Part shown: positions 1 to 64,000 of the stretch, piece after piece
Layout of the letters: each line of letters begins with the position of its first letter
How positions within the stretch are numbered: position 1 is the stretch's first letter
NCBI GenBank assembly: GCA_021307325.1
Contig: CP089931.1
Span: 186,001 to 250,000, forward strand
Direction of reading: 5' to 3'
Length of the DNA stretch: 64,000 nt
Source: Peptoniphilus sp. GNH
Lineage (GTDB): Bacteria; Bacillota; Clostridia; Tissierellales; Peptoniphilaceae
Notes under the pieces: model-generated
Databases searched by the model: none
What the model was told of the DNA's origin: nothing
What the model saw: only the letters and a program-made list of their open reading frames with translations
Made by a program: the position numbers and the translations under genes

Positions 1-166
1 CACCAAATATCTTAGATAGTTCTAAGAGTTTATCTAAGGATGGCTCTGTTCCTCTTGTTTCGTAGCCAGTTATTGTTGTCCTGGAAACTCCTATAAGATC
101 TGCCAAATCTTCTTGGGTCATTTTATTTTTAGTTCTTAGTTCTTTAATTCTTTGTGAAAATTTCAT
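1..166 (-). CDS. XRE-family HTH transcriptional regulator (C-terminus cut off)
   Basis: The minus strand reads in frame from an ATG at 166 to the window edge, giving about 55 residues that begin MKFSQRIKELRTKN and continue through MTQEDLADLIGVSRTTITGYE. This is a typical Cro/CI-type helix-turn-helix with recognition helix VSRTTITGYE. A ribosome binding site (AAAGGAGA) lies 12 bases upstream on the minus strand, at about 177-184. The rest of the protein lies outside the window, so a C-terminal sensor or peptidase domain cannot be judged. It is divergent from the next gene and probably a DNA-binding regulator; its target is unknown. Confidence 0.85.
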   Translation of the reverse strand, partial: MKFSQRIKELRTKNKMTQEDLADLIGVSRTTITGYETRGTEPSLDKLLELSKIFG

Positions 167-345
167 GATTATAAACAAATATCTCCTTTTAAATATTATA
201 CTATATTGGCAAGCGAAATTTTAGCAGAAATTAATAAATATTCAGATGAGGAATTTGTATATATTTGAGATGGTTTTTTGGCTAATGGGTATAGATAAAG
301 TAAAATGATTAGAATATTTTATAAAGGTTAAATTTTGGAGGTAGT

Positions 346-876
346 ATGATTATCAGATATAAGGATAAATTTCCGCAAATTGAAAAGGCGGGTTTTGTTG
401 CAGATAATGCGACTATAATTGGAGATGTGGTTTGCAAGGAAGGCACGAGCTTTTGGTTTAATGCTGTTGTAAGAGGAGACGATGGTCCTATAAGACTTGG
501 AGAAAATGTTGCCGTAGAGGATTTTGTTATGATTCACGCATCTCCTGGACTTGTTACTGAAATAGGCGACAAGGTCACTCTTGGTCATGGAGCTATAATC
601 CATTCTCCTGTGATAGAAGAGGGTGCCTTGATTGGCATGGGGGCAATTGTTATGGATAGAGCCAAGATTGGAAAGTATTCTTTGGTGGCTGCGGGTTCTT
701 TGGTGACAGAGGGTTCAGTATTTCCTGAAAGATCTCTTATTATGGGCAGTCCTGCTAAGAGGGTAGGTGAGGTTTCTAAAGATCATCTGGCTTATTTAGA
801 GTATGCTTACAAGACTTATGTCGATTTGGCTGATGAGTATAAAGAAATAATGAAGGAATATCATGAAGAAAACTAA
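346..876 (+). CDS. gamma-carbonic anhydrase-like hexapeptide-repeat protein
   Basis: A 176-residue protein built from left-handed beta-helix hexapeptide repeats (for example IGDVVCKEG, IGDKVTLGHGAIIH, IGMGAIVMDRAKIGKYSLVAAGS), the fold of the gamma-carbonic anhydrase/YrdA/PaaY family. His in MIHASPG and the pair LGHGAIIH match the three metal-ligand histidines of the family. It ends with the usual C-terminal alpha helix (about residues 145-175). Start ATG with GGAGG seven bases upstream. It overlaps ybaK by 14 bases, so the two are translationally coupled. Substrate and true carbonic anhydrase activity cannot be told from sequence; many family members are acyl-CoA related or of unknown function. 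Confidence 0.9.
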   Translation: MIIRYKDKFPQIEKAGFVADNATIIGDVVCKEGTSFWFNAVVRGDDGPIRLGENVAVEDFVMIHASPGLVTEIGDKVTLGHGAIIHSPVIEEGALIGMGAIVMDRAKIGKYSLVAAGSLVTEGSVFPERSLIMGSPAKRVGEVSKDHLAYLEYAYKTYVDLADEYKEIMKEYHEEN

Positions 877-1333
877 TGCTTTAAGACTTTTAGATTCTCA
901 TAAGATTTCTTATGAGACTGTGGATTATTCAAATACTGATGCTGTTAGTGGTAAAAGTGTGGCTCAGGTTTTAGGTGAGAGCGAAAATGAAGTTTTTAAG
1001 ACTTTGGTATGCAAAGGGAAGTCTGAACACTATGTTTTCGTTATACCTGTTGATCATGAGCTGGATTTAAAGAAGGCTGCTTTTTGTGCTGATGAAAAGA
1101 AAATAGAAATGCTGCCACAAAAAGAGCTGCTCCCCTTGACTGGATATGTGCATGGAGGCTGTAGTCCTCTTGGCATGAAGAAAACTTTCAAGACCTTTAT
1201 TGATCAAAGTGCTAAAAGTATAGATAAGATTTATGTGTCAGCAGGAAAAATTGGCTTACAAGTTAGGTTGAATCCTAGCGATTTACTCTCTATAATAGAA
1301 GCAGAGTACAAAGATTTGACGAAGGAGAAATAA
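863..1333 (+). CDS. ybaK: Cys-tRNA(Pro)/Cys-tRNA(Cys) deacylase YbaK
   Basis: 156 residues of the YbaK/EbsC editing-domain family. The protein hydrolyses Cys-tRNA(Pro) mischarged by prolyl-tRNA synthetase. Visible family signatures are the N-terminal NALRLLDSHKISYE, the central FKTLVCKG with the conserved editing-site lysine, the DHELDLKKAA segment and the glycine-rich GYVHGGCSPLGMKK loop that shapes the pocket. Length is normal. Start ATG lies inside the previous gene (14-base overlap) behind AAGGAAT, and the stop directly abuts the next start. It acts in the cytosol as a trans-editing factor. Confidence 0.93.
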   Translation: MKKTNALRLLDSHKISYETVDYSNTDAVSGKSVAQVLGESENEVFKTLVCKGKSEHYVFVIPVDHELDLKKAAFCADEKKIEMLPQKELLPLTGYVHGGCSPLGMKKTFKTFIDQSAKSIDKIYVSAGKIGLQVRLNPSDLLSIIEAEYKDLTKEK

Positions 1334-3007
1334 ATGAGAGCAATAGATGAGTATAAAAGATGGGTTTCTAATGAAGGCCTGACTAAAGAAGTCAGGTCTG
1401 CATTAGAATCTATGGATGAGAAGGAAATTGAAGAAAGTTTTTACAAGAATCTCGAATTTGGCACAGCTGGGCTTAGGGGTATTTTAGGTGCCGGCACTAA
1501 TAGAATGAATGAGTACACAGTTGCTCAAGCGGCCTATGGACTTGGTAAAAAAGTGGCATCAATGGGACCTCTAGCTGTAAAAAGAGGAGTAGCAATTGCC
1601 TATGATGTGAGACATAGATCTAAGGAGTTTGCGAAAATCACAACTGAGGTTTTGGCAACTTTTGGAATAAAAACTTACATATTTGATGACATAAGGCCCA
1701 CTCCTTTTTTGTCATTTGCAATTAGAAAATTGTCTACAATAGCTGGTGTTGTTGTAACAGCATCGCATAATCCCAAGGACTATAATGGTTACAAGGTATA
1801 TTGGGAAACTGGAGCACAAATCTTGGAAGATACAGCCAATGATATCTTAGAGAACATGAAGGGCATAGATATTTTTGATGTCAAGAGGATAAGTTTTGAT
1901 GAAGTTTTAAAGATGGGACTTGTTGAAATAATTCCCAAGTCTATGGATGAAGATTTTATTAATACCACCTTGTCACTTTCGATAGAAGATGAAATTGACA
2001 AGGATATAAAGTGTGTTTATACGCCTCTTAATGGAACTGGCAACAAGCCTGTCAGAGAAGTTTTAAGAAGAAGAGGATTTAAAAATATACTTGTAGTAGC
2101 GGAGCAAGAAAATCCAGACCCAGATTTCAAAACTGTTGGTTATCCAAATCCAGAAGATTTAAATGCCTTTAAGCTTGCAATAGAACTTGCAAAAAAAGAA
2201 GATGCAGACTTGATTTTCGCAACAGATCCAGATTGTGATCGCTTTGCCATGCTTGCAAAGGATGGTAAAGATTACTACGCCTTTAATGGAAATCAGATAG
2301 GGGGACTTTTTGCTTATTATATCTTAAATGGCTTAAAGAGAAAGGGCAAGCTACCTAAAAATGCGGGGATTGTAAAATCAATCGTAACTGGAAATATGGC
2401 AGTTGACATAGCGAAGTCTCTTGGAGTGCATTATGAAGAATCTTTGACTGGATTTAAAAATATTTGTGGTCTTGCAGATAAGTGGGATAAGTCTGGAGAA
2501 TACAAGTTCATTTATGGATATGAAGAATCCATAGGTTATTGTTATGGAGATCATATAAGAGATAAGGACGGAGTGGGCGCATCTATGCTAGCAGTTGAGA
2601 TGGCAGCTTACTATCGAAAGAAGGGCAAGAGTTTGACTGATGTGCTTAGAGATATCTACGCAGAGTTTGGATATTACAAGGAAGCCCTCAAGTCCATAGT
2701 CATAGAAGGTCAAGAGGGAGCTATAAAAATAAGCAATATGATGATTTCTTTAAGAAACAATCCCATAAGCAAAATTGCCTCTTTAAAAGTCAAAGAAATT
2801 ATTGATTATAAGGACGGCTTGGGTCAAATTCCTCCTTCAAATGTACTGATTTATAAATTGGAAGATGGATCGTGGTTTGCCATAAGACCATCAGGCACAG
2901 AGCCTAAGATTAAGCTATATATCTACACTCTTGATGCAGATGAGACTAAATCTGATAAGAAGTCCAAGCTAATCCTAAAAGAATTGGAAGAAAGATTACT
3001 TATTTAG
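1334..3007 (+). CDS. phospho-sugar mutase (phosphoglucomutase/phosphomannomutase)
   Basis: 557 residues of the alpha-D-phosphohexomutase superfamily, PgcA-like. The four active-site elements are present in order: the phosphoserine loop TASHNPKDYNGYKVYW (about 143-158), the metal loop DPDCDRF, the sugar-binding loop GYEESIGY and the phosphate-binding loop RPSGTEPKIKLYI near the C-terminus. The N-terminal FGTAGLRGILGAGTNRMN is the family start signature. It interconverts glucose-1-phosphate and glucose-6-phosphate (or the mannose forms), feeding envelope sugars and glycogen. It starts one base after the ybaK stop with AAGGAG in front, so it is part of the same operon. Sugar specificity cannot be read with certainty. 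Confidence 0.95.
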   Translation: MRAIDEYKRWVSNEGLTKEVRSALESMDEKEIEESFYKNLEFGTAGLRGILGAGTNRMNEYTVAQAAYGLGKKVASMGPLAVKRGVAIAYDVRHRSKEFAKITTEVLATFGIKTYIFDDIRPTPFLSFAIRKLSTIAGVVVTASHNPKDYNGYKVYWETGAQILEDTANDILENMKGIDIFDVKRISFDEVLKMGLVEIIPKSMDEDFINTTLSLSIEDEIDKDIKCVYTPLNGTGNKPVREVLRRRGFKNILVVAEQENPDPDFKTVGYPNPEDLNAFKLAIELAKKEDADLIFATDPDCDRFAMLAKDGKDYYAFNGNQIGGLFAYYILNGLKRKGKLPKNAGIVKSIVTGNMAVDIAKSLGVHYEESLTGFKNICGLADKWDKSGEYKFIYGYEESIGYCYGDHIRDKDGVGASMLAVEMAAYYRKKGKSLTDVLRDIYAEFGYYKEALKSIVIEGQEGAIKISNMMISLRNNPISKIASLKVKEIIDYKDGLGQIPPSNVLIYKLEDGSWFAIRPSGTEPKIKLYIYTLDADETKSDKKSKLILKELEERLLI

Positions 3008-3025
3008 ATAAGTGGGGGAGGGAAT

Positions 3026-3925
3026 ATGGTCATTTTGGAAACGGCACCCCGCCTTGTAAGGGAATATGAGTTAGATGGTTTGCAGCTAAAAGCAAACAAC
3101 AAGTGCAAGAAATCTTTATCCTACCCAGGAGGACATGGCATTTCATGTGCAAAGATTCTAAATGCCATGGGAGATAGACCGCTTTTGATGACATATTTTG
3201 GAGGAGAAAACGGCGAAAAAATAATAGAGGATTTGGATGGCATAGGTCTTAGATATGTGACTATAAAGGATGAAAATCAGGAGATTGTAAAGCTTAGAAT
3301 AGGTGAAGATATGACCTATATAGAAAGCGAGCATCCCCGACTTACAAGAGAGGAAATAAATGAGATAACAGGTCTTGTAAGCAAGGAGTTGGATTTTGCA
3401 TCTTATCTCTTAATTCCCAAGTTAGGGGAAGAGAGAATTCCAAAGGCTATGATAAAAAATATAGTCTACAAGTGTAAAGAAGAGAAGGTTAGGAGCATGG
3501 TTGCCTATCCAGATGACATATCTGATATTTTAGAAGCGGCCCCAGACATCTTGTATTTAAATTCTGATAGTTTGGAGAAATATTATGAAACAAAGATAAG
3601 TCATCAAGCTCAAGCTGTTCAAATAGGAAAAGATATTTTAAACAAGGGGTTGGAGGCTGTTTTTGTAGAATCTGATCAGGCATATTTAATCTGCCTGTAT
3701 GCGGATGAAAGCTATAAGCTAAAATTCAAGACAAATACTTCTAATATTGATGGCAATCATTTTTTAGCGGGTTTGGCATCTGGCACAAAAAGAAAGTATG
3801 ACAGGAAGATGTGCTTGAATTTGGCAGCCGCTTGTAGTCTTTTGGAAACAAACGAAGGCGATGATAATTTGAACATGGCAATGATCAAGACCCTCATGAA
3901 AGAAATAGAAATTATAAAATTATAA
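3026..3925 (+). CDS. PfkB-like carbohydrate kinase homologue, probably catalytically degenerate
   Basis: 299 residues with the ribokinase/PfkB layout: N-terminal sugar-binding region YPGGHGISCAKILNAMG followed by MTYFGGENGEKI, and a C-terminal nucleotide-site region. The signature that should read GAGD before a hydrophobic helix reads IDGNHFLAGLASG (residues 241-253), so the catalytic base Asp is replaced by Asn244 and the anion-hole glycines are partly lost. The protein is slightly short and its first 30 residues are atypical. It lies 18 bases after the phosphohexomutase behind GGGGGAGGG, so it is probably cotranscribed. It may be a pseudoenzyme or may bind a different ligand; sugar phosphorylation should not be assumed. 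Confidence 0.8.
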   Translation: MVILETAPRLVREYELDGLQLKANNKCKKSLSYPGGHGISCAKILNAMGDRPLLMTYFGGENGEKIIEDLDGIGLRYVTIKDENQEIVKLRIGEDMTYIESEHPRLTREEINEITGLVSKELDFASYLLIPKLGEERIPKAMIKNIVYKCKEEKVRSMVAYPDDISDILEAAPDILYLNSDSLEKYYETKISHQAQAVQIGKDILNKGLEAVFVESDQAYLICLYADESYKLKFKTNTSNIDGNHFLAGLASGTKRKYDRKMCLNLAAACSLLETNEGDDNLNMAMIKTLMKEIEIIKL

Positions 3926-3935
3926 AGGAGAAATT

Positions 3936-4481
3936 ATGAATAAATTTGAATTAAATAGAGATAATTGTCTAATTTTATTTTTAGATTTGCAAAAAAAACT
4001 AAATCCAGCTATGTATGAAAGTGAAAAAATGTTAAAGAATGCTGAAATTTTAGCTAATTTAGTAGAAATTTTTGGTCTAGATGCCATCCAAACTACACAA
4101 TACAAAAAGGGCTTGGGAGACAATGAGGACTTTATAGTAAATAAGAATATACAATCCATAGACAAAAATAGCTTCTCTTGCATGGGAGATGAAAATTTCA
4201 GAAATTTAATAAAAAAGTATAAGGACAAGACTATTGTCATAACTGGAGCAGAAACTCATATTTGCGTATTTCAAACTGTAAGAGATCTTTTGAGTGAAGG
4301 CTTTAATGTGCAATTAGTTTCAGATGCAGTTGGTTCTCGAACCAAAGAGAACAGGGAAAATGGAATAGAACTCATAAGACAAATGGGATGTGTTATAACA
4401 AACACAGAAACAGTGCTTTTCGATTTGGCAAAAAAGGCTGGAAGCCCCGAGTTTAAAAAGGCACAAGCTTTGATTCTTTAG
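3936..4481 (+). CDS. isochorismatase-family cysteine hydrolase
   Basis: 181 residues with the cysteine-hydrolase fold of nicotinamidase/isochorismatase. The catalytic triad candidates are Asp in ILFLDLQKKL (about residue 17), Lys in SIDKNSFSC (about 75) and Cys in GAETHICVFQT (about 113); the helix after the Cys and the SDAVGSRTKENRENGIE segment are family typical. This subgroup (YcaC/hydrolase type) has unknown substrates. It sits 10 bases after the PfkB-like gene behind AAAGGAGA. The downstream gap contains a possible promoter, so it is probably the last gene of the operon starting at 346. Confidence 0.88.
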   Translation: MNKFELNRDNCLILFLDLQKKLNPAMYESEKMLKNAEILANLVEIFGLDAIQTTQYKKGLGDNEDFIVNKNIQSIDKNSFSCMGDENFRNLIKKYKDKTIVITGAETHICVFQTVRDLLSEGFNVQLVSDAVGSRTKENRENGIELIRQMGCVITNTETVLFDLAKKAGSPEFKKAQALIL

Positions 4482-4498
4482 TAGAAATCCGATTTTTA

Positions 4499-4527
4499 TT
4501 GTAAAAGATTAACCTTAGTGGTAAGAT
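4499..4527 (+). promoter_or_regulatory. candidate promoter of fni
   Basis: TTGTAA (4499-4504) and TAAGAT (4522-4527) are separated by exactly 17 bases, and transcription would start about 20 bases before the ribosome binding site of the isomerase gene. Both hexamers keep the most conserved positions. Confidence 0.5.
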
Positions 4528-4555
4528 TTTAAGTAATTGAAATAGGAGTGAGCGA

Positions 4556-5575
4556 ATGAGAAAGTATCGAAAAGTTGAACATATAGAAAATTACTTAAAA
4601 ACATCTTTTGTCGGATCTAATTTATTAGATGACGTTTTTTTGTACAATAATTCTCTACCAGAAATTGATTTTTATGAGATAGATACTTCTACAGATTTTA
4701 TCGGAAAGAAGATAAACTTTCCCCTTATGATAAATGCAATGACAGGGGGAACAGATTTTTCCGCTGATATTAACAGGGATTTAGCCAGAGTAGCAAGGGA
4801 ATTTCACCTGCCTATGGCTGTTGGCAGTCAAACAATTATATTTGAAGATAGCGAGTCCATAGAGTCCTTCAAGGTAGCGAGAGACATAATTGGAGAAGAG
4901 GGCATTGTAATAGCTAATATAAATGGTCATACTAGACTAGAAGATGCTCAAAAAGCAATTGATGTGATAGATGCAGATGCTATACAAGTCCACCTAAATC
5001 CTGCACAAGAACTAGCGCAAGAAGAAGGCGACAGGTCTTTTAAAAATATTTTATCTAATATAAGAGTTTTGCTTGACGGGCTAGATAAGCCCTTAATAGT
5101 AAAAGAAGTCGGCTTTGGAATTTCCAAAGACGTAGCAAAAAGGCTTTATGACATAGGTGTCAGAAATATAGACATTTCAGGTCATGGGGGGACCAACTTT
5201 TTCGAAGTTGAAAATTTGAGAAGTCCAAATCAAGACTTGGCAGAACTTTATTCTTGGGGTATACCCACAGCTCTTGCACTTATAGAGGCTAAGAGTTTAA
5301 AAAAGGATGGCATGAAACTTATTGCATCTGGTGGCATAAGAAATTCCACAGAGCTTATAAAGTCAATTGTGCTAGGAGCGGATATGGTAGGCATTAGTGG
5401 AGAAATTCTAACTTACCTCATTCATGGTGGATATGAATACACCATGCAATACATCTCAAATTTAATTTACAAGTCCAAGATGCTCATGATGCTTACTGGT
5501 TCATCTACAATTAAGGATTTACAAAAAACACCATATAAGCTCACTGGAAAACTAAGAGAATTTATTATGCAATAA
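4556..5575 (+). CDS. fni: type 2 isopentenyl-diphosphate delta-isomerase
   Basis: 339 residues of the FMN- and NADPH-dependent Idi-2 family, which interconverts IPP and DMAPP in the cytosol. Signatures visible: the FMN-site strand PLMINAMTGGT, MAVGSQ, the substrate/Mg segment QVHLNPAQELAQEEGDR, KEVGFGIS, the SGHGGTNF flavin loop and the C-terminal GGIRNSTE/LGADMVGISG phosphate loop. Length is normal. A GGAG lies nine bases upstream of the ATG, its own promoter candidate lies in front, and a strong terminator follows, so it looks monocistronic. See ispG at 20648 for the other isoprenoid gene of the window. Confidence 0.95.
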   Translation: MRKYRKVEHIENYLKTSFVGSNLLDDVFLYNNSLPEIDFYEIDTSTDFIGKKINFPLMINAMTGGTDFSADINRDLARVAREFHLPMAVGSQTIIFEDSESIESFKVARDIIGEEGIVIANINGHTRLEDAQKAIDVIDADAIQVHLNPAQELAQEEGDRSFKNILSNIRVLLDGLDKPLIVKEVGFGISKDVAKRLYDIGVRNIDISGHGGTNFFEVENLRSPNQDLAELYSWGIPTALALIEAKSLKKDGMKLIASGGIRNSTELIKSIVLGADMVGISGEILTYLIHGGYEYTMQYISNLIYKSKMLMMLTGSSTIKDLQKTPYKLTGKLREFIMQ

Positions 5576-5578
5576 CAC

Positions 5579-5606
5579 AAAGGCACTTATCCGAGTGCCT
5601 TTTTTT
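5579..5606 (+). terminator. intrinsic terminator after fni
   Basis: AAAGGCACT, a six-base loop TATCCG, AGTGCCTTT, then a T run. The perfect nine-pair stem starts four bases after the stop codon. Confidence 0.93.
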
Positions 5607-5704
5607 AATGCCTAAATACTCAAGTTAAAATAGGTTAATTTATTTTATAGAGTAAAATACATGAAACTATTAAGTGAAAATTTAGCCTATAATAATTTTT
5701 ACTA

Positions 5705-5713
5705 TGATATAAT
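5705..5713 (+). promoter_or_regulatory. extended -10 promoter upstream of the NusG-II gene
   Basis: TG-A-TATAAT at 5705-5713 is a full extended -10 element 16 bases before the start codon. No good -35 hexamer is seen 17 bases upstream. It follows the fni terminator and is the best start site for the 5729-9009 operon. Confidence 0.5.
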
Positions 5714-5728
5714 CAAGAAGGTGAAATT

Positions 5729-6109
5729 ATGAAAAAAGGCGATTATCTAGTAATTTTTTTAATAATAATCTCAAGCTTACTCACGTTTTTTTTAACTAGT
5801 AGAAGGCTTTTGAGTGAAGGTAAAAAGTACATAAGAGTTACAGTCGATGGAAAAGAAATCGAAAGAGTCTACTTGGATCCCAAACTAAAGGGCAAGAGAA
5901 TAAATATAAAGACTTCTTATGGATACAATACTCTCGAATTTACAGAAGATGGAGTCAAGATTGTGGCGGCGGATTGTCCTGATAAGATATGTATGCATAT
6001 GCCTGCCATAAATCTTAGTGGCGATATGTTGGTTTGTTTACCTCACAAGCTCATAGTAGAGGTTAAAGATCAAAAGGACTTAGACGAAGTGGATGCGGTG
6101 CTGAAATGA
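5729..6109 (+). CDS. NusG domain II-containing membrane-anchored protein
   Basis: 126 residues. Residues 5-23 (YLVIFLIIISSLLTFFL) form a single N-terminal membrane anchor or uncleaved signal; the rest is an extracytoplasmic NusG-II fold with the conserved CPDKICMHMP motif (two cysteines) and CLPHKLIVEV near the end. This small family is usually encoded next to a Gx transporter, as here with a four-base ATGA overlap, and is thought to work in quinone/isoprenoid or electron-transfer-linked envelope processes, but no function is established. It opens the operon and has AGAAGGTG before the ATG. Confidence 0.9.
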   Translation: MKKGDYLVIFLIIISSLLTFFLTSRRLLSEGKKYIRVTVDGKEIERVYLDPKLKGKRINIKTSYGYNTLEFTEDGVKIVAADCPDKICMHMPAINLSGDMLVCLPHKLIVEVKDQKDLDEVDAVLK

Positions 6110-6615
6110 AGACAAGAAAATATATTTTATTAGCCATGCTTACTGCCATAGGACTGGCGGTAGGATTTTTTGAATCTTTTATCCCCCTGCCGGTAGCTTT
6201 TCCAGGAGCAAGATTAGGTCTTGCCAATATAGTAGTTTTAATTACAATAGTAAATTTTGGCTACAAGGAAGGTCTTATCGTAGCAATTTTAAAGAGTGTG
6301 CTGTTGGTTTTTGTGAGTGGAAGCGTTTCGGCTTTTATCTTTTCTTTCACAGGAACTATACTTTCGGCCTTTGTGATGATTCTAAGTCATAAATTTTTAG
6401 CTAAATATCTGTCTCTTATAGGAATATCAGAATTGGGCTCTTTCTTTCACAATTTAGGACAAGTTTTAGCTGCGATGTTAGTATTAAAAAATCTTATGAT
6501 AATTTCTTATTTGCCGTTTTTGGCTGGATTAGGAATTTTTACTGGTTATTTTGTAGGGTTGGCATCTAATTATATATCTTTCTACTTGAAGAAAAATATT
6601 AGGAGAATTTCGTGA
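6106..6615 (+). CDS. Gx transporter family membrane protein (heptaprenyl diphosphate synthase component I-like)
   Basis: 169 residues, almost entirely hydrophobic, with about five membrane segments. The motif PLPVAFPGARLGLANIVVL close to the N-terminus and the later GFFES/NFGYKEG segments are those of the Hpre_diP_synt_I (Gx transporter) family, whose organisation resembles ECF S-components. The ATG overlaps the NusG-II stop by four bases and the maf start overlaps its own stop. The historical name HepI/heptaprenyl synthase component is not well supported; a small-molecule transport role is more likely. Confidence 0.88.
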   Translation: MKTRKYILLAMLTAIGLAVGFFESFIPLPVAFPGARLGLANIVVLITIVNFGYKEGLIVAILKSVLLVFVSGSVSAFIFSFTGTILSAFVMILSHKFLAKYLSLIGISELGSFFHNLGQVLAAMLVLKNLMIISYLPFLAGLGIFTGYFVGLASNYISFYLKKNIRRIS

Positions 6616-7196
6616 TGGATTTTATACTTGCATCGGCATCGCCAAGAAGAAAGAGTATTTTAGAAAAATTTATAAATTTCAGAGTTGAAGTTTCAAAAAT
6701 ATCAGAAGATAAGCAATTTTATAAATCTTCCCAAAGTATTGTAATGGGGTTGGCGTTTGAAAAGGCGCATTCGATAGCAAAAGAAAGAGAAGATGCTCTT
6801 GTGATAGGCGCTGATACTCTAGTTGATTTGGAAGGAAGGGTCCTTGGCAAACCCAAAAATATGGATGATGCAGAAAAAATGATAAGAGCGATGTCCGGGA
6901 AAAAGCATTCAGTTTACACAGGCCTCGCCCTTGTTAATTTAAAATTAAATAAGAAGATAATTAGTTTTGAAAAAACTGATGTCATATTCAAGACCTTGTC
7001 AGAAAGGGAGATTGCAAATTATATGGGAAATGCAGACTATATGGATAAGGCTGGAGCTTATGGCATTCAAGATGAAGCTGGTTTATTTGTTGAAAAAATA
7101 GTAGGAGACTATTTCAATGTGATGGGTCTTCCTATTTGTCTATTAAACAAGTTGTTGATTAGACATTTTGATATAAATCTCTTGGAGGAAGTATGA
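6612..7196 (+). CDS. maf: Maf-family nucleoside triphosphate pyrophosphatase
   Basis: 194 residues. The N-terminal LASASPRRKSIL loop, the catalytic GADTLVDLEGRVLGKP segment with its Asp, the HSVYTGLAL strand and DKAGAYGIQ loop are all typical of Maf/YhdE, which hydrolyses dTTP, UTP or modified nucleotides to monophosphates and restrains septum formation in Bacillus. GTG at 6612 overlaps the previous stop; an ATG directly follows at 6615 and could be used instead. Encoded directly before radC, the common Firmicutes order. Confidence 0.94.
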   Translation: MMDFILASASPRRKSILEKFINFRVEVSKISEDKQFYKSSQSIVMGLAFEKAHSIAKEREDALVIGADTLVDLEGRVLGKPKNMDDAEKMIRAMSGKKHSVYTGLALVNLKLNKKIISFEKTDVIFKTLSEREIANYMGNADYMDKAGAYGIQDEAGLFVEKIVGDYFNVMGLPICLLNKLLIRHFDINLLEEV

Positions 7197-7933
7197 AAAA
7201 ATATAATATAAAAAATCTTCCTGTGGAGGACAGACCCCAGGAGAAACTTTTTTTAAGGGGAGTAAAGGCGCTTTCAAATGCTGAACTCTTGGCTCTTATA
7301 ATAAGAACAGGCACTAAAGAGGAAACATCAGTTGAACTATGCCAAAGACTTTTGAATGTCTTTGAAGAAAAAGCATCAGGTTTTGACATCGAGACTAATG
7401 ACATAAAAATGAGAGAAAATTCAGCTCTTTATAAGATGAGAAATGCCAACATAGGCGATTTCGATGGAATAATGGGCATAGGTCCTTCTAAAACTGCCAT
7501 GATTTTAGCAGCAATAGAGCTTGGCATAAGAATGAACGATCTTCCGTCTTTTAGAAAAATTCGCATTGATAGTCCGGAGAAGCTATACGCAGTGTTAAAA
7601 AATGAAATGTCCTCTCTGGATGTGGAAGAATTTAGAATTGCCATTTTAAATACTAAAAAAGATTTGGAAAAAATACACACCGTAGCAAGAGGTGGCTTGG
7701 ATGTGTGCCATGTTCACCCTAGGGAAATTTTTAAAGAGGCAATAAGCAATCAGGCTCATACAATAATTTTGATTCACAATCATCCAACAGGAGATCCTAG
7801 TCCATCAAAGGCGGATATCAGTCTTACTAAAAGACTAGTAGAAGTTGGGGAAATTTTAGATATTCCAGTAATAGATCACATAATAATTGGACACAGATCA
7901 TTTGTTTCCTTAGCAAGAGAGGGACACATATGA
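7193..7933 (+). CDS. radC: RadC family JAB-domain protein
   Basis: 246 residues: an N-terminal helix-hairpin-helix-like part (residues 1-105 with SNAELLALIIRTGT and GIGPSKTAMILAA) followed by a JAB1/MPN metalloprotease-like domain. The metal motif HNHPTGDPSPSKAD is complete, with the upstream Glu in VARGGLDVCHVHPREIFKEA. RadC was named as a DNA repair factor, but its biochemical function is unsettled. It overlaps maf and the RNase gene by four bases on each side. Length is normal for the family. Confidence 0.93.
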   Translation: MKKYNIKNLPVEDRPQEKLFLRGVKALSNAELLALIIRTGTKEETSVELCQRLLNVFEEKASGFDIETNDIKMRENSALYKMRNANIGDFDGIMGIGPSKTAMILAAIELGIRMNDLPSFRKIRIDSPEKLYAVLKNEMSSLDVEEFRIAILNTKKDLEKIHTVARGGLDVCHVHPREIFKEAISNQAHTIILIHNHPTGDPSPSKADISLTKRLVEVGEILDIPVIDHIIIGHRSFVSLAREGHI

Positions 7934-9009
7934 CTTTGTTCATAGATTCTGCCGGGCTTATGGGAGAGTTTGAAGATGGAAAGTTTGTGGAACTTTCCGA
8001 GCTTAGCCCAGATATCAAAAATGGAAATATATACAGAGGCAGAGTAAAGGAGATTTTACCAAAAATTTCAGCTTATTTTGTCGACATTGGCTATAAAGAG
8101 GATGGATATCTTTCCTTTAAAGATACCTATCCTGCAAATGCCAAATTAAAAAAGGGTCAAGAAATTCTTGTGCAGATAAAAAAGACTCTCCCTCCTCCCA
8201 AGGGACACAGGGTAACTATGGAGATATCCATAGGAGGTCAAAATTTAGTCTTGTTTGAAAAAAAACTGCAAAAATTCTCAAACAAATTAAAAAGCGATGA
8301 AGTTAAAAGACTAAAATCATATGGAATTGAGTCTTGCTATGGAATTTTATACAGAACATCTTCTAAAAACTCTACTAGAACCGCACTAAAAAATGAAATA
8401 GAGGACCTTGAAAAAAGGCTTAAAACAGTCTTGGAAGAAAAGAATTTTTTACCAGTACCCAAATTAATTTATGAACCAAATGGAGTAAAAGATTTTCTCA
8501 AAAGAAGTGGTAAGAGCAAGGTCATAATAAACTCTAAACAAATATATGACGATTATAGATTAGATTTTGAAAATTTGATTTTGGATGAAAATTTTTCGAT
8601 AAAAACAGACAGAAACTTATCAAAAGATTATAATAATTTATTTGAACCATGTGTGAATCTGGATTGCGGCGGGCAAATAATAATAGAAAAGACAGCCGCT
8701 CTTTGGAGCATTGATGTAAACTCATCTTATGGAGATGGCACGGATTTTGAGAAAACTGCCCTATTAAGCAATCTGGAAGCAGCGAAAGAAGGTGCAAGAC
8801 AGATTATTCTTAGAAATATGTCCGGGATAATAATTTTTGATTTTATAAATATGCAAAAGGATGAGGACAAGGAACTTGTCATAAGAAAACTAAAGGACGA
8901 ACTTGAAAGAGATAAGTCTCAAAACGAAGTCTATGGTTATACTAGCCTTGGATTGGTTGAGGTTTCAAGAAAAAATTTTGGTTTATCCCTTAGAAGACTT
9001 GAAAATTAG
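7930..9009 (+). CDS. rng: ribonuclease E/G family protein, short form
   Basis: 359 residues. An N-terminal S1 domain (GNIYRGRVKEILPKISAYFVDIG, about 33-115) is followed by the 5'-sensor/RNase H-like region and a DNase I-like catalytic core with the metal-binding aspartates in ALWSIDVNSSYGDG and GIIIFDFINM. It ends soon after VEVSRKNFGLSLRRLEN, so it is about 100 residues shorter than E. coli RNase G and lacks the zinc-link and small domains that organise the tetramer. It acts in rRNA/mRNA processing in the cytosol. It overlaps radC by four bases and precedes rplU, a frequent arrangement. Confidence 0.88.
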   Translation: MTLFIDSAGLMGEFEDGKFVELSELSPDIKNGNIYRGRVKEILPKISAYFVDIGYKEDGYLSFKDTYPANAKLKKGQEILVQIKKTLPPPKGHRVTMEISIGGQNLVLFEKKLQKFSNKLKSDEVKRLKSYGIESCYGILYRTSSKNSTRTALKNEIEDLEKRLKTVLEEKNFLPVPKLIYEPNGVKDFLKRSGKSKVIINSKQIYDDYRLDFENLILDENFSIKTDRNLSKDYNNLFEPCVNLDCGGQIIIEKTAALWSIDVNSSYGDGTDFEKTALLSNLEAAKEGARQIILRNMSGIIIFDFINMQKDEDKELVIRKLKDELERDKSQNEVYGYTSLGLVEVSRKNFGLSLRRLEN

Positions 9010-9035
9010 CAAACAATATGTTAATATACCTTAAT

Positions 9036-9100
9036 GTAACCGCACATATCAGGTTTTAAAGCGAGAGCTGCCTGTTTTGGCGAGTCTTGTAATGAGGAGG
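9036..9100 (+). ncRNA. ribosomal protein L21 leader
   Basis: The leader before rplU contains CCGCACA, GGTTTTAAAGC, GCCTG, GGCGAGTCTT and ATGAGGAGGTG in the order known from the Firmicutes L21 leader family. GGCGAGTCTTGTAATGAGGAG next to the start codon is the most characteristic block. Known function in the family is presumed autoregulation of the L21-Prp-L27 operon; here it is assigned by pattern only. Confidence 0.75.
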
Positions 9101-9107
9101 TGCTACA

Positions 9108-9416
9108 ATGTACGCAATAGTGGAAACTGGTGGAAAACAATACACTGTTAAAGAAGGCGACAAGGTTAGAGTTGAAAAGCTTGAAGCTGAAGTAGGTCAA
9201 ACTGTAAGCCTAGATAAGGTACTACTTGTAAGTGGAGATGAAATTTCTGTTGGAAAGCCATATCTAGAAGGAGCTAGCGTTAAGGCTAAGGTTCTTTTGC
9301 ACGATAAGGCAAAGAAAATAGTTGTATTTAAATACAAAGCTAAGAAAAACTACAGAAAGAAGAAGGGCCATCGTCAACCATATACTTTACTTGAAATAGA
9401 AAGTATATCTCTATGA
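9108..9416 (+). CDS. rplU: 50S ribosomal protein L21
   Basis: 102 residues starting [18 protein letters not shown], the classic L21 start, and ending in the basic [15 protein letters not shown] segment that binds 23S rRNA. Length is normal. AGGAGGTG stands eight bases upstream of the ATG within the L21 leader. It overlaps prp by four bases, so the three genes rplU-prp-rpmA are one translational unit. Confidence 0.98.
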
Positions 9417-9742
9417 CCCAAATAACTTTGTTTCAGGTGGAGGGAATGTACTCAGGACTTAGGTCTTCGGGTCACGCTTCTTCTGGCGCTGACGAAGAAG
9501 TAGTTTGTGCAGCCATATCAATACTAACTCAGAATTTTTTAGATTTGATTTTAGAAAGATATGGTCAAGAAAATATTGAATACGAAATTGAGGATGGATA
9601 TTTATTTTTTAGAGCCTTGAATGATACGGTCTATGAAGATGACAGATTTAAAAAGTATTTTGAATTTGTTCTTCATGCCTTTCAGATGCTCGAAAGAGAT
9701 TATCCGGGATACCTAAAAATGAAACAGGAGGTGCTAGGATGA
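9413..9742 (+). CDS. prp: ribosomal-processing cysteine protease Prp
   Basis: 109 residues. The catalytic His is in SSGHASSG (about residue 22) and the catalytic Cys in [14 protein letters not shown] (about 34). In Firmicutes and Fusobacteria, Prp removes the N-terminal extension of L27, and the L27 encoded immediately downstream carries exactly such an extension. It overlaps rplU and rpmA by four bases on each side, the standard order. Length is normal. Confidence 0.95.
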
Positions 9743-10029
9743 TAAAGCTAAATCTTAGACTATTTTCATCTAAGAAGGGTGCAGGTAGTTCAAAAAACGG
9801 TAGAGATTCTGAATCCAAAAGACTTGGCGTCAAAAAGGGAGACGGATCTTATGTACTTGCCGGCAACATCATCGTAAGACAAAGAGGTACTAAAATTCAC
9901 CCAGGTCTAAACGTTGGAAGGGGTAATGATGATACACTCTTTGCTTCTGCAAATGGTTATGTAAAATTCGAAACCAAGGGCAGAGGAAACAAAAAAGTTG
10001 TTAGCGTATATGAAGAAAAATTAGCATAA
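9739..10029 (+). CDS. rpmA: 50S ribosomal protein L27 with Prp-cleaved N-terminal extension
   Basis: 96 residues. The first nine residues, MIKLNLRLF, form the extension that Prp cleaves after Phe so that the mature protein starts near [14 protein letters not shown], whose N-terminus reaches the peptidyl transferase centre. The core [15 protein letters not shown] and [19 protein letters not shown] are typical L27. AGGAGG precedes the ATG inside the prp reading frame. A terminator follows the stop. Confidence 0.97.
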
Positions 10030-10032
10030 TTC

Positions 10033-10058
10033 AAGTCGTACTCAGTACGACTTTTTTT
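10033..10058 (+). terminator. intrinsic terminator after rpmA
   Basis: Perfect nine-pair stem AAGTCGTAC / GTACGACTT with a three-base loop TCA, followed by five more Ts. Confidence 0.95.
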
Positions 10059-10124
10059 ATGTTTTAAATTTATAAAAGTTAAGATAATATTTGTAAGAGC
10101 TTTAACTTGTCTTAGGCTTTCGTA

Positions 10125-10133
10125 TGTTATACT
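10125..10133 (+). promoter_or_regulatory. extended -10 promoter upstream of obg
   Basis: TG-T-TATACT at 10125-10133, 20 bases before the obg start. A weak TTGTCT lies 15 bases upstream of the -10. It follows directly on the rpmA terminator, so it is the likely start of the obg-yhbY-nadD operon. Confidence 0.5.
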
Positions 10134-10153
10134 TATATTAATTCGGAGGTTAT

Positions 10154-11419
10154 ATGTTTATAGATAGAGCAAAGATAAAAGTAATAGCGGGTTCAGGCGG
10201 AGACGGCGCAGTTGCGTGGAGAAGAGAAAAATATGTCCCTGCAGGCGGCCCTGCTGGAGGAGATGGAGGCCATGGTGGTAATGTCATCATAAAAACAGAT
10301 GAAGGTCTTCACACACTTTTGGATTTTAGGTATAAAAGAGAATATAAGGCTGAAAATGGAGACAATGGACAAAGCAAATTGAAGTTCGGCAAAGATGGTC
10401 AGGATATAGTTTTGTCTGTCCCAGTAGGAACTCTTGTAAAGGATGCCGAAAGTGGCAAGGTCATACATGATTTAAAGGCCAAGAATATGGAGATTATCTT
10501 AGCCAGAGGCGGAAGAGGCGGCAAGGGAAATGCCAGGTTTAAGACCGCAACAAGACAGGCTCCAACTTTTGCTCAAGCCGGCAAAAAAGGAGAATCCAGA
10601 TCTATTATTTTAGAGCTTAAAATTTTAGCGGATGTTGGGCTTGTGGGATTCCCGAATGTAGGCAAGTCTACACTACTTTCAGTAGTTTCAGCGGCTAAAC
10701 CTAAAATAGCAAATTATCATTTTACAACCTTGAGCCCAAATCTTGGCATGGTGTTTTTAGGCGACCAAAAGTCATTTGTAATTGCTGATATACCTGGACT
10801 TATAGAAGGAGCAAGCAAGGGTCAAGGTCTTGGAGATGAATTTTTAAAACACGTTGAGAGAACTAAGGTACTCATTCATGTGGTGGATATTTCTGGTTCT
10901 GAAGGCAGAGATCCTCTTGATGACTTTGACAAGATAAATAAGGAGCTTGAAGATTACAACGAGAAACTTGCTAAAAAACCACAAATAATATTTTTGAATA
11001 AAATAGACCTTTCAGATTCATCGGGCAAGGTCAAGGAATTTGAAGATAAATTTGGAAAAGGCTATAAGATATTTTCTGGTTCAGCTTATATGAATAAGGG
11101 AATCAAGGAACTTATGTATTATGCCTATGATTTACTTCAAAAGCAGGAAGATGACTATGAAACATACGATGAAGAGTATGTTGAAACAGAGGACAGAGCA
11201 CCAGCTTTTGAAGTTTACAAAGAAAATGGCAACTATTTTGTAGATGGTCCATATATAGACTTGCTACTTAGATCTACAAACTTCAATTCCAGAGAGTCTT
11301 TGAGATATTTCCAAGAAAACCTTAGAAAGAATAAAATAGTTGATAGATTAAAGGAACTTGGAGTTGGAGAAGGCGAGAGCGTCTTTATCGGTGAGTATGA
11401 ATTTGAATTTTTTGAATAA
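10154..11419 (+). CDS. obg: GTPase Obg (CgtA)
   Basis: 421 residues with three domains: the glycine-rich Obg fold (about 1-157, GGDGAVAWRREKYVPAGGP, ARGGRGGKGNARF), the G domain (Walker A GFPNVGKST, switch segment NYHFTTLSPNLG, DIPGLIEGAS, NKID) and a C-terminal OCT domain (about 345-421, VYKENGNYFVDG to VFIGEYEFEFFE). Obg is an essential late 50S assembly and stress GTPase. Start ATG with GGAGG seven bases upstream. It is followed by yhbY and nadD, the usual order. Confidence 0.98.
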   Translation: MFIDRAKIKVIAGSGGDGAVAWRREKYVPAGGPAGGDGGHGGNVIIKTDEGLHTLLDFRYKREYKAENGDNGQSKLKFGKDGQDIVLSVPVGTLVKDAESGKVIHDLKAKNMEIILARGGRGGKGNARFKTATRQAPTFAQAGKKGESRSIILELKILADVGLVGFPNVGKSTLLSVVSAAKPKIANYHFTTLSPNLGMVFLGDQKSFVIADIPGLIEGASKGQGLGDEFLKHVERTKVLIHVVDISGSEGRDPLDDFDKINKELEDYNEKLAKKPQIIFLNKIDLSDSSGKVKEFEDKFGKGYKIFSGSAYMNKGIKELMYYAYDLLQKQEDDYETYDEEYVETEDRAPAFEVYKENGNYFVDGPYIDLLLRSTNFNSRESLRYFQENLRKNKIVDRLKELGVGEGESVFIGEYEFEFFE

Positions 11420-11432
11420 TTAGGAGATAAAT

Positions 11433-11723
11433 ATGCTGAAAGGAAAAGATAGGGCTTATTTAAAAAGCCTAGCTCATAAAATTGAGCCCCTATTACAGAT
11501 AGGAAAACAGGGTCTTAATGACGGAAGTCTATGGCAGCTTAATGAGCTTTTAGAGGCGCACGAACTTGTCAAAATAAGAGTGCTTAAAAATTCTCCCATA
11601 GATGTAAAAGAGATAGTTGAAGAAATTTTGGAAAAGACAAATTCAGAATTTGTTCAACAAATAGGAAATAAGCTAACCATTTATAGAGAATCTAAAGAAA
11701 ATAAAAAGATAATATTGCCATGA
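11433..11723 (+). CDS. yhbY: CRM-domain RNA-binding protein YhbY
   Basis: 96 residues. The whole protein is one CRM domain with the HKIEPLLQIGKQGLND motif (GxxG-like loop) and HELVKIRVLKNS. YhbY associates with pre-50S particles. It lies 13 bases after obg with AGGAGA upstream and overlaps nadD by four bases, so it belongs to the same ribosome-assembly operon. Confidence 0.95.
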   Translation: MLKGKDRAYLKSLAHKIEPLLQIGKQGLNDGSLWQLNELLEAHELVKIRVLKNSPIDVKEIVEEILEKTNSEFVQQIGNKLTIYRESKENKKIILP

Positions 11724-12319
11724 AAATAGCCATTTTTGGAGGAACATTTAATCCGATTCACTTAGGACATCTCATGCTTGCTGAGGAAATAAGACAGATT
11801 AAGAATTTCGAAAAAATAATATTTTTACCCACTGGGAATCCTCCCCACAAAAGTCTTTATGTATCATCAGAAGACCGCCTAAACATGGTAAAATTAGCTT
11901 GCATGGACAATGATGCTTTTGAAGTTTCAGATCTAGAAGTCAAAAACAAAAAAATTAGTTATACAATCGACAGCTTGAAAATTTTAAAAGAAAAATATGA
12001 TAATATAAATTATATAATCGGTTCGGACACGGTGTTTCAATTAAAAACTTGGAAAAGTTTTGAAAAATTACCCGAGTACACTAAATTTATTTTTATGAAA
12101 AGACCGGGATATGACTTAGAAAAAGATTTGAATATGGAGATACAATGGTTAAAAGAAGAATTTGGATTTGAAATAGAGGAGGTCACTGGACCACTTTATG
12201 ACATTTCTTCTCATGATATAAGGGAGGATATCTCTAAAGGAAGAAGCTTAAAATATATTTTGCCTGAGAAAGTGAGGGAATATATTAGTGATAAGAGATT
12301 ATATGAGCGAAGAAGATGA
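11720..12319 (+). CDS. nadD: nicotinate-nucleotide adenylyltransferase
   Basis: 199 residues of the HIGH-type nucleotidyltransferase fold. The ATP-binding motif FGGTFNPIHLGHL is at the N-terminus, and the C-terminal ISSHDIREDISKGRSL matches the family ISSTxIR motif with one replacement (His for Thr). IGSDTVFQLKTWKSFEKL is a further signature. It adenylates NaMN to deamido-NAD in NAD synthesis. The ATGA overlap with yhbY and a 32-base overlap with yqeK show coupling. Confidence 0.96.
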   Translation: MKIAIFGGTFNPIHLGHLMLAEEIRQIKNFEKIIFLPTGNPPHKSLYVSSEDRLNMVKLACMDNDAFEVSDLEVKNKKISYTIDSLKILKEKYDNINYIIGSDTVFQLKTWKSFEKLPEYTKFIFMKRPGYDLEKDLNMEIQWLKEEFGFEIEEVTGPLYDISSHDIREDISKGRSLKYILPEKVREYISDKRLYERRR

Positions 12320-12866
12320 GTCCGACATTATAAATAGAATAGGACTAAAGAGATTTAACCACTGCATAAGAGTTGCAGATACCGCATATGAATTAGCAGA
12401 AATTCACAACGTTGATAAAGAAAAAGCCTATATAGCTGGTCTTTATCACGATTGTGGCAAAATAAGAGATTTGGAAGTAGCCAAGAGCGAATTTAAAAAA
12501 GCGGGTTTGGAGTTGAATGATGATCTTATAAACTCCCCGCAAATAATTCACCAATACTACGGAAGGTATTTGGCTGAAAAAAAATATGGAATAAAAGATA
12601 AGGATATACTCAATGCCATTTGCTATCATGCAACTGGAAGAGAGAATATGACAGATATAGAAAAAATTGTTTTTTTAGCAGACTATATAGAGCCTATGAG
12701 AAACTTTAAAGATGTTGAAAATGCTAGAATTCTTTCAAAAGAAAATCTGGATAAGGCTATGCTCTATGCCTTGGATAGGACAATAGAATATCTAATAGCA
12801 AAGGGTCAATATATAGGAATCGAAACAATTATAAGCAGAAATTTTTTTATCAGGAGCGATAAATGA
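12288..12866 (+). CDS. yqeK: YqeK family HD phosphohydrolase (Ap4A hydrolase)
   Basis: 192 residues of the HD superfamily: HCIRVADTAYELAE, then GLYHDCGKIRD with the HD pair, ICYHATGRENM and FLADYIEPMR. The YqeK family contains symmetrical diadenosine tetraphosphatases. Two starts are possible: GTG at 12288 behind GAGGGA, or ATG at 12303 (beginning MSEEDES) behind AAGAG; the second shortens the overlap with nadD and fits family length better. nadD-yqeK-LCP-rsfS is the conserved Firmicutes order. Confidence 0.93.
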   Translation: MIRDYMSEEDESDIINRIGLKRFNHCIRVADTAYELAEIHNVDKEKAYIAGLYHDCGKIRDLEVAKSEFKKAGLELNDDLINSPQIIHQYYGRYLAEKKYGIKDKDILNAICYHATGRENMTDIEKIVFLADYIEPMRNFKDVENARILSKENLDKAMLYALDRTIEYLIAKGQYIGIETIISRNFFIRSDK

Positions 12867-13771
12867 AAGGATTTTTTAAGGGGTTTTTTATAACTCTTTT
12901 GATACTAATTGTAGCCTTTGTAGGATTTAGCCTATATTCGGCTTTTACAGCGACTAAATCAAGTCCCTTAGATGTAATCAAGGCCTTTAGGCAAGAGCCA
13001 AGCGATTTGCAATTTCTTCTTTTGGGAGTTGATTCAAGCGATCAAAATAAAAACAAATCAACAAGATCAGATGTTATGATGCTGATTTCTATAAGTTCAG
13101 AAAACAAAAAAGCCTCTATAGTTTCAATACCAAGAGATACACGTGTTAAAATTCAAGGGAAAAAGAATTATCAAAAGATAAATGCGGCTTACGCTATTGG
13201 TAAAGAGCAACTTGCCCTAAAGACTGTAAATACTGTATTTAATTTGAATCTGGACAAGTATCTTGTTGTGGACTATGGAATAGTAAAGGATGTAGTAAAT
13301 AAACTTGGAGGAATTTCAATAGATGTTCCAGTAGACATGAAATACACCGATACTTGGGATGACCCGCCGCTTGAAATAGACATCAAAAAGGGGTATCAAA
13401 CCTTAAATGGCGAAGATGCAATAAAATTTTTGAGGTTTAGAAAGGGTGAAGGAGGAAGCGGCTACAAGAATCAAGACTTGGATAGGGTCAATTCTCAGAA
13501 GATGTTTATTGATGCGGTTCTCGAGAAAGTCACTAAGCCTTCTGGAATTTTAAAATTACCTTCACTTTTGAGAATATATCAAGAAAGAATCAATACCAAC
13601 ATAACTTTAAATGAGATGATTGGAGCCTTTAAATTATTAAAATCTAATGATGGTGAAAAGATGGAAGGCCACACACTTCCAGGAAGCCCTAAATATATAA
13701 ATAGAGTGTCTTATTTTATATATGACGAGAAAGAGAGTGCCTTACTTTTGAGATCCTTGAATCTGAAATAG
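12863..13771 (+). CDS. LytR-CpsA-Psr (LCP) family cell-wall polymer ligase
   Basis: 302 residues. Residues 5-28 form one N-terminal membrane anchor (GFFITLLILIVAFVGFSLYS), with the LCP domain outside the cell. The conserved arginine/aspartate sites are visible in STRSDVMMLIS, SIPRDTRVKI, INAAYAIG, DVPVDM and FLRFRKGEGG with the later DLDRVNSQ. LCP proteins transfer wall teichoic acid or capsule precursors from undecaprenyl phosphate to peptidoglycan. It overlaps yqeK by four bases. Which polymer is attached cannot be told. Confidence 0.94.
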   Translation: MKGFFKGFFITLLILIVAFVGFSLYSAFTATKSSPLDVIKAFRQEPSDLQFLLLGVDSSDQNKNKSTRSDVMMLISISSENKKASIVSIPRDTRVKIQGKKNYQKINAAYAIGKEQLALKTVNTVFNLNLDKYLVVDYGIVKDVVNKLGGISIDVPVDMKYTDTWDDPPLEIDIKKGYQTLNGEDAIKFLRFRKGEGGSGYKNQDLDRVNSQKMFIDAVLEKVTKPSGILKLPSLLRIYQERINTNITLNEMIGAFKLLKSNDGEKMEGHTLPGSPKYINRVSYFIYDEKESALLLRSLNLK

Positions 13772-13779
13772 GAGGAAAG

Positions 13780-14133
13780 ATGGAAACTAAAAAGAAATTG
13801 GAAATAATAAAAAATGCAGGCCTAGACAAGTTGGCAAGTGATATTGAAATATTAGACATAAGACAGAGAAACGGTCTTAGTGATTATTTTATAATAATGT
13901 CTGCTGACTCTTCTAGGCAAGTTCAGACAATTGCTGAATATATAGAAGAAAAAATGTTTGAAGAAAAAGAAGAGGCCATACACAAGGAAGGATATGGCTC
14001 AAATAGATGGATTATTTTAGATTATTCAGATGTAATATGCCATGTATTCCATAAGGAAGAAAGAGAATATTACAACATAGAAAGACTTTGGTCTGATTCT
14101 AAAAGCATTTTAGAAAAAAAGGAGGAAAATTAA
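13780..14133 (+). CDS. rsfS: ribosome silencing factor RsfS
   Basis: 117 residues of the RsfS/YbeB/iojap family, which binds L14 and blocks 30S-50S joining in starvation. Signatures: DIEILDIRQRNGLSDYFIIMS, SSRQVQTIAEYIEE, EGYGSNRWIILDYSDVICHVFH and the C-terminal EYYNIERLW. Eight bases after the LCP gene, with AGGAGGA upstream. The next start overlaps its stop. Confidence 0.97.
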   Translation: METKKKLEIIKNAGLDKLASDIEILDIRQRNGLSDYFIIMSADSSRQVQTIAEYIEEKMFEEKEEAIHKEGYGSNRWIILDYSDVICHVFHKEEREYYNIERLWSDSKSILEKKEEN

Positions 14134-14516
14134 TGGAGATAATACAAACCAAAAAAGCACCAGCCGCAGTAGGACCATATTGCCAAGGCGTATCAAGCCA
14201 AGGCAAAAAACTAATTTTCACATCAGGACAATTGCCACTATGCCCAGAAAGTGGCGAATTAGTTACATCTTCAATTAAGGATGCAACTATTAGATCTTTG
14301 AAAAATGTCTTAGCAGTAGTAGAAGCAGGCGGTGGAAGTCTAGAATCAATAATAAAGGTTAACATTTACTTAAATGATATTAACGATTTTGCAGCTGTAA
14401 ATGAAGTTTATGAGGAATTTTTTAAAGAGCACAAGCCTGCTAGATCATGCTTGGAAGTGGCAAAATTGCCAAAGGGCGGACTTCTTGAAATTGAGGCAAT
14501 AGCAGAAGCAAACTAG
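14133..14516 (+). CDS. ridA: RidA family enamine/imine deaminase
   Basis: 127 residues of the RidA/YjgF/UK114 family. Visible are AAVGPYCQGVSSQGKKLIFTSG, the segment EAGGGSLESIIKVNIYLND and the C-terminal arginine-containing motif KPARSCLEVAKLPKGGLLEIEAIA, whose Arg holds the carboxylate of 2-aminoacrylate. It removes reactive enamines produced by PLP enzymes. AAAGGAGG precedes the ATG, which overlaps the rsfS stop. Length is normal. Confidence 0.95.
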   Translation: MEIIQTKKAPAAVGPYCQGVSSQGKKLIFTSGQLPLCPESGELVTSSIKDATIRSLKNVLAVVEAGGGSLESIIKVNIYLNDINDFAAVNEVYEEFFKEHKPARSCLEVAKLPKGGLLEIEAIAEAN

Positions 14517-14547
14517 ATTTAAACATCGACCTTGGTGAGGATTTTTT

Positions 14548-15129
14548 ATGGATATGCGATTTGTAAAAAAATATTTACCCACAATTGTGCTGGGCTTGGC
14601 CTTGATATTTTTTGCCGGAAAATATTTCGAATATAGAGTTGAAACAAGAGAAAATGAAGATTTTGTTGAGAATGTAGAAATTGAAAATGACAAAGATATT
14701 GAAGACTCAAAAGAAAATATTGTAGTCCATGTGGCTGGGCTTGTGAAAAATCCGGGACTTTATGAATTAAAGAATGGATCCAGGGTCGAGGATGCTATTT
14801 TGGCAGCTGGAGGACCAATTGGCGATGGCGATATAAACAAATTAAACAGGGCAAGAATCTTAAAAGATGAGGAGAAGATAACAGTTGAAGGGCCTGGTTC
14901 GAGTGAGGACGAAGGTTCCATTCAAAGCTCCGATTCAGATAAGATAAACATCAACAAGGCAAGCCTAGATGAGCTTACCAAGATACCAGGTATAGGACCA
15001 AAGACGGCAGAAAAGATAATTAAATATAGAGAAAAAAGTCCCTTTGTGCACATAGAAGACCTAAAATCAGTACAGGGCATAGGAGACAAAAAGTTTGAAT
15101 CTTTTAAAGATTTTATAACTTGCGATTAG
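14548..15129 (+). CDS. comEA: ComEA family DNA-binding protein
   Basis: 193 residues: N-terminal membrane anchor (about 9-24, LPTIVLGLALIFFAG), a SLBB domain (about 55-112, VVHVAGLVKNPGLYEL, DAILAAGGP) and two C-terminal helix-hairpin-helix motifs (KINISKAS-like INKASLDELTKIPGIGPKTA and DLKSVQGIGDKKFE). ComEA binds incoming double-stranded DNA at the outer face of the membrane during transformation. comEC and comEB do not follow; the next gene is rpsB with its own promoter. GTGAGG stands before the ATG. Confidence 0.92.
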   Translation: MDMRFVKKYLPTIVLGLALIFFAGKYFEYRVETRENEDFVENVEIENDKDIEDSKENIVVHVAGLVKNPGLYELKNGSRVEDAILAAGGPIGDGDINKLNRARILKDEEKITVEGPGSSEDEGSIQSSDSDKININKASLDELTKIPGIGPKTAEKIIKYREKSPFVHIEDLKSVQGIGDKKFESFKDFITCD

Positions 15130-15137
15130 AACAAATA

Positions 15138-15166
15138 TTGACTTAGACTTGCAAAAATGATAGACT
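15138..15166 (+). promoter_or_regulatory. promoter of rpsB
   Basis: TTGACT at 15138-15143 and TAGACT at 15161-15166 with a 17-base spacer. The start site would be near 15173, giving a 92-base leader before rpsB. Confidence 0.6.
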
Positions 15167-15172
15167 ACATAA

Positions 15173-15250
15173 GGTATGAAATACACACATTGGCGGATTT
15201 GAAAGTGTTGCCCAAGGGTTCTTTCAAAGTAGAGGCCGGTGGAGGAAAAA
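15173..15250 (+). ncRNA. candidate structured leader of rpsB
   Basis: The leader contains the perfect eight-pair stem TTTGAAAG (15198-15205) / CTTTCAAA (15221-15228) closing a loop with CCCAAGGG (15211-15218), followed by GGCCGGTGGAGG just upstream of the ribosome binding site. An open frame runs through it but has no ribosome binding site and joins rpsB in frame, so the leader is not taken as coding. Autoregulation by S2 is an inference. Confidence 0.45.
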
Positions 15251-15264
15251 ACAAGGAGGAAAAT

Positions 15265-16050
15265 ATGTCAGTTATTTCAATGAAGAATTTGTTAGAAGCA
15301 GGAGTTCATTTTGGACATCAAACTAGAAGATGGAACCCCAAAATGGCAAAATTTATATTCACAGAAAGAAATGGTATTTATATAATAGACCTTCAAAAAA
15401 CTGTTAAAAAAGTTGAAGAAGCCTATGAATATATAAAGAACATCACTGAAAACGGTGGAAAGATTCTTTTTGTAGGAACTAAAAAGCAAGCTCAAGATGC
15501 TGTTGAAAATGAAGCTAAAAAATGCGAAATGCCATATATAAACCAAAGATGGCTAGGTGGTCTTTTGACTAACTACAAGACAATAAGAAGAAGAATAGAT
15601 AGACTATTTGAGCTTGAAGAAATGGAAACCAACGGAACTTTTGAAGTTCTTCCTAAAAAAGAAGTAATCCAATTGAAGCATGAAAGAGAAAGATTGGAAA
15701 AATTCTTGGGCGGTATAAAGCACATGGATAGAATACCAGATGCCTTATTCGTAGTTGATCCTAAAAAAGAAAGAATAGCTGTAAAAGAAGCTGATATCTT
15801 AGGAATTCCAGTTATAGGAATTGTAGATACAAACTGTGATCCAGATGAAGTAGATTTTCCAATACCTGGAAATGATGATGCGATAAGATCTGTAAAACTT
15901 TTGACTGAAACAATTGCCAATGCAGTTCTAGAAGGAAGACAAGGAACACAATTGGAAGACAACAGCTCTGAAGACAAAAACGACGATTCTGAAGTTGAAG
16001 TAGAAGAAGCTCTTGAAGAAGAAGCTGAAATAGTTGAAACAGAAGAATAA
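15265..16050 (+). CDS. rpsB: 30S ribosomal protein S2
   Basis: 261 residues from the ATG at 15265, chosen because AAGGAGGA lies five bases upstream and the protein then starts [20 protein letters not shown] as S2 does. Core motifs [46 protein letters not shown] and [14 protein letters not shown] are present. The last 30 residues are strongly acidic ([20 protein letters not shown]), an extension seen in several anaerobic Firmicutes. Followed by tsf, the universal order, with a terminator-like hairpin between. Confidence 0.98.
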
Positions 16051-16075
16051 AATTTTAAGATAAATAAAGTTTTGT

Positions 16076-16112
16076 AATAAGAGTTCGAATATTGATTGAA
16101 CTCTTATTTTAT
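16076..16112 (+). terminator. terminator/attenuator between rpsB and tsf
   Basis: Eleven-pair stem AATAAGAGTTC / GAACTCTTATT with an 11-base loop, followed by a short T stretch. The tsf ribosome binding site follows immediately, so it probably lowers read-through rather than ending the operon. Confidence 0.7.
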
Positions 16113-16123
16113 AGGAGGTAAAA

Positions 16124-16774
16124 ATGGCAAATATTACTGCAGCTCAAGTAAAAGAATTGAGAGAAAAATCAGGCGCTGGAATGATGGATTGCAAAAAGGC
16201 CCTACAAGAAACAAATGGGGATCTTGATAAGGCAATGGATTATTTAAGAGAAAAAGGAATTGCATCAGTAGCAAAGAAGTCTTCAAGAATAGCTTCAGAA
16301 GGACTTGTTGATGCTTATATTCATGGCGGAAGAATAGGTGTAATTATAGAAGTAAACTCTGAAACTGACTTTGTTGCTAAGAATGATGACTTCAAACAAT
16401 TTGTAAGAGACATGGCAATGCAAGTTGCAGCTGTAAATCCTAAATATATCGACAGAGAAGATGTACCAGCTGAAGAAGTTGAACATGAAAAGAATGTTTT
16501 AAGAGAACAAGCTCTTAACGAAGGAAAGCCAGAAAAAATTGTAGAAAAGATGGTTGAAGGACGTTTGGACAAATTCTTTGAAGAAATTGTTCTTTTGGAT
16601 CAAAAATTCATCAAAGATGGAGACCTAAAAGTCAGAGACGTGCTTACAAATCTTGTAGCTAAGATTGGTGAAAATATTAAAATCAGAAGATTTACAAGAT
16701 ACGAAGTTGGCGAAGGCCTTGAAAAGAAAGAAGAAGATTTTGCAGAAGAAGTAAGAAAGCAAATGGGTCAATAA
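16124..16774 (+). CDS. tsf: elongation factor Ts
   Basis: 216 residues. The N-terminal UBA-like module and signature [21 protein letters not shown] are followed by the [21 protein letters not shown] core that contacts EF-Tu. It is of the shorter type (about 200-220 residues) that lacks the long second core and coiled-coil part of the E. coli protein. It recycles EF-Tu-GDP to EF-Tu-GTP. GGAGGT precedes the ATG by six bases; pyrH follows after 12 bases. Confidence 0.98.
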
Positions 16775-16786
16775 TAGGTAAAAGTA

Positions 16787-17494
16787 ATGAATCCAAAATA
16801 CACCAGAGTAATTTTAAAATTAAGCGGCGAAGCCTTGGCAGGAAATGAAAAGGTAGGCATTGATCTTGACACCATAAAAATAATAGCTTCAGAAGTAAAA
16901 GCCATAAGAGATCTTGGCGTTGAAGTTGGAGTTGTTGTAGGTGGAGGAAATTTCTGGAGGGGAAGAGACGCCTCGGATATGGACAGAGCCACCTCGGATT
17001 ATATGGGAATGTTAGGCACTGTAATGAACTCATTGGCAATTCAAGATGCCTTGGAATCAATGGGAGTTGCCACCAGAGTAATGACTGCAATTGAAATGAA
17101 GGATATAGCCGAACCTTATATAAGGAGAAGGGCAATCAGGCATTTGGAAAAAGGCAGAGTTGTGATTTTTTCTGCCGGAATAGGAGCTCCCTATTTTTCG
17201 ACAGATACAACAGCAGCTTTGAGAGCGGCTGAAACAAATGCAGAAGTTATCTTGGTTGCTAAAAAAGGTGTAGATGGAATTTATGATGCGGATCCGAAAA
17301 TTGTAAGAAATGCGAAGAAATATGATGAATTAACATATCATAAAATTTTGTCAGATGAGCTTAAAATTATGGATTCGACTGCAATATCACTTTGTATGGA
17401 AAATAAAATTCCACTTCTTGTATTTGGCATAGACACTCCGTCAACAATAGTAGAAGTGGTAAAAGGAAAAAATTTAGGTACTGTGGTCAAATAG
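16787..17494 (+). CDS. pyrH: UMP kinase
   Basis: 235 residues of the amino-acid-kinase fold. Motifs: [11 protein letters not shown] at the N-terminus (phosphate-binding), [46 protein letters not shown] and the nucleotide site [13 protein letters not shown]. It phosphorylates UMP to UDP in pyrimidine synthesis. AGGTAAAAGT is a weak ribosome binding site, and tight spacing after tsf suggests coupling. frr follows after ten bases. Confidence 0.97.
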
Positions 17495-17504
17495 GAGGAT
17501 TATC

Positions 17505-18062
17505 ATGATAAAAGATCTTACTAAGATAAGCGAAGATAGAATGAAAAAGACAATTTCCGTATATTCGCAACAACTTGCCAGCATAAGAGCAGGAAGAGCA
17601 AACCCAGCACTTCTAAACAACTTGAGCGTACAGTATTATGGACAGATGACTCCGCTTAATCAAGTTGCGGGTATCTCTGCACCAGAACCAAGGCTTATAA
17701 CTATTTCTCCTTGGGATGTAAGTTTAATTCCAGAGATTGAAAAAGAAATTTTAAAATCAGACCTCGGTCTAACTCCTTCAAATGACGGAAAGATTATCAG
17801 ACTTAATATTCCGCAACTCACTGAAGAAAGAAGACTTGAACTTACAAAAGTCGTAAGAAAAAACGGTGAAGATGCCAAGATAGCCATCAGAAACGTCAGA
17901 AGAGAAATGATGGATGAAATTAAAAAGACTGAAAAAGATAAAGAAATCACCGAAGATGAAAAAAGAACTTATGAGGACGATGCGCAAAAGTTGACAGATA
18001 AGTATATAGATGAAGTTGACAGGGTGACAGCTGAAAAAGAAGCTGAACTTTTGGAAATCTAA
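17505..18062 (+). CDS. frr: ribosome recycling factor
   Basis: 185 residues with the three-helix-bundle plus small domain of RRF: N-terminal SEDRMKKTISVYSQQLASIRAGRANPALL, middle segment RLITISPWDVSLIPEIEKEI, and the C-terminal long helix LTEERRLELTKVVRKNGEDAKIAIRNVRRE. With EF-G it splits post-termination ribosomes. AGGAGGA before the ATG; terminator right after the stop. Length is normal. Confidence 0.98.
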   Translation: MIKDLTKISEDRMKKTISVYSQQLASIRAGRANPALLNNLSVQYYGQMTPLNQVAGISAPEPRLITISPWDVSLIPEIEKEILKSDLGLTPSNDGKIIRLNIPQLTEERRLELTKVVRKNGEDAKIAIRNVRREMMDEIKKTEKDKEITEDEKRTYEDDAQKLTDKYIDEVDRVTAEKEAELLEI

Positions 18063-18088
18063 AAAAGGGGGCTTGACCCTCTTTTTTT
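18063..18088 (+). terminator. intrinsic terminator after frr
   Basis: AAAGGGGG, five-base loop CTTGA, CCCTCTTT with one G-T pair, then TTTT. It starts at the frr stop and ends the rpsB-frr unit. Confidence 0.88.
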
Positions 18089-18115
18089 ATTTGTAAATAT
18101 TGATGTGAGGTATTA

Positions 18116-18850
18116 ATGGAAAACAAAGATTTGTTTTTAGAAAAAATAGATTTGACTAGGATTCCAAGACACATAGGAATAATAATGGATGGTAATGGAC
18201 GCTGGGCTAAAAATAGATTGCTTCCTAGAACTATGGGCCACAAGGAAGGGGCAAACAGAGTCTTGGATATAGTTGAGGCTTCTTATAAACTTGGAGTTAA
18301 ATCTCTATCTCTATACGCATTTTCCACAGAAAATTGGAAAAGACCAGAGGATGAAGTGAATAAAATAATGAAACTTCTCGTATCTTTCATAAAAAGATGG
18401 CTAGAAAAAATAAAGAAAAACAACATAAAAATTCAGCTAATGGGAGAAGTTGATAGGCTTCCAGACTGGGTTAAAAAAGAAGTAGAGATTGCGTTGTTAG
18501 AAACTTGCAAGAATGATAAAATGATACTAAATATTGGATTAAATTATGGCGGTCAAGATGAAATAAAAAGAGCCGCTAAGTTAATTGCAATAGATTATAA
18601 AGATTCAAAAATTTCTCTTGATGAAATAGGAGAAAGATTTGAGTCATACTTATATACAGCTGGACAAGCTCCCTTGGATTTACTGATTAGACCATCAGGG
18701 GAAATGAGAGTTTCAAATTTCATGCTCTATCAATTGGCATATAGTGAATTTTGGTTTTCGGATGTCCTCTGGCCTGATTTTACAGAAGAGGTCTTATATA
18801 AGGCTATATATGAGTATCAAAATAGAAATAGAAGGTTTGGTGGACTATAA
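18116..18850 (+). CDS. uppS: isoprenyl transferase (undecaprenyl diphosphate synthase)
   Basis: 244 residues of the cis-prenyltransferase family. The catalytic motif HIGIIMDGNGRWAK with its Asp, then MGHKEGANRV, SLYAFSTENWKRP and the C-terminal IRPSGEMRVSNFMLYQLAYSEF are complete, although Pro stands where most members have Thr in RTSGE. It makes the C55 carrier lipid for peptidoglycan and wall polymers from IPP. GAGGT precedes the ATG. It is directly joined to cdsA. Confidence 0.96.
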   Translation: MENKDLFLEKIDLTRIPRHIGIIMDGNGRWAKNRLLPRTMGHKEGANRVLDIVEASYKLGVKSLSLYAFSTENWKRPEDEVNKIMKLLVSFIKRWLEKIKKNNIKIQLMGEVDRLPDWVKKEVEIALLETCKNDKMILNIGLNYGGQDEIKRAAKLIAIDYKDSKISLDEIGERFESYLYTAGQAPLDLLIRPSGEMRVSNFMLYQLAYSEFWFSDVLWPDFTEEVLYKAIYEYQNRNRRFGGL

Positions 18851-19630
18851 TTGAATGAAATACAAAAGCGTGTAGCAACAGGTTTGATTGGAGGGGCCTT
18901 GTTAGCCCTAATTCTATATTTAGGCGGTTTATATTTACAAGTGGCAATATTGATTGTGGATATTTTCATGTGTTTAGAATTAAAATCTGCGCTAAAAAGA
19001 AAAAATATAAAATTGAATTTACCGTCTATGTTAATAGGCTCTATTTTGATATTTTTAGAATATTTTTATGAGCTGCCATTTTTGTTGCCCATATTTGCAG
19101 TTCTTTTTCTTACATTTTTGTCTATTTTGGCCACGGATAAGTACAATGTCGAAGATGGCATAAATACCTGCTTCGCATTTTTATATGGACCCGTTTTGAT
19201 ATCCACGCTTAGGTTTTTGGATAAGACTCCTTTTTTAGTTTTGGTATTTTTGGTTGCTTTTGGAACAGATACATTTGCCTATATTGTCGGAATGAATTTT
19301 GGCAAGCACAAACTGATTCCTAAGGTGAGTCCAAATAAGAGTGTAGAAGGCGCCATAGGAGGCATTTTGGGAAGCTTAATATTATCTATGTTCTATCTTT
19401 ACTTTAGAGGGATACATCTTACAGTTTGGATAGCTTTATTTTTAATATTGGCATCCATATCGGGTCAAATAGGTGATTTAATAGCATCAAAGATTAAAAG
19501 ATTTACAGGAATAAAAGATTTTGGACACATTTTGCCAGGACATGGTGGCTTTATGGATAGGTTTGATAGCATTTTGATGGTTGCTCCAGTCATATATTTA
19601 GCGTATCAAATTTTAAAGGGGGTCATGTAG
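18851..19630 (+). CDS. cdsA: phosphatidate cytidylyltransferase
   Basis: 259 residues, about seven membrane segments. The C-terminal signature SPNKSVEGAIGG and the DLIASKIKRFTGIKDFGHILPGHGGFMDRFDS block (split here: GHILPGHGGFMDRFDS is the core) identify CdsA, which makes CDP-diacylglycerol for phospholipid synthesis. The start is TTG at 18851, directly after the uppS stop, because no in-frame ATG lies near. The next gene starts on its last base, leaving no room for dxr, which often follows cdsA. Confidence 0.95.
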   Translation: MNEIQKRVATGLIGGALLALILYLGGLYLQVAILIVDIFMCLELKSALKRKNIKLNLPSMLIGSILIFLEYFYELPFLLPIFAVLFLTFLSILATDKYNVEDGINTCFAFLYGPVLISTLRFLDKTPFLVLVFLVAFGTDTFAYIVGMNFGKHKLIPKVSPNKSVEGAIGGILGSLILSMFYLYFRGIHLTVWIALFLILASISGQIGDLIASKIKRFTGIKDFGHILPGHGGFMDRFDSILMVAPVIYLAYQILKGVM

Positions 19631-20646
19631 TGGGCATATTAAGTGCTGTTATTATTTTTCTGCTTGTAGTAATGCTTCATGAGTTTGGGCATTTTACAGT
19701 AGCTAAATTAGTTGGTATAAAGGTTAATGAATTTTCCATAGGCATGGGACCTTCCATTTTAAACAAAAAAAGTGCAGAGACTAAGTATTCTCTAAGGCTA
19801 CTTCCCATAGGAGGATATGTTGCAATGGAAGGAGAATCAGAAGAATCAAAAGATCCAAGAGCTTTTAGCAGTGTTGGAGTTGGTAAGAGACTTGCTGTTG
19901 TTGTAGCAGGAGCTTTTATGAATTTTGTGCTGGCGGTTTTTGCATTTTTAATTTTGAATTTGATTTCTGGATATCCGACATCTACCATAGGAAATTTTAC
20001 AGATATTTCACCAGCAAGAGATGCAGGTTTACTCGCAGGAGATAAGATTATTCAAATAGATGGTAAAAATGTTAATACTTGGGAAGATATAACATCATTT
20101 ATAGCTTATAAAACAAGCAATGATATTGAATTAAAAGCCATGAGAGATGGTGAAGAGATAAAATTCAATGTAAAGTTGAATACTATAAAAGAAGAGGGCA
20201 AGGCTGAAAGAAAAGTAATAGGAATAATGCCTAAAAATGAATTTAATTTTATAAAGTCTATAACAAATGCTTTTGCAACTACGGGAAATGTCATATCTTC
20301 TGTATATAAGGCCTTGTGGACTATGCTAAATGGTGGATTTAAGACAACGGATTTGTCAGGTCCTCTTGGAGTAATTTCATTTATTGGAAAACAGAGCAAG
20401 GAGGGGATTACACCTTTAATTGCTACTCTTGGTCTGATATCTGCAAATCTTGGCGTTATGAATCTACTTCCACTATCACCACTAGATGGAGGCAAGGCTG
20501 TTTTTCTACTTATTGAAGCAATTAGGGGCAAAAAGGTAAATGCTAAAATTGAAGAGAAATTTTCTCTTATAGGATTTGTCGCTTTATTTGGCCTTATGAT
20601 TTATGTGACAATATTTAGTGATTTAAAAAGGATTATAGGGTGGTAG
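19630..20646 (+). CDS. rseP: RIP metalloprotease RseP (site-2 protease)
   Basis: 338 residues, four membrane segments. The zinc motif HEFGHF is near the N-terminus (about residue 17), a PDZ domain spans about 110-190 (SPARDAGLLAGDKIIQIDGK), and the third motif NLLPLSPLDGGK carries the metal-binding Asp. It cleaves membrane-spanning regulators such as anti-sigma factors. GTG start overlaps the cdsA stop; GGGGGTC lies in front. Confidence 0.96.
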   Translation: MGILSAVIIFLLVVMLHEFGHFTVAKLVGIKVNEFSIGMGPSILNKKSAETKYSLRLLPIGGYVAMEGESEESKDPRAFSSVGVGKRLAVVVAGAFMNFVLAVFAFLILNLISGYPTSTIGNFTDISPARDAGLLAGDKIIQIDGKNVNTWEDITSFIAYKTSNDIELKAMRDGEEIKFNVKLNTIKEEGKAERKVIGIMPKNEFNFIKSITNAFATTGNVISSVYKALWTMLNGGFKTTDLSGPLGVISFIGKQSKEGITPLIATLGLISANLGVMNLLPLSPLDGGKAVFLLIEAIRGKKVNAKIEEKFSLIGFVALFGLMIYVTIFSDLKRIIGW

Positions 20647-20647
20647 A

Positions 20648-21697
20648 GTGAACAGGAAAAAAACTAGAGTTATTAGAGTGGGGGATGTTCTTATTGGTGG
20701 GACAAACCCCATTTCTATTCAGTCAATGACAAATACTAATACTAAAAATTATATAGAAACTGCAAAACAGATTAATGAGATGGAAGAATATGGTCTTGAT
20801 ATAATCAGATTTGCAGTAAATGATCTGGAGGACGCAGCTGCAATAAAGGAAATAAAGTCCAGAATAAAAGTTCCGACTATTGCAGATATACAATATGATT
20901 ACAAACTTGCACTTGCTTCTATCGAAAACGGGATTGACGGGCTAAGAATTAATCCGGGCAATATAGGAGCTAGATGGAAGGTTGAAGAAGTTGCCAAGGC
21001 CTGCATGGATAGGGGCATTTCTATAAGAATTGGAGTAAATGCTGGGTCCTTATCTCAAGAAATACTCGATGCTTTTTCTGGAGTAAATGAAAATTCTATT
21101 GTTGAAAGTGCATTAAATGAGGTAAATGTCTTGGAGTCTATGGGATTTAAATATATAAAAGTATCCCTAAAGGCATCTGATGTGAACTTGTCATTGAGAT
21201 CATATAAAAAATTCTCTGAGCTCTCGGATTGCCCTCTTCATCTGGGCATCACTGAAGCTGGACCAGGGCTACAAGGTGTAGTCAAATCATCTGTTGGCAT
21301 TGGAACACTTTTAAGTCAAGGAATTGGAGACACTATAAGGGTATCTTTAACTGAAAGACCTTTAGAGGAAGTCAAAGTAGGAAGAGAAATACTTAAGTCA
21401 CTTGGGTTAAGAAATGATGGCATTGAAATTATATCTTGTCCAACGTGTGCGAGAACTAAAGTTGACCTATTTAAGATAGTAAAAAAGGCTCAAGATCATT
21501 TTGAAAAAATGGACAAGAATTTAAAAGTAGCTATAATGGGCTGTGCAGTAAATGGACCAGGAGAGGCAAGAGAAGCTGATATTGGGATTGCATCAGGCAA
21601 GGGCTGCGGGCTTATATTTAAGAAGGGAAAGATTGTAAAAAAGGTCAAGGAAGAACAATTACTTGAAGAACTTATAAAAGAAATGGAAGATATGTAA
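20648..21697 (+). CDS. ispG: 4-hydroxy-3-methylbut-2-enyl-diphosphate synthase (flavodoxin)
   Basis: 349 residues. TIM-barrel part with SIQSMTNTNTKN and GLRINPGNIG, then the [4Fe-4S] site with three cysteines in SCPTCARTK and GCAVNGPGEA plus the conserved Glu. It converts MEcPP to HMBPP in the MEP isoprenoid pathway. GTG start one base after the rseP stop. It stands in the usual cdsA-(dxr)-rseP-ispG order, but dxr is missing here. The active-site residues are intact, so the gene appears functional. Confidence 0.96.
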   Translation: MNRKKTRVIRVGDVLIGGTNPISIQSMTNTNTKNYIETAKQINEMEEYGLDIIRFAVNDLEDAAAIKEIKSRIKVPTIADIQYDYKLALASIENGIDGLRINPGNIGARWKVEEVAKACMDRGISIRIGVNAGSLSQEILDAFSGVNENSIVESALNEVNVLESMGFKYIKVSLKASDVNLSLRSYKKFSELSDCPLHLGITEAGPGLQGVVKSSVGIGTLLSQGIGDTIRVSLTERPLEEVKVGREILKSLGLRNDGIEIISCPTCARTKVDLFKIVKKAQDHFEKMDKNLKVAIMGCAVNGPGEAREADIGIASGKGCGLIFKKGKIVKKVKEEQLLEELIKEMEDM

Positions 21698-24600
21698 TGG
21701 CTTTTGAATTTGAAAATTTTTGCAGCAAACTCGGTTTGGACTTAGACAAAAATTTGGACATTCACTTAAAAAAAGTAAGTTTTAGAGATGATAAATCGCT
21801 AAAGGTTGAATTTATAAACCGAGCAGGTCTAGATACTAAAGTGAAAGAAAAAATTAGAGAGGCCTTAGTCACTTATTTTAAAGAATATGAAACCGAAGTT
21901 GGTTTTGAAGACGATGTTATTGAGAAAACATCGCCGGAAGAAATTATCAAAAATGTAATAAACAGGTATCCATCAAATGCTGGCTGGGTAGCAGAATGTA
22001 AAATTGAAAGGCAAGATAAAGATTTTAAAATTTATTGCCCTTATAACATTCTTCACAATGGGGACTTTGTCGAAGAAATGAAAAAACAAATGAATGCTGA
22101 ACTTGGCGCTTTTGATGAAGGATTTAGGATAGATTTTTTAGAAGACGGGAAAAATACGGACAGTCTTTTGCTTGAAGATATAGAAAAAGAAGCTCAATCC
22201 ATGGCAGATGAAAAAGCTCAAATAAAAGAAGAAACAAAGACTAAAAAAGAAAAAGTTGAAGAGGGAAGCTTCAAATGGGGCAAGGGTAAGCTCAAAGAAG
22301 TAATTATGATATCTGATTTGAGGAATTTTTCTGATAAGGTCTGCATTAAGGCTAAGGTATTTAAAATTGATACAAAAGATGTGGAGTCTGATAAGGGTAA
22401 ATTCAGGATATTATCTCTTTATGTCAATGACAAATCTGGTTCTGTAATAGTTAAAGTCTTTCTAAAAAATGAAAAGATTTTCGAGTCAGAAAATTTCAAG
22501 AAAAATAAGAACTATTTTTTTGTTGGAAGTTTGAAATATGATAATTTTGCCAGAGAAGAAATTTTTTCAGCAACTTATATAGAAGAAGCCGAAGAAGATG
22601 TCTATTCTGATCTTTCAGAAGAAAAAAGAGTTGAGCTTAGATTACATTCTAATATGAGCATGATGGAAGGCGTTAATGACTTTAGAGATTTTTTAAAAAG
22701 AGCAAGTTCTTATGGACACAAGGCCTTGGCAATAACTGATAGGGCAAGCGTTCAAGGTTTTCCAGATGCGGCTAAGGCTGGCAAAGATTTGGGCATCAAG
22801 ATTATCTATGGGCTTGATGGATACTTGGTAGATGATGAGATTGGCATAATACAAAATTATAAAAAAGAAACTCCGAGAAATAAATTTGTCGTATTCGATT
22901 TAGAAACAACAGGCCTTTCTCCGCGTAAGGACAAGATAGTCGAAATTGGAGCCGTAAAAATTGTCGATAATGAAATTGTAGATAGATTTTCAGCACTTAT
23001 AAATCCACAAATGCAAATGTCCCAAGGAGCCGAGGAAATAACAGGACTTTCAAATGCTCTCTTAGATGAGGAAAGAACTATTGAAGAAGTCCTTCCTGAG
23101 TTTTTGGATTTTATTGAAGATAGCGTTTTGGTAGCTCATAATTCAGATTTTGATACTGCCTTTATCAGAAGAGAGATGAAGGCCATGGGTAAAAAGTTTG
23201 ATTACGCAGTCTTAGATACACTTAAATTGGCACCGAGTATTTTGGAAGACTTGAGATCTTATACTCTATCAAACATAGCCAAAAATTTGGGTGTTATACT
23301 GACTAGAGCTCATAGAGCGGTAAATGATGCGGAAGCAACGGCTGGAGTTTTACTTAAATTATTGGATTTGGCGGCACAAAAGGGAGCATCATCATTTGAA
23401 GAGATAAATAAACTTTATCCAAGTGGAAAAATTGAAGCCACACATGGCAGCCCTTGTACTATTCTTGTAAAAAATCAAATAGGAATGAAAAATCTCTACA
23501 AGATTGTATCAGAATCTCATATGAATTATTATTTCAGATCGCCTAAAATACCCATGTCACTTTTTAAAAAGTATAGAGAAGGACTTTTACTTGGCTCTGG
23601 AAATTATAACTCATATCTTTTTGATGGCATCTTATATGGTAAAGATGATGATGAAATTTTGCGCTTGGCATCAGTTTATGATTATCTAGAAATTCAACCA
23701 GAATCAAATGCCAATGTACTTATAGTAAGCGAAAAATTAAACACTACAAAAGAAATTCAAGAGATTAATAAAAAAATATATGAATTGGGTCAAAAACTTG
23801 GAAAATTAGTTATCGCAAGCGGAGATGTATTTTATCTAGAGCCTCAAGATGACTTGATAAGAAGGATAATATTAAATGGGGATATTTCTAATTTTGACAA
23901 GTACAAAAATGTGAATAATTTCCTATATTTCAAATCAACCAAGGAAATGCTCGAAGATTTTTCCTATCTTGGAGATGAAATAGCAAAAGAAGTTGTAATA
24001 ACAAATACAAATAAAATTGCAGATTCAATTGAAGATGTATATCCAGTGCCAGATGGAACTTTTCCGCCAGTTATTGAAGGCTCGGAAGAAGAACTTACAA
24101 GAATATGTTATGAAAATGCCAGAAAAATATATGGGCAAGTATTACCTCAACCAGTAGAGAAAAGACTAAAAAGGGAACTCGATTCGATAATCAAAAATGG
24201 ATATGCAGTCTTATATATAATAGCTCAAAAACTTGTAAAAAAATCTAATGATGATGGGTATATAGTAGGCTCGAGAGGCTCTGTTGGCTCGTCATTTGCA
24301 GCCACTATGGCAGGGATTACAGAGGTAAATCCTCTACCTCCACATTACGTATGTCCAAATTGCAAGAATGCCGACTTCATAGAGGACTTGAGCATAGGCT
24401 CTGGTGTTGACTTGGAAGACAAAATTTGCCCTAAATGTGGTACTCCTTACAAAAAAGAAGGCCACAATATTCCATTTGAAGTATTTTTGGGATTTGATGG
24501 CGACAAGGAGCCTGATATAGATTTGAATTTTGCTGGAGAGTATCAATGGAGAGCTCACAAATATACTGAAGATTTATTCGGAGAAGGCTATGTGTTTAGA

Positions 24601-25932
24601 GCTGGAACAGTTGGAACTGTTGCTGAAAAAACGGCCTATGGATATGTTAAGAAATATTTTGAAGGTCAAAATATAAATAATGCAGAGGTTGAAAGACTTG
24701 TACAATTGTGCATGGGAATAAAAAGAACATCAGGTCAACACCCTGGTGGGGTAATGATATGTCCCAAGTCCAAGGAAATATTTGACTTTACGCCGATTCA
24801 GTACCCAGCAGATGATAAGTCATCTGGAGTAATAACAACTCATTTTGCATATGAACACATTTCAGGTAGAATATTAAAGCTTGACATATTAGGTCACGAC
24901 GGGCCGACAATAATAAAGATGCTTGAGACAATTACAGGATTTGATTCGAAAAACATAGATCTTGGGGATAAAAGAGTAATGGAACTTTTTGCATCGGCCG
25001 ACCCTTTAAAACTTAACAAGGATATCTTAGATTCAAGCACTGGTACCTTGGGCATACCCGAATTTGGAACCAATTTTGTAAAGCAAATGCTATTGGAAAC
25101 AAGACCACAAAATTTCTCTGAGCTTGTCAGAATTTCTGGTTTATCACATGGCACTGATGTATGGACAAATAATGCCCAAGAACTTGTGAGAGCTGGCAAA
25201 GCGGAGCTTAAAGATGTAATCTCAACTAGAGAAGACATAATGTTGTATTTGATAAATGCGGGAGCGGAGGATAAGATGGCCTTTATGACTATGGAAAAAG
25301 TTAGAAAGGGTAAGGGCCTTAGTCCAGAAGCACAAGAAGCGATGAAGGGATTGAGCTTGCCACCTTGGTATATAGACTCATGTCAAAAGATAAAGTACAT
25401 GTTTCCCAAGGCGCATGCAGTCGCATATGTAATGTTAAGTTTTAGGATTGCTTATTACAAATTGTTTTATCCATTGGCTTTTTATGCAACTTATTTTACT
25501 ATAAAACTTCAAGACTTGGATGGCATTTTGATTGCAAAAGGAGCTCAAGCTGTTATAGAAAAGATGGAAGAAATAAAAAATCAAGATAAACAAACCGCCA
25601 AGGACAAGTCAACATTAAATGTGCTTGAAGTCGTTCTAGAAATGTATGCAAGGGGATTTGAATTTGAAGCGATAGATATTTATAAATCTGAATCCAAAAC
25701 ATTTAAAGTATCGGAAAACAATAAGATTGTGATACCCTTTAGAGCCATGTCAGGTCTTGGAGATAATCTAGCGGAAAAAATAGTTGAGGATAGGAAAAAT
25801 GGCCCTTATATATCAATCGAAGACTTTGCAAAAAGAACAGGAGCAGGAAGATCTATAATGGATGCAATGAGGGATAATAATCTCTTTAAGGGAATGCAAG
25901 AACTAAATCAAATTTCTCTTTTCAATTTTTAA
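21697..25932 (+). CDS. polC: DNA polymerase III subunit alpha, PolC type
   Basis: 1411 residues. Order: N-terminal domain, OB domain (about 205-300), PHP domain split by a DnaQ-like 3'-5' exonuclease (about 398-560; FDLETTGLS, HNSDFDTAF and HRAVNDAEAT hold the acidic residues), zinc finger (CPNC, CPKC), palm with FDGDKEPDIDLNF, fingers and tail. It is the main replicative polymerase of low-GC Gram-positives. The PHP metal ligands are largely missing: RLHSN where HLHT is usual (Arg315), ITDR where ITDH is usual (Arg349), and IQP at Gln667. It overlaps ispG by one base. A promoter follows for the next operon. Confidence 0.98.
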   Translation: MAFEFENFCSKLGLDLDKNLDIHLKKVSFRDDKSLKVEFINRAGLDTKVKEKIREALVTYFKEYETEVGFEDDVIEKTSPEEIIKNVINRYPSNAGWVAECKIERQDKDFKIYCPYNILHNGDFVEEMKKQMNAELGAFDEGFRIDFLEDGKNTDSLLLEDIEKEAQSMADEKAQIKEETKTKKEKVEEGSFKWGKGKLKEVIMISDLRNFSDKVCIKAKVFKIDTKDVESDKGKFRILSLYVNDKSGSVIVKVFLKNEKIFESENFKKNKNYFFVGSLKYDNFAREEIFSATYIEEAEEDVYSDLSEEKRVELRLHSNMSMMEGVNDFRDFLKRASSYGHKALAITDRASVQGFPDAAKAGKDLGIKIIYGLDGYLVDDEIGIIQNYKKETPRNKFVVFDLETTGLSPRKDKIVEIGAVKIVDNEIVDRFSALINPQMQMSQGAEEITGLSNALLDEERTIEEVLPEFLDFIEDSVLVAHNSDFDTAFIRREMKAMGKKFDYAVLDTLKLAPSILEDLRSYTLSNIAKNLGVILTRAHRAVNDAEATAGVLLKLLDLAAQKGASSFEEINKLYPSGKIEATHGSPCTILVKNQIGMKNLYKIVSESHMNYYFRSPKIPMSLFKKYREGLLLGSGNYNSYLFDGILYGKDDDEILRLASVYDYLEIQPESNANVLIVSEKLNTTKEIQEINKKIYELGQKLGKLVIASGDVFYLEPQDDLIRRIILNGDISNFDKYKNVNNFLYFKSTKEMLEDFSYLGDEIAKEVVITNTNKIADSIEDVYPVPDGTFPPVIEGSEEELTRICYENARKIYGQVLPQPVEKRLKRELDSIIKNGYAVLYIIAQKLVKKSNDDGYIVGSRGSVGSSFAATMAGITEVNPLPPHYVCPNCKNADFIEDLSIGSGVDLEDKICPKCGTPYKKEGHNIPFEVFLGFDGDKEPDIDLNFAGEYQWRAHKYTEDLFGEGYVFRAGTVGTVAEKTAYGYVKKYFEGQNINNAEVERLVQLCMGIKRTSGQHPGGVMICPKSKEIFDFTPIQYPADDKSSGVITTHFAYEHISGRILKLDILGHDGPTIIKMLETITGFDSKNIDLGDKRVMELFASADPLKLNKDILDSSTGTLGIPEFGTNFVKQMLLETRPQNFSELVRISGLSHGTDVWTNNAQELVRAGKAELKDVISTREDIMLYLINAGAEDKMAFMTMEKVRKGKGLSPEAQEAMKGLSLPPWYIDSCQKIKYMFPKAHAVAYVMLSFRIAYYKLFYPLAFYATYFTIKLQDLDGILIAKGAQAVIEKMEEIKNQDKQTAKDKSTLNVLEVVLEMYARGFEFEAIDIYKSESKTFKVSENNKIVIPFRAMSGLGDNLAEKIVEDRKNGPYISIEDFAKRTGAGRSIMDAMRDNNLFKGMQELNQISLFNF

Positions 25933-25972
25933 AGAGCATTATTTATCTAAATTGCTTTAATGATATCAAAAC

Positions 25973-26001
25973 TTGTAATTTATAAGGATTAGAAGTATAA
26001 T
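25973..26001 (+). promoter_or_regulatory. promoter of the rimP-nusA-infB operon
   Basis: TTGTAA (25973-25978), 17-base spacer, TATAAT (25996-26001). The start site at about 26008 gives a leader that contains the rimP-leader hairpin. Confidence 0.7.
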
Positions 26002-26022
26002 ATAAACATAAGAAATTGTTTT

Positions 26023-26047
26023 AGGAGTGGGTTGGCCCACTCTTTTT
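26023..26047 (+). ncRNA. rimP leader hairpin
   Basis: GAGTGGG, loop TTGG, CCCACTC, then TTTTT directly before the rimP ribosome binding site. This terminator-shaped element at this position is the known rimP-leader motif of Firmicutes, thought to control the nusA operon by premature termination, possibly by NusA itself. Confidence 0.8.
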
Positions 26048-26061
26048 CATTGGAGGCTTTA

Positions 26062-26520
26062 ATGAGCAGAAAAATTATTGATAAAGTTAAGAACGTTGCG
26101 AAAGAAGTTTGTGATGATTTAGGGTATGAGCTTGTTGATGTGAGCTTTCAAAAGGGAAGCAAACATGACCTACTTTCAGTCTTCATCTATAAAGAAGAAG
26201 GGATTGGTCTTGACGATTGTGAACTTGTCTCAAAAAGTTTAGATAAGTTATTAGAGGATGATGCGGATTTCGCAAATCCATACTACTTGGAAGTTTCATC
26301 ACCAGGCTTAGACAGACCAATAAAGACTAAGGATGATTATAGGAGGAATTTAAACAAAGAAGTTGAACTCAAGCTATATTCTCCTATTGACAAGAAGAAA
26401 AATTTCGAAGGAATTTTGACTTCTTATGACGATGACAATGTTACTATCAAGGTTGATGGAGAGGATTTTGTATTTGCTCAAAAAGACATATCTCTCATGC
26501 GTCAACAAATCAAATTTTAA
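26062..26520 (+). CDS. rimP: ribosome maturation factor RimP
   Basis: 152 residues from the ATG at 26062, chosen because TGGAGG stands nine bases upstream; a longer frame starting at 26032 would run through the leader hairpin. The N-terminal GYELVDVSFQKGSKHDLLSVFI, then SLDKLLEDDADFANPYYLEVSSPGLDRPIK (signature EVSSPGLDRP) and a C-terminal SH3-like part are typical. It is needed for 30S maturation. nusA follows after eight bases. Confidence 0.96.
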   Translation: MSRKIIDKVKNVAKEVCDDLGYELVDVSFQKGSKHDLLSVFIYKEEGIGLDDCELVSKSLDKLLEDDADFANPYYLEVSSPGLDRPIKTKDDYRRNLNKEVELKLYSPIDKKKNFEGILTSYDDDNVTIKVDGEDFVFAQKDISLMRQQIKF

Positions 26521-26528
26521 GGGAGGTA

Positions 26529-27764
26529 ATGATGAATCAGGAATTTATTCATGCCCTTGAGGAAATAGAAAAAGATAAGGGGATATCTAAAGACATAATC
26601 TTTGATGCCTTAGAATCAGCCCTAGTTTCCTCATACAAGAAAAACTTTAAGACAGCTCAAAATGTTTTGGTGCAAATCGACAGAGAAATGGGTGAGATCT
26701 CGGTTTATGCAGTTAAGGATGTGGTTGAAGAGGTAGAAGATGAAAATCTTCAAATATCTTTAAAAGATGCAAAAGCAATAAACCCAAAATTAGAAATCGG
26801 TGATGTTTACAATGAAAAGGTGACACCTAAAGATTTCGGAAGAATTGCCGCTCAAACTGCTAAACAAGTTGTAATTCAAAGAATTAAGGATGCAGAAAGA
26901 GATATTATATTTGAAGATTTCGCTGATAGGGAAAATGAAATTATAACTGGTCAAATCCAAAGAATAGCAAGAGGAAATGTCTATGTTGATCTTGGAAAGA
27001 CTGAGGCTATTTTGCCAGCAGCAGAACAAATCCCAGGAGAAATCTACAAGGTAGGAGATAGGCACAAGATGCTCCTTTTGGAAGTTAAAAGGACTACTAA
27101 GGGACCACAAATAGTCTTATCAAGATCGCATCCCAATTTGATAAAAAGATTATTTGAATTGGAAGTACCTGAAATAAACAGTGGCTTTGTTGAAATTTAT
27201 TCGATTTCAAGAGAAGCTGGCTCGAGAACAAAAATTGCAGTTTTCTCAAAAGATCCAGAAATTGATGCTCTTGGAGCCTGCGTAGGATACAAGGGTGCAA
27301 GAGTAAAAGCCATAGTTGATGAGCTTCATGAAGAAAAGATAGATATTGTGATTTGGGAAAAAGAGATAGGCAAATTTATAGCAAATGCCCTAAGCCCATC
27401 AAAGGTGGTAAAAGTTTTTGTAAATGAAGAAGAAAAATCAGCCCTTGTAGTGGTGCCAGATTATCAACTTTCTCTTGCAATAGGCAAGGAAGGACAAAAT
27501 GCAAGACTTGCTGCTAAACTTACTAATTGGAAGATAGATATTAAGTCTGAAGCTCAGTTCTATGAGTATCTTCAAACTGAAGATATGCAAGAAGAAGATC
27601 TTAAAGAAAAATTTGGCTTAGAATTAAGGGACGAAAACTTAGAAGAATCTGAGTATGTCGTAGTTTATAGTAGTGATGAAGACGAAAATGCAGATAATGA
27701 AGCTGAAGAAAATAAGGAAATTTTAGATCTCGAAAATGATAAGAGCATAGAAGATAAAGATTAA
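26529..27764 (+). CDS. nusA: transcription termination/antitermination factor NusA
   Basis: 411 residues: N-terminal RNAP-binding domain (about 1-125), S1 domain (about 135-200, IITGQIQRIARGNVYVDLGK), KH1 and KH2 (GACVGYKGARVKAIVDEL and LAIGKEGQNARLAAKLTNW) and a short acidic tail (DEDENADNEAEENKE) in place of the C-terminal repeats of proteobacterial NusA. GGGAGGT before ATG at 26529; a second ATG follows directly. It modulates pausing and termination. Confidence 0.97.
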   Translation: MMNQEFIHALEEIEKDKGISKDIIFDALESALVSSYKKNFKTAQNVLVQIDREMGEISVYAVKDVVEEVEDENLQISLKDAKAINPKLEIGDVYNEKVTPKDFGRIAAQTAKQVVIQRIKDAERDIIFEDFADRENEIITGQIQRIARGNVYVDLGKTEAILPAAEQIPGEIYKVGDRHKMLLLEVKRTTKGPQIVLSRSHPNLIKRLFELEVPEINSGFVEIYSISREAGSRTKIAVFSKDPEIDALGACVGYKGARVKAIVDELHEEKIDIVIWEKEIGKFIANALSPSKVVKVFVNEEEKSALVVVPDYQLSLAIGKEGQNARLAAKLTNWKIDIKSEAQFYEYLQTEDMQEEDLKEKFGLELRDENLEESEYVVVYSSDEDENADNEAEENKEILDLENDKSIEDKD

Positions 27765-27787
27765 CTATTATTCTACAGGAGTAATTT

Positions 27788-28066
27788 ATGAAAAAGGTAA
27801 AGAAGATTCCCATGAGAAAGTGTTTAGGATGTGGAGAATCCAAGCCTAAAAAAGAGCTTCTTCGAATTGTCAAGAACAAAGAAGGAGAAATCTTTATAGA
27901 CACTGAGGGAAGAGCAAACGGTAGAGGTGCTTATATATGTTTTGACTCCAAGTGCCTAGAGAGGGCAAATAAGTCTAAGGGCTTGCAGAGAGCTTTTGGG
28001 CAAAGCGTTGACAAGGAGATAATAGATTCACTTGAAGAGTCTATAAAACATATGCAAGAACCTTAA
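27788..28066 (+). CDS. ylxR: YlxR family RNA-binding protein
   Basis: 92 residues starting with the YlxR signature [19 protein letters not shown], followed by [15 protein letters not shown]. The family (also called RnpM) binds RNA and modulates RNase P in Bacillus. It is encoded between nusA and infB as in other Firmicutes, but the L7Ae-like gene ylxQ that normally separates ylxR from infB is absent: only 14 bases lie between the ylxR stop and infB. Ribosome binding site AGGAG. Confidence 0.95.
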
Positions 28067-28080
28067 GAGGAGGTTTGTAT

Positions 28081-30576
28081 ATGTCAAAGATTAGAGTGCA
28101 TGCATTGGCCAAGGAACTTGGTCTGACTAGCAAAGATTTAATTGAAAAATTAAACAAATTAAAAATTGAAGTAGTAAACCATATGTCTACTATTGATAGC
28201 AATCAGGCAGACCTTATAAAAAAGTCTTTAAATAAAAAAGATGATTATAAAGAAGCAAATAAAACATCTCAAGTAAAAAGAGAGTTTGTAAAAAAAGATA
28301 GACTTGAAAATGGTTATAGAAATAAGAATGAAAGGACAGGCTCCCCGAAAAAGGATTCAGACAATAAAGCTTATATGAGAGATAGTCAAAATAAAAATTC
28401 AACCATAGAAAAAAATAAAAATACAAAAAGTGATAACAATAAAAAATTCGATAAAAATAGAAAAAATTCTTTCCAAAAAGACGAAAAAAATCCCAGAAAT
28501 GAAAAAACTAATCAAATCAGACAAAGAGATTTAAAAAATAAAAATGGCAAAAAGAATTTTTCTAAGGCTAAAGATACAACGGCTCCAGAAGTTAAACCTT
28601 CAAGGAGCGAAGATTCCAAGAAAAACAATAAAAAGTTTTATAAAAAAGAAAAATCTCATAATGATAGCAAGTTTTTGGACGGAGCTAAATCAAAGAGCCA
28701 ATCTAAAAAGAAGGTAAATGAACAAGAAGAATACAAGCTTAGAGATTTGACAAAAAAAAGGCCTAAGAAGAGATTAAAGAGCCAAAAGAAAAAAGAAGAT
28801 GCGGCTCCAGAGCCAGGCACACCTATTGTAATTGAATTACCTATAGTGATAAAAGACTTTGCTGAAAAGATTTTCGTACCTGTAGGCCAAGTAATAACAA
28901 AGTTAATAGGACTTGGAGTTATGGCTAGCCAAAATGAAAGTATAGATGAAGATACAGCTATTTTACTCGCAGAAGAACTTGGAGTTGAAATTGAAATAGC
29001 AGAGCCGGAAGAAGAAGTTTCTATTGAGGAAAAAATGGGCTTGGATTATGAAGACAATGAAAAAGACCTAAAGCCAAGACCACCAGTTGTTACAGTTATG
29101 GGCCATGTAGACCATGGAAAGACATCTCTTTTGGATGTAATAAAGTCATCTCATGTGACAGCATCCGAAGCTGGAGGGATAACTCAACATATAGGTGCCT
29201 ATACGGTTAGAGTAAATGGAAAGATTATAACCTTTTTAGATACTCCCGGACACGAAGCCTTCACATCTATGAGACTTAGAGGAACTCTTATAACAGATAT
29301 TGCCATTCTAGTTGTAGCAGCTGATGACGGAGTTATGCCTCAAACAATAGAAGCCATATCTCATGCTAGATCGGCAAATGTTCCAATTATTGTAGCAATA
29401 AATAAAATAGACAAGCCAACAGCAAATATTGACAGAGTAAAGCAAGAGCTTGTTGAAAACAATCTTATCCCAGAAGATTGGGGTGGAGATGTAATAACAA
29501 TACCAGTTTCTGCAAAGACAAAAGAGGGCATAGATGAGCTTCTTGAAATGATTCAACTATTAGCAGAAATGAAGGAGCTAAAAGCCAACCCAAACAGGAT
29601 GGCGGTAGGGACTGTAATTGAAGCAAAGCTAGACAAGGGTAAGGGCCCAATGGCGACTGTTCTTATTCAAAAAGGCACTCTCAGATTTGGAGACTCTGTT
29701 GTATCAGGGTTTGCGAGTGGTCGTATAAGGGCTATGAATGATGACAAGCAAAAACCAATTAAAAAGGCAGGACCATCTATGCCTGCTGTAATCTTGGGCT
29801 TGGATACAGTGCCAAATGCTGGTGATACAATCTATGCAGTTGAGGATGAAAAGACTGCCAGAACAATAGCAGAAACAAATCGAGAACAAATTAGGGAAAA
29901 TAGAATAAATCAAGGCTCAAAAGTATCTTTGGACAACTTGTTTGAAAAGATGAAAGAAGAAGGAATGAAGGAGTTAAATCTAATAGTAAAAGCCGATGTG
30001 AAAGGCTCTGTCGAAGCTTTAATTCAATCTCTTCTCAAGCTTTCAAACGAAGAAGTAAAGATAAATATAATCCACTCTGGAGTTGGAGGAATAAATGAGA
30101 GCGACGTCACTCTTGCATCTGCCTCAGGAGCTATTATTATAGGATTTAACGTAAGACCAAATATAAATGCCCTCGAAATGTCAAGAAGTGAAGAAGTAGA
30201 CGTAAGGACATATAGGGTTATTTACGACATAATAAATGATGTTGAAGCAGCGGTAAAAGGAATGCTCGAGCCAGATATAGTCGAAGAAATCTTAGGAAGA
30301 TGTGAAGTAAGACAAACCTTTAAGTTGCCAAACAACTCAATAGTAGCTGGAGTATATGTAATAAATGGCAAGATATTGAGAAAATCTAAAATAAAGATTT
30401 TAAGAGATGATATTGTCTTGCACGAAGGTGACATAGGATCTCTTAGAAGATTTAAGGATGATGTAAAAGAAATTGCCACTGGATATGAAGGCGGACTTGT
30501 GATAGAAGACTTTAATGATCTAAGAGTGGGAGATGTTTTGGAGTGCTTTATTCTAAAAGAAGTGCAAAAAGCATAG
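28081..30576 (+). CDS. infB: translation initiation factor IF-2
   Basis: 831 residues from the ATG at 28081 (AGAGGAGG eight bases upstream). An IF2 N-terminal module ([22 protein letters not shown]) is followed by about 190 very basic, Asn/Lys-rich low-complexity residues, a second IF2_N module ([21 protein letters not shown]) and the GTPase: [22 protein letters not shown]. Domains II-IV follow with the fMet-tRNA-binding C-terminus. It brings initiator tRNA to the 30S subunit. rbfA follows after nine bases. Confidence 0.97.
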
Positions 30577-30585
30577 GTGATATAA

Positions 30586-30957
30586 GTGAAACAAATAAGA
30601 GTTTCGCAATTAGGCGAAGAAATAAAAAGGGTCATATCTGAACTTTTAAGGGGCAAGATTAAAGATCCCAGAATTTCAGATATGACAAGTATTACAGAGG
30701 TAAGGCTTACAAATGACTTGTCATTTGCAAAAATTTATGTTTCTGTATTTGGAGATGAAAAGAGTAAAGAAGATGCAATAAAGGGTCTTCAGAGTGCAGA
30801 AGGATTTATAAAAAGAGAAATTGGCAAGAATGTTAAAATGAGGATTATACCCAAGTTGATTTTCACCTTAGATGAAACAGTTGAAGAGTCTATGAAGTTA
30901 GAAGAGCTAATTAGGAAGGCGAGAGAATCGGAAGGACATTTTGATGATGTTGAATAA
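30586..30957 (+). CDS. rbfA: ribosome-binding factor A
   Basis: 123 residues of the KH-like RbfA fold: RVSQLGEEIKRVISELLRGKIKDPRIS, the LTNDLSFAKIYVSVFG strand pair and MRIIPKLIFTLDETVEE. It helps 16S 5'-end maturation and cold adaptation. Start GTG at 30586 with AGGTGAT upstream. It overlaps the DHH phosphoesterase gene by 14 bases. Confidence 0.95.
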   Translation: MKQIRVSQLGEEIKRVISELLRGKIKDPRISDMTSITEVRLTNDLSFAKIYVSVFGDEKSKEDAIKGLQSAEGFIKREIGKNVKMRIIPKLIFTLDETVEESMKLEELIRKARESEGHFDDVE

Positions 30958-31921
30958 TTCTGTAAAAGAAATTTTTTCTGCAATAAAAGAAGAAATTTTA
31001 AAAGCTAATAGGATAGTCTTATCTTCACATATAAATCCGGATGGAGACAATCTGGGCTCGGTGCTAGGAATGTATAGTGTGCTAAAACAGATGGGAAAAG
31101 AAGTATATCCAATAATAGATGATGAAATTCCAAAAGATTACAAATTTCTCCCGTCATCTGAAGTCATAAAAAGACCTGAAGAGATAAATTTCACACCAGA
31201 CTTATTCATAACATTGGACTCAGCAACTCTAGACAGGATAGGTAAGAGTAAAGAGATTTTTGAAAAAGCAAAAAAAACTATAAACTTTGACCATCATAAG
31301 ACTAATGATTCTTATGCTGATTTAAATTACGTATCAGAAAAATCTGCTACGGGAGAAGTTCTATTTGAGTTTTTTCATACTGAAAAAATTGGTATAAATA
31401 AGGCTGCGGCAACGTGTCTTTATACTGCTATATCAAGCGATACTGGAAGTTTTAAATATGACTCCACAAGCTCTTATACTTTTTACGCAGCTTCTGAACT
31501 CATGAAAAAAGGCATTGATATAAATGAGATTGCTGTGAATCTCTATCAAAACAGATCTAAGTCAAAAACTAAACTATTAATAGAAGTGGCATCTAAGATA
31601 AAATATTATTTTGATGACAAAGTAGGTCTTGGAAAAGTTACAAATGATATTATGGAAAGTGTTGGAGCCGAGAAACATGACTCTGAGGGGATTGTTGAAT
31701 TTATAAGAGATATAGAAGGGCTTGAGCTTGCAGTCCTGCTAAAAGAGAAAAAAGATGGCGGAGTTCGACTATCTATGAGGAGCAAATCGCAACTTGATTG
31801 TGCAAAAATAGCATCTTTTTTTGGAGGCGGTGGGCACACTAGAGCAGCAGGAGCAACAATTGATTTGCCGATTGATAAGGCAGAAGAGGTCTTAATCGAG
31901 GAAATAAAAAAACAACTATGA
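30944..31921 (+). CDS. nrnA: DHH family phosphoesterase (NrnA-like oligoribonuclease/pAp phosphatase)
   Basis: About 325 residues. DHH domain with LSSHINPDGDNLGS and FITLDSATL, the DHH motif in NFDHHKTND, and the C-terminal DHHA1 domain ending in SFFGGGGHTRAAGA. NrnA degrades short RNA oligomers and dephosphorylates pAp. Two ATGs (30944, 30947) are possible starts inside rbfA behind GGAAGG. The rbfA-nrnA-truB-ribF-rpsO order is the common Firmicutes one. Confidence 0.94.
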   Translation: MMLNNSVKEIFSAIKEEILKANRIVLSSHINPDGDNLGSVLGMYSVLKQMGKEVYPIIDDEIPKDYKFLPSSEVIKRPEEINFTPDLFITLDSATLDRIGKSKEIFEKAKKTINFDHHKTNDSYADLNYVSEKSATGEVLFEFFHTEKIGINKAAATCLYTAISSDTGSFKYDSTSSYTFYAASELMKKGIDINEIAVNLYQNRSKSKTKLLIEVASKIKYYFDDKVGLGKVTNDIMESVGAEKHDSEGIVEFIRDIEGLELAVLLKEKKDGGVRLSMRSKSQLDCAKIASFFGGGGHTRAAGATIDLPIDKAEEVLIEEIKKQL

Positions 31922-32796
31922 AGGGGATTTTACTTTTAGATAAAAAAAGTGGCATAACATCCCATGACTTGGTCTATATTGCCAGAAGAAAGTTGCAAAT
32001 AAAAAGAATAGGTCATACAGGTACTCTAGATCCTTTAGCAAGTGGGTTAATGGCTCTTGTAATAGGACAAGCAACAAAAATAGCGGATTATCTACAAAAT
32101 TCTCAAAAGGAATATATTGCAAAAGCAGTTTTTGGCAAGTCATATAGCACTTATGATATAGAAGGCGATGTGACAGGTGTTTGCGATTATATACCAACTA
32201 AATCTGAAATTGTAAATTATATAAAAAATTTGCCGGGAAGACATTCTCAAATTCCACCGATTTATTCTGCGATAAAAATAGACGGCAAAAAGCTTTATGA
32301 ATATGCCAGAGATGAAAAAGAAGTAGAAATAAAACCCAGAGATATTGAAATATTTGAATCTGAAGTGCTAAAAGTGGAAGATGGAGCTGTGAGCTTCAGA
32401 GTAAAAGTATCTAAGGGAACATATATAAGAAGCCTAATAAATGATATGGGAAAAGACCTTTCATCTCTTTCGGCAATGTCAGAGCTTAGAAGGACTGCCA
32501 TTGGAAATTTCAGAATTGAAGACTCTATAAAAACTGAAGATTTTGAAACCATGGAGATTACAGAAATAAAAAGGCACTTACTAAAACCTGAATTGGCATT
32601 AAATCATTTGCCGGCATTTTATGTACCTGATTATTTTTATGACAGAATTAAAAATGGACTGCAATTTAGATTTAATAGTAGCGATTTGGAACTCGGACAG
32701 GAAGTTAGAGTTTTTTGCAGAAAAGAATTTTTAGGTATTGGATATATTAGAAATAGAGATGGTCTAGAGCTTCAAATTAAAAAGCTCATCGTTTAG
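31918..32796 (+). CDS. truB: tRNA pseudouridine(55) synthase TruB
   Basis: 292 residues. Catalytic motif HTGTLDPLASGLMALVIG with the nucleophilic Asp, KGTYIRSLINDMGKDL and the SALRRT-like ELRRTAIGNF are present; a short PUA-like tail lies after about residue 225. It makes the universal T-loop pseudouridine. The ATG overlaps the nrnA stop by four bases. Confidence 0.96.
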   Translation: MKGILLLDKKSGITSHDLVYIARRKLQIKRIGHTGTLDPLASGLMALVIGQATKIADYLQNSQKEYIAKAVFGKSYSTYDIEGDVTGVCDYIPTKSEIVNYIKNLPGRHSQIPPIYSAIKIDGKKLYEYARDEKEVEIKPRDIEIFESEVLKVEDGAVSFRVKVSKGTYIRSLINDMGKDLSSLSAMSELRRTAIGNFRIEDSIKTEDFETMEITEIKRHLLKPELALNHLPAFYVPDYFYDRIKNGLQFRFNSSDLELGQEVRVFCRKEFLGIGYIRNRDGLELQIKKLIV

Positions 32797-32804
32797 GAGA
32801 AGCA

Positions 32805-33716
32805 ATGGAAGTCATAAGTATTACAAAAGATTATAAAGCGGCTAATCCATGCACAATAGCTCTTGGGAATTTTGACGGAGTTCATTTGGCTCATAAAAAG
32901 CTCATAGAAAGCGCTATTAAAATGGCGAAAAAGAAAAATGTAAAGGCGGCAGTTTTAATTTTCTCAAATCACACAAAAACTGTACTCGATAGCAAGAGAC
33001 AGGAATTGATTACTACTAATAAGTACAAGGATAAAATACTAGAAGATCTTGGCATAGATATAGTGTATGAGATTGTATTTGACAGTGATTTTATGAAACT
33101 TACTCCGCAAGAGTTCTTTGAAGATTTTTTGATTAAAAATCTAAATGTCAAGGGAATAGTTGTTGGATTTGATTACAGATTCGGATACAAGGCTAGTGGA
33201 AATGTAGAATCCTTAAAGTCCTTTTGTCAGAAGGAGGGGATTGATTTAGAAGTTATAGCCCCGGTATATTCAAACGGAGAAATTATAGGCTCGACTATGA
33301 TAAGAGAAGCTATAAAAGCTGGTCGTATGATACGAGTTGAAGAACTTTTAGGAAGACCCTTTACAATTTTTGGCAAAGTTGTCGAGGGTAAACACTTGGC
33401 ATCTAAGATGCATTATCCGACAGCTAATATAGATTTTTCAGAGGATTATGTTGTGCCAAGGTATGGAGTATATGACACTGATGTAGTAATAGACGGAAAG
33501 ATTTATAGAGGAGCTACAAGTGTTGGTACCAATCCCACAACTAAAGATAGACAACTAAAAATCGAAACGCATATTTTGGATTTTTCAGAAAAGATTTACG
33601 GAAAGGTGATCGCCTTAAAATTTAGAAATTTTATAAGACCTGAAATAAATTTTGAGTCTATTGAAAAACTTTTTGATCAGATAGAGAAAGATGTCCAAAC
33701 TGTTAGGAATAGATAG
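32805..33716 (+). CDS. ribF: bifunctional riboflavin kinase/FAD synthetase
   Basis: 303 residues. N-terminal FAD synthetase domain with the HIGH-like ALGNFDGVHLAHKKL and the STMIREAIKAGRM motif; C-terminal riboflavin kinase with HYPTANIDF and the DFSEKIYGKVIALKFRNFIRPE segment. The glycine-rich loop before PTAN reads EGKHLASKMHY, somewhat different from the usual GRxLGFPTAN. It makes FMN and FAD. AGGAGAAGC before the ATG, eight bases after truB. Confidence 0.95.
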   Translation: MEVISITKDYKAANPCTIALGNFDGVHLAHKKLIESAIKMAKKKNVKAAVLIFSNHTKTVLDSKRQELITTNKYKDKILEDLGIDIVYEIVFDSDFMKLTPQEFFEDFLIKNLNVKGIVVGFDYRFGYKASGNVESLKSFCQKEGIDLEVIAPVYSNGEIIGSTMIREAIKAGRMIRVEELLGRPFTIFGKVVEGKHLASKMHYPTANIDFSEDYVVPRYGVYDTDVVIDGKIYRGATSVGTNPTTKDRQLKIETHILDFSEKIYGKVIALKFRNFIRPEINFESIEKLFDQIEKDVQTVRNR

Positions 33717-33739
33717 TTTACAAATAGCTTAAGATATGC

Positions 33740-33815
33740 TATTATAAGCCATGTTAGCTAATCTATGTTTTGTGGGTCCTCGCCCTTTACTTGGATTAGG
33801 TAGATGAAAAATTAG
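33740..33815 (+). ncRNA. candidate ribosomal protein S15 leader
   Basis: In the 109 bases before rpsO, GCTAATCTA pairs with TTGGATTAGGT around a TGGGTCCTCGCCC hairpin (TGGG/GCCC), a multi-branched layout like the S15-binding leaders of Firmicutes. Assignment rests on position and pairing only. Presumed role: translational autoregulation by S15. Confidence 0.55.
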
Positions 33816-33825
33816 GAGGAATAAA

Positions 33826-34092
33826 ATGTTAAACAAAGAAGAAAAGATTGAAGTAATCGAATCTTACAAACTACACGAAAAAGACACTGGAAGTCCAGAA
33901 GTTCAAGTTGCAATATTGACAACTAGAATTAACGAATTAAACGAACATCTCAAGGTGCACAAAAAAGACCACCATTCAAGAAGAGGACTTCTAAAGATGG
34001 TAGGTAAGAGAAGAAATCTATTGAGATATTTGAAAAATAAAGACATTGAAAGATATCGTAGCTTAATCGAAAGATTAAATATTAGAGGATAA
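33826..34092 (+). CDS. rpsO: 30S ribosomal protein S15
   Basis: 88 residues, start [32 protein letters not shown], with [29 protein letters not shown] as the 16S-binding helix pair. Length is exactly that of the family. AGGAGGA lies seven bases before the ATG. Terminator follows, then pnp, the near-universal order. Confidence 0.98.
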
Positions 34093-34096
34093 AGAA

Positions 34097-34128
34097 AAAG
34101 AGCGGGGTTTAACCGCTCTTTACTTTTA
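34097..34128 (+). terminator. intrinsic terminator after rpsO
   Basis: AAAGAGCGG / CCGCTCTTT nine-pair stem with loop GGTTTAA, then TACTTTT. The T run is interrupted, so some read-through into pnp is likely. Confidence 0.85.
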
Positions 34129-34140
34129 TAAGGAGGTTTT

Positions 34141-36258
34141 ATGGAAAAAATTTTTCAGATGAATCTTGCTGGCAGAACTTTAAAAGTTACAATTGGCAAG
34201 GTGGCAGAACAAGCAAATGGAGCTTGCCTCGTTCAAAGTGGCGATACACTTGTGCTAGTTACTGCGACAGCTTCTAAAAAACCGAGGGAAGGTATAGATT
34301 TTTTCCCTTTAAGTTGTGATTTTGAAGAAAAAATGTATTCAGTTGGAAAGATTCCTGGTGGATTTATAAAAAGAGAAGGTCGACCAAGTGACAAGGCGAT
34401 TTTGACATCTAGGCTTATAGATAGACCACTTAGACCATTATTCCCAGAAGGATATAGAAATGATGTACAAGTTATAGCAACAGCTTTGTCTGTCGATCAA
34501 GATTGTCAACCAGATGTGCTTGCCATGATAGGATCTTCTATTGCACTTACAATTTCAGATATTCCATTTGAAGGCCCGACAGGATCAGTTTTGGTAGGGT
34601 ATGTAGATGGAAAATATATCATAAATCCAAATGAAGAAGAAAGAAGCAGAAGCGAAATCAATCTAACTTTAGCAGGAACTAAGTCTGCGATTATGATGGT
34701 AGAAGCTGGTGCCAATATAGTTTCAGAGGACTTGATGCTGGGGGCAATCTTAAAAGGGCATGAAGAAATCAAAAAAATTTGTGAATTTATAGAAGAAATC
34801 CAAAGAGAAGTTGGAAAAGAGAAATCTGAATACGAAGTTTTTGTGCCAGCAGAAGAAATAAGAAAAAAAGTCACAGAGTATGGCAAGGATAAGATAGTAG
34901 CTGCTGTAAATAATCCTGATAAGATGGCAAGAATAGCAGATGTGGAAGCTGCTTTCGAGGATATAAGCAATCACTTTCAAGAAGAAATGGAAGAATTTGG
35001 CAAAGACATCAAGGCTGTGATGGAAGAAATCGAAATAAACGAAGTAAGACGTGAAATTTTGGAAGATGATATTCGTCCAGATGGAAGAGTCCTTGATGAA
35101 GTAAGACAACTTTCATCAGAAGTAGGATATCTTCCTAGAACTCATGGCTCAGGTTTATTTACTAGAGGACAGACACAAGTTTTGTCAATAGTTACTCTAG
35201 CTGGTCTTTCAGAAGTGCAAGAAATCGATGGACTTGGAGATGACAAGCCTAAAAGATATATGCATCAATACAATTTCCCGCCTTTCTGTGTTGGAGATAC
35301 AAGGCCTGTAAGAGGACCTGGAAGAAGAGAAATAGGACATGGTGCTCTTGCTGAAAGAGCGCTTCTACCTGTAATGCCATCAGAAGAAGATTTCCCCTAT
35401 GCTATTAGGGTTGTTTCAGAAGTTTTATCTTCAAATGGCTCATCTTCTCAAGCTTCAGTTTGTGGTTCAACTCTTGCTTTGATGGATGCGGGTGTTCCTA
35501 TAAAGGCTCCAGTTGCTGGTATAGCAATGGGTCTTATAGAAGAAAATGGAAAGATAAAAATTTTAACTGATATCCAAGGTCTCGAAGACCATTTTGGTGA
35601 TATGGACTTCAAAGTTGCAGGTACTAGAGAAGGGATAACAGCTATTCAAATGGATATAAAAGTATCTGGAATATCTGAAGATATATTAAAGACTGCTCTT
35701 GCTCAAGCTAAGGCTGCGAGGATTCATATTCTAGATCACATGAGTGGAACTATAAAAGAACCTAGACCAGAACTTTCACCTTATGCTCCTATAATCTATT
35801 CAATGTTGATTGACCCAGAAAAAATTGGAGAAGTAATCGGATCAGGTGGAAAGACCATCAACAAGATTATTGAACAAACTGGCGTGAAGATTGATATCGA
35901 CGATGACGGACACGTTTCTGTAATCTCTGAAAATGCAGAAGGTGCCAAGGAAGCAATAGAAATCATCCAAAGCATAGTAAAAGAAGTAGAAGTTGATGAT
36001 ATTTATACAGCCAAGGTTAAGAAGATTATGAAGTTTGGAGCTTTTTGTGAAATCAAAAAGGGAACTGAGGGACTTCTTCACATATCTGAAATCCAAAGAG
36101 AAAGAACAAATAAAGTAGAAGATGTCTTAAAGGTTGGAGATGAAGTCAAAGTAAAGGTAATAGAAATAGATAATGATGGTAAAATATCTCTATCTAGAAA
36201 AGTTCTCCTACCAAGACTTGATAAAAAAGAGGAAAGCAATGAAGCTAAAGATTCTTAA
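34141..36258 (+). CDS. pnp: polyribonucleotide nucleotidyltransferase (PNPase)
   Basis: 705 residues. Two RNase PH-like cores (about 10-210 with [22 protein letters not shown]; about 310-545 with [23 protein letters not shown] and [16 protein letters not shown]), a helical linker, a KH domain ([20 protein letters not shown]) and a C-terminal S1 domain ([17 protein letters not shown]). It degrades RNA 3' to 5' using phosphate. AAGGAGG stands before the ATG. The last 20 bases overlap dut. Confidence 0.98.
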
Positions 36259-36682
36259 TAAAAGCAAGAATCCTCTTCCAGCCTATCAATCAGAAGGAGC
36301 AAGTGGACTTGATCTTATGGCTAACTTAGAAAGTCCACTTATAATAAAACCACTTGAAAGAACTCTCATCCCAACAGGGATATATGTAGAGATTCCAGAA
36401 GGTTACGAAGGACAAGTGCGAATGAGATCTGGTCTTGCTCTTAAAAAGGGCCTATCACTTCCAAATGGAATAGGCACTATTGATTGGGATTACAGAGGCG
36501 AATTAAAAGTAATAGTTATAAATTTAAGCAGGGAAGATATAAAGATTGAAAATGGAGAAAGAATAGCCCAATTCGTACTTATGAAAGTGCAGAGGGCTGA
36601 GCTTGAAGAAGTTTTTGATATAGATGATATGTCTAAAACACAAAGAGCTGGAGAAGGATTCGGTTCAACAGGCTTAAAATAG
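36239..36682 (+). CDS. dut: dUTP diphosphatase
   Basis: 147 residues from the ATG at 36239 (AGAGGAAAG upstream); a longer frame would run 60 bases further into pnp. The five trimeric dUTPase motifs are present: [16 protein letters not shown], the substrate loop [20 protein letters not shown] and the C-terminal arm GEGFGSTG. It hydrolyses dUTP to dUMP and keeps uracil out of DNA. The 20-base overlap with pnp implies coupling. A terminator follows. Confidence 0.95.
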
Positions 36683-36690
36683 GATTAGAT

Positions 36691-36714
36691 AAGGGGGCAT
36701 CGGCCCTCTTTTTT
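36691..36714 (+). terminator. intrinsic terminator after dut
   Basis: AAGGGGGC, loop ATCG, GCCCTCTT with one G-T pair, then TTTT. Confidence 0.88.
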
Positions 36715-36828
36715 AGTATGTGCTTATATAAACTGCTGATAAAATATATAGATTATCTTTCACAAATAAGAAAATAATATTTTACTATGGAAAAATGCGG
36801 TGACAATTTTATATGAGATTTAACTTTT

Positions 36829-36860
36829 AAAAATCATGGATAAGTGACCATGATTTTTTT
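36829..36860 (+). terminator. second intrinsic terminator in the dut-miaB gap
   Basis: AAAATCATGG, loop ATAAGTGA, CCATGATTTT followed by TTT. It stands 115 bases after the dut terminator with no gene between; the stretch 36715-36828 shows no convincing promoter or coding frame. It may end a small RNA or back up the first terminator. Confidence 0.8.
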
Positions 36861-36869
36861 ATGAATTTT

Positions 36870-36898
36870 TTGAACTTTTCATTTTTATTCTGTAAAAT
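36870..36898 (+). promoter_or_regulatory. promoter of miaB-mutS-mutL-miaA
   Basis: TTGAAC (36870-36875), 17-base spacer, TAAAAT (36893-36898). It lies between the second terminator and the miaB ribosome binding site. Confidence 0.6.
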
Positions 36899-36924
36899 AT
36901 ACTATGTATATACAAGGAGAAGAA

Positions 36925-38322
36925 ATGGACAAATTAAGTAAAAATACTCTTCAATTTATTGAAGATATGAAAAATATAAATAAAAATTTCGAAAAAAATA
37001 AAGGCAGAAAAAAGACGGCAACAATAATAACACATGGATGTCAGATGAATGAGCATGACTCTGAGAAAATAAATGCAATTTTGCAGGATATGGACTATCT
37101 AATTGTAAATGATATGGAAAATTCCGACTTGGTACTTTTAAATACTTGCTCTGTAAGGCATTCCGCCGAGGATAAAGTTTATGGTCAACTCGGACATTTA
37201 AAAGCCATAAAGAGGTCTAAGCCAGATATGATAATTGGAGTATGTGGCTGCATGATGCAGAGAAAGGAATCCAGAGACTATGTTCTTGAAAAGTTTGAAA
37301 ATGTGGATTTGATTTTTGGCACAAATAATATATATAGATTGCCTGAACTCTTGCTCCATAATATAGAATATAGTGAGCTAGCTTTAAACATTGAAGATAA
37401 CCCCGGCAGGGATGAGTTTGTGCGAGCTAATAGGCTCTATAAGCACAAGGCGTTTGTAAATATAATGTATGGTTGCAACAATTTTTGCACCTACTGCATA
37501 GTCCCTTATACTAGGGGAAGGGAAACTTCAAGAAGACCCGAAGATATAGTAGAAGAGATTGAACAATTAGTAAAAAATGGTGTCAAAGAAGTGATGCTTT
37601 TAGGACAAAATGTCAATTCTTATGGCAAAAATTTAGAAGAAAAAATATCTTTTGCAGATCTTCTTAGAAGAATAAATGCCATAGAAGGACTTGAGAGAAT
37701 AAGATTTATGACATCTCATCCCAAGGATATATCGGATGAACTTCTTGAATGTTATAGAGATTGTGACAAGCTTTGTAAATTTTTGCACTTGCCTGTCCAA
37801 GCTGGTTCTAACAAGGTCTTAAAAGAGATGAATAGACATTATAGCAGGGAGGATTATCTCAAAAAAATTGAAAAGGCTCGTGAAATCTGCCCAAATATTT
37901 CCTTGTCTACTGACATAATGGTGGGGTTTCCAGGAGAGAGCGAAGAGGATTTTGAGGACACTTTGGATTTGGTTAAAAGAGTTGGATATGATATGAGCTT
38001 TACATTTTTATATTCTATTAGAGAAGGTACACCAGCTGCAAATAGACTTGAACAAATAGATCAGGAAGAAAAACAAAAAAGGTTTGAAAGACTCTTGGAT
38101 ACCTTATATCCAATTGCTCTTGAAAAAAATAAAAAGCTAATTGGAAGTACACAAAAGGTGCTAGTTGAAAATATTTCAAAAAATAATGAATCCAGAGTAT
38201 CTGGAAGGACTGATGGATTTAAACTTGTAAATTTTGAAGGAGACAAATCGCTTATTGGACAAATTGTGGATGTGGAAATCACATCTGCTAACACTTTTTC
38301 TTTGGAAGGAAGAGTAAAATGA
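36925..38322 (+). CDS. miaB: tRNA-2-methylthio-N6-dimethylallyladenosine synthase
   Basis: 465 residues from the ATG at 36925 with AAGGAGA five bases upstream (an ATG at 36904 would leave no leader after the promoter). Order: UPF0004 domain with cysteines in THGCQMNEHDSE, LLNTCSVRHSAEDK and GVCGCMMQRK; radical SAM motif YGCNNFCTYCIVPYTRGRE; TRAM domain from about 400. It methylthiolates A37 of tRNAs modified by MiaA, whose gene is in the same operon. It overlaps mutS by four bases. Confidence 0.96.
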   Translation: MDKLSKNTLQFIEDMKNINKNFEKNKGRKKTATIITHGCQMNEHDSEKINAILQDMDYLIVNDMENSDLVLLNTCSVRHSAEDKVYGQLGHLKAIKRSKPDMIIGVCGCMMQRKESRDYVLEKFENVDLIFGTNNIYRLPELLLHNIEYSELALNIEDNPGRDEFVRANRLYKHKAFVNIMYGCNNFCTYCIVPYTRGRETSRRPEDIVEEIEQLVKNGVKEVMLLGQNVNSYGKNLEEKISFADLLRRINAIEGLERIRFMTSHPKDISDELLECYRDCDKLCKFLHLPVQAGSNKVLKEMNRHYSREDYLKKIEKAREICPNISLSTDIMVGFPGESEEDFEDTLDLVKRVGYDMSFTFLYSIREGTPAANRLEQIDQEEKQKRFERLLDTLYPIALEKNKKLIGSTQKVLVENISKNNESRVSGRTDGFKLVNFEGDKSLIGQIVDVEITSANTFSLEGRVK

Positions 38323-40892
38323 ATAATGTAGATTTTGAGAATCTGACTCCAATGCTCAAGCAGTATTTGGAAACTAAAAATGAATATAAGGGGGCCATAT
38401 TATTTTTTAGGCTGGGAGATTTTTATGAGATGTTTTTTGACGATGCACTATTGGCATCGAAAGAACTTGATCTGACCTTGACTCAAAGAGCTGCTGGGGG
38501 TATGAACAAGGCGCCCATGTGCGGTGTGCCTTATCATGTTGCCAATCAGTATATAAGTAGACTTGTTGAGAAGGGTTACAAGGTTGCTATATGTGATCAA
38601 TTAGAAGATCCTAAAGAAGCAGAGGGAATTGTAAAACGAGGTGTCACAAGGGTTGTAACGCCGGGCACCTTTACTGATACTGATTTTTTAGAAAAGGCCA
38701 AGAATAATTACCTGCTTTCTATATTTGCAAAAGAAAACTATATGTCCCTAGCTTATGTAGACTACACAACTGGAGAGCTTTTTTATAGAGAAGATAGTTT
38801 TTTAGATAAAAATATGTTAACAAGCGATATTTTGTCTACTTTGGCAAAGCTAGAACCAAGTGAATTTATAGTTAATGAAGAATTTGCAGATAAACTCAAA
38901 TCAATCGGTCATGGGAATTTTAATCTTTATCTAAGTAATGAAACAGTAGATTGGTTTAAAATTAAAGATTTTTTAAATAGCGATTTTTTAGAAGATGTGA
39001 GGTCAAAAAGACTTGAAAAGTCTTTAAGCCTATACCAACTTCTGATTTATCTTTTCAAGACCCAAAAAAGAGGATTAAATCACATAAATCGCATAAATAT
39101 GGTCAATAAAAAAGCAGTTATGGGAATTGATGAATCCGCTATAAGAAATTTGGAGATTTTCGAGTCTCTAGCAAGTGGAAAGAGAAAGGGGTCTCTTTTG
39201 GACTCCATTGATTTTTGCAATAACTCCATGGGCAAGAGGGCTCTTAGGAGATTTTTAGAAGAGCCACTTCAAGAAAAAGCTGCCATAGAAGAAAGGCTTG
39301 ATTTCGTAGAAATCTTGGTTCATGATCCTCTCTACAAGGACAGGCTTAGAGCTATTTTAAAGGATATATATGACATAGAAAGACTTTCAACAAAAATTTC
39401 TGAAAAGTCATTGAATCCAAGAGATTTAATAAATTTGAAGCAATCCCTACTTTTAACTGAAGATATAAGAAGTCTTTTAAACGAAAGACAAGATGCTTGC
39501 ATTAAAAAACTAAGAAACTATGTAAATCTTGAAGAAATAAAAAATCTTATTGATAGAGCTATTGTCGATGAACCGAGCCTTAACACGGAAGAGAGATTTA
39601 TAAAAAGGGGATATGACCCTGAGTTTGACGAAATATATGAGGCTGCAACTAGGGGATCGGATTTTATAATAGAGCTAGAAGAAAGAGAAAAACAAAAGAC
39701 GGGAATACCCAAGTTAAGGGTTAGATATAATAAGATTTTGGGCTACTTTATAGAAGTGACCAAGTCTTATCTTGATCAAATCCCAAATGACTATATAAGA
39801 AAACAAACCTTGGTGGGTTCGGAACGATATTTTACTCTTGAACTAAAGTCAATGGAATCTAAAATCTTAGCGGCCAAAGGTCAAGTTTTGGAAAAGCAGA
39901 AAGAAATTTTAGATTTTATAGGAAGTAGGGTTTTGGAAAAGCTTGCAGATATTCAAGACTTGGCACGAAAAATTGCCAGACTAGATGCTTTGACTTCTCT
40001 GGGTCAGCTGGCATTTTTAAGAAATTATACAAGGCCCAAGATAAATAGTAAAAACAACTTAATAATAAAAGACGGCAGGCATCCTAGTGTTGAAGTCATG
40101 ATGGATGAGGAATTTATACCTAACGATGTAATTTTTTCTGAAAATTCCCTTATAAAAATCATAACTGGCCCCAATATGGCCGGTAAATCTACTTATATGA
40201 GAATGTGTGCAATAATTACAATAATGGCTCATATAGGTTCTTTTGTGCCTGCGTCAAGGGCTGACATCTGTATAGTTGATAAAATTTTTACCAGAATAGG
40301 TGCTTCAGACAATCTCGGCAAAGGAGAATCGACCTTTATGGTTGAGATGAAAGAAGTCGCCAAGATAACAAGAGAAGCTACACCAAAATCTCTTTTGATT
40401 TTAGATGAAGTTGGAAGAGGCACTTCTACAAGTGATGGCTTGGCGATAGCTTGGGCACTTACAGAATATATTGACAAGTATTTAAAGTGTAAAACTTTGT
40501 TTGCAACCCATTACCACGAGTTGGCAGATATAGAAAAAAAACTGTCGTTTGTGGAAAATCTCCATCTTTCTGTAAAAGAGATAGATGGCAAGCTAGTTTT
40601 TTTGAGAAAAATATTAAAGGGTTCTTCGGATAATTCTTATGGCATAGAGGTTGCAGATTTAGCAGGCGTTTCTAAGATTTTGACATCAAGAGCCTATGAA
40701 ATTCTCGAACAAATAGACAATAAAGACGTAAAAATCCAAACTAAGCAAAAAAATTTCAAGCAGGAAAGCATATTTGAAAAGGAAAGACTGGATTTTATAG
40801 ATAATATAAGGAAGATAAATATAGATGATTTGACCCCACTTATGGGCTTAAATCTTTTGAGTAAACTCAAGGAAGTAGCGGATAAATTATGA
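38319..40892 (+). CDS. mutS: DNA mismatch repair protein MutS
   Basis: 857 residues. N-terminal mismatch-binding domain with the Phe-X-Glu in FFRLGDFYEMFFDDA, connector, lever and clamp, then the ATPase: Walker A TGPNMAGKSTYMR, DNLGKGESTFMVEM, Walker B LLILDEVGRGTSTSDG and LFATHYHEL. It recognises mismatches and recruits MutL, encoded next with a four-base overlap. Length is normal for MutS1. Confidence 0.98.
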   Translation: MNNVDFENLTPMLKQYLETKNEYKGAILFFRLGDFYEMFFDDALLASKELDLTLTQRAAGGMNKAPMCGVPYHVANQYISRLVEKGYKVAICDQLEDPKEAEGIVKRGVTRVVTPGTFTDTDFLEKAKNNYLLSIFAKENYMSLAYVDYTTGELFYREDSFLDKNMLTSDILSTLAKLEPSEFIVNEEFADKLKSIGHGNFNLYLSNETVDWFKIKDFLNSDFLEDVRSKRLEKSLSLYQLLIYLFKTQKRGLNHINRINMVNKKAVMGIDESAIRNLEIFESLASGKRKGSLLDSIDFCNNSMGKRALRRFLEEPLQEKAAIEERLDFVEILVHDPLYKDRLRAILKDIYDIERLSTKISEKSLNPRDLINLKQSLLLTEDIRSLLNERQDACIKKLRNYVNLEEIKNLIDRAIVDEPSLNTEERFIKRGYDPEFDEIYEAATRGSDFIIELEEREKQKTGIPKLRVRYNKILGYFIEVTKSYLDQIPNDYIRKQTLVGSERYFTLELKSMESKILAAKGQVLEKQKEILDFIGSRVLEKLADIQDLARKIARLDALTSLGQLAFLRNYTRPKINSKNNLIIKDGRHPSVEVMMDEEFIPNDVIFSENSLIKIITGPNMAGKSTYMRMCAIITIMAHIGSFVPASRADICIVDKIFTRIGASDNLGKGESTFMVEMKEVAKITREATPKSLLILDEVGRGTSTSDGLAIAWALTEYIDKYLKCKTLFATHYHELADIEKKLSFVENLHLSVKEIDGKLVFLRKILKGSSDNSYGIEVADLAGVSKILTSRAYEILEQIDNKDVKIQTKQKNFKQESIFEKERLDFIDNIRKINIDDLTPLMGLNLLSKLKEVADKL

Positions 40893-42739
40893 GAAAGATT
40901 CACCTTTTAGACAAGGCAACAATTTCAAAAATAGCAGCTGGCGAGATAATAGAAGACCCTGCATCTGTTGTAAAAGAACTTCTTGAGAATGCGATTGATG
41001 CAAAGGCTACAACGATTACTATCGAAATTAGGGGAAACATTGGAGATTATATAAAGATATCTGACAATGGAACAGGAATTTCGAGAGAGGACATAGATTA
41101 TGCCATTTTACATCACTCCACATCGAAATTAAATTCTCAAGAAGATATTTACTCAATTCATACACTTGGGTTTAGGGGAGAAGCCTTGGCATCCATATGT
41201 CATGTTTCAAAAATGCAGATTATAACCAGAACAGAGCAAGATGAAAGTGCAATGAGAGTTTTTGTAGAAGAGGGCAGCATTGTAAAGCGAGAAGAAACAG
41301 CAGGAGAGATTGGTACTAGTATTCTGGTAAAAAATTTATTCTACAATACACCTGTTCGAAAAAAGTATTTAAAATCAGATACTAGAGAATTTGGGAAAAT
41401 TTTAGATTTGGTAAACAAGATAAGCCTTGGGACCAAGGACATAAGCATCAGATTGAATAGAGATGGAAAAAATATCTTGATGAAAAATGCAAACCTAAGC
41501 CCAATAAATAGAATATACACAGTCTTGGGAAGGGAGATAGCAGAAAATCTCATCCCGATTTCTTATGAAACAGAAAATTATACTCTAGAAGGATTTATAT
41601 CAAACAATAAGTTATTCAGGTCTACAAGGAGTAATCAATATATTTTCATAAATGGTAGAAGTGTTAGAAATATTGAAATTGCAAAAGAAATTGAAAAAGC
41701 CTACCATACTTTGATTCCTCTTAGCAGATACCCTGTATTTATTTTGGATATAAAGCTAGATCCGATTTTAGTAGATGTAAATATTCATCCCAAGAAAAAT
41801 GAGGTAAAGCTATCAAATGAAAGTGGCATTTTAGGTTCTATATATCCTCATGTAGCAAGAGTTTTAAACCCAAAAAGAGACATAGCAAGTTTTATAGAAG
41901 AAAAAGAAGAAATAAAACCTCTAACTGTATTTGAAATTTATGATGAAAAAAATATAGATAAAAACACTGAGAATTTTTCAGAAACAAAAATTGATTTCGA
42001 GAAAACTCCATATGAAGGCATAATAAATTCAGATAGAGATTACAATTACTTTTCAAAAGTGGCTGAAAATGAAAAAAGTTATGACTACACCTTGAACGAT
42101 GCTTATAAAGATTTTGAAGAAGTTGAAAGTGAAAATCCTAGTCAAAGAAAATTTGAAAAGATTCAAGGCTCAAATTTTGTCGGCATCCTTTTTAAAACTT
42201 ATATTTTAATGGAGAATGTGGCTGATGATATAGTTTACTTAATAGATCAACATGCAGCTCATGAAAGAGTTCTTTTTGAAAAATTCAGAGAGAGTTTTGA
42301 AAACGAAAAAGTAGCCTCTCAGCTTTTGCTCATGCCCCAAACTTTAGAACTAAATCCCAAAGAAATGTCGGCTGTCATGTCTAATATGAATTTTTTGAAA
42401 AGATTGGGATTTGAACTTGAGGATTTTGGCTCAGATAAGATTTTGATAAGACAAGTTCCAATAGTATTTGACAGTCCGGCAAGGGCTAATTTCATAAGAG
42501 ACATAATTGAAAATTTGGACGAAATAGAAACGTCCTATGACTCAAATTTGTATAAAATCATGAAAAAAGCATGTAAGGCGGCGGTTAAAGCTGGAGATAC
42601 TCTATCAGAAAGAGAAGTATTTTCCCTTCTTGGCCTTTTAAAAGAGTGTGAGGTGCCATTTACTTGCCCCCATGGCAGACCGACAGTTATAGAACTCTCA
42701 AGAAATGATTTAGAAAAGATGTTTTTGAGGCAGATATGA
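40889..42739 (+). CDS. mutL: DNA mismatch repair endonuclease MutL
   Basis: 616 residues. GHKL ATPase N-terminus with AAGEIIEDPASVVKELLENAIDA, DNGTGIS and GFRGEALASI; C-terminal dimer domain with the endonuclease motif DQHAAHERVLFEK, plus ACKAAVKAG and CPHGRPTVI metal-site motifs. The intact motif means it nicks DNA, as expected for an organism without MutH. Overlaps mutS and miaA by four bases each. Confidence 0.97.
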   Translation: MRKIHLLDKATISKIAAGEIIEDPASVVKELLENAIDAKATTITIEIRGNIGDYIKISDNGTGISREDIDYAILHHSTSKLNSQEDIYSIHTLGFRGEALASICHVSKMQIITRTEQDESAMRVFVEEGSIVKREETAGEIGTSILVKNLFYNTPVRKKYLKSDTREFGKILDLVNKISLGTKDISIRLNRDGKNILMKNANLSPINRIYTVLGREIAENLIPISYETENYTLEGFISNNKLFRSTRSNQYIFINGRSVRNIEIAKEIEKAYHTLIPLSRYPVFILDIKLDPILVDVNIHPKKNEVKLSNESGILGSIYPHVARVLNPKRDIASFIEEKEEIKPLTVFEIYDEKNIDKNTENFSETKIDFEKTPYEGIINSDRDYNYFSKVAENEKSYDYTLNDAYKDFEEVESENPSQRKFEKIQGSNFVGILFKTYILMENVADDIVYLIDQHAAHERVLFEKFRESFENEKVASQLLLMPQTLELNPKEMSAVMSNMNFLKRLGFELEDFGSDKILIRQVPIVFDSPARANFIRDIIENLDEIETSYDSNLYKIMKKACKAAVKAGDTLSEREVFSLLGLLKECEVPFTCPHGRPTVIELSRNDLEKMFLRQI

Positions 42740-43641
42740 TTGACTTTATAATATTAACAGGACCTACTGGAGTTGGAAAAACAAAGATATCAGTGGAAAT
42801 TGCCAAAAATTACAAGGGGGAAATAATATCTGCAGATTCTATGCAAATATATAAAAAATTGGATATAGGAACTGCAAAAATAAGAAAAGAAGAAATGGAA
42901 GGTATAACCCACCATATGCTCGATCTTGTAGAGCCGGGGCAATATTTTTCTGTTAAAGATTTTAGAAGAATTGCAAAAGAGAAAATCGAAGAAATAAAAA
43001 AGAAAAATAAACTCCCTATAATAGTGGGTGGGACAGGTCTATATATAAATTCTCTAATTAAACCATTTGATTTTGGCATGACAGGGCCTGTTAGGGAATT
43101 TAGACTAGAGATGGAAGAAATATATAAAAAAGATGGTTTGGCAGAAATATTTAAGTTGCTTGAAAAAAAAGACCCCAAAAAGGCAAAAACAATTGATAAA
43201 AACAATAAAAATAGACTTATAAGGGCATTGGAGATTGCAACTTACAAAAAAGAAATAGAAAAAGTAGAAATTCCAGATTACAAATATATTTTTTTGGGAC
43301 TTAATAGACCAAGACCTCAACTCTATGAAAGAATAAATAAGAGAGTAGATCTCATGATGGAGGAGGGACTTCTTAATGAAGTCATAAATCTTAAAAATGA
43401 GGGTTTGGAAGAAAATATAAGACAAGTAAAGGCAATAGGATATGTTGAGATGCTTGATTATCTTGCAGGCGAGATAAGCATTGAAGAGGCCATAGAAAAG
43501 ATAAAACAGCACTCTAGAAATTATGCCAAAAGGCAAATCACATGGTTTAAGAGAGAGAATATAAGATGGTTTTTTTCAGAAGAGCCTCAATGTCTTAAAG
43601 ATATTTTAGAATATATAGGAGAAAAGATTGAAAGAATATAA
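42736..43641 (+). CDS. miaA: tRNA dimethylallyltransferase
   Basis: 301 residues. P-loop GPTGVGKTKIS, then EIISADSMQIYKKLDIGTAK, HHMLDLVEPGQYFSV, VGGTGLYINSL and RQVKAIGYVEM. It transfers dimethylallyl from DMAPP to A37 of tRNAs reading UNN codons, the substrate of MiaB. It overlaps mutL by four bases and the following gene by 14. Confidence 0.96.
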   Translation: MIDFIILTGPTGVGKTKISVEIAKNYKGEIISADSMQIYKKLDIGTAKIRKEEMEGITHHMLDLVEPGQYFSVKDFRRIAKEKIEEIKKKNKLPIIVGGTGLYINSLIKPFDFGMTGPVREFRLEMEEIYKKDGLAEIFKLLEKKDPKKAKTIDKNNKNRLIRALEIATYKKEIEKVEIPDYKYIFLGLNRPRPQLYERINKRVDLMMEEGLLNEVINLKNEGLEENIRQVKAIGYVEMLDYLAGEISIEEAIEKIKQHSRNYAKRQITWFKRENIRWFFSEEPQCLKDILEYIGEKIERI

Positions 43642-44899
43642 GAATCTACTAAAAGAGTCTTACGGAATAAAAGATAATGTAATTGACTTTGTTTCAAAAT
43701 GCGAAAGTGAATTGATTAAAGAGTTTAGAGAAATTGAAGAAATCAGCCAGTATAATCAAGTTAAAATACTAAATGCTATGCAGGAAGAAAAATTACAAGC
43801 AACAGATTTCAACTGGACAACTGGTTATGGATATGGAGATGAGGGCAGGGAAAAGACGGAAAGAATATATCGAAGAGTCTTTAAAACTGAAGATGCCCTT
43901 GTTAGACAGTCCATAGTTTCAGGAACTCACGCCATATCCCTAGCTTTGGCAGCATGCCTAAAGTCTAAAGACCACATGTTGGCAATTTCTGGAAGACCCT
44001 ATGATACACTCTTAAAAGTAATAGGCATCAAGGGCAATGAAAGAGGGTCCTTGATGGACAATGGAATAGAATATAGTGAAATTGACTTAAAAGACAACCT
44101 GATAGATGTAGAAGCTGTAAAAAAATCAATAAGAAAAAATACCAAGCTTCTTCACATACAAAGGTCGATTGGCTATGGCTCCAGAAGAGCTCTTTTGGTA
44201 TCGGAAATAGGCGATGCCATAAAAGAGATTAGAAAATTTGCTCCAAATGTAATTATTTTTGTAGACAATTGTTATGGAGAATTTACAGATATAATCGAAC
44301 CAAGTGAAGTCGGAGCAGATATAATGGCAGGTTCGCTTATAAAAAATCCAGGAGGAGGCTTGGCACTTTCTGGTGGATATGTAGTCGGTAGAAAAGATTT
44401 AATAAATGCTTGCGCAAATAGACTTACAGCACCTGGGATAGGCAAAGAATGTGGACTAAGCTATGGTCAAACCAGAAGAAATTTGCAAGGATTTTTTATG
44501 GCACCACAAATTGTTGAAAACTCCATAAAAACAGTCCTCTTATTTGCCAAGGCCTTCAACAAACTCGGATTTGAAACAATGCCCAAGCTAAATAGCAAAA
44601 GATCAGATATAGTTTTGGCAATAAAATTTAATGAAAAAGATAAGATGGTAAACTTTTGCAGGAGCCTTCAAGAGGCATCACCGGTAGATTCTCACTTCAT
44701 ACCCTGCCTTTGGGACATGCCTGGATACTCAGAACAAGTTATAATGGCAGCAGGGGATTTCATAGAAGGTTCAAGCATAGAACTTTCAGCGGATGGGCCA
44801 GATAGAGAACCATATTATGCTTATCTGCAAGGAGGACTTACTTATATGCATGGAAGATTTGCCCTCGAAAAAGTTTTAGAAGGCATGAAACTTTTATAA
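43628..44899 (+). CDS. PLP-dependent methionine gamma-lyase family protein (aluminium resistance protein-like)
   Basis: 423 residues of the fold-type I PLP family once called aluminium resistance protein (YnbB). Signatures: NWTTGYGYGDEGREKTERIYRRVF, VRQSIVSGTHAISLAL, FVDNCYGEF, and the PLP-lysine loop MAGSLIKNPGGGLALSGGYVVG. The start is TTG at 43628 behind AGGAG, inside miaA. In Bacillus and relatives it also follows the miaA/hfq region. Substrate is not established; a C-S lyase role is likely. It is the last chromosomal gene before the mobile element. Confidence 0.9.
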   Translation: MKEYKNLLKESYGIKDNVIDFVSKCESELIKEFREIEEISQYNQVKILNAMQEEKLQATDFNWTTGYGYGDEGREKTERIYRRVFKTEDALVRQSIVSGTHAISLALAACLKSKDHMLAISGRPYDTLLKVIGIKGNERGSLMDNGIEYSEIDLKDNLIDVEAVKKSIRKNTKLLHIQRSIGYGSRRALLVSEIGDAIKEIRKFAPNVIIFVDNCYGEFTDIIEPSEVGADIMAGSLIKNPGGGLALSGGYVVGRKDLINACANRLTAPGIGKECGLSYGQTRRNLQGFFMAPQIVENSIKTVLLFAKAFNKLGFETMPKLNSKRSDIVLAIKFNEKDKMVNFCRSLQEASPVDSHFIPCLWDMPGYSEQVIMAAGDFIEGSSIELSADGPDREPYYAYLQGGLTYMHGRFALEKVLEGMKLL

Positions 44900-44928
44900 A
44901 AATTCTCGCATTATAAAAGATAAAACTA

Positions 44929-44965
44929 AAAATAAAAAACCGTCATCAAACATCCATGATGACGG
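44929..44965 (-). terminator. terminator of the disrupted tRNA transcript
   Basis: On the minus strand the tRNA remnant is followed by CCGTCATCA, an eight-base loop, TGATGACGG and then TTTTTTATTTTT. The nine-pair stem is perfect. The orientation fits a tRNA gene read leftwards. Confidence 0.85.
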
Positions 44966-44973
44966 TAAAAAAT

Positions 44974-44999
44974 TGGCAGGGGTAGCAGGACTCGAACCC
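44974..44999 (-). tRNA. 3' end remnant of a tRNA gene (attL of the element), probably tRNA-Trp
   Basis: The minus strand reads GGGTTCGAGTCCTGC followed by TACCCCTGCCA: T-loop, 3' T-stem strand, 3' acceptor strand, discriminator G and encoded CCA. Sequence further upstream (to about 45050) has no anticodon arm, D arm or matching AGGGGTA acceptor strand, so only 26 bases remain. The tRNA ran right to left, so the intact copy should stand at the right end of the element. The CCCCTG-CCA end with a predicted AGGGG start fits tRNA-Trp of Firmicutes; the identity is an inference. Confidence 0.8.
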
Positions 45000-45032
45000 T
45001 TGCGAAACAAGGACAAAGAATGTGATATTTAC

Positions 45033-45046
45033 TGACTTATAAGTCA
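45033..45046. repeat. 14-base perfect palindrome near attL
   Basis: TGACTTATAAGTCA, 34 bases inside the element from the tRNA remnant. It could be a binding site for integrase arm domains or the excisionase; nothing else supports this. Confidence 0.4.
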
Positions 45047-45247
45047 ATAAAAAAAATAAATGGTGGGAAACACATTTTATATTAAAAAAAAATACATCTC
45101 TTGGAGAGTGCTTGAACACTAATTTTTTTAAATTCTAAACTATTTAGAAAAATAAAAATATAATTTTGAATGTAAATTTGAAATTAAAAATTATTAAAAA
45201 AATAAAAGAATTTCCTTATAAAATTGTAATGCTAGATGGCATTTTTT

Positions 45248-45280
45248 AATACTGCTTGAATTTATGCAAGCAGTATTTTT
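45248..45280 (+). terminator. plus-strand terminator inside the left end
   Basis: AATACTGCTTG, loop AATTTATG, CAAGCAGTATT and a TTT run. The T run is only on the plus-strand side, so it does not end the repressor gene; it would stop transcripts entering the element across attL, or across attP in the circular form. Confidence 0.75.
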
Positions 45281-45281
45281 A

Positions 45282-45800
45282 TTATCTATCTAGCATATTT
45301 TTTTTATTTTTTGTTACTTCTGATAAATCATCTAAGCGAGATAATTTTCTTCCTGATTTAATTTCAAGCTCTAGTTCTCGTCTATAAGCTTCAACCTCTC
45401 TATCAATTCTTTCTCTTATAATATCTTCTTCAGATCTATTTTTAAAATTTTCTGCAATTGATCGAACATATTCTATTATTGCTTCTCTTTTTTCTGGGCT
45501 TAATTCTAAAAAAGCTTCAACAACTTTAATTCCCATATCGTCTAAGGCATATTGTTTGGCAAGTTCTGATAAGTGAGAATTCTTACTTTTGTCAAACATT
45601 TTATCCTCTCCATAGCGTAACCAATTTTCATTTACATTGAACTCACGAGAAACGGATTTAATAACTTGATCTGTTAAAGCACGTCTTCCTTTTTCTATAT
45701 TTCCTATTGCACTTCCAGTTACTCCTATTCGTTCTCCAAATTTTTCTAGTGTAAGATTTAATTTTTTTCTGAGAAGTGCAAGTCTTTCATTTTCGTTCAT
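45282..45800 (-). CDS. XRE-family repressor of the mobile element
   Basis: 172 residues. N-terminal Cro/CI HTH (about 1-65: LLRKKLNLTLEKFGERIGVTGSAIGNIEKGRR), a short linker, then a helical charged C-terminal part (VEAFLELSPEKREAIIEYVRS, later EEDIIRERIDREVEAYRRELELE) with no peptidase or LexA-like domain, so it is not self-cleaving. It is divergent from the early genes with operators between, like phage cI. AAAGGGG precedes the ATG by six bases on the minus strand. Its release from DNA would need an anti-repressor or a protease (ImmA type) not seen here. Confidence 0.93.
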   Translation of the reverse strand: MNENERLALLRKKLNLTLEKFGERIGVTGSAIGNIEKGRRALTDQVIKSVSREFNVNENWLRYGEDKMFDKSKNSHLSELAKQYALDDMGIKVVEAFLELSPEKREAIIEYVRSIAENFKNRSEEDIIRERIDREVEAYRRELELEIKSGRKLSRLDDLSEVTKNKKNMLDR

Positions 45801-45821
45801 TTCATTCCCCTTTCTACAACA

Positions 45822-45850
45822 ATTATATGGGTTTTAAGCTAAAAAATCAA
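45822..45850 (-). promoter_or_regulatory. repressor promoter
   Basis: On the minus strand, TTGATT (45850-45845), 17-base spacer, TATAAT (45827-45822), ahead of the repressor ribosome binding site. Confidence 0.75.
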
Positions 45851-45860
45851 GTTAATCATG

Positions 45861-45921
45861 TTCTAAGAATAAAAAACGCTTGACATATCATTCTTAGTTT
45901 AATATACTCTATTCAAAGAAT
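45861..45921. promoter_or_regulatory. three operator-like sites in the divergent switch
   Basis: TTCTAAGAAT (45861-45870), ATTCTTAGTT (45890-45899, inverted copy with 8 of 10 matches) and TTCAAAGAAT (45912-45921, 9 of 10). The first and third have TTC-N3-GAA symmetry. The second overlaps the spacer of the early promoter, the third lies just past its -10, and the first lies between the two -35 boxes. This is the expected layout for repressor binding. Confidence 0.65.
45880..45908 (+). promoter_or_regulatory. early promoter of the mobile element
   Basis: TTGACA (45880-45885), 17-base spacer, TATACT (45903-45908). Near-consensus, overlapped by operator-like repeats, so it should be strong but repressed. 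Confidence 0.85.
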
Positions 45922-45939
45922 AGATAAAGGGGAATGATT

Positions 45940-46104
45940 ATGAATACCAGAGAATCAAAAATAGCAAGTTATACCAGAGAAGAAAAAGTATCTTCAAAAG
46001 AGTTTGTAAGATATTTTAAAAGACTGTCCCAAAAAGAGCAGGAAAAAATTTTATACATAATTAAGGGAGCTGCACTTGTAACGGACAAAGAAATTATTAA
46101 TTAA
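45940..46104 (+). CDS. small early protein (54 residues), unknown
   Basis: The first gene after the repressed early promoter. ATG at 45940 behind AAAGGGGAATG. The protein begins MNTRESKIASYTREEKVSS and continues KEFVRYFKRLSQKEQEKIL, then a hydrophobic YIIKGAALV. The position mirrors cro or anti-repressor genes of temperate phages, and the KLSxxEQEKIL-type helix is similar to short ORFs found beside XRE repressors in Firmicutes elements. No DNA-binding motif is recognised. It may antagonise or modulate the repressor; this is inferred from position only. Confidence 0.75.
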   Translation: MNTRESKIASYTREEKVSSKEFVRYFKRLSQKEQEKILYIIKGAALVTDKEIIN

Positions 46105-46132
46105 TAAAATCAAAAAATGTAGAGGTCAAAAA

Positions 46133-46324
46133 GTGTTTAAAGTTTTAAGAATATTTTGGTATTCGCCATTTTTATCAGATTCAAATAGGATAGCCATAGT
46201 AAAAACTGAAAACAACGGAGAGATTCGATATCACATTGGTACAGTTGAAGGAAATTCTAGAGAGGAGCAAATCCAGCATATTATAAATTATGGGGACTAC
46301 TTTTATCCAGAAGATTTTCGCTAA
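46133..46324 (+). CDS. hypothetical small protein (63 residues)
   Basis: Start GTG at 46133 with AGAGGT seven bases upstream. The sequence (MFKVLRIFWYSPFLSDSN, IAIVKTENNGEIRYHIGTVEG) alternates short beta strands and ends in acidic aromatic residues (YGDYFYPEDFR). It is not recognised. It follows the 54-residue early gene by 28 bases without a terminator, so it is probably cotranscribed from the early promoter. Confidence 0.6.
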   Translation: MFKVLRIFWYSPFLSDSNRIAIVKTENNGEIRYHIGTVEGNSREEQIQHIINYGDYFYPEDFR

Positions 46325-46383
46325 AAAATTTGAAGTAATAAAAAGGTTATAGATATTAACAGAATAAGAAAGGGGTGTTTAAG

Positions 46384-46563
46384 ATGGAAAATAAAGAAAA
46401 AATGTTAGAAGTTATAAAATCCCTTGAAGGGATTAGTTTAACAGATTGGGAAAGCATAAAAAAAGCTTTAGATTTATATTTTGCATATAAACAAAAAGAA
46501 AATGCCGCCAATATCAAAATTGACGACATCACTAAACTTAGGAATTATTTTCAATATCGCTAA
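46384..46563 (+). CDS. hypothetical small protein (59 residues)
   Basis: ATG at 46384 with AAAGGGG nine bases upstream; a GTG at 46375 is possible but lies on the ribosome binding site. Two predicted helices (ENKEKMLEVIKSLEGISL, DWESIKKALDLYFAYKQKEN). Not recognised. Its 3' end overlaps the 3' end of the minus-strand gene that follows by 26 bases, so the two converge and may interfere. Confidence 0.6.
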   Translation: MENKEKMLEVIKSLEGISLTDWESIKKALDLYFAYKQKENAANIKIDDITKLRNYFQYR

Positions 46564-46792
46564 CTATTTGAATATGTACCCAAGGAATTGTATATAACTT
46601 GCCAAAATATTTAAAAACTAAAGACGGGAATTGATCCCAAGCGTGTTCCATATTCCTTTTATAAGGAGCATAAATTGGTGTTCTAGTTTTTTCCCATTCG
46701 CTGGGAGAAATGTTGTTGGGAATTATGACGCAGTTAGGATCGTCATTTAAACAAACCCAATTCCCAAGAATGCAAGCATAAATTTTAGACAA
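46538..46792 (-). CDS. hypothetical protein on the opposite strand with its own promoter (84 residues)
   Basis: The frame is longest from a GTG at 46801, but TTG at 46792 behind AGAGGTGAT is preferred because the GTG sits inside the ribosome binding site. The protein starts MSKIYACILGNWVCLNDDPNC and has SPSEWEKTRTPIYAPYKR and KLYTIPWVHIQIV, rich in Trp, Tyr and Pro, so it looks folded and real rather than random. It is not recognised. It is the only minus-strand gene of the element after the repressor. A promoter and a perfect inverted repeat lie directly upstream. Confidence 0.65.
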   Translation of the reverse strand: MSKIYACILGNWVCLNDDPNCVIIPNNISPSEWEKTRTPIYAPYKRNMEHAWDQFPSLVFKYFGKLYTIPWVHIQIVSDIENNS

Positions 46793-46824
46793 TATAATCA
46801 CCTCTCTTTATGAAGTGATTATAT
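46792..46824. repeat. perfect inverted repeat at the start of the minus-strand gene
   Basis: ATATAATCAC (46792-46801) and GTGATTATAT (46815-46824), 13-base spacer. One arm covers the start and ribosome binding site, the other covers the -10 box of the minus promoter, so a dimeric repressor bound here would block transcription. Operator function is inferred. Confidence 0.6.
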
Positions 46825-46845
46825 CATGGAGAATAATGATGTTAA
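46818..46845 (-). promoter_or_regulatory. promoter of the minus-strand gene
   Basis: On the minus strand, TTAACA (46845-46840), 16-base spacer, TATAAT (46823-46818); predicted start near 46811. Confidence 0.65.
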
Positions 46846-46879
46846 AAATTAAAATTTGAGATTTATTTGGAGAGTGCAA

Positions 46880-47110
46880 ATGGAAAATATAATTTCAAAT
46901 GAAGCAATAAACGAAAAGCTGGACTACTTAATAAATTTAGTAGCTAGCCCAGAAAAAGAAATCTTTGATATGTATGAGTCGGCTGATTATTTAAGAATCA
47001 GCTACTCATCGTTGATAAGAGAAGTTAATAAGGGAAACATTAGGTACAAAATTTTAGGTAATAAAAGACTATTCAAAAAAGAATGGCTTGATGACTGGAT
47101 GGAGGTATAA
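46880..47110 (+). CDS. excisionase-like helix-turn-helix protein
   Basis: 76 residues from ATG 46880 with GGAGAG seven bases upstream. The second half matches the HTH_17/excisionase pattern: DMYESADYLRISYSSLIREVNKGNIRYKILGNKRLFKKEWLDDWM, that is, a winged helix reading 'x-A-A-x-Y-L-x-I-S' and a C-terminal K-x-x-L-D-x-W-M end. Such proteins act as directionality factors or regulators in ICEs. It leads the 46880-48979 gene group, but no integrase is beside it. Role in excision is plausible, not shown. Confidence 0.75.
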   Translation: MENIISNEAINEKLDYLINLVASPEKEIFDMYESADYLRISYSSLIREVNKGNIRYKILGNKRLFKKEWLDDWMEV

Positions 47111-47112
47111 TT

Positions 47113-47610
47113 ATGGATTTAGAAAATTTGGAAGCCTTGATGAAAAATATTTCTGAATTTGATTTATTCTTTGACGAAGAAGATGTTGTAGAAGAAAAGC
47201 TGACATATAATATTTCAGAAGTTATTTCATCTCTGATTGTTGATATATTAGATTGTGGAATGAACTACAAGCATTTGATTGGTCAATATTTTATAGGACT
47301 TGTAAAAGGAAATGAAATTACAGATAAATGTAATATTCTTATGATCTATAAGGAAATTATGGATAATGAAGAATATGGTCTAATAGAATATTTCAAATAT
47401 TATTCAAGTGATAAGTTAAGATTAATTAGTCTTTTATCAGAAAATTTAAGTAGTCTTATTGATGTAGGATTTGATTATTTTAACATATACAATGGACTGA
47501 CAAATATAATTTTACTTACAAGATATTTTGAAACAAATTTAGAAAGATGTATTAGTGAGGCGATAAATTACCATATAGATTTAAAAAAACGTATAAATGG
47601 GGAAGTGTAG
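47113..47610 (+). CDS. hypothetical acidic helical protein (165 residues)
   Basis: ATG at 47113 with GGAGG seven bases upstream, two bases after the excisionase-like gene stop. The protein is acidic and largely helical (DLENLEALMKNISEFDLFF, SLIVDILDCGMNYKHLIGQYFIGLV) without membrane segments or recognised motifs. Gene packing suggests translation together with its neighbours, possibly in replication or regulation of the element. No family is recognised. Confidence 0.75.
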   Translation: MDLENLEALMKNISEFDLFFDEEDVVEEKLTYNISEVISSLIVDILDCGMNYKHLIGQYFIGLVKGNEITDKCNILMIYKEIMDNEEYGLIEYFKYYSSDKLRLISLLSENLSSLIDVGFDYFNIYNGLTNIILLTRYFETNLERCISEAINYHIDLKKRINGEV

Positions 47611-47616
47611 TTAGCG

Positions 47617-47898
47617 ATGAAAACAAAAACAAGTAAATTACTTGATATTCCAGAACAGTTGTTATATGACCAAAATGTGATACCAAATGCCAAAATTTTA
47701 TACAGTGAAATTATTGCCTTATCTGATAAGGCTGGAATATGTAGCCAAACTAATTCATATTTTGCTGAACTATATAAAGTTTCAAAGAGAACAATAAGTA
47801 ACTGGTTATATAGTTTACTAAGCAATGGCTACATAGAAAGTGATGTCATAAGAGATTCAAATGGAACAAGTCGCTATATAAAAGTTATGAGAGTATAA
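47617..47898 (+). CDS. helix-turn-helix protein, short paralogue of the initiator N-terminus
   Basis: 93 residues forming one HTH_36-like winged helix: PEQLLYDQNVIPNAKILYSEIIALSDKAG, then NSYFAELYKVSKRTISNWLYSLLSNGYI with the recognition helix KRTISNWL. It shares most of this region, at DNA level too, with residues 1-85 of the next gene, so the two arose by tandem duplication. It could be a regulator or competitor of the initiator. Start ATG at 47617 is weakly supported (GAAGTG upstream). Confidence 0.8.
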   Translation: MKTKTSKLLDIPEQLLYDQNVIPNAKILYSEIIALSDKAGICSQTNSYFAELYKVSKRTISNWLYSLLSNGYIESDVIRDSNGTSRYIKVMRV

Positions 47899-47902
47899 AG
47901 TT

Positions 47903-48979
47903 ATGGAAAAGTCTTACTATGCAATAATACCAGCTAATATTAGGTATGACGATAAACTAACAGCTAATGCAAAATTATTATATGGGGAAATTACAGCCTT
48001 ATGTAATGAAAAAGGATATTGTAAAGCTACTAATTCATATTTTGCTGAATTATATAAGGTTTCAAAAAGGGCAATAAGTAATTGGATTGCACTTTTAGAA
48101 GATTGCGGTTATATAAAAACAAAAATAATTGACAACAATGAAAGATTAGTATTTATAAACTTAAATGATGTATTAAATGATAATACCCTAGAAAATCCGT
48201 TCTATGGTGAAGAAAACTTCATGCCATCAAATGATAATTCAACTATAATAAATGATAATTACCCTAGAAAAAATGTTCTATACCCTAGAAAAAATGTTCT
48301 ATACCCTAGAAAAAATGTTCTATACCCTAGAAAAAATGTTCTATACCCTAGAAAAAATGTTCTATACCCTAGAAAAAATGTTCTATACCCTAGAAAAAAT
48401 ATTCTATACCCTAGAAAAAATGTTCTATACCCTAGAAAAAATGTTCTAGGGTACAAAAACACAGAAAACGTTGATAATAACGAGGTTACAGAACAATCGA
48501 CTCCAAGTGATGATATATATAATAATATATATAATAATATCATCAACAACAACAACTCTATAGTTGATGATGATAATAAACATAATGTAAATATATACAA
48601 GTGCGAAATTGATAAACTGCTTAAACGAAAATCAACAACAACCCAGATAAAAAATTTTATAGATGAGTATAGCGAAGAAACGTTAAAAGAGCTACTAGAC
48701 AGAATTAAAGAATCTACCTGGTTACAAAAAAACTTTGGATTTGTAAACTTAAACGATGATTTTTTGAAAATGATTTTAGTAGGCAAATACATTGATTTTA
48801 CAAGCAACAAGGGATATGGGAACAAAAAAAAGTCTGCCAAGGGGACAAATTCATTTCATAACTTTGAGGGGCATACAGAGGACTTAACAGCTGATGAAAT
48901 TGAGAAAATGGTAAAAGCTAAAAGGGATAAACTTCTAGAGCAGATTGAGTCTGGAGATGCAGAAAACGACCAGACGTAA
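47903..48979 (+). CDS. putative replication initiator with iteron array inside the gene
   Basis: 358 residues. N-terminal HTH_36 domain (about 1-85: NIRYDDKLTANAKLLYGEITAL, KVSKRAISNWIALLEDCGYI); middle with nine tandem heptapeptides YPRKNVL (about 120-182) coded by 21-bp repeats; Asn-rich linker; C-terminal helical domain (about 230-305: LKRKSTTTQIKNFIDEYSE, LNDDFLKMILVGKYIDF) similar in type to the C-terminal domains of plasmid and phage initiators; charged tail. The layout is that of RepA_N-like initiators, whose origin lies within rep. Start ATG four bases after the paralogue; ribosome binding site weak. Replication function is inferred. Confidence 0.8.
   Translation: MEKSYYAIIPANIRYDDKLTANAKLLYGEITALCNEKGYCKATNSYFAELYKVSKRAISNWIALLEDCGYIKTKIIDNNERLVFINLNDVLNDNTLENPFYGEENFMPSNDNSTIINDNYPRKNVLYPRKNVLYPRKNVLYPRKNVLYPRKNVLYPRKNVLYPRKNILYPRKNVLYPRKNVLGYKNTENVDNNEVTEQSTPSDDIYNNIYNNIINNNNSIVDDDNKHNVNIYKCEIDKLLKRKSTTTQIKNFIDEYSEETLKELLDRIKESTWLQKNFGFVNLNDDFLKMILVGKYIDFTSNKGYGNKKKSAKGTNSFHNFEGHTEDLTADEIEKMVKAKRDKLLEQIESGDAENDQT
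48184..48204 (+). repeat. outlying copy of the 21-bp iteron in another frame
   Basis: TACCCTAGAA-AATCCG-TTCTA: both arms equal the array unit and only the centre differs. It is 76 bases before the array start, so it is read one frame off (as TLENPFY instead of YPRKNVL). Confidence 0.75.
48260..48448 (+). repeat. nine tandem 21-bp dyad repeats (iteron-like array)
   Basis: Unit TACCCTAGAA-AAAATG-TTCTA, nine copies in perfect register with one base change (ATATTC in unit 7). TAGAA and TTCTA form a dyad in every unit, and 21 bp is two helical turns, so all sites face the same side. The last unit runs on into GGGTA, giving a perfect 10-bp-arm palindrome from 48428 to 48453. Confidence 0.9.
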
Positions 48980-49044
48980 AATTTGGCGCTTTAAATGCGC
49001 TAAAAAAATTAATGATAGGATGACTCTACAAAATAAAAATCGAA

Positions 49045-49065
49045 CGTCTAAACAGATTTTAGACG
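49045..49065. repeat. inverted repeat upstream of the DUF1492-like gene
   Basis: CGTCTAAA (49045-49052) / TTTAGACG (49058-49065), five-base spacer, 27 bases before the next start codon. No T run follows, so it is more likely a protein-binding site than a terminator. Confidence 0.5.
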
Positions 49066-49091
49066 GTTTAAAATTGAAATTGGAGGTCTAG

Positions 49092-49514
49092 ATGGGCTCT
49101 ATAATACGAGAATTAGAAAATGTTGCTTTTCTGAGAAAAAAATTAGATCTAAAAAAAGGGCAACTTGAAGCACTGAAAAAAGAAAGAACATATATAAAGG
49201 CTATTTCATATGATTTTTGTAAAAGAAGTGGCGGAAATACCGATCCAAACAAGCTTTCAGATAAAATACTAACTTTTGAAAAGGAGATAATTAGCGAAGC
49301 GGCGGAAATTATAGGCAGAATTAACGAAGTTAGAAGATATATAACAAAAATTGATGGAGATGAAGGGCTTGTACTTGAGATGAAATATCTTGAGGGAATG
49401 GATTGGCAAGAAATATCTGAAAGAATTGATAGGAGTCTTTCCCAATGCTTTTATTTAAGACGTAAAGGATTGGAGACTTTAGTTTCAATTGAAAAAAATA
49501 AATATTTAGTTTAA
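49092..49514 (+). CDS. DUF1492-like / sigma-region-4-like regulator
   Basis: 140 residues. N-terminal coiled coil (FLRKKLDLKKGQLEALKKE), basic middle, and a C-terminal sigma-70 region 4-like HTH: LVLEMKYLEGMDWQEISERIDRSLSQCFYLRRKGLETL. This matches DUF1492/phage ArpU-type proteins, which regulate late genes in phages and ICEs. Good ribosome binding site (TTGGAGGTC) and ATG at 49092. An inverted repeat lies in the leader. It stands alone between the initiator and the 49667 operon and may activate the transfer genes; that is an inference. Confidence 0.8.
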   Translation: MGSIIRELENVAFLRKKLDLKKGQLEALKKERTYIKAISYDFCKRSGGNTDPNKLSDKILTFEKEIISEAAEIIGRINEVRRYITKIDGDEGLVLEMKYLEGMDWQEISERIDRSLSQCFYLRRKGLETLVSIEKNKYLV

Positions 49515-49584
49515 CTTAAATTATTTTAAAATACACAATTTTAAAAATTAATAAGTGATTTAGTATAAAAAATCAAATTACTTC

Positions 49585-49613
49585 TTGCAAGATATATACA
49601 TCAGACGTATAAT
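49585..49613 (+). promoter_or_regulatory. promoter upstream of the 49667 membrane protein
   Basis: TTGCAA (49585-49590), 17-base spacer, TATAAT (49608-49613). Strong by sequence. Confidence 0.75.
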
Positions 49614-49666
49614 AAAAATGAAAATAAACCAATTGATTAATTATCTTTTAGTGAAGGAGAATGTAA

Positions 49667-50425
49667 ATGGGATTAGAATTTATACTTGGACCAATAGCTA
49701 TAATATTAATTTTGTTACTAATTGTGGCTTTAATAAAACTTATCCAATTCAATATTATCTATATAGATTTATTCTTTATTTTTTGCATAGGTTTAATATT
49801 GGGGTTAGGAATTTTCAACTTTATAGATAAAGACAACATGTTGGCATATGGATTGACAATTGGAATAATTTTTAGTCTAATCTTTTATTTTATAATAAAA
49901 CGAATTGCTAAAAGATCTGTTAAATTTTTCAAAATATATAATCAAATAATGTCTACAATAGCGGGATATTGTTTTACGCTACTAATAGCAAAGATTTTTA
50001 ATAAAAGCGCAAAATTTTTAGGCTTTTACATATTTGGTCTTACGGGTGCTTTGCCTATAAATATACTAATTACAGTAGTCTTGACAATCGCATTTAGAAG
50101 GTGGACTTTAAAGAAAAGACAGATGTTTCTTGCAGAAAATTATGATTACACAGAGGAAAATAGTCCATACACAGAAGAAAAAACTGAAAACTATATAAAT
50201 AATAATATATACTTAGATGAAAATTTAAAGACGTATTATGAATACCTAGATTTGCTCGGTTGTATGCACAATGATACTGATCAGACTATAAAAAATAGAG
50301 CTACATTTTTAATAAATAGGTACAATTCAAACGTTGAAGATAGTGAATTTAATAAAAGTTATGTTCAAAATATAAATGATGCAACTAACTATGTATTAAA
50401 TTATAGAAAATTCATGGGGAGATAA
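49667..50425 (+). CDS. hypothetical multi-pass membrane protein (252 residues)
   Basis: ATG 49667 with GAAGGAGA nine bases upstream and a strong promoter 54 bases before. About five membrane segments fill residues 1-145 (GPIAIILILLLIVALIKLI, LFFIFCIGLILGLGIF, TIGIIFSLIFYFII), followed by a soluble charged C-terminal part (from about 155) with YTEENSPYTEEKTENYINNN and a helical end. No family is recognised. It overlaps the next small gene by one base (TAATG). Confidence 0.75.
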   Translation: MGLEFILGPIAIILILLLIVALIKLIQFNIIYIDLFFIFCIGLILGLGIFNFIDKDNMLAYGLTIGIIFSLIFYFIIKRIAKRSVKFFKIYNQIMSTIAGYCFTLLIAKIFNKSAKFLGFYIFGLTGALPINILITVVLTIAFRRWTLKKRQMFLAENYDYTEENSPYTEEKTENYINNNIYLDENLKTYYEYLDLLGCMHNDTDQTIKNRATFLINRYNSNVEDSEFNKSYVQNINDATNYVLNYRKFMGR

Positions 50426-50634
50426 TGCAATTGTCAGAAAATATTAAAATAAATAAAACATCGCCATCTCAAATAAGAGCTAGCGTAAAATGGAATCAAG
50501 CAAATAAAGAAAAACATGATAAAATTAGAGGAAAATCAGCAACTAAAAAATATATTTTAGAACTTATAACAGAGAAAGAAGAACTGGAACAAGTAAAGTA
50601 TTGGATAAAGATTAAAGAAAATAATTTAAAATAA
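50425..50634 (+). CDS. small basic protein (69 residues), possibly ribbon-helix-helix type
   Basis: ATG 50425 overlaps the stop of the membrane protein. KTSPSQIRASVKWNQANKEKHDK and the following GKSATKKYILELITEKEELEQV resemble the N-terminal strand and helices of short plasmid RHH proteins, but the match is weak. Basic and hydrophilic, so a DNA-binding accessory is possible. A very strong terminator follows. Confidence 0.6.
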   Translation: MQLSENIKINKTSPSQIRASVKWNQANKEKHDKIRGKSATKKYILELITEKEELEQVKYWIKIKENNLK

Positions 50635-50650
50635 TATAGTGTTGATATGT

Positions 50651-50690
50651 AAAATAGAGATTGATTTTAATCAATCTCTATTTTATTACT
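50651..50690 (+). terminator. strong bidirectional terminator
   Basis: Sixteen-pair perfect stem (50651-50666 with 50669-50684) and a two-base loop, T runs on one side and A runs on the other, so it would work in both directions. It separates the 49667 operon from the genes downstream. Confidence 0.9.
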
Positions 50691-50709
50691 ATTATCAAGT
50701 ATTTTAATA

Positions 50710-51090
50710 ATGTTATTGGCAATTGCATTTATGACGGGAACAGCAGTACCTGAAGAAATGGGAAGAACAGGTGCTAGAGAGATGTTTTTAGCTACTCTTG
50801 ATACTTCTATTAGTTCAGATGTCTTGAATACACTATATGAATTTAATATACAAGTTACAACAACGAAAAATATAAAAGAAGCATACTATTTTGACAATGA
50901 AAGGGTTCTAACTTTTGAAAAGCTAGTTGAAATATGTTTAAATAACGTTACTCATTGGAAAAATTTTAATTACACAGTGGAACAAAACGACCAAATTATT
51001 GAGCTTGTAACTAAGCAAATAGAAAAACATAAAAATCATAAGTTTGTAAAAGAATATTATGACGAACGATTGAAAAATATAAAAAAATGA
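50710..51090 (+). CDS. hypothetical protein (126 residues), possibly truncated
   Basis: Open from ATG 50710, but no ribosome binding site is visible and it starts 20 bases after a strong terminator. Internal ATGs at 50731, 50758 and 50782 are alternatives; the last has AGAG just upstream. The sequence (GRTGAREMFLATLDTSISSDVLN, VLTFEKLVEICLNNVTHWKNF, IELVTKQIEKHKNHKFVKEYYDERL) looks like real helical protein, but the N-terminus may be lost. Not recognised. The candidate origin region begins directly after its stop. Confidence 0.5.
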   Translation: MLLAIAFMTGTAVPEEMGRTGAREMFLATLDTSISSDVLNTLYEFNIQVTTTKNIKEAYYFDNERVLTFEKLVEICLNNVTHWKNFNYTVEQNDQIIELVTKQIEKHKNHKFVKEYYDERLKNIKK

Positions 51091-51103
51091 TTGACTTAGA
51101 AAG

Positions 51104-51112
51104 TTATCCACA
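51104..51112 (+). promoter_or_regulatory. DnaA-box-like sequence
   Basis: TTATCCACA, a perfect match to the DnaA box consensus, eight bases upstream of AT-rich decamer repeats. Such a nonamer is expected by chance in a window of this composition roughly once, so the neighbouring repeats are what make it notable. Confidence 0.45.
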
Positions 51113-51120
51113 GATTTTTA

Positions 51121-51164
51121 AAGTAAATAATAGTAAATAATAGTAAATAATAGTAAATAATAGT
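51121..51164 (+). repeat. four tandem AT-rich decamers
   Basis: AAGTAAATAA followed by three copies of TAGTAAATAA and a partial fifth (TAGT). One helical turn per repeat, next to a DnaA-box-like nonamer: the pattern of a duplex-unwinding region of an origin. Confidence 0.75.
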
Positions 51165-51222
51165 TGAAAGTCATATATAATATAAGTGTATTAATATATA
51201 GATTCTAAAGACCAAATTTAAT

Positions 51223-51259
51223 AAAAAGAAGAAGATTCAAAGAGAGTCTTCTTTTTTTT
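51223..51259 (+). terminator. terminator in the leader of the transfer operon
   Basis: AAAAAGAAGA / TCTTCTTTTT stem with a T run, ending 25 bases before the start of the DUF3801-like gene. A TATAAT at 51176-51181 stands upstream, so a short leader transcript may end here; this could act as an attenuator. Confidence 0.7.
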
Positions 51260-51277
51260 ATTTCAAGAAAGGAAGTG

Positions 51278-51847
51278 ATGAACATGTCCATGGGGATTCA
51301 AGAAGCCATTATTGAAGCTGATTATTCTAGAGGCTTCATGTTGGCTGTAAAATTAAATGATTTATCTAGGGAAATCTTAAAAGAAATATTTTCTGAAGCA
51401 AATAATGAGCTTAAAAAAATAGAAAATGATGTAAAATATGCAGAATATGATGCTACGTCAGGTGAAAGAATGAAATACGAAAGAGACGGAGAGAAAATAA
51501 AAGAAAAATTAAAAAATGGAAGAATGAATTTTGGAATGACTGTAAATATCCCAGAAAAAGATGAAAAAATTTTAGCGGATATTTTCAAAGAGCATGGAAT
51601 AAAATACCGATTTGAAAAAATAGATGATCAAATTAAGGTATATATTCTAGCACAAGATAAAAACAAGGTAGAAAAAGCATTCAAAAGCTTTATAGAAAAA
51701 TTAAATGATTTATCTAGGGAAGAAAAAGCTCAAGATAAAAATAAGGAAAAATTTAAAGATGTGAAATCGAGACATCAAGAAAAATTTGATAAAGAAAATA
51801 GTAAACAAGATAAAGTTAAATTTAAAAATCAAGACTTGGAAAGGTAA
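51278..51847 (+). CDS. DUF3801/PcfB-like conjugation protein
   Basis: About 189 residues; starts at ATG 51278 or ATG 51284 are possible behind AAAGGAAG. A helical N-terminal part (about 1-80: IQEAIIEADYSRGFMLAVKLND) is followed by a small alpha/beta core (about 85-145: MTVNIPEKDEKILADIFKEHGIKYRFEKIDDQIKVYILAQDKNKVEKAFKSF, split here by position) resembling PcfB/DUF3801, and a very basic tail. PcfB-like proteins work with the coupling protein and relaxase at oriT. It begins the transfer operon. Family match is by pattern only. Confidence 0.65.
   Translation: MNMSMGIQEAIIEADYSRGFMLAVKLNDLSREILKEIFSEANNELKKIENDVKYAEYDATSGERMKYERDGEKIKEKLKNGRMNFGMTVNIPEKDEKILADIFKEHGIKYRFEKIDDQIKVYILAQDKNKVEKAFKSFIEKLNDLSREEKAQDKNKEKFKDVKSRHQEKFDKENSKQDKVKFKNQDLER
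51791..51813 (+). repeat. direct repeat, copy 1 (shared 3' end of two transfer genes)
   Basis: A 23-base stretch AAAGAAAATAGTAAACAAG-ATAA that recurs exactly at 52584-52606. Both copies lie near the 3' ends of genes and encode the tail KENSKQDK, so it may come from a duplication or recombination at gene ends. Confidence 0.7.
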
Positions 51848-51851
51848 GCGT

Positions 51852-52040
51852 ATGAGATTTAAAAAAAATGACAACTATATAAAAGTTTTTATTTCCAGCA
51901 TTTTATGTGCTGGATTTATTTATGAAATATATAAAAGAACAATGGAAGACAGAATGAGAGAAATAGCAAGGGAGGAGATTATAAATTTAGACGATCCATT
52001 AAATAGAGAGTTTTACAGCAAAGGGTATGACGAGTTTTAG
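51852..52040 (+). CDS. small membrane protein (62 residues)
   Basis: ATG 51852 with GGAAAGGTAAG upstream; longer frames through the preceding gene are shadow. One hydrophobic segment (YIKVFISSILCAGFIYEIY, about 10-28) and a hydrophilic C-terminal part (RMREIAREEIINLDDPLNREFY). Not recognised. Placed between two transfer-type genes with four and 21-base gaps, so it is probably part of the machinery. Confidence 0.6.
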   Translation: MRFKKNDNYIKVFISSILCAGFIYEIYKRTMEDRMREIAREEIINLDDPLNREFYSKGYDEF

Positions 52041-52061
52041 AACAAGAAAGGAGATGTAAAA

Positions 52062-52634
52062 ATGAACGCAAAAGAAATAAAAGAAACTTTAGATGAGCTA
52101 TTCACATCAAATTACAAAGAAACAATAAAAGCCTTAATCTCTTATGAAACTGGCTTAAACAATGAAAAAAAATTAGAAGAAATTTATGAGAAATATGCCA
52201 ATAGTGATACGTTTGATCTATTATCTAAAGAAATACTTGATATGGTAAATGGTAATAACATAGAAAGGGAACAAAAGGATATAAAACAAAAAGATTCAAT
52301 CGGAATTTCTGGTAATCTTTTGGCAGACCCAGAAATTAAATCACTTAGCATAAATGGTGAAAATATAAAGGTTGCAAATTTCACAATTGTAGCAAAAGAT
52401 GATAAAGGAGAAAAAAACTATTACAATGTTTCAGCCTATGGAGAAAAAATAAAAGACATTTCTCAATTTAAAAAATCGGATTTTGTAAATATTTTTGGTA
52501 AAGAAAAGATAAGCAAATCAAAAGATGGAAAAGAATATAAAAATATAAAATTATTGAAAGCAAAAATGCTAAAAGAATTTAGCAAAGAAAATAGTAAACA
52601 AGATAAGGCAAAGGATAATTCTATGGAACGATGA
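52062..52634 (+). CDS. single-strand DNA-binding (OB-fold) protein with extra N-terminal domain
   Basis: 190 residues. Residues about 82-170 form an SSB-type OB fold: SIGISGNLLADPEIKSLSINGENIKVANFTIVAK, VSAYGEKIKDISQFKKSDFVNIFGKE and KDGKEYKNIKLLKAKML in strand order. Residues 1-75 form a separate helical domain (LDELFTSNYKETIKALISYETGLNNEKKLEEIYEKY) that I do not recognise; normal SSBs start at the OB fold. The C-terminal tail shares KENSKQDK with the DUF3801-like protein instead of the acidic DDDIPF-type tip. It may coat transferred strands or link them to the coupling protein. Confidence 0.8.
   Translation: MNAKEIKETLDELFTSNYKETIKALISYETGLNNEKKLEEIYEKYANSDTFDLLSKEILDMVNGNNIEREQKDIKQKDSIGISGNLLADPEIKSLSINGENIKVANFTIVAKDDKGEKNYYNVSAYGEKIKDISQFKKSDFVNIFGKEKISKSKDGKEYKNIKLLKAKMLKEFSKENSKQDKAKDNSMER
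52584..52606 (+). repeat. direct repeat, copy 2
   Basis: Exact second copy of the 23-base stretch at 51791-51813. Confidence 0.7.
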
Positions 52635-52635
52635 A

Positions 52636-54639
52636 ATGAACAAAATTTTAGAAGGAATAAAAGGCGACTTAAACAGTCTAATACAGTCTAAAAAAAACGA
52701 CCTAAAAGATATTAGCAAAAAGGATCTATTTATAAAAAATTTTCCTTATTTGCTTATTTTTTTCTTTCTGAACAGATTTTTTTATATATATTTAGAACTT
52801 GGATTCTGGCAGTCTTTTAAAAATTTGAACACAATTTTTACAATGGATATGGAGCTATTTCCAATAGGAAAGAGCTTATTATATAGCTTAATAGGAACTA
52901 TGGCTTTAAAAATAGCTGTACTATATAAATTAAAAAACGCAAGAAAGTTCAGAAAGGGTGAGGAGTATGGATCAGCGAGATGGGCTAAGTCCAATGAGAT
53001 AAAACCGTTTATAGATTTAGAAAACCCTGATAATAACATAATATTGACAAAAACAGAAGTATTAACAATGGAAGAAAGACTACCAAAACGCAAGATAGCA
53101 TATTCCAGAAATAAAAATGTACTTGTAATTGGTGGCTCAGGCTCAGGTAAAACACGTTTTTTTGTAAAGCCAAATCTTATGCAGCTTCACTCCTCATATG
53201 TTGTAACTGATCCTAAAGGTAGCTTAATCGTAGAAACTGGGAAAATGTTCGAAGATAGCGGATATGATATAAAGACATTTAATACTATAAATTTTTCGAA
53301 ATCAATGCACTATAATCCGTTTTCTTATGTAAAAACTGAAAAAGACATTCTAAAACTAGTTACAACAATAATGGTAAACACTAAGGGAGAAGGAGAAAAG
53401 GCAACAGAAGATTTTTGGACAAAAGCTGAAAGGCTTTTATACAATGCTTTGATTGCCTATATAGTGTTTGAATTAAAAGAAGAAGATAGACATTTTGGAA
53501 CACTTATCGATTTGATTGATAATTCGCAAGTTAAAGAAGATGATGAGAATTTCAAAAGTCTAGTTGACTATATATTTGAAGAGCTAGAGGAGAAAAAAGG
53601 AAATATTTTCTCTGTAAGGCAATATAAAAAATACAAGCTTGCAGCTGGAAAAACTGCAAAATCAATACTGATATCTTGTGGAGCTAGACTTGCTCCATTT
53701 GATATAAATGAACTAAGAGAAGTAATGTCTTACGATGAACTTGAGTTAGACAAATTAGGAGGGTATAATGAAAACATAAGAATTAGAGGAAAAGAGCTTC
53801 TTGAAGGCGATAAGATCGATATAAAAGATAAACAAATATATTTATCTAAGAAAGCTTGCTTAAAAATTAAAAATGAATGTTCAGATCAATATTTTAAAGT
53901 TCAAAGACTTAATAAAAAGAAAAAAGTCTTATTTATCATTATTTCTGATACAGACGACACTTTTAACTTTGTTGTAGCAATGCTTTATACTCAATTGTTC
54001 AACTTACTATGCGATAAGGCAGATGATGAGTTTGACGGAAGACTTCCAAATCATGTCAGATGTATACTTGATGAGTTTGCAAATATAGGGCAAATTCCTA
54101 AATTTGAAAAACTTATAGCAACTATAAGGTCAAGGTCAATATCTGCTTGTGTTATCTTACAAGCTCAATCACAGCTAAAAGATATCTATAAAGAAAAAGC
54201 TGATACCATCATAGGAAACTGTGATACAACTCTTTTTTTAGGTGGAAAGGAATACTCTACACTAGAATCTTTAGAAAAAGTTCTAGGAAAGGAAACAATA
54301 GAATTATTTAACACATCTGAAACTAGAGGCAGAGAAAAATCAGCAGGCACAAACTATCAAAAACTTGGTCGATCTCTTATGAGTCAAGACGAGATAGCGG
54401 TAATGCCAGGCAATAGATGTATTTTACAAATTAGAGGTGCCAGACCTTGGTATAGTAATAAATATGTTTTAGAGGATCACAAAAGATTTTCTCAAACATC
54501 AGACTATTCAAAAAAGAATAATTTTGATATTAAAAAATACATGGATAAAATAAACCCAAATAAAATAGATCCATGGACAAAAGAAGTTACAGAGTTAAAA
54601 GAGTCCGATATAGAAGAATATTTTAAAACCTTAAATTAA
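52636..54639 (+). CDS. type IV coupling protein, VirD4/TraG/PcfC family
   Basis: 667 residues. Two N-terminal membrane segments (about 33-55 and 76-95), then the ATPase: Walker A GGSGSGKTRFFVKP (about 166-179), DPKGSLIVETG, and Walker B VRCILDEFANIGQIPKFEKL (about 473-492), then ILQAQSQLKDIY and GNCDTTLFLGG. It brings the relaxosome to the secretion channel and uses ATP. The start is ATG 52636, one base after the SSB-like gene. Length and order fit the T4CP of Firmicutes ICEs. Confidence 0.95.
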   Translation: MNKILEGIKGDLNSLIQSKKNDLKDISKKDLFIKNFPYLLIFFFLNRFFYIYLELGFWQSFKNLNTIFTMDMELFPIGKSLLYSLIGTMALKIAVLYKLKNARKFRKGEEYGSARWAKSNEIKPFIDLENPDNNIILTKTEVLTMEERLPKRKIAYSRNKNVLVIGGSGSGKTRFFVKPNLMQLHSSYVVTDPKGSLIVETGKMFEDSGYDIKTFNTINFSKSMHYNPFSYVKTEKDILKLVTTIMVNTKGEGEKATEDFWTKAERLLYNALIAYIVFELKEEDRHFGTLIDLIDNSQVKEDDENFKSLVDYIFEELEEKKGNIFSVRQYKKYKLAAGKTAKSILISCGARLAPFDINELREVMSYDELELDKLGGYNENIRIRGKELLEGDKIDIKDKQIYLSKKACLKIKNECSDQYFKVQRLNKKKKVLFIIISDTDDTFNFVVAMLYTQLFNLLCDKADDEFDGRLPNHVRCILDEFANIGQIPKFEKLIATIRSRSISACVILQAQSQLKDIYKEKADTIIGNCDTTLFLGGKEYSTLESLEKVLGKETIELFNTSETRGREKSAGTNYQKLGRSLMSQDEIAVMPGNRCILQIRGARPWYSNKYVLEDHKRFSQTSDYSKKNNFDIKKYMDKINPNKIDPWTKEVTELKESDIEEYFKTLN

Positions 54640-54672
54640 TTTTAATAAAGTCAAATATAGAAAGGAGAAAAA

Positions 54673-54975
54673 ATGACAGGATATGATTATATGGTAATGG
54701 CAGCAGAACATTCTAAATATAATGCTAATCACTGGTTTAGATATCTAAGCAAGGTCATTTATGAAGACTCAATCTATATTGATGATGATACTTTCAATAA
54801 GCTATACAAATCAAATAAGCTCACAAAATATCAAAAAGTGACTTTAAAATTAGCCATCAAAAAAGGAAGTAGCGTAAATGAATGCGTAATAAGCCTTAAC
54901 AAGCCAGCTAAACTCAAAAACCTACAAGAATATTTTAAAAGAAAGGACAGCATAATTGAGAGAGGAACAATTTAA
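54673..54975 (+). CDS. hypothetical protein (100 residues), upstream partner of the nucleotidyltransferase-like gene
   Basis: ATG 54673 with AAAGGAGA seven bases upstream. The protein is small and mixed (MTGYDYMVMAAEHSKYNANHWFRYLSKVIYEDS, then YQKVTLKLAIKKGSSVNE), with no HTH that I can place. It overlaps the next gene by 20 bases, which suggests translational coupling as in toxin-antitoxin pairs. Not recognised. It stands between coupling-protein and adhesin genes, a typical cargo spot. Confidence 0.65.
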   Translation: MTGYDYMVMAAEHSKYNANHWFRYLSKVIYEDSIYIDDDTFNKLYKSNKLTKYQKVTLKLAIKKGSSVNECVISLNKPAKLKNLQEYFKRKDSIIERGTI

Positions 54976-55558
54976 AAAACTAAATGATGAATTAAAAAAA
55001 ATTAATAGGGATCTCACAATAATATGTGCTGGAGGATATATTTTAGAAAAACTTGGAATAAGGACAACAATTGATGTTGATGCTTTTTTTACTTCCGACA
55101 AAGAAATTGATGGGATCATAAAAAAAGTGGGAGAAGAATTATCTATAAATTCAAGCAAAGAAAATTGGTTGAATAATTCAATACAAAATCTTAACGAAAT
55201 TCCACCCATAGAAGAATGTCAAACCGACTATTCATTTTCGAATCTTACTGTATATTCAGTTCCAGTAGAATACTTAATTGGAATGAAGATGAAAAGTATG
55301 AGGGAAAAAGATATATTTGATATAAGCAGATTAATAAAAATATTAAAAATAATCAATCCTGAAGAACTCGAAGCAAAACTTAACAAAAGAGGATTTAATC
55401 CAGATTCTTCAATTATATTAGAGTGTTTTGCAGAAGCCTATGGAATTGAATGGCTGAGCGATTATCTTATGAAAATAGAAGAAAATAAACTTAAAGAAGA
55501 TCTAAAAAAAGATCGGCAAAAAGAAGATAGACCTAAAGGAAATGATTATGTTAGATAA
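54956..55558 (+). CDS. nucleotidyltransferase-like protein (DUF6036/AbiEii type)
   Basis: 200 residues from TTG 54956 behind AAAGGA, overlapping the previous gene by 20 bases. Residues about 22-50 (IICAGGYILEKLGIRTTIDVDAFF) match the GG and R-x-T-x-D-x-D core of MNT-type nucleotidyltransferases; VYSVPVEYLIGMKMKSMREKDIFDISRLI is the typical following helix pair. The tail is very charged (KEDLKKDRQKEDRPKGND). Family members include toxins of AbiE-like systems, so this could be a toxin with 54673 as partner, or a harmless modifier. The function is not known. Confidence 0.7.
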   Translation: MREEQFKKLNDELKKINRDLTIICAGGYILEKLGIRTTIDVDAFFTSDKEIDGIIKKVGEELSINSSKENWLNNSIQNLNEIPPIEECQTDYSFSNLTVYSVPVEYLIGMKMKSMREKDIFDISRLIKILKIINPEELEAKLNKRGFNPDSSIILECFAEAYGIEWLSDYLMKIEENKLKEDLKKDRQKEDRPKGNDYVR

Positions 55559-55601
55559 ACCTCAAATAGCTTACTTAGAAAAATTGAAAAGCGAAAATTA
55601 A
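55548..55601 (+). CDS. possible 17-residue mini-ORF or gene remnant
   Basis: ATG 55548 behind AAAGGA encodes MLDKPQIAYLEKLKSEN and ends at the terminator. The good ribosome binding site is the only support. It may be a leader-type peptide, the start of a deleted gene, or chance. Confidence 0.3.
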   Translation: MLDKPQIAYLEKLKSEN

Positions 55602-55625
55602 AAGACCTTTAAAGGTCTTTTTTTG
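55600..55625 (+). terminator. intrinsic terminator before the surface protein gene
   Basis: AAAGACCTT / AAGGTCTTT hairpin with nearly no loop (TA) and seven Ts. It ends the 51278-55558 group, so the surface protein gene needs its own promoter, or read-through. Confidence 0.85.
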
Positions 55626-55647
55626 ATGCAAAAGGAGAATGTAAACA

Positions 55648-58600
55648 ATGGAAAAGAAAAATAGAATATTAAGCATAATATTGTCTGTAATAATGATCTT
55701 AGGAATTATTCCAACTAACATTTTTGCACAAGAAAATGTTAAATATGCTACAGATCCGACTACAGCTAAAGACAATGAGTATGTTTATATTGAAAATCAA
55801 AAATTAAAAGAAGATTTTTTAAGAATATTAAAAGATAGAAATTGCAGATATTCAGCAGGTTTAAATGGTAGGCAAGAAGCTCAAGTTTTACTTACAGACA
55901 TGAATTATGTAAAACCTTCTAATCAAAACGAAATAACTGTAAAAGAGGCAAAGCTGTTTAAAGCTTACCCTAACCAAACGAATGGAAGTATAAACACAGC
56001 TATCCCTGGAGATACATTTAATATTGTATCTCTTAAAGGCTTAGAATATTTTGCGAATTTAGAAGTTCTGGTAATAAACAATGGAAAAGTAAAAGATTTG
56101 ACACCATTAAAAAACTTAAAAAAACTCAGAATACTTTCATTAACAACAAGTAAAGAAATACCAACAGAATTAGAAAATTTAAGTCCTTTAAAGGATTTAA
56201 CCAATCTTTCAGCCTTAGAACTTGGGAAAATGCTTGCTAATTGGGGAAAATTTGATAACGAAAACTTGAAAATTAAAAGAAATAATATTAAAGATATAAG
56301 CTATCTTTCGAATTTAACAAATTTAAAATTTTTATGTATAGACGGTGGATATATTAAAGACCTAAGTCCTTTAAAAAATTTAAGAAACCTTAAAGTTTTA
56401 GCGGCACAATCTAATGAGATATCAGATATTTCAATATTAACTAAATTACCCAGCTTAGCTGGAGCTGAACTGTATAACAATAAAATATCAGACTTGTCAA
56501 AACTTACTGGTGCAATTGGTTTAAATTTAAAGGCATTAGGTTTATCAGATAACTTTATTTCAGATATAACTCCATTAGCAAATACAAATTTCGACAATTT
56601 AGATTTAAGCAATCAACATGTGGAAATTAAGGCTAACTCTAAGACTATTAAAAATCCCTTAAAAACACCAGATAATTCAAAGATAACTTATCAAAAAGAC
56701 GATACAAAGTATTTAATAAATGGTAATACAATAACTATAAAGGATACATCTAAAGAAAAAATAATTATTCCATTTGATTCTCATCAAATGGGAAAGTCAA
56801 CAACATTTCTTTCAGATTATTCTGGGCATATAACAGCTCAAGTGAGCAAAGAGTATAGTGAAAAACGTAATTTCAAAGGAGAAATATCTATACTTTTATC
56901 AAAAGCTGTCATGTTTAAACCAACTATAGTAGAAGAAAAGGTAACTATTGGAAGCCCTATTGATTTAACTGATAATATTAGCAATTTGCCAGAAGGAGCA
57001 AGCGTAAAAGATATATCAAACCCTAAAATCGATATTAACAAAATTCAAGAAACTAGTGGAAAAGTTAAGGTAACATTTAAAGATGGCTCAAGTGCAGAAT
57101 ATGAAATTCCAGTAAAGATTGAAAATATTGTTTGTGAAGAAACAAAGCCTCTAAAAGATAGGATAAGAGAACTTGAAGGACAAATAGGAGAGCTTCAAGG
57201 ACAAAAGACCAAGCTAGAAGAAAATGTAAATAGACTTACACAAGAAGTAGCCACAGCTAATTCTGACAAAGAGAAAATTACAAATGAACTTAATGAGTCA
57301 AAAACAAAATTAGAAGCTGCCAACAATAAAATAACAGAACTTGAAAGAAAAATAAAAACACTTGAAGAAGAAATAAAAACCCTGAAAGAAGAAAACGAAC
57401 AACTTAAAAAAGACAAGGTAGCCTTAGAAGAAGAAATAAAAACCTTAAAGGAGCAATTAGCTACTTGTAAAGAATCTAATGAAAAACTTCAAGAGAAAAT
57501 TTCCAATCTTGAAAAGGAAATTGAAACTCTAAAGGAAGCAAATGCTGAAAAAGACAATAAAATAAAAGATTTAGAAAAACAAATCGCTGAAAAAGAAAAA
57601 AACCTTGAAAATATTAAAAAAGAGCTTGAAAATGCTGATGAACTAATAAAAAAATTAAGAGCAGAAAAAGCAAAACTAGTAGATGAAATAAATGACAAAA
57701 AATCTGAGCTTGAACAAGCAAAACAAGATCTTGAAAACTTGAAGCAAGAACTTGAAGCTGAAAAAACTAAAGCCAAAGAAGAAAAAGAAAATTTACAAAA
57801 ACAAGTTGATGAAGTTAATAAAAATCTTGAGGACTTAAACAAGAAGCTTAAAGGTATTCAAGAAGAAAAACATAATTTACAAGAAAATCTAGATGCTGAA
57901 AAAGCTAAGACAGATAAAAACGAAGAAAAAATAAAGGATTTAGAGAATAAAATTGTTGATAAAAATAAACAAGAAGAAGAATTAACTAAAGAAAAAGAAA
58001 CATTAACACAAAAAACTAAAGACCTTGGGGATAAAATTGTAGAAAAAGATAAAGAAATAGAAAAACTTAACTTAACAATTACTGAAAAAGAAAATAACAT
58101 AAAAGGCTTAGAAACAAAAATCTCAAACTTAGAGAACGAAAAGAAAGACCTTGAAGAAAAAATTAAAAATTTACTAGATAAAGATAATTCTAAAGATGAA
58201 TTACTAGCAAAGCTTAACAAAGAGATAGAAAATTTAAAGGCTGAGTTAGAAAAAATCAATAAGGAATCTAAAAATAAAGATAAAACTATAGAAGATATAA
58301 AAAGAGAAAACGATCTAAAAGAAGCAAAAAGACTTGTAGAAGAAGCTGAAAAAACAAAGACAAAAGAAGCTAAAGACAAGGCACAAAATGCTATAAATAA
58401 GTTGGCAGACTCGGCTGAGAAAAATGCACTTCAAGAAAGATTAAATAAAGTTGAGTTGGAAGAAACTGACCCAAATAAAGATCTAAGAACGCAAATAGAA
58501 AAACTAATAAAAAAAGCTGAAAGAGAAATTGAAAAGAACAAAGATGTTTCAAGAACTCAGCAAAGAAAAATTGAAGATGTAATTGATGAAGCTAAAGAAA

Positions 58601-59472
58601 CATTAATAAACAAAAAAGCGGACAGAAATGATTTAAAAGAAGTAAAAAGAAAACTAGAAGATGCTCTAGATTCACTTCTAGTGGCAGACAATATATTTAC
58701 AAGAGTTAATAAATCTAAACTTGAAATAGCCATTAAAGATGCAGAAAGCATAGATAAAAAATCTCTAAATATATATGAAGAAGACGATTTAAATAGAGCC
58801 ATAAATGAAGCTAAAAAAGTATATTATGACTACAAATCAAATCAAAACGAAGTAGACAAACAAGCTGATAATTTAAAAAAACTTGTAGATAAATACAAGA
58901 AATATAGGAAAAATGAATCTAAATTATCAAAAATTATTAATGAAGCTGGAAGTGAAAATCTTCAAAATTATTTGGATAAAATCAGAATAAAATCTTCAAA
59001 AGATTTACTAGAAAGCAAGAGAGTTAGCGATGATAGAAACTACACAAGCTTGAAATACGTTTTTAAAATCAATGCGTATAAGTATGCAGAGGCAACAAAT
59101 AAGGAAATAAATATCTACAAAATAGATGTTAAGCCAGTTGTTAGAAATGACAGAACAATGATGCCTCTAAGATATGTAGGATATGTTTTAGGTGCTGATG
59201 TAGCTTACGACAATTACACAAGAACAGCTAGTTTTACAAGAAATGGTATAACAGCTAAGATTCAAATAGACGGAAATCAAATTGTTACCTCAGATGGAAA
59301 AAGCTACACTATGGATTCAAAGCCACTAAACATCAATAACAGAATTCTAGTATCTCTAACAAATATATCAAGAGTTTTTAATATTACAAATGGAGATACA
59401 GATGATGGAATTGATCAAGATATCGAATGGAATCAAAATGATAAGACAGTAACCATAAATATAGTTAGATAA
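55648..59472 (+). CDS. large secreted surface protein: leucine-rich repeats, coiled coil, copper-amine-oxidase-like domain
   Basis: 1274 residues. Signal peptide 1-27 (ILSIILSVIMILGIIPTNIFA). LRR region about 130-330 of internalin type (LKNLTNLKFL and DISYLS-like repeats). A beta-rich segment about 400-500 ends in EIPVKIENI. About 500-890 is one long heptad coiled coil with Glu/Lys heptads; about 890-1110 is helical with FIVAR/GA-like pieces (KDKAQNAINKLADS). A copper amine oxidase N1-like domain fills about 1150-1274 (RNDRTMMPLRYVGYVLGADV). No LPXTG or SLH motif is seen. Probably an adhesin for mating contacts or host surfaces, carried by the element. AAAAGGAGA before the ATG. Confidence 0.9.
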   Translation: MEKKNRILSIILSVIMILGIIPTNIFAQENVKYATDPTTAKDNEYVYIENQKLKEDFLRILKDRNCRYSAGLNGRQEAQVLLTDMNYVKPSNQNEITVKEAKLFKAYPNQTNGSINTAIPGDTFNIVSLKGLEYFANLEVLVINNGKVKDLTPLKNLKKLRILSLTTSKEIPTELENLSPLKDLTNLSALELGKMLANWGKFDNENLKIKRNNIKDISYLSNLTNLKFLCIDGGYIKDLSPLKNLRNLKVLAAQSNEISDISILTKLPSLAGAELYNNKISDLSKLTGAIGLNLKALGLSDNFISDITPLANTNFDNLDLSNQHVEIKANSKTIKNPLKTPDNSKITYQKDDTKYLINGNTITIKDTSKEKIIIPFDSHQMGKSTTFLSDYSGHITAQVSKEYSEKRNFKGEISILLSKAVMFKPTIVEEKVTIGSPIDLTDNISNLPEGASVKDISNPKIDINKIQETSGKVKVTFKDGSSAEYEIPVKIENIVCEETKPLKDRIRELEGQIGELQGQKTKLEENVNRLTQEVATANSDKEKITNELNESKTKLEAANNKITELERKIKTLEEEIKTLKEENEQLKKDKVALEEEIKTLKEQLATCKESNEKLQEKISNLEKEIETLKEANAEKDNKIKDLEKQIAEKEKNLENIKKELENADELIKKLRAEKAKLVDEINDKKSELEQAKQDLENLKQELEAEKTKAKEEKENLQKQVDEVNKNLEDLNKKLKGIQEEKHNLQENLDAEKAKTDKNEEKIKDLENKIVDKNKQEEELTKEKETLTQKTKDLGDKIVEKDKEIEKLNLTITEKENNIKGLETKISNLENEKKDLEEKIKNLLDKDNSKDELLAKLNKEIENLKAELEKINKESKNKDKTIEDIKRENDLKEAKRLVEEAEKTKTKEAKDKAQNAINKLADSAEKNALQERLNKVELEETDPNKDLRTQIEKLIKKAEREIEKNKDVSRTQQRKIEDVIDEAKETLINKKADRNDLKEVKRKLEDALDSLLVADNIFTRVNKSKLEIAIKDAESIDKKSLNIYEEDDLNRAINEAKKVYYDYKSNQNEVDKQADNLKKLVDKYKKYRKNESKLSKIINEAGSENLQNYLDKIRIKSSKDLLESKRVSDDRNYTSLKYVFKINAYKYAEATNKEINIYKIDVKPVVRNDRTMMPLRYVGYVLGADVAYDNYTRTASFTRNGITAKIQIDGNQIVTSDGKSYTMDSKPLNINNRILVSLTNISRVFNITNGDTDDGIDQDIEWNQNDKTVTINIVR

Positions 59473-59479
59473 AGACAAT

Positions 59480-59512
59480 AAGAAGGCAAGATTTTTACTT
59501 GCCTTCTTTAAA
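59480..59512 (+). terminator. terminator after the surface protein gene
   Basis: AAGAAGGCAAG / CTTGCCTTCTT perfect eleven-pair stem with a seven-base loop, then a short T run. It isolates the adhesin from the secretion genes. Confidence 0.85.
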
Positions 59513-59535
59513 TTTTAAAAATTAGGAGGAATAAT

Positions 59536-59754
59536 ATGGATTTTATTCAACAATCAGTACAAGCATTAGGAACTTTAGTAACAGCAATAGGAGCAGGACT
59601 TGGAGCTTGGGGTATCGTAAACTTAATTGAAGGATATGGCGGAGATAACCCAGGAGCTAAATCACAAGGCATTAAGCAGCTTATGGCTGGAGGGGGACTT
59701 GTTTTAATAGCACAACAAGTAATTCCTCTTTTAGCAAATCAATTTAATGGATAA
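59536..59754 (+). CDS. Maff2/VirB2-like pilin candidate
   Basis: 72 residues, two hydrophobic segments (about 8-30, ALGTLVTAIGAGLGAWGIVNL, and 48-66, LMAGGGLVLIAQQVIPLL) joined by a Gly/Asp-rich loop (EGYGGDNPGAKSQG). This matches the Maff2 family, placed before the CD1112/VirB6-like gene in Tn1549-type elements and proposed as the VirB2-like channel or pilus subunit. AGGAGGA before the ATG. A strong terminator overlaps its 3' end, so it would be made in excess over the genes that follow. Confidence 0.85.
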   Translation: MDFIQQSVQALGTLVTAIGAGLGAWGIVNLIEGYGGDNPGAKSQGIKQLMAGGGLVLIAQQVIPLLANQFNG

Positions 59755-59784
59755 GGGGGAATTCCTCTTATCCATTAAATTTTT
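59743..59784 (+). terminator. terminator overlapping the stop of the Maff2 gene
   Basis: Thirteen-pair perfect stem TTTAATGGATAAG / CTTATCCATTAAA, with the stop codon in the left arm, followed by TTTTT. The next gene has no other visible promoter, so partial read-through must feed the operon. Confidence 0.9.
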
Positions 59785-59795
59785 AGAGGTAAGAT

Positions 59796-60659
59796 ATGGG
59801 ATTACTAGAAAAATTACTATCATCTCTTAAAGGCTCTGTTATAAATGCGATAATCAATAATTTTACTTTAGCATCAACAGATGGTGGAATGTTAAGTCAA
59901 GTTACCGATATAGCACGAGCAGATCCTAGATCATATAATTCAGACTTATTTTCAATCGCTCAAAACGTAAATAGAAATGTAATAGTCCCAGTTGCAATGA
60001 TAATAATAACATTTATAGCGATCAGTGAAATATATGCATTAGTGATAGAAAAAAATAATATGCACGATTTCGACACTTTTGTGTTTTTCAAGTGGATTGT
60101 AAAAACGTACCTAAGCATATATTTAGTAAACCACTCATTTGATTTTATTATGGCAATTTTTTCTATAAGCCAAAATATGGTAGGACAAGTTAGTGGAGCA
60201 ACAGCGGAAGCTATCAACACAGCATCGAATATAGAAGCAATAAGAGCAAATTTAGAAAAACTTAGCTTTTTCGAACTTGCATCAACATATATACAGACAT
60301 TAATTCCTGCGTTTATTATTAGGATTTTATATATTGCTATGTGGGTCATTACTCTTGGTAGAATGGCGGAAATCTACTTCGTGATATCTGTATCATCTCT
60401 GCCATTTGCCACTTTGACATCAGGAAGATTTTCAGGAGTTGGTGATAACTATATAAAAACATCTGTAGCATTAGGACTTCAGGGACTTTTTATGATTATG
60501 ACAATAGCTTTTTATTCCACTTTTGTAGAAAGGCTAGCAGTAGATCCTGGAACAGATATGGTTGGTTTTTTAGGAAAGGCTGTAGGTGCAAGTTTATTGG
60601 CGGTAATTGTGCTTTTAAGAACAAAAAGTATAGCTATGAGTGTAACGGGAGCAAGTTAG
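59796..60659 (+). CDS. VirB6/TrbL-like conjugal transfer membrane protein (CD1112 family)
   Basis: 287 residues with about six membrane segments; the first 45 residues (LLEKLLSSLKGSVINAIINNF) form an amphipathic N-terminus, then VIVPVAMIIITFIAISEIYALV, WIVKTYLSIYLVNHSFDF, TLIPAFIIRILYIAMWVITLG. This is the layout of the VirB6/TrbL-like CD1112 family, the inner channel component of Gram-positive conjugation machines. TTAGAGGT before ATG 59796. Gap of ten bases to PrgI. Confidence 0.85.
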   Translation: MGLLEKLLSSLKGSVINAIINNFTLASTDGGMLSQVTDIARADPRSYNSDLFSIAQNVNRNVIVPVAMIIITFIAISEIYALVIEKNNMHDFDTFVFFKWIVKTYLSIYLVNHSFDFIMAIFSISQNMVGQVSGATAEAINTASNIEAIRANLEKLSFFELASTYIQTLIPAFIIRILYIAMWVITLGRMAEIYFVISVSSLPFATLTSGRFSGVGDNYIKTSVALGLQGLFMIMTIAFYSTFVERLAVDPGTDMVGFLGKAVGASLLAVIVLLRTKSIAMSVTGAS

Positions 60660-60669
60660 GAGGTGGACT

Positions 60670-61029
60670 ATGGCATATGTTCAAGTACCGAGAGATTTAT
60701 CTAAAGTTGAAGCAAAGCTAGCACTTAATTTAACTAAAAGACAGCTAATATGTTTTGGTATTGGAGGAGCTTTAGGAATTCCGACATACTTTATCCTTAA
60801 AGATATAATACCAACAGACATAGCTTCAATTTTTGCTTTTTTAATTATGTCTCCTTTCTTCTTAGCTGGAGTATATAAAAAAGATGGGATACCTTTAGAA
60901 AAATACTTGTATTTTGTTTTAAGGCAAAAATATTATAGACCACATATTAGAACGTACAAAACAAAAATTTTAATAGGAGAGGAGAAATTTGGATCAAATA
61001 AGAAAAAAACAAGAAAAAAAACTAGCTGA
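60670..61029 (+). CDS. PrgI family protein (VirB3-like)
   Basis: 119 residues. PRDLSKVEAKLALNLTKRQLICFG starts the PrgI/VirB3-like family; two membrane segments follow (GIGGALGIPTYFIL and IASIFAFLIMSPFFLAGVY) and the PLEKYLYFVLRQKYYRP motif. It links to VirB4, encoded next, and the two frames overlap by 41 bases. AGGAGGTGG before the ATG. Confidence 0.92.
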   Translation: MAYVQVPRDLSKVEAKLALNLTKRQLICFGIGGALGIPTYFILKDIIPTDIASIFAFLIMSPFFLAGVYKKDGIPLEKYLYFVLRQKYYRPHIRTYKTKILIGEEKFGSNKKKTRKKTS

Positions 61030-63454
61030 AAATATAAAAAAAGCAAAAAGTAGAAAAGACGATTATAAAAATTCTTTAAAAGGTAATAGTAAAGCAAAAA
61101 AGAAAAAATATTCTCTTTTTTCCAAACTTTTAAATTTAAATAAAGAAGAAAATAATGTAACAACGACTCAAGACACAATTCCGTTTGACAAAATGTATAG
61201 AGATGGAATTTGTAAAACTGATGAAAGACACTTTAACAAGTCAATAAAATTTAATGATATAAATTATAGGTTGGCTCAAACTGAAGACCAACAAAGAATA
61301 TTTAATCAATATTGCGAATTGTTGAATTATTTTGACTCATCTATAGATTTTCAATTTTCTTTTATAAATCAAACTGGATATATTTCAGACATGAAAGATA
61401 ATATAAAAATTTCAGATAAAGATGATGGATTTAATGAGATCAGGGAAGAATACTCTGATATGCTCCAAAATCAATTAGCAAAAGGCAACAATGGGATTGT
61501 AAAAACTAAGTATTTAAGTTTTGGAATAGAGGCAAAAAACTTAAAGGAAGCAATTCCAAGGCTAGAAAGAATAGAATCTGATATAATCAATAATTTTGCA
61601 ATTTTAGGTGTAAAGGCAGAATCTTTAAATGGACTTGAAAGACTAGATCTATTATGGCGAATAATGAACCAAGGCAATAAAAATAAATTAAAGTTTGATT
61701 GGTCTGCTGTAAATAGTGGTGGAATGACTACAAAAGACTATATTGCTCCGACATCTTTTAATTTTAAATCATCAAAGTATTTTAAGATGGGATCGGTATT
61801 TGGGGCTTCTTCTTTTTTGATGATCATTGCTCCAGAAATTTCAGACAAAATGCTTGCAGAACTTCTTGACATAGAAGAAGATTTAGTGATTAATATCCAC
61901 GCTCAATCAATTGACCAAAGAGAAATAATCAAAGAGGTAAAGAGAAAAATTTCCGATCTTGATAAGATGAAAATAGAGGAGCAGAAAAAGGCGGTAAGGG
62001 CAGGATATGATATGGATATAATTCCTCCAGATCTTGCAGATGCGACTCAAGAAGCCAAATTTTTATTAAATGAATTGCAAGGAAGAAACGAAAGATTTTT
62101 TAAAGTTTCTTTTCAAATTACTAATTTTGCACCCACAATTCAAAAATTAGAAAATGTTATTTTTCAAGTAAATGGAATTGTTCAAAAATACAACTGTTCA
62201 CTAAATAGGCTAGATTACCAGCAAGAGCAAGGATTTTGTTCTTCGCTTCCAATATGTAGAAATGAAATAGAACTAGAAAGAGGCTTACCAACATCAGCCT
62301 TAGCGGCATTTATACCTTTTACAACACAAGAACTTTTCCATGGAGGAAAATCACTATATTATGGGCTAAATGCGATATCTAACAATATGATAATGGTTGA
62401 TAGAACTAGCTTAAACAATCCGAATGGGCTAATTTTAGGAACACCAGGTTCAGGAAAATCTTTTGCAGCAAAAAGAGAAATGGCTAACTCTTTTTTAATA
62501 ACAGATAATGACATCATGATTTGTGATCCAGAGGCTGAATATTTAGATCTTTCAAGGGCTTTAGGTGGCACTGTCGTTAACATATCATCAACATCAAAAG
62601 ACTATATAAATCCTTTAGACATCAACGTAAACTATGGAGATGGAGATGACCCAGTAATGTTAAAAGCTTCTTTCGTTTTATCTTTAATGGAGCTTATAAA
62701 AGGCGGCACTCAAGGTTTACAATCTGTTGAAATATCAGTAATAGATAGATGTACTAGGGCTATTTATCAAAACTACATCGAACATCCTAAAAAAGAAAAC
62801 ATTCCGATTCTTGAAGACTTATATAGTGAACTATTAAAACAGCCTGAACTTGAATCCAAGCGACTAGCTACAGCATTAGAAATCTATGTAAATGGTTCGT
62901 TAAAGGTTTTTAACAATAGAACTAATGTAGATACTACAAATCGTGTTATTTGTTTCAACATTAAAGAGTTACAAGGACATTTAAAAAAGATAGGAATGCT
63001 AATTATACAAGATCAAGTTTGGAATCGAGTGTCAACAAATAGAAGCACGTCGAAAAAAACTTCTTTTTATCAAGATGAATTTCACCTACTTTTAAGAGAA
63101 AAACAAACAGCGGAATACTCAGTAGAAATTTGGAAAAGATTCAGAAAATGGGGCGGAATACCTACTGGAATTACTCAAAATATAAAGGATTTATTAGCAA
63201 GTAAAGAAATAGAAAACATTTTTGAAAATTCAGACTTTGTGTTGATGTTAAATCAAGGATCTGGAGATAGAGAGATTTTAGCCCAAACTCTAAAAATTTC
63301 AAGAGATCAACTTTCATATATTACAAATAGAGGACCTGGAGAAGGTCTTATTTACTATGGTGGTATAATAATTCCATTTATAGATAAATTTCCCAAAGAT
63401 ACTAAGCTATACAAACTAATGACAACAAAGCCTGATGAAATTGTATTAGGCTAA
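60989..63454 (+). CDS. VirB4-like conjugation ATPase
   Basis: 821 residues. The start is TTG 60989 (behind GGAGAGGAG), inside the prgI reading frame. A basic N-terminal tail, the CagE/TrbE-type domain (about 60-420), then the ATPase: Walker A LGTPGSGKSFAAKREM (about 480-495), MICDPEAEYLDLSRALGG and Walker B-like FYQDEFHLLL (about 692-701), then GITQNIKDLL. VirB4 drives assembly and substrate transport of the type IV secretion system. It is the most conserved marker of the element. Confidence 0.95.
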   Translation: MDQIRKKQEKKLAENIKKAKSRKDDYKNSLKGNSKAKKKKYSLFSKLLNLNKEENNVTTTQDTIPFDKMYRDGICKTDERHFNKSIKFNDINYRLAQTEDQQRIFNQYCELLNYFDSSIDFQFSFINQTGYISDMKDNIKISDKDDGFNEIREEYSDMLQNQLAKGNNGIVKTKYLSFGIEAKNLKEAIPRLERIESDIINNFAILGVKAESLNGLERLDLLWRIMNQGNKNKLKFDWSAVNSGGMTTKDYIAPTSFNFKSSKYFKMGSVFGASSFLMIIAPEISDKMLAELLDIEEDLVINIHAQSIDQREIIKEVKRKISDLDKMKIEEQKKAVRAGYDMDIIPPDLADATQEAKFLLNELQGRNERFFKVSFQITNFAPTIQKLENVIFQVNGIVQKYNCSLNRLDYQQEQGFCSSLPICRNEIELERGLPTSALAAFIPFTTQELFHGGKSLYYGLNAISNNMIMVDRTSLNNPNGLILGTPGSGKSFAAKREMANSFLITDNDIMICDPEAEYLDLSRALGGTVVNISSTSKDYINPLDINVNYGDGDDPVMLKASFVLSLMELIKGGTQGLQSVEISVIDRCTRAIYQNYIEHPKKENIPILEDLYSELLKQPELESKRLATALEIYVNGSLKVFNNRTNVDTTNRVICFNIKELQGHLKKIGMLIIQDQVWNRVSTNRSTSKKTSFYQDEFHLLLREKQTAEYSVEIWKRFRKWGGIPTGITQNIKDLLASKEIENIFENSDFVLMLNQGSGDREILAQTLKISRDQLSYITNRGPGEGLIYYGGIIIPFIDKFPKDTKLYKLMTTKPDEIVLG

Positions 63455-63466
63455 GGGTGTGTTTAT

Positions 63467-64000
63467 ATGGGGAACGATATAAGAAATAACAACTATAAAA
63501 ATTTTAATAGAAGTAATGAATATGATTTAAAAAAATCTAAAGATAGCCTAAATATTCCCCCAGAAGATGAAAGAGTTGTTAACCTAAGAGCGAGGAAAGA
63601 AAGGTTTAACAAACTTAACAAAAAAGGAAATAAAGCTTCAAGATTAAGAGAAAAGGATAGTTTAAAAGGCTTTAGGGAAAACTCGTCAGATATAAATTTT
63701 CGAAACAAATTTAATTCCAAAAAAGACATCAATAAAAGGCGAATAATTAGAAAAGCTAATAATAAAAATAAGTCGGAAGAAAAAACAAAAAAAGAAGAAC
63801 AGATAAAACAAGAAGAAAATGTAAAGCTTGAAAATGAAAGAAAGGCTGACGAGCAAAGGAAACTAGAAGAAAGAAGACAGAAAGAATACCAACTATACCA
63901 GGAAGAAATTGCAAAAGAAGAAAGTATAAAAGGAGATAGTCTTAATTCTAGTTATATCTACCAAAACACAAAAAAGTCCATAGAAAATATGGAAAAAGGA
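63467..64000 (+). CDS. start of a transfer-region protein (cut by the window edge)
   Basis: Open from ATG 63467 (AAGGGTGT upstream) to the window end, 178 codons. The visible part begins MGNDIRNNNYKNFNRSN and is a charged, basic to mixed low-complexity region with a coiled coil (EEKTKKEEQIKQEE, RKADEQRKLEERRQKEYQ). At this position in Tn1549-like elements stands a CD1108-type protein with a peptidoglycan hydrolase domain; only its cytoplasmic-looking N-terminal part would be seen here. The family assignment is from position only. Confidence 0.8.
   Translation, partial: MGNDIRNNNYKNFNRSNEYDLKKSKDSLNIPPEDERVVNLRARKERFNKLNKKGNKASRLREKDSLKGFRENSSDINFRNKFNSKKDINKRRIIRKANNKNKSEEKTKKEEQIKQEENVKLENERKADEQRKLEERRQKEYQLYQEEIAKEESIKGDSLNSSYIYQNTKKSIENMEKG

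Follow-up and report, generated by a model that had tools for sequence, protein, structure and literature searches.

Why would a mobile element carry nine near-identical 21-bp repeats within the coding sequence of one of its genes? This question is raised by an open reading frame (ORF) at 47903-48979 (plus strand, 358 amino acids) of the 64,000-nucleotide stretch of Peptoniphilus sp. GNH DNA analysed here (the window). Judged from sequence, structure model and analogy to known systems, the array is quite probably the binding-site part of a putative theta-type origin that lies inside an ICE's own initiator gene. What we observed directly is the anatomy of the sites, their recurrence in relatives and selection on the DNA rather than on the peptide. 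If the proposal is right, this ICE has a plasmid-like origin alongside its conjugation machine.

The surrounding element is an ICE, as the initial annotation had stated, since att repeats enclose conjugation genes and an integrase within chromosomal flanks. Repeat comparison placed attL, a 26-bp direct repeat of the tRNA-Trp 3' end, at 44974-44999 (unstranded) and attR at genome positions 270199-270224, beyond the window; the insertion site is the tRNA-Trp gene and the att-to-att span is about 39.2 kb. Between the repeats we found a VirD4/TraG coupling protein (52636-54639, plus strand; PF02534, E 6e-61), a VirB4-like ATPase (60989-63454, plus strand; PF19044, E 3.2e-14), a MobA/VirD2-type relaxase, a tyrosine integrase, a topoisomerase and an NlpC/P60 protein, with an HTH_3 (phage-repressor-like) regulator at the left end (45282-45800, minus strand; PF01381, E 6.2e-12). 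Genes for methionine gamma-lyase and lexA are among the chromosomal neighbours, and other flanking ORFs are presumably mutS, mutL and miaA.

TRF detected 9.0 copies of TACCCTAGAAAAAATGTTCTA at 48260-48448 (98% matches), and a pattern scan recovered the same nine units, TACCC-TAGAA-N6-TTCTA, on neither strand in particular. This is where the first reading of the sequence had put them. The AAAATG centre then given for all units needs one small correction, as unit 7 reads AAAATA. Half-sites alternate in orientation at steps of ~10.5 bp. By arm comparison, the last unit is extended to full palindromic arms (48428-48453, unstranded); its 10-bp arms, TACCCTAGAA and TTCTAGGGTA, are perfect, and the earlier description of a perfect palindrome extended by GGGTA holds for these arms and fails only in the asymmetric 6-bp centre. 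TAGAA-N6-TTCTA occurs ten times in the window, every time inside ORF 47903-48979, versus a mean of 0.32 and a maximum of 2 in 100 shuffled windows. Across the whole genome (1.86 Mb) it is present at 15 places, ten of them in this ORF, and a reversed control pattern at ten places. The copy number of the array is the highest among the 198 initiators scanned.

The tenth dyad lies apart from the array (48184-48209, unstranded; pattern scan and translation). In its 21-bp core (48184-48204), TACCC, TAGAA and TTCTA are exact and the 6-bp spacer differs from that of the array. The outer arm is partly restored in the right flank, and on the reverse strand the unit differs from the 21-mer by two mismatches. 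It sits 76 nt upstream of the array and is thus shifted by one reading frame, encoding NTLENPFY where the array encodes YPRKNVL; the earlier observation of an isolated, frame-shifted unit with the same arms was therefore accurate. These data bear on the idea that the heptapeptide YPRKNVL is selected, as a flexible linker or binding repeat, and that the sameness of the DNA merely reflects recent duplication. A 21-bp period does preserve the frame, the units hardly differ from each other, and recent duplication explains the sameness within the array (98% identity) without selection. Peptide selection does not account for an outlying unit that keeps its arms in another frame, and in relatives the array periods are 22, 23 or 25 in 62 of 125 cases and the peptides differ widely (see below). 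We regard selection on the heptapeptide as very unlikely.

Downstream of the array, an unstranded 28-bp run of A/T only (48513-48540), picked by run length and a 12-bp repeat, is a candidate unwinding element; it is the longest such run in 44974-64000 of the window. DnaA boxes (TTATNCACA, at most one mismatch) showed no excess in 4,074 bp (3 versus 7.2 expected). DnaA-independent initiators do not require them.

The product of 47903-48979 belongs to an initiator family, as predicted beforehand. Its N-terminus matches PF13730 (HTH_36; E 4.7e-11, 42.8 bits, cutoff 25), one of the profiles named for checking, and its PHROG matches are replication initiation and DnaD-like helicase loader families. 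The RepA_N class, also suggested, was not borne out: PF06970 is absent from the Pfam matches even at E<=10. The C-terminal domain had no match in the Pfam search. An AlphaFold2 model built from a 28-row alignment (mean pLDDT 68.4, pTM 0.35) predicts a winged HTH (wHTH) at residues 1-88 (47903-48166, plus strand), a disordered linker at 90-200 and a helical C-terminal domain, surest at about 231 to 300, with a tail helix at 330-349. Mean pLDDT in the wHTH is 71 for residues 1-10, 87-97 for blocks 11 to 80 and 77 for 81-90. In this model the array, the outlying unit and the palindrome all fall in codons of the disordered linker. The top PDB matches of the wHTH are 4pql (Z 10.3) and 4pt7 (Z 10.1), with LexA tied at 9.9; Foldseek returned nothing at E<=0.001 for this domain (best E 0.011). 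The titles of 4pql and 4pt7 name an N-terminal domain of a DNA binding protein and an initiator, and we take both to be RepA_N proteins.

Directly upstream of the initiator lies a small HTH_36-only paralogue of 93 amino acids (47617-47898, plus strand; PF13730, E 4.2e-09). In a side-by-side alignment the recognition-helix stretch of both proteins is nearly identical, and from this likeness the paralogue is likely a competitor or regulator of the initiator. Small HTH-only genes directly upstream of an HTH_36 gene were also seen in L042, L053 and L105 (viral contigs plus one genome contig).

Are such arrays found in related genes? We sampled 12 annotated records (one unrelated), 80 viral contigs, 80 genome contigs and genomes of the same family, which yielded 189 HTH-bearing ORFs and 180 distinct HTH_36 genes for array analysis. 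A viral search with the whole 47903 protein gave no relatives. In named collections, HTH_36 relatives occurred in 82 phage and 15 plasmid records, and two additional plasmid records also carry HTH_36 genes; ICE-type genes were near an HTH_36 gene in only 5 of 88 loci (tblastn). One tblastn match, L018 (a Mycetohabitans megaplasmid), was left out of the family set, its 21-bp repeat being a different, GC-rich one. Read codon by codon, the records share a plan in which the HTH is followed by ACCC-box units and then by an AT-rich block; a clear array was not seen in L016 on such reading. The units of relatives consist of inverted arms flanking an A-rich core, and the arms vary from gene to gene (for example TTAAC, GACAA, TTGACG or GAAC).

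With a period of 18-27 and a score of at least 12 as criteria, 125 of the 180 HTH_36 genes contain an in-gene array, whereas synonymous recoding left a mean of 21.0 and codon-order shuffling one of 0.8. A stricter score of at least 20 left 32 arrays versus 5.8 in the null. The periods were 18 (1 gene), 21 (5), 22 (35), 23 (26), 24 (57) and 25 (1); that is, in 62 of 125 arrays the period is not divisible by three, versus 9 of 105 in the synonymous null (five runs pooled). Arrays scoring at least 16 (n=71) start at a median of 14 residues past the end of the HTH. Within 150 nt after the HTH we counted 4.82 dyads per gene versus 2.88 in the synonymous null (161 genes). Starting 50 residues further on, the counts were 3.24 versus 2.66 (147 genes), and the excess was lost at 100 residues (2.14 versus 2.27, 130 genes). 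We had added this looser count to a strict repeat test with one exact arm, a statistic too narrow for most relatives; the strict test still gave p<=0.05 in 38 of 161 genes (26 arms), and 19 of these 38 genes use more than one reading frame. Among the arms found by the strict test, some are rich in AT and could be part of the AT block.

Since 62 of 125 periods run the repeat through the reading frames, it is well supported, at the level of sequence, that DNA sites rather than peptides are kept across HTH_36 genes. The argument first made from a single frame shift, that DNA sites and not a heptapeptide are selected, thus generalises, as the mixed repeat phase of the relatives and the 19 multi-frame genes illustrate. 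Looking for frame-rotating repeats would be a simple way to test any genome sequence for such origins. The initial annotation had also proposed an iteron-like array inside the initiator gene; the array is real, although its placement is less singular than it appeared, in-gene arrays being common in initiators of phages and ICEs.

Two further ideas did not hold. A period divisible by three did not favour growth in copy number (median 1.8 copies for multiples, n=68, versus 2.0 for others, n=72; one-sided p 0.998); the two largest arrays, of 10.5 and 6.3 copies, both have a 21-bp period. TnnT is described as the DnaD recognition element in the part of PMC10201434 available to us, and the AT-rich block shows no sign of being a selected TnnT run (longest chain 4.03 versus 4.11 in synonymous shuffles, 158 genes).

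Dyads are also typical of operators, and with an HTH-only paralogue directly upstream of 47903, the HTH_36 proteins might merely autoregulate a replication/transfer operon of the ICE, with no origin involved. The position of the sites speaks against this: they lie about 280-550 nt into the gene, away from the promoter, and do so in related genes too. A GC-poor block follows them (in 146 of 158 genes the block 30-60 residues past the HTH has a lower GC content than the ORF), and several related phage genes carry a replication-initiator annotation and have helicase or loader genes as neighbours. We therefore consider a pure operator function unlikely and retain the origin as the preferred reading.

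How does this arrangement compare to known systems? For pSK41, the accessible portion of PMC5703833 describes Rep boxes located centrally in rep and a dispensable linker; for pPR9 it describes an HTH_36/pSK41 chimera in which an HTH_36 domain and its origin have been swapped in and whose rep region replicates autonomously. By analogy, pPR9 is the closest experimental precedent for the 47903 initiator: both combine a phage-type HTH_36 N-terminus, an in-gene origin region, putative in 47903, and a host-group C-terminal domain. In contrast to pPR9, which we know by description and not by sequence, 47903 resides in an ICE, has nine near-perfect 21-bp units and carries a DnaD-like tail in place of the pSK41 C-terminal domain. 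RepA_N systems (pSK41 and the TnGBS, Tn5252 and Tn1549 families) appear to share with 47903 a wHTH domain, linker-coded origin sites and a C-terminal replication domain; unlike them, 47903 has no RepA_N sequence match and its dyads have variable arms around an A-rich core. As far as PMC4701971 was available, RepA_N genes are known from Tn5252- and Tn1549-type ICEs, and replication is known for TnGBS elements. Phage HTH_36 and replisome-organiser proteins (PHROG 19658, 270 and 186; phages c5, 77, phi39:1 and Ceridwen) resemble 47903 in the HTH_36 domain and in having two to four dyad units followed by an AT-rich block at the same position. However, a loader or helicase gene lies next door in 7 of 7 viewed phage records, the ICE having none and carrying the DnaD-like tail; in the plasmid records L016 and L017 no loader or helicase is annotated next door. 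The design is a variant of the known in-gene HTH_36 origin, placed in an ICE, the array itself being unusually long and clean.

We then looked at 14 regions beside other ICE coupling-protein genes, two of which (L250 and L251) are the two ends of the Peptoniphilus sp. GNH contig itself. Nine of the 14 (L248-L250 and L252-L257) contain an initiator that looks like RepA_N and bears an in-gene array with a 22-23-bp period; the three of these searched against Pfam (L248, L250 and L254) were all RepA_N (101-107 bits). A 15-bp AT-rich repeat follows the array in five of the eight regions L248, L249 and L252-L257. L250, at the contig start, belongs to a second ICE in the same genome, and its RepA_N initiator (L250:1-774, genome 1-774) contains 4.2 in-gene copies of a 23-bp unit, while L251 contains no array-bearing initiator. 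A 22-bp array is also present in the proteins of L246 and L247, the L246 protein having no Pfam match, and L258 encodes an HTH_36 protein that also has DUF6017, with repeats of 30 to 45 bp. Since RepA_N-like, unmatched and HTH_36/DUF6017 initiators all carry arrays, the array keeps its place across sister ICEs and the DNA-binding domain varies. In-gene arrays are thus shared by initiators whose DNA-binding domains differ, both in phages and in ICEs. In L245 (7569-8551), the initiator gene is broken into two ORFs at a 22-bp array, as if the frame had been broken through a change in copy number. Tandem repeats between N- and C-terminal domains were also seen with other N-terminal types (L192, L193, L195, L196, L198, L202, L204 and L206).

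The C-terminus offers a link to the host. Residues 318-351 of the initiator (48854-48955, plus strand) are identical to the DnaD tail of its own chromosome at 24 of 34 positions, and the chromosomal dnaD adjoins a DnaI-like gene. A very similar tail, FHNFEGHT..., is found in three proteins of this one genome: the window initiator, DnaD (L214:9091-10095) and a Lin1244_N-type initiator (L213:12717-13628). Recent capture of the tail from the host dnaD was rejected, since at the DNA level the tail shares just 66% identity with dnaD and 75% with the Lin1244_N-type copy. Searching same-family genomes with a profile built from seven tails gave matches in 40 of 130, three of which were weak; these partial matches (G003, G006 and G008, E about 0.007-0.008) were dropped from the comparison, as were G127 (a short frame with a stop) and a duplicate of the G110 initiator. 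Thirteen tails are on proteins taken as mobile initiators, 12 of them by type and second-copy status and the one in the window ICE with annotated surroundings. By Pfam they comprise nine Lin1244_N, one HTH_36 (the window), one Rep_3, one unmatched (L193/L313) and one DnaB_2 protein (L321, matching DnaB_2 alone in a shortened frame). The Rep_3 plasmid-type initiator that ends in a DnaD-like tail (PF01051) is located at L200:1495-2655 on the minus strand.

Aligned to 36 DnaD tails, most of which were assigned to DnaD from ORF length and match rather than from a neighbouring gene, 7 of the 13 tails ranked the DnaD of their own host first. The other own-host ranks were 2, 4, 5, 12, 12 and 13, the last three from genus g36, in which the DnaD tails hardly differ from one another. 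Own-host scores averaged 123.6 versus 85.5 (sd 6.0) in permutations that ignore kinship, none of 20,000 reaching it. In the portions of PMC10201434 and PMC13326638 at hand, the DnaD tail of B. subtilis binds ssDNA and DnaB, and in that of PMC4909229 the C-terminal region of S. aureus DnaD binds ssDNA and PriA. From this binding, it is the natural inference by analogy that the tail docks the host primosome. A search of titles and abstracts found nothing on the array or on a host-matched DnaD tail, which does not prove absence. A host-tuned tail, if real, would determine the host range and might account for C-terminal domains of such initiators that are conserved only within host groups; if the tail is a docking piece, the ties of replicons to host groups become testable.

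A match to the own host's DnaD also looks like adaptation, and this bears on the possibility that the module is what remains of a phage replication gene, taken up by the ICE and decayed, with an array real in origin and now unused. HTH_36 relatives in named collections are indeed mostly from phages. Yet ORF 47903-48979 is intact, and sister ICEs retain initiators beside their coupling-protein genes, so that a decayed remnant is quite improbable.

Does the tail take the place of a helicase loader? None of the 193 ICE frames is loader-like, and none of the 13 tail-bearing elements (L312-L322, L213 and the window; 9.5-19.5 kb each, the whole element for the window ICE) has a DnaC/DnaI/DnaB-like gene, versus 9 of 14 tail-less elements (L207-L209, L211, L212 and L323-L331; 6.6-20 kb each; Fisher p 0.0006), in a search that would miss divergent loaders. 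In a post hoc cut, all 7 tail-less elements from hosts with a tailed DnaD had a loader, compared to 2 of 7 in hosts of genus g3. Nine of the 13 tail-bearing rows are Lin1244_N and hence non-independent; loader absence may be a trait of the Lin1244_N module. Independent contrasts are few (for HTH_36, this ICE against L207, L209 and L212; for the unmatched GW-type, L313 against L323-L326). Of the 137 tail-less genes of the wider HTH_36 set that had enough sequence downstream, 55 were followed by a loader within 1.5 kb and 82 were not; genes that have neither a tail nor a loader are thus common elsewhere. The mobile initiators of this bacterial family might be modular, with a swappable DNA-binding domain, an origin in the linker and a host DnaD tail replacing the element's loader. 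As nine of the 13 tail-bearing initiators are of one type, we put this forward tentatively and at somewhat less than even chances.

For the window ICE we propose the following course. The winged-HTH domain of the 47903 protein would bind TAGAA/TTCTA half-sites, roughly one per helical turn; HTH dimers would occupy the half-sites and a protein oligomer would grow along the array. The AT-only block at 48513-48540 would then open, and the C-terminal domain together with the DnaD-like tail would recruit the host primosome by a DnaB/DnaI or PriA route, a step proposed because the ICE has no detectable loader. In this way the excised circle could copy itself before or after transfer. The HTH-only paralogue probably competes for sites in the array and limits initiation, and the linker peptide would be mostly a by-product of the DNA sites.

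Two other genes of the ICE deserve mention. A 1274-aa protein (55648-59472 of the window) has several 21-bp repeats and, by eye, the look of a surface protein with leucine-rich repeats and coiled coils. A putative nucleotidyltransferase (DUF6036, 54956-55558) adjoins a small ORF (54673-54975), with which it might form a toxin-antitoxin-like pair.
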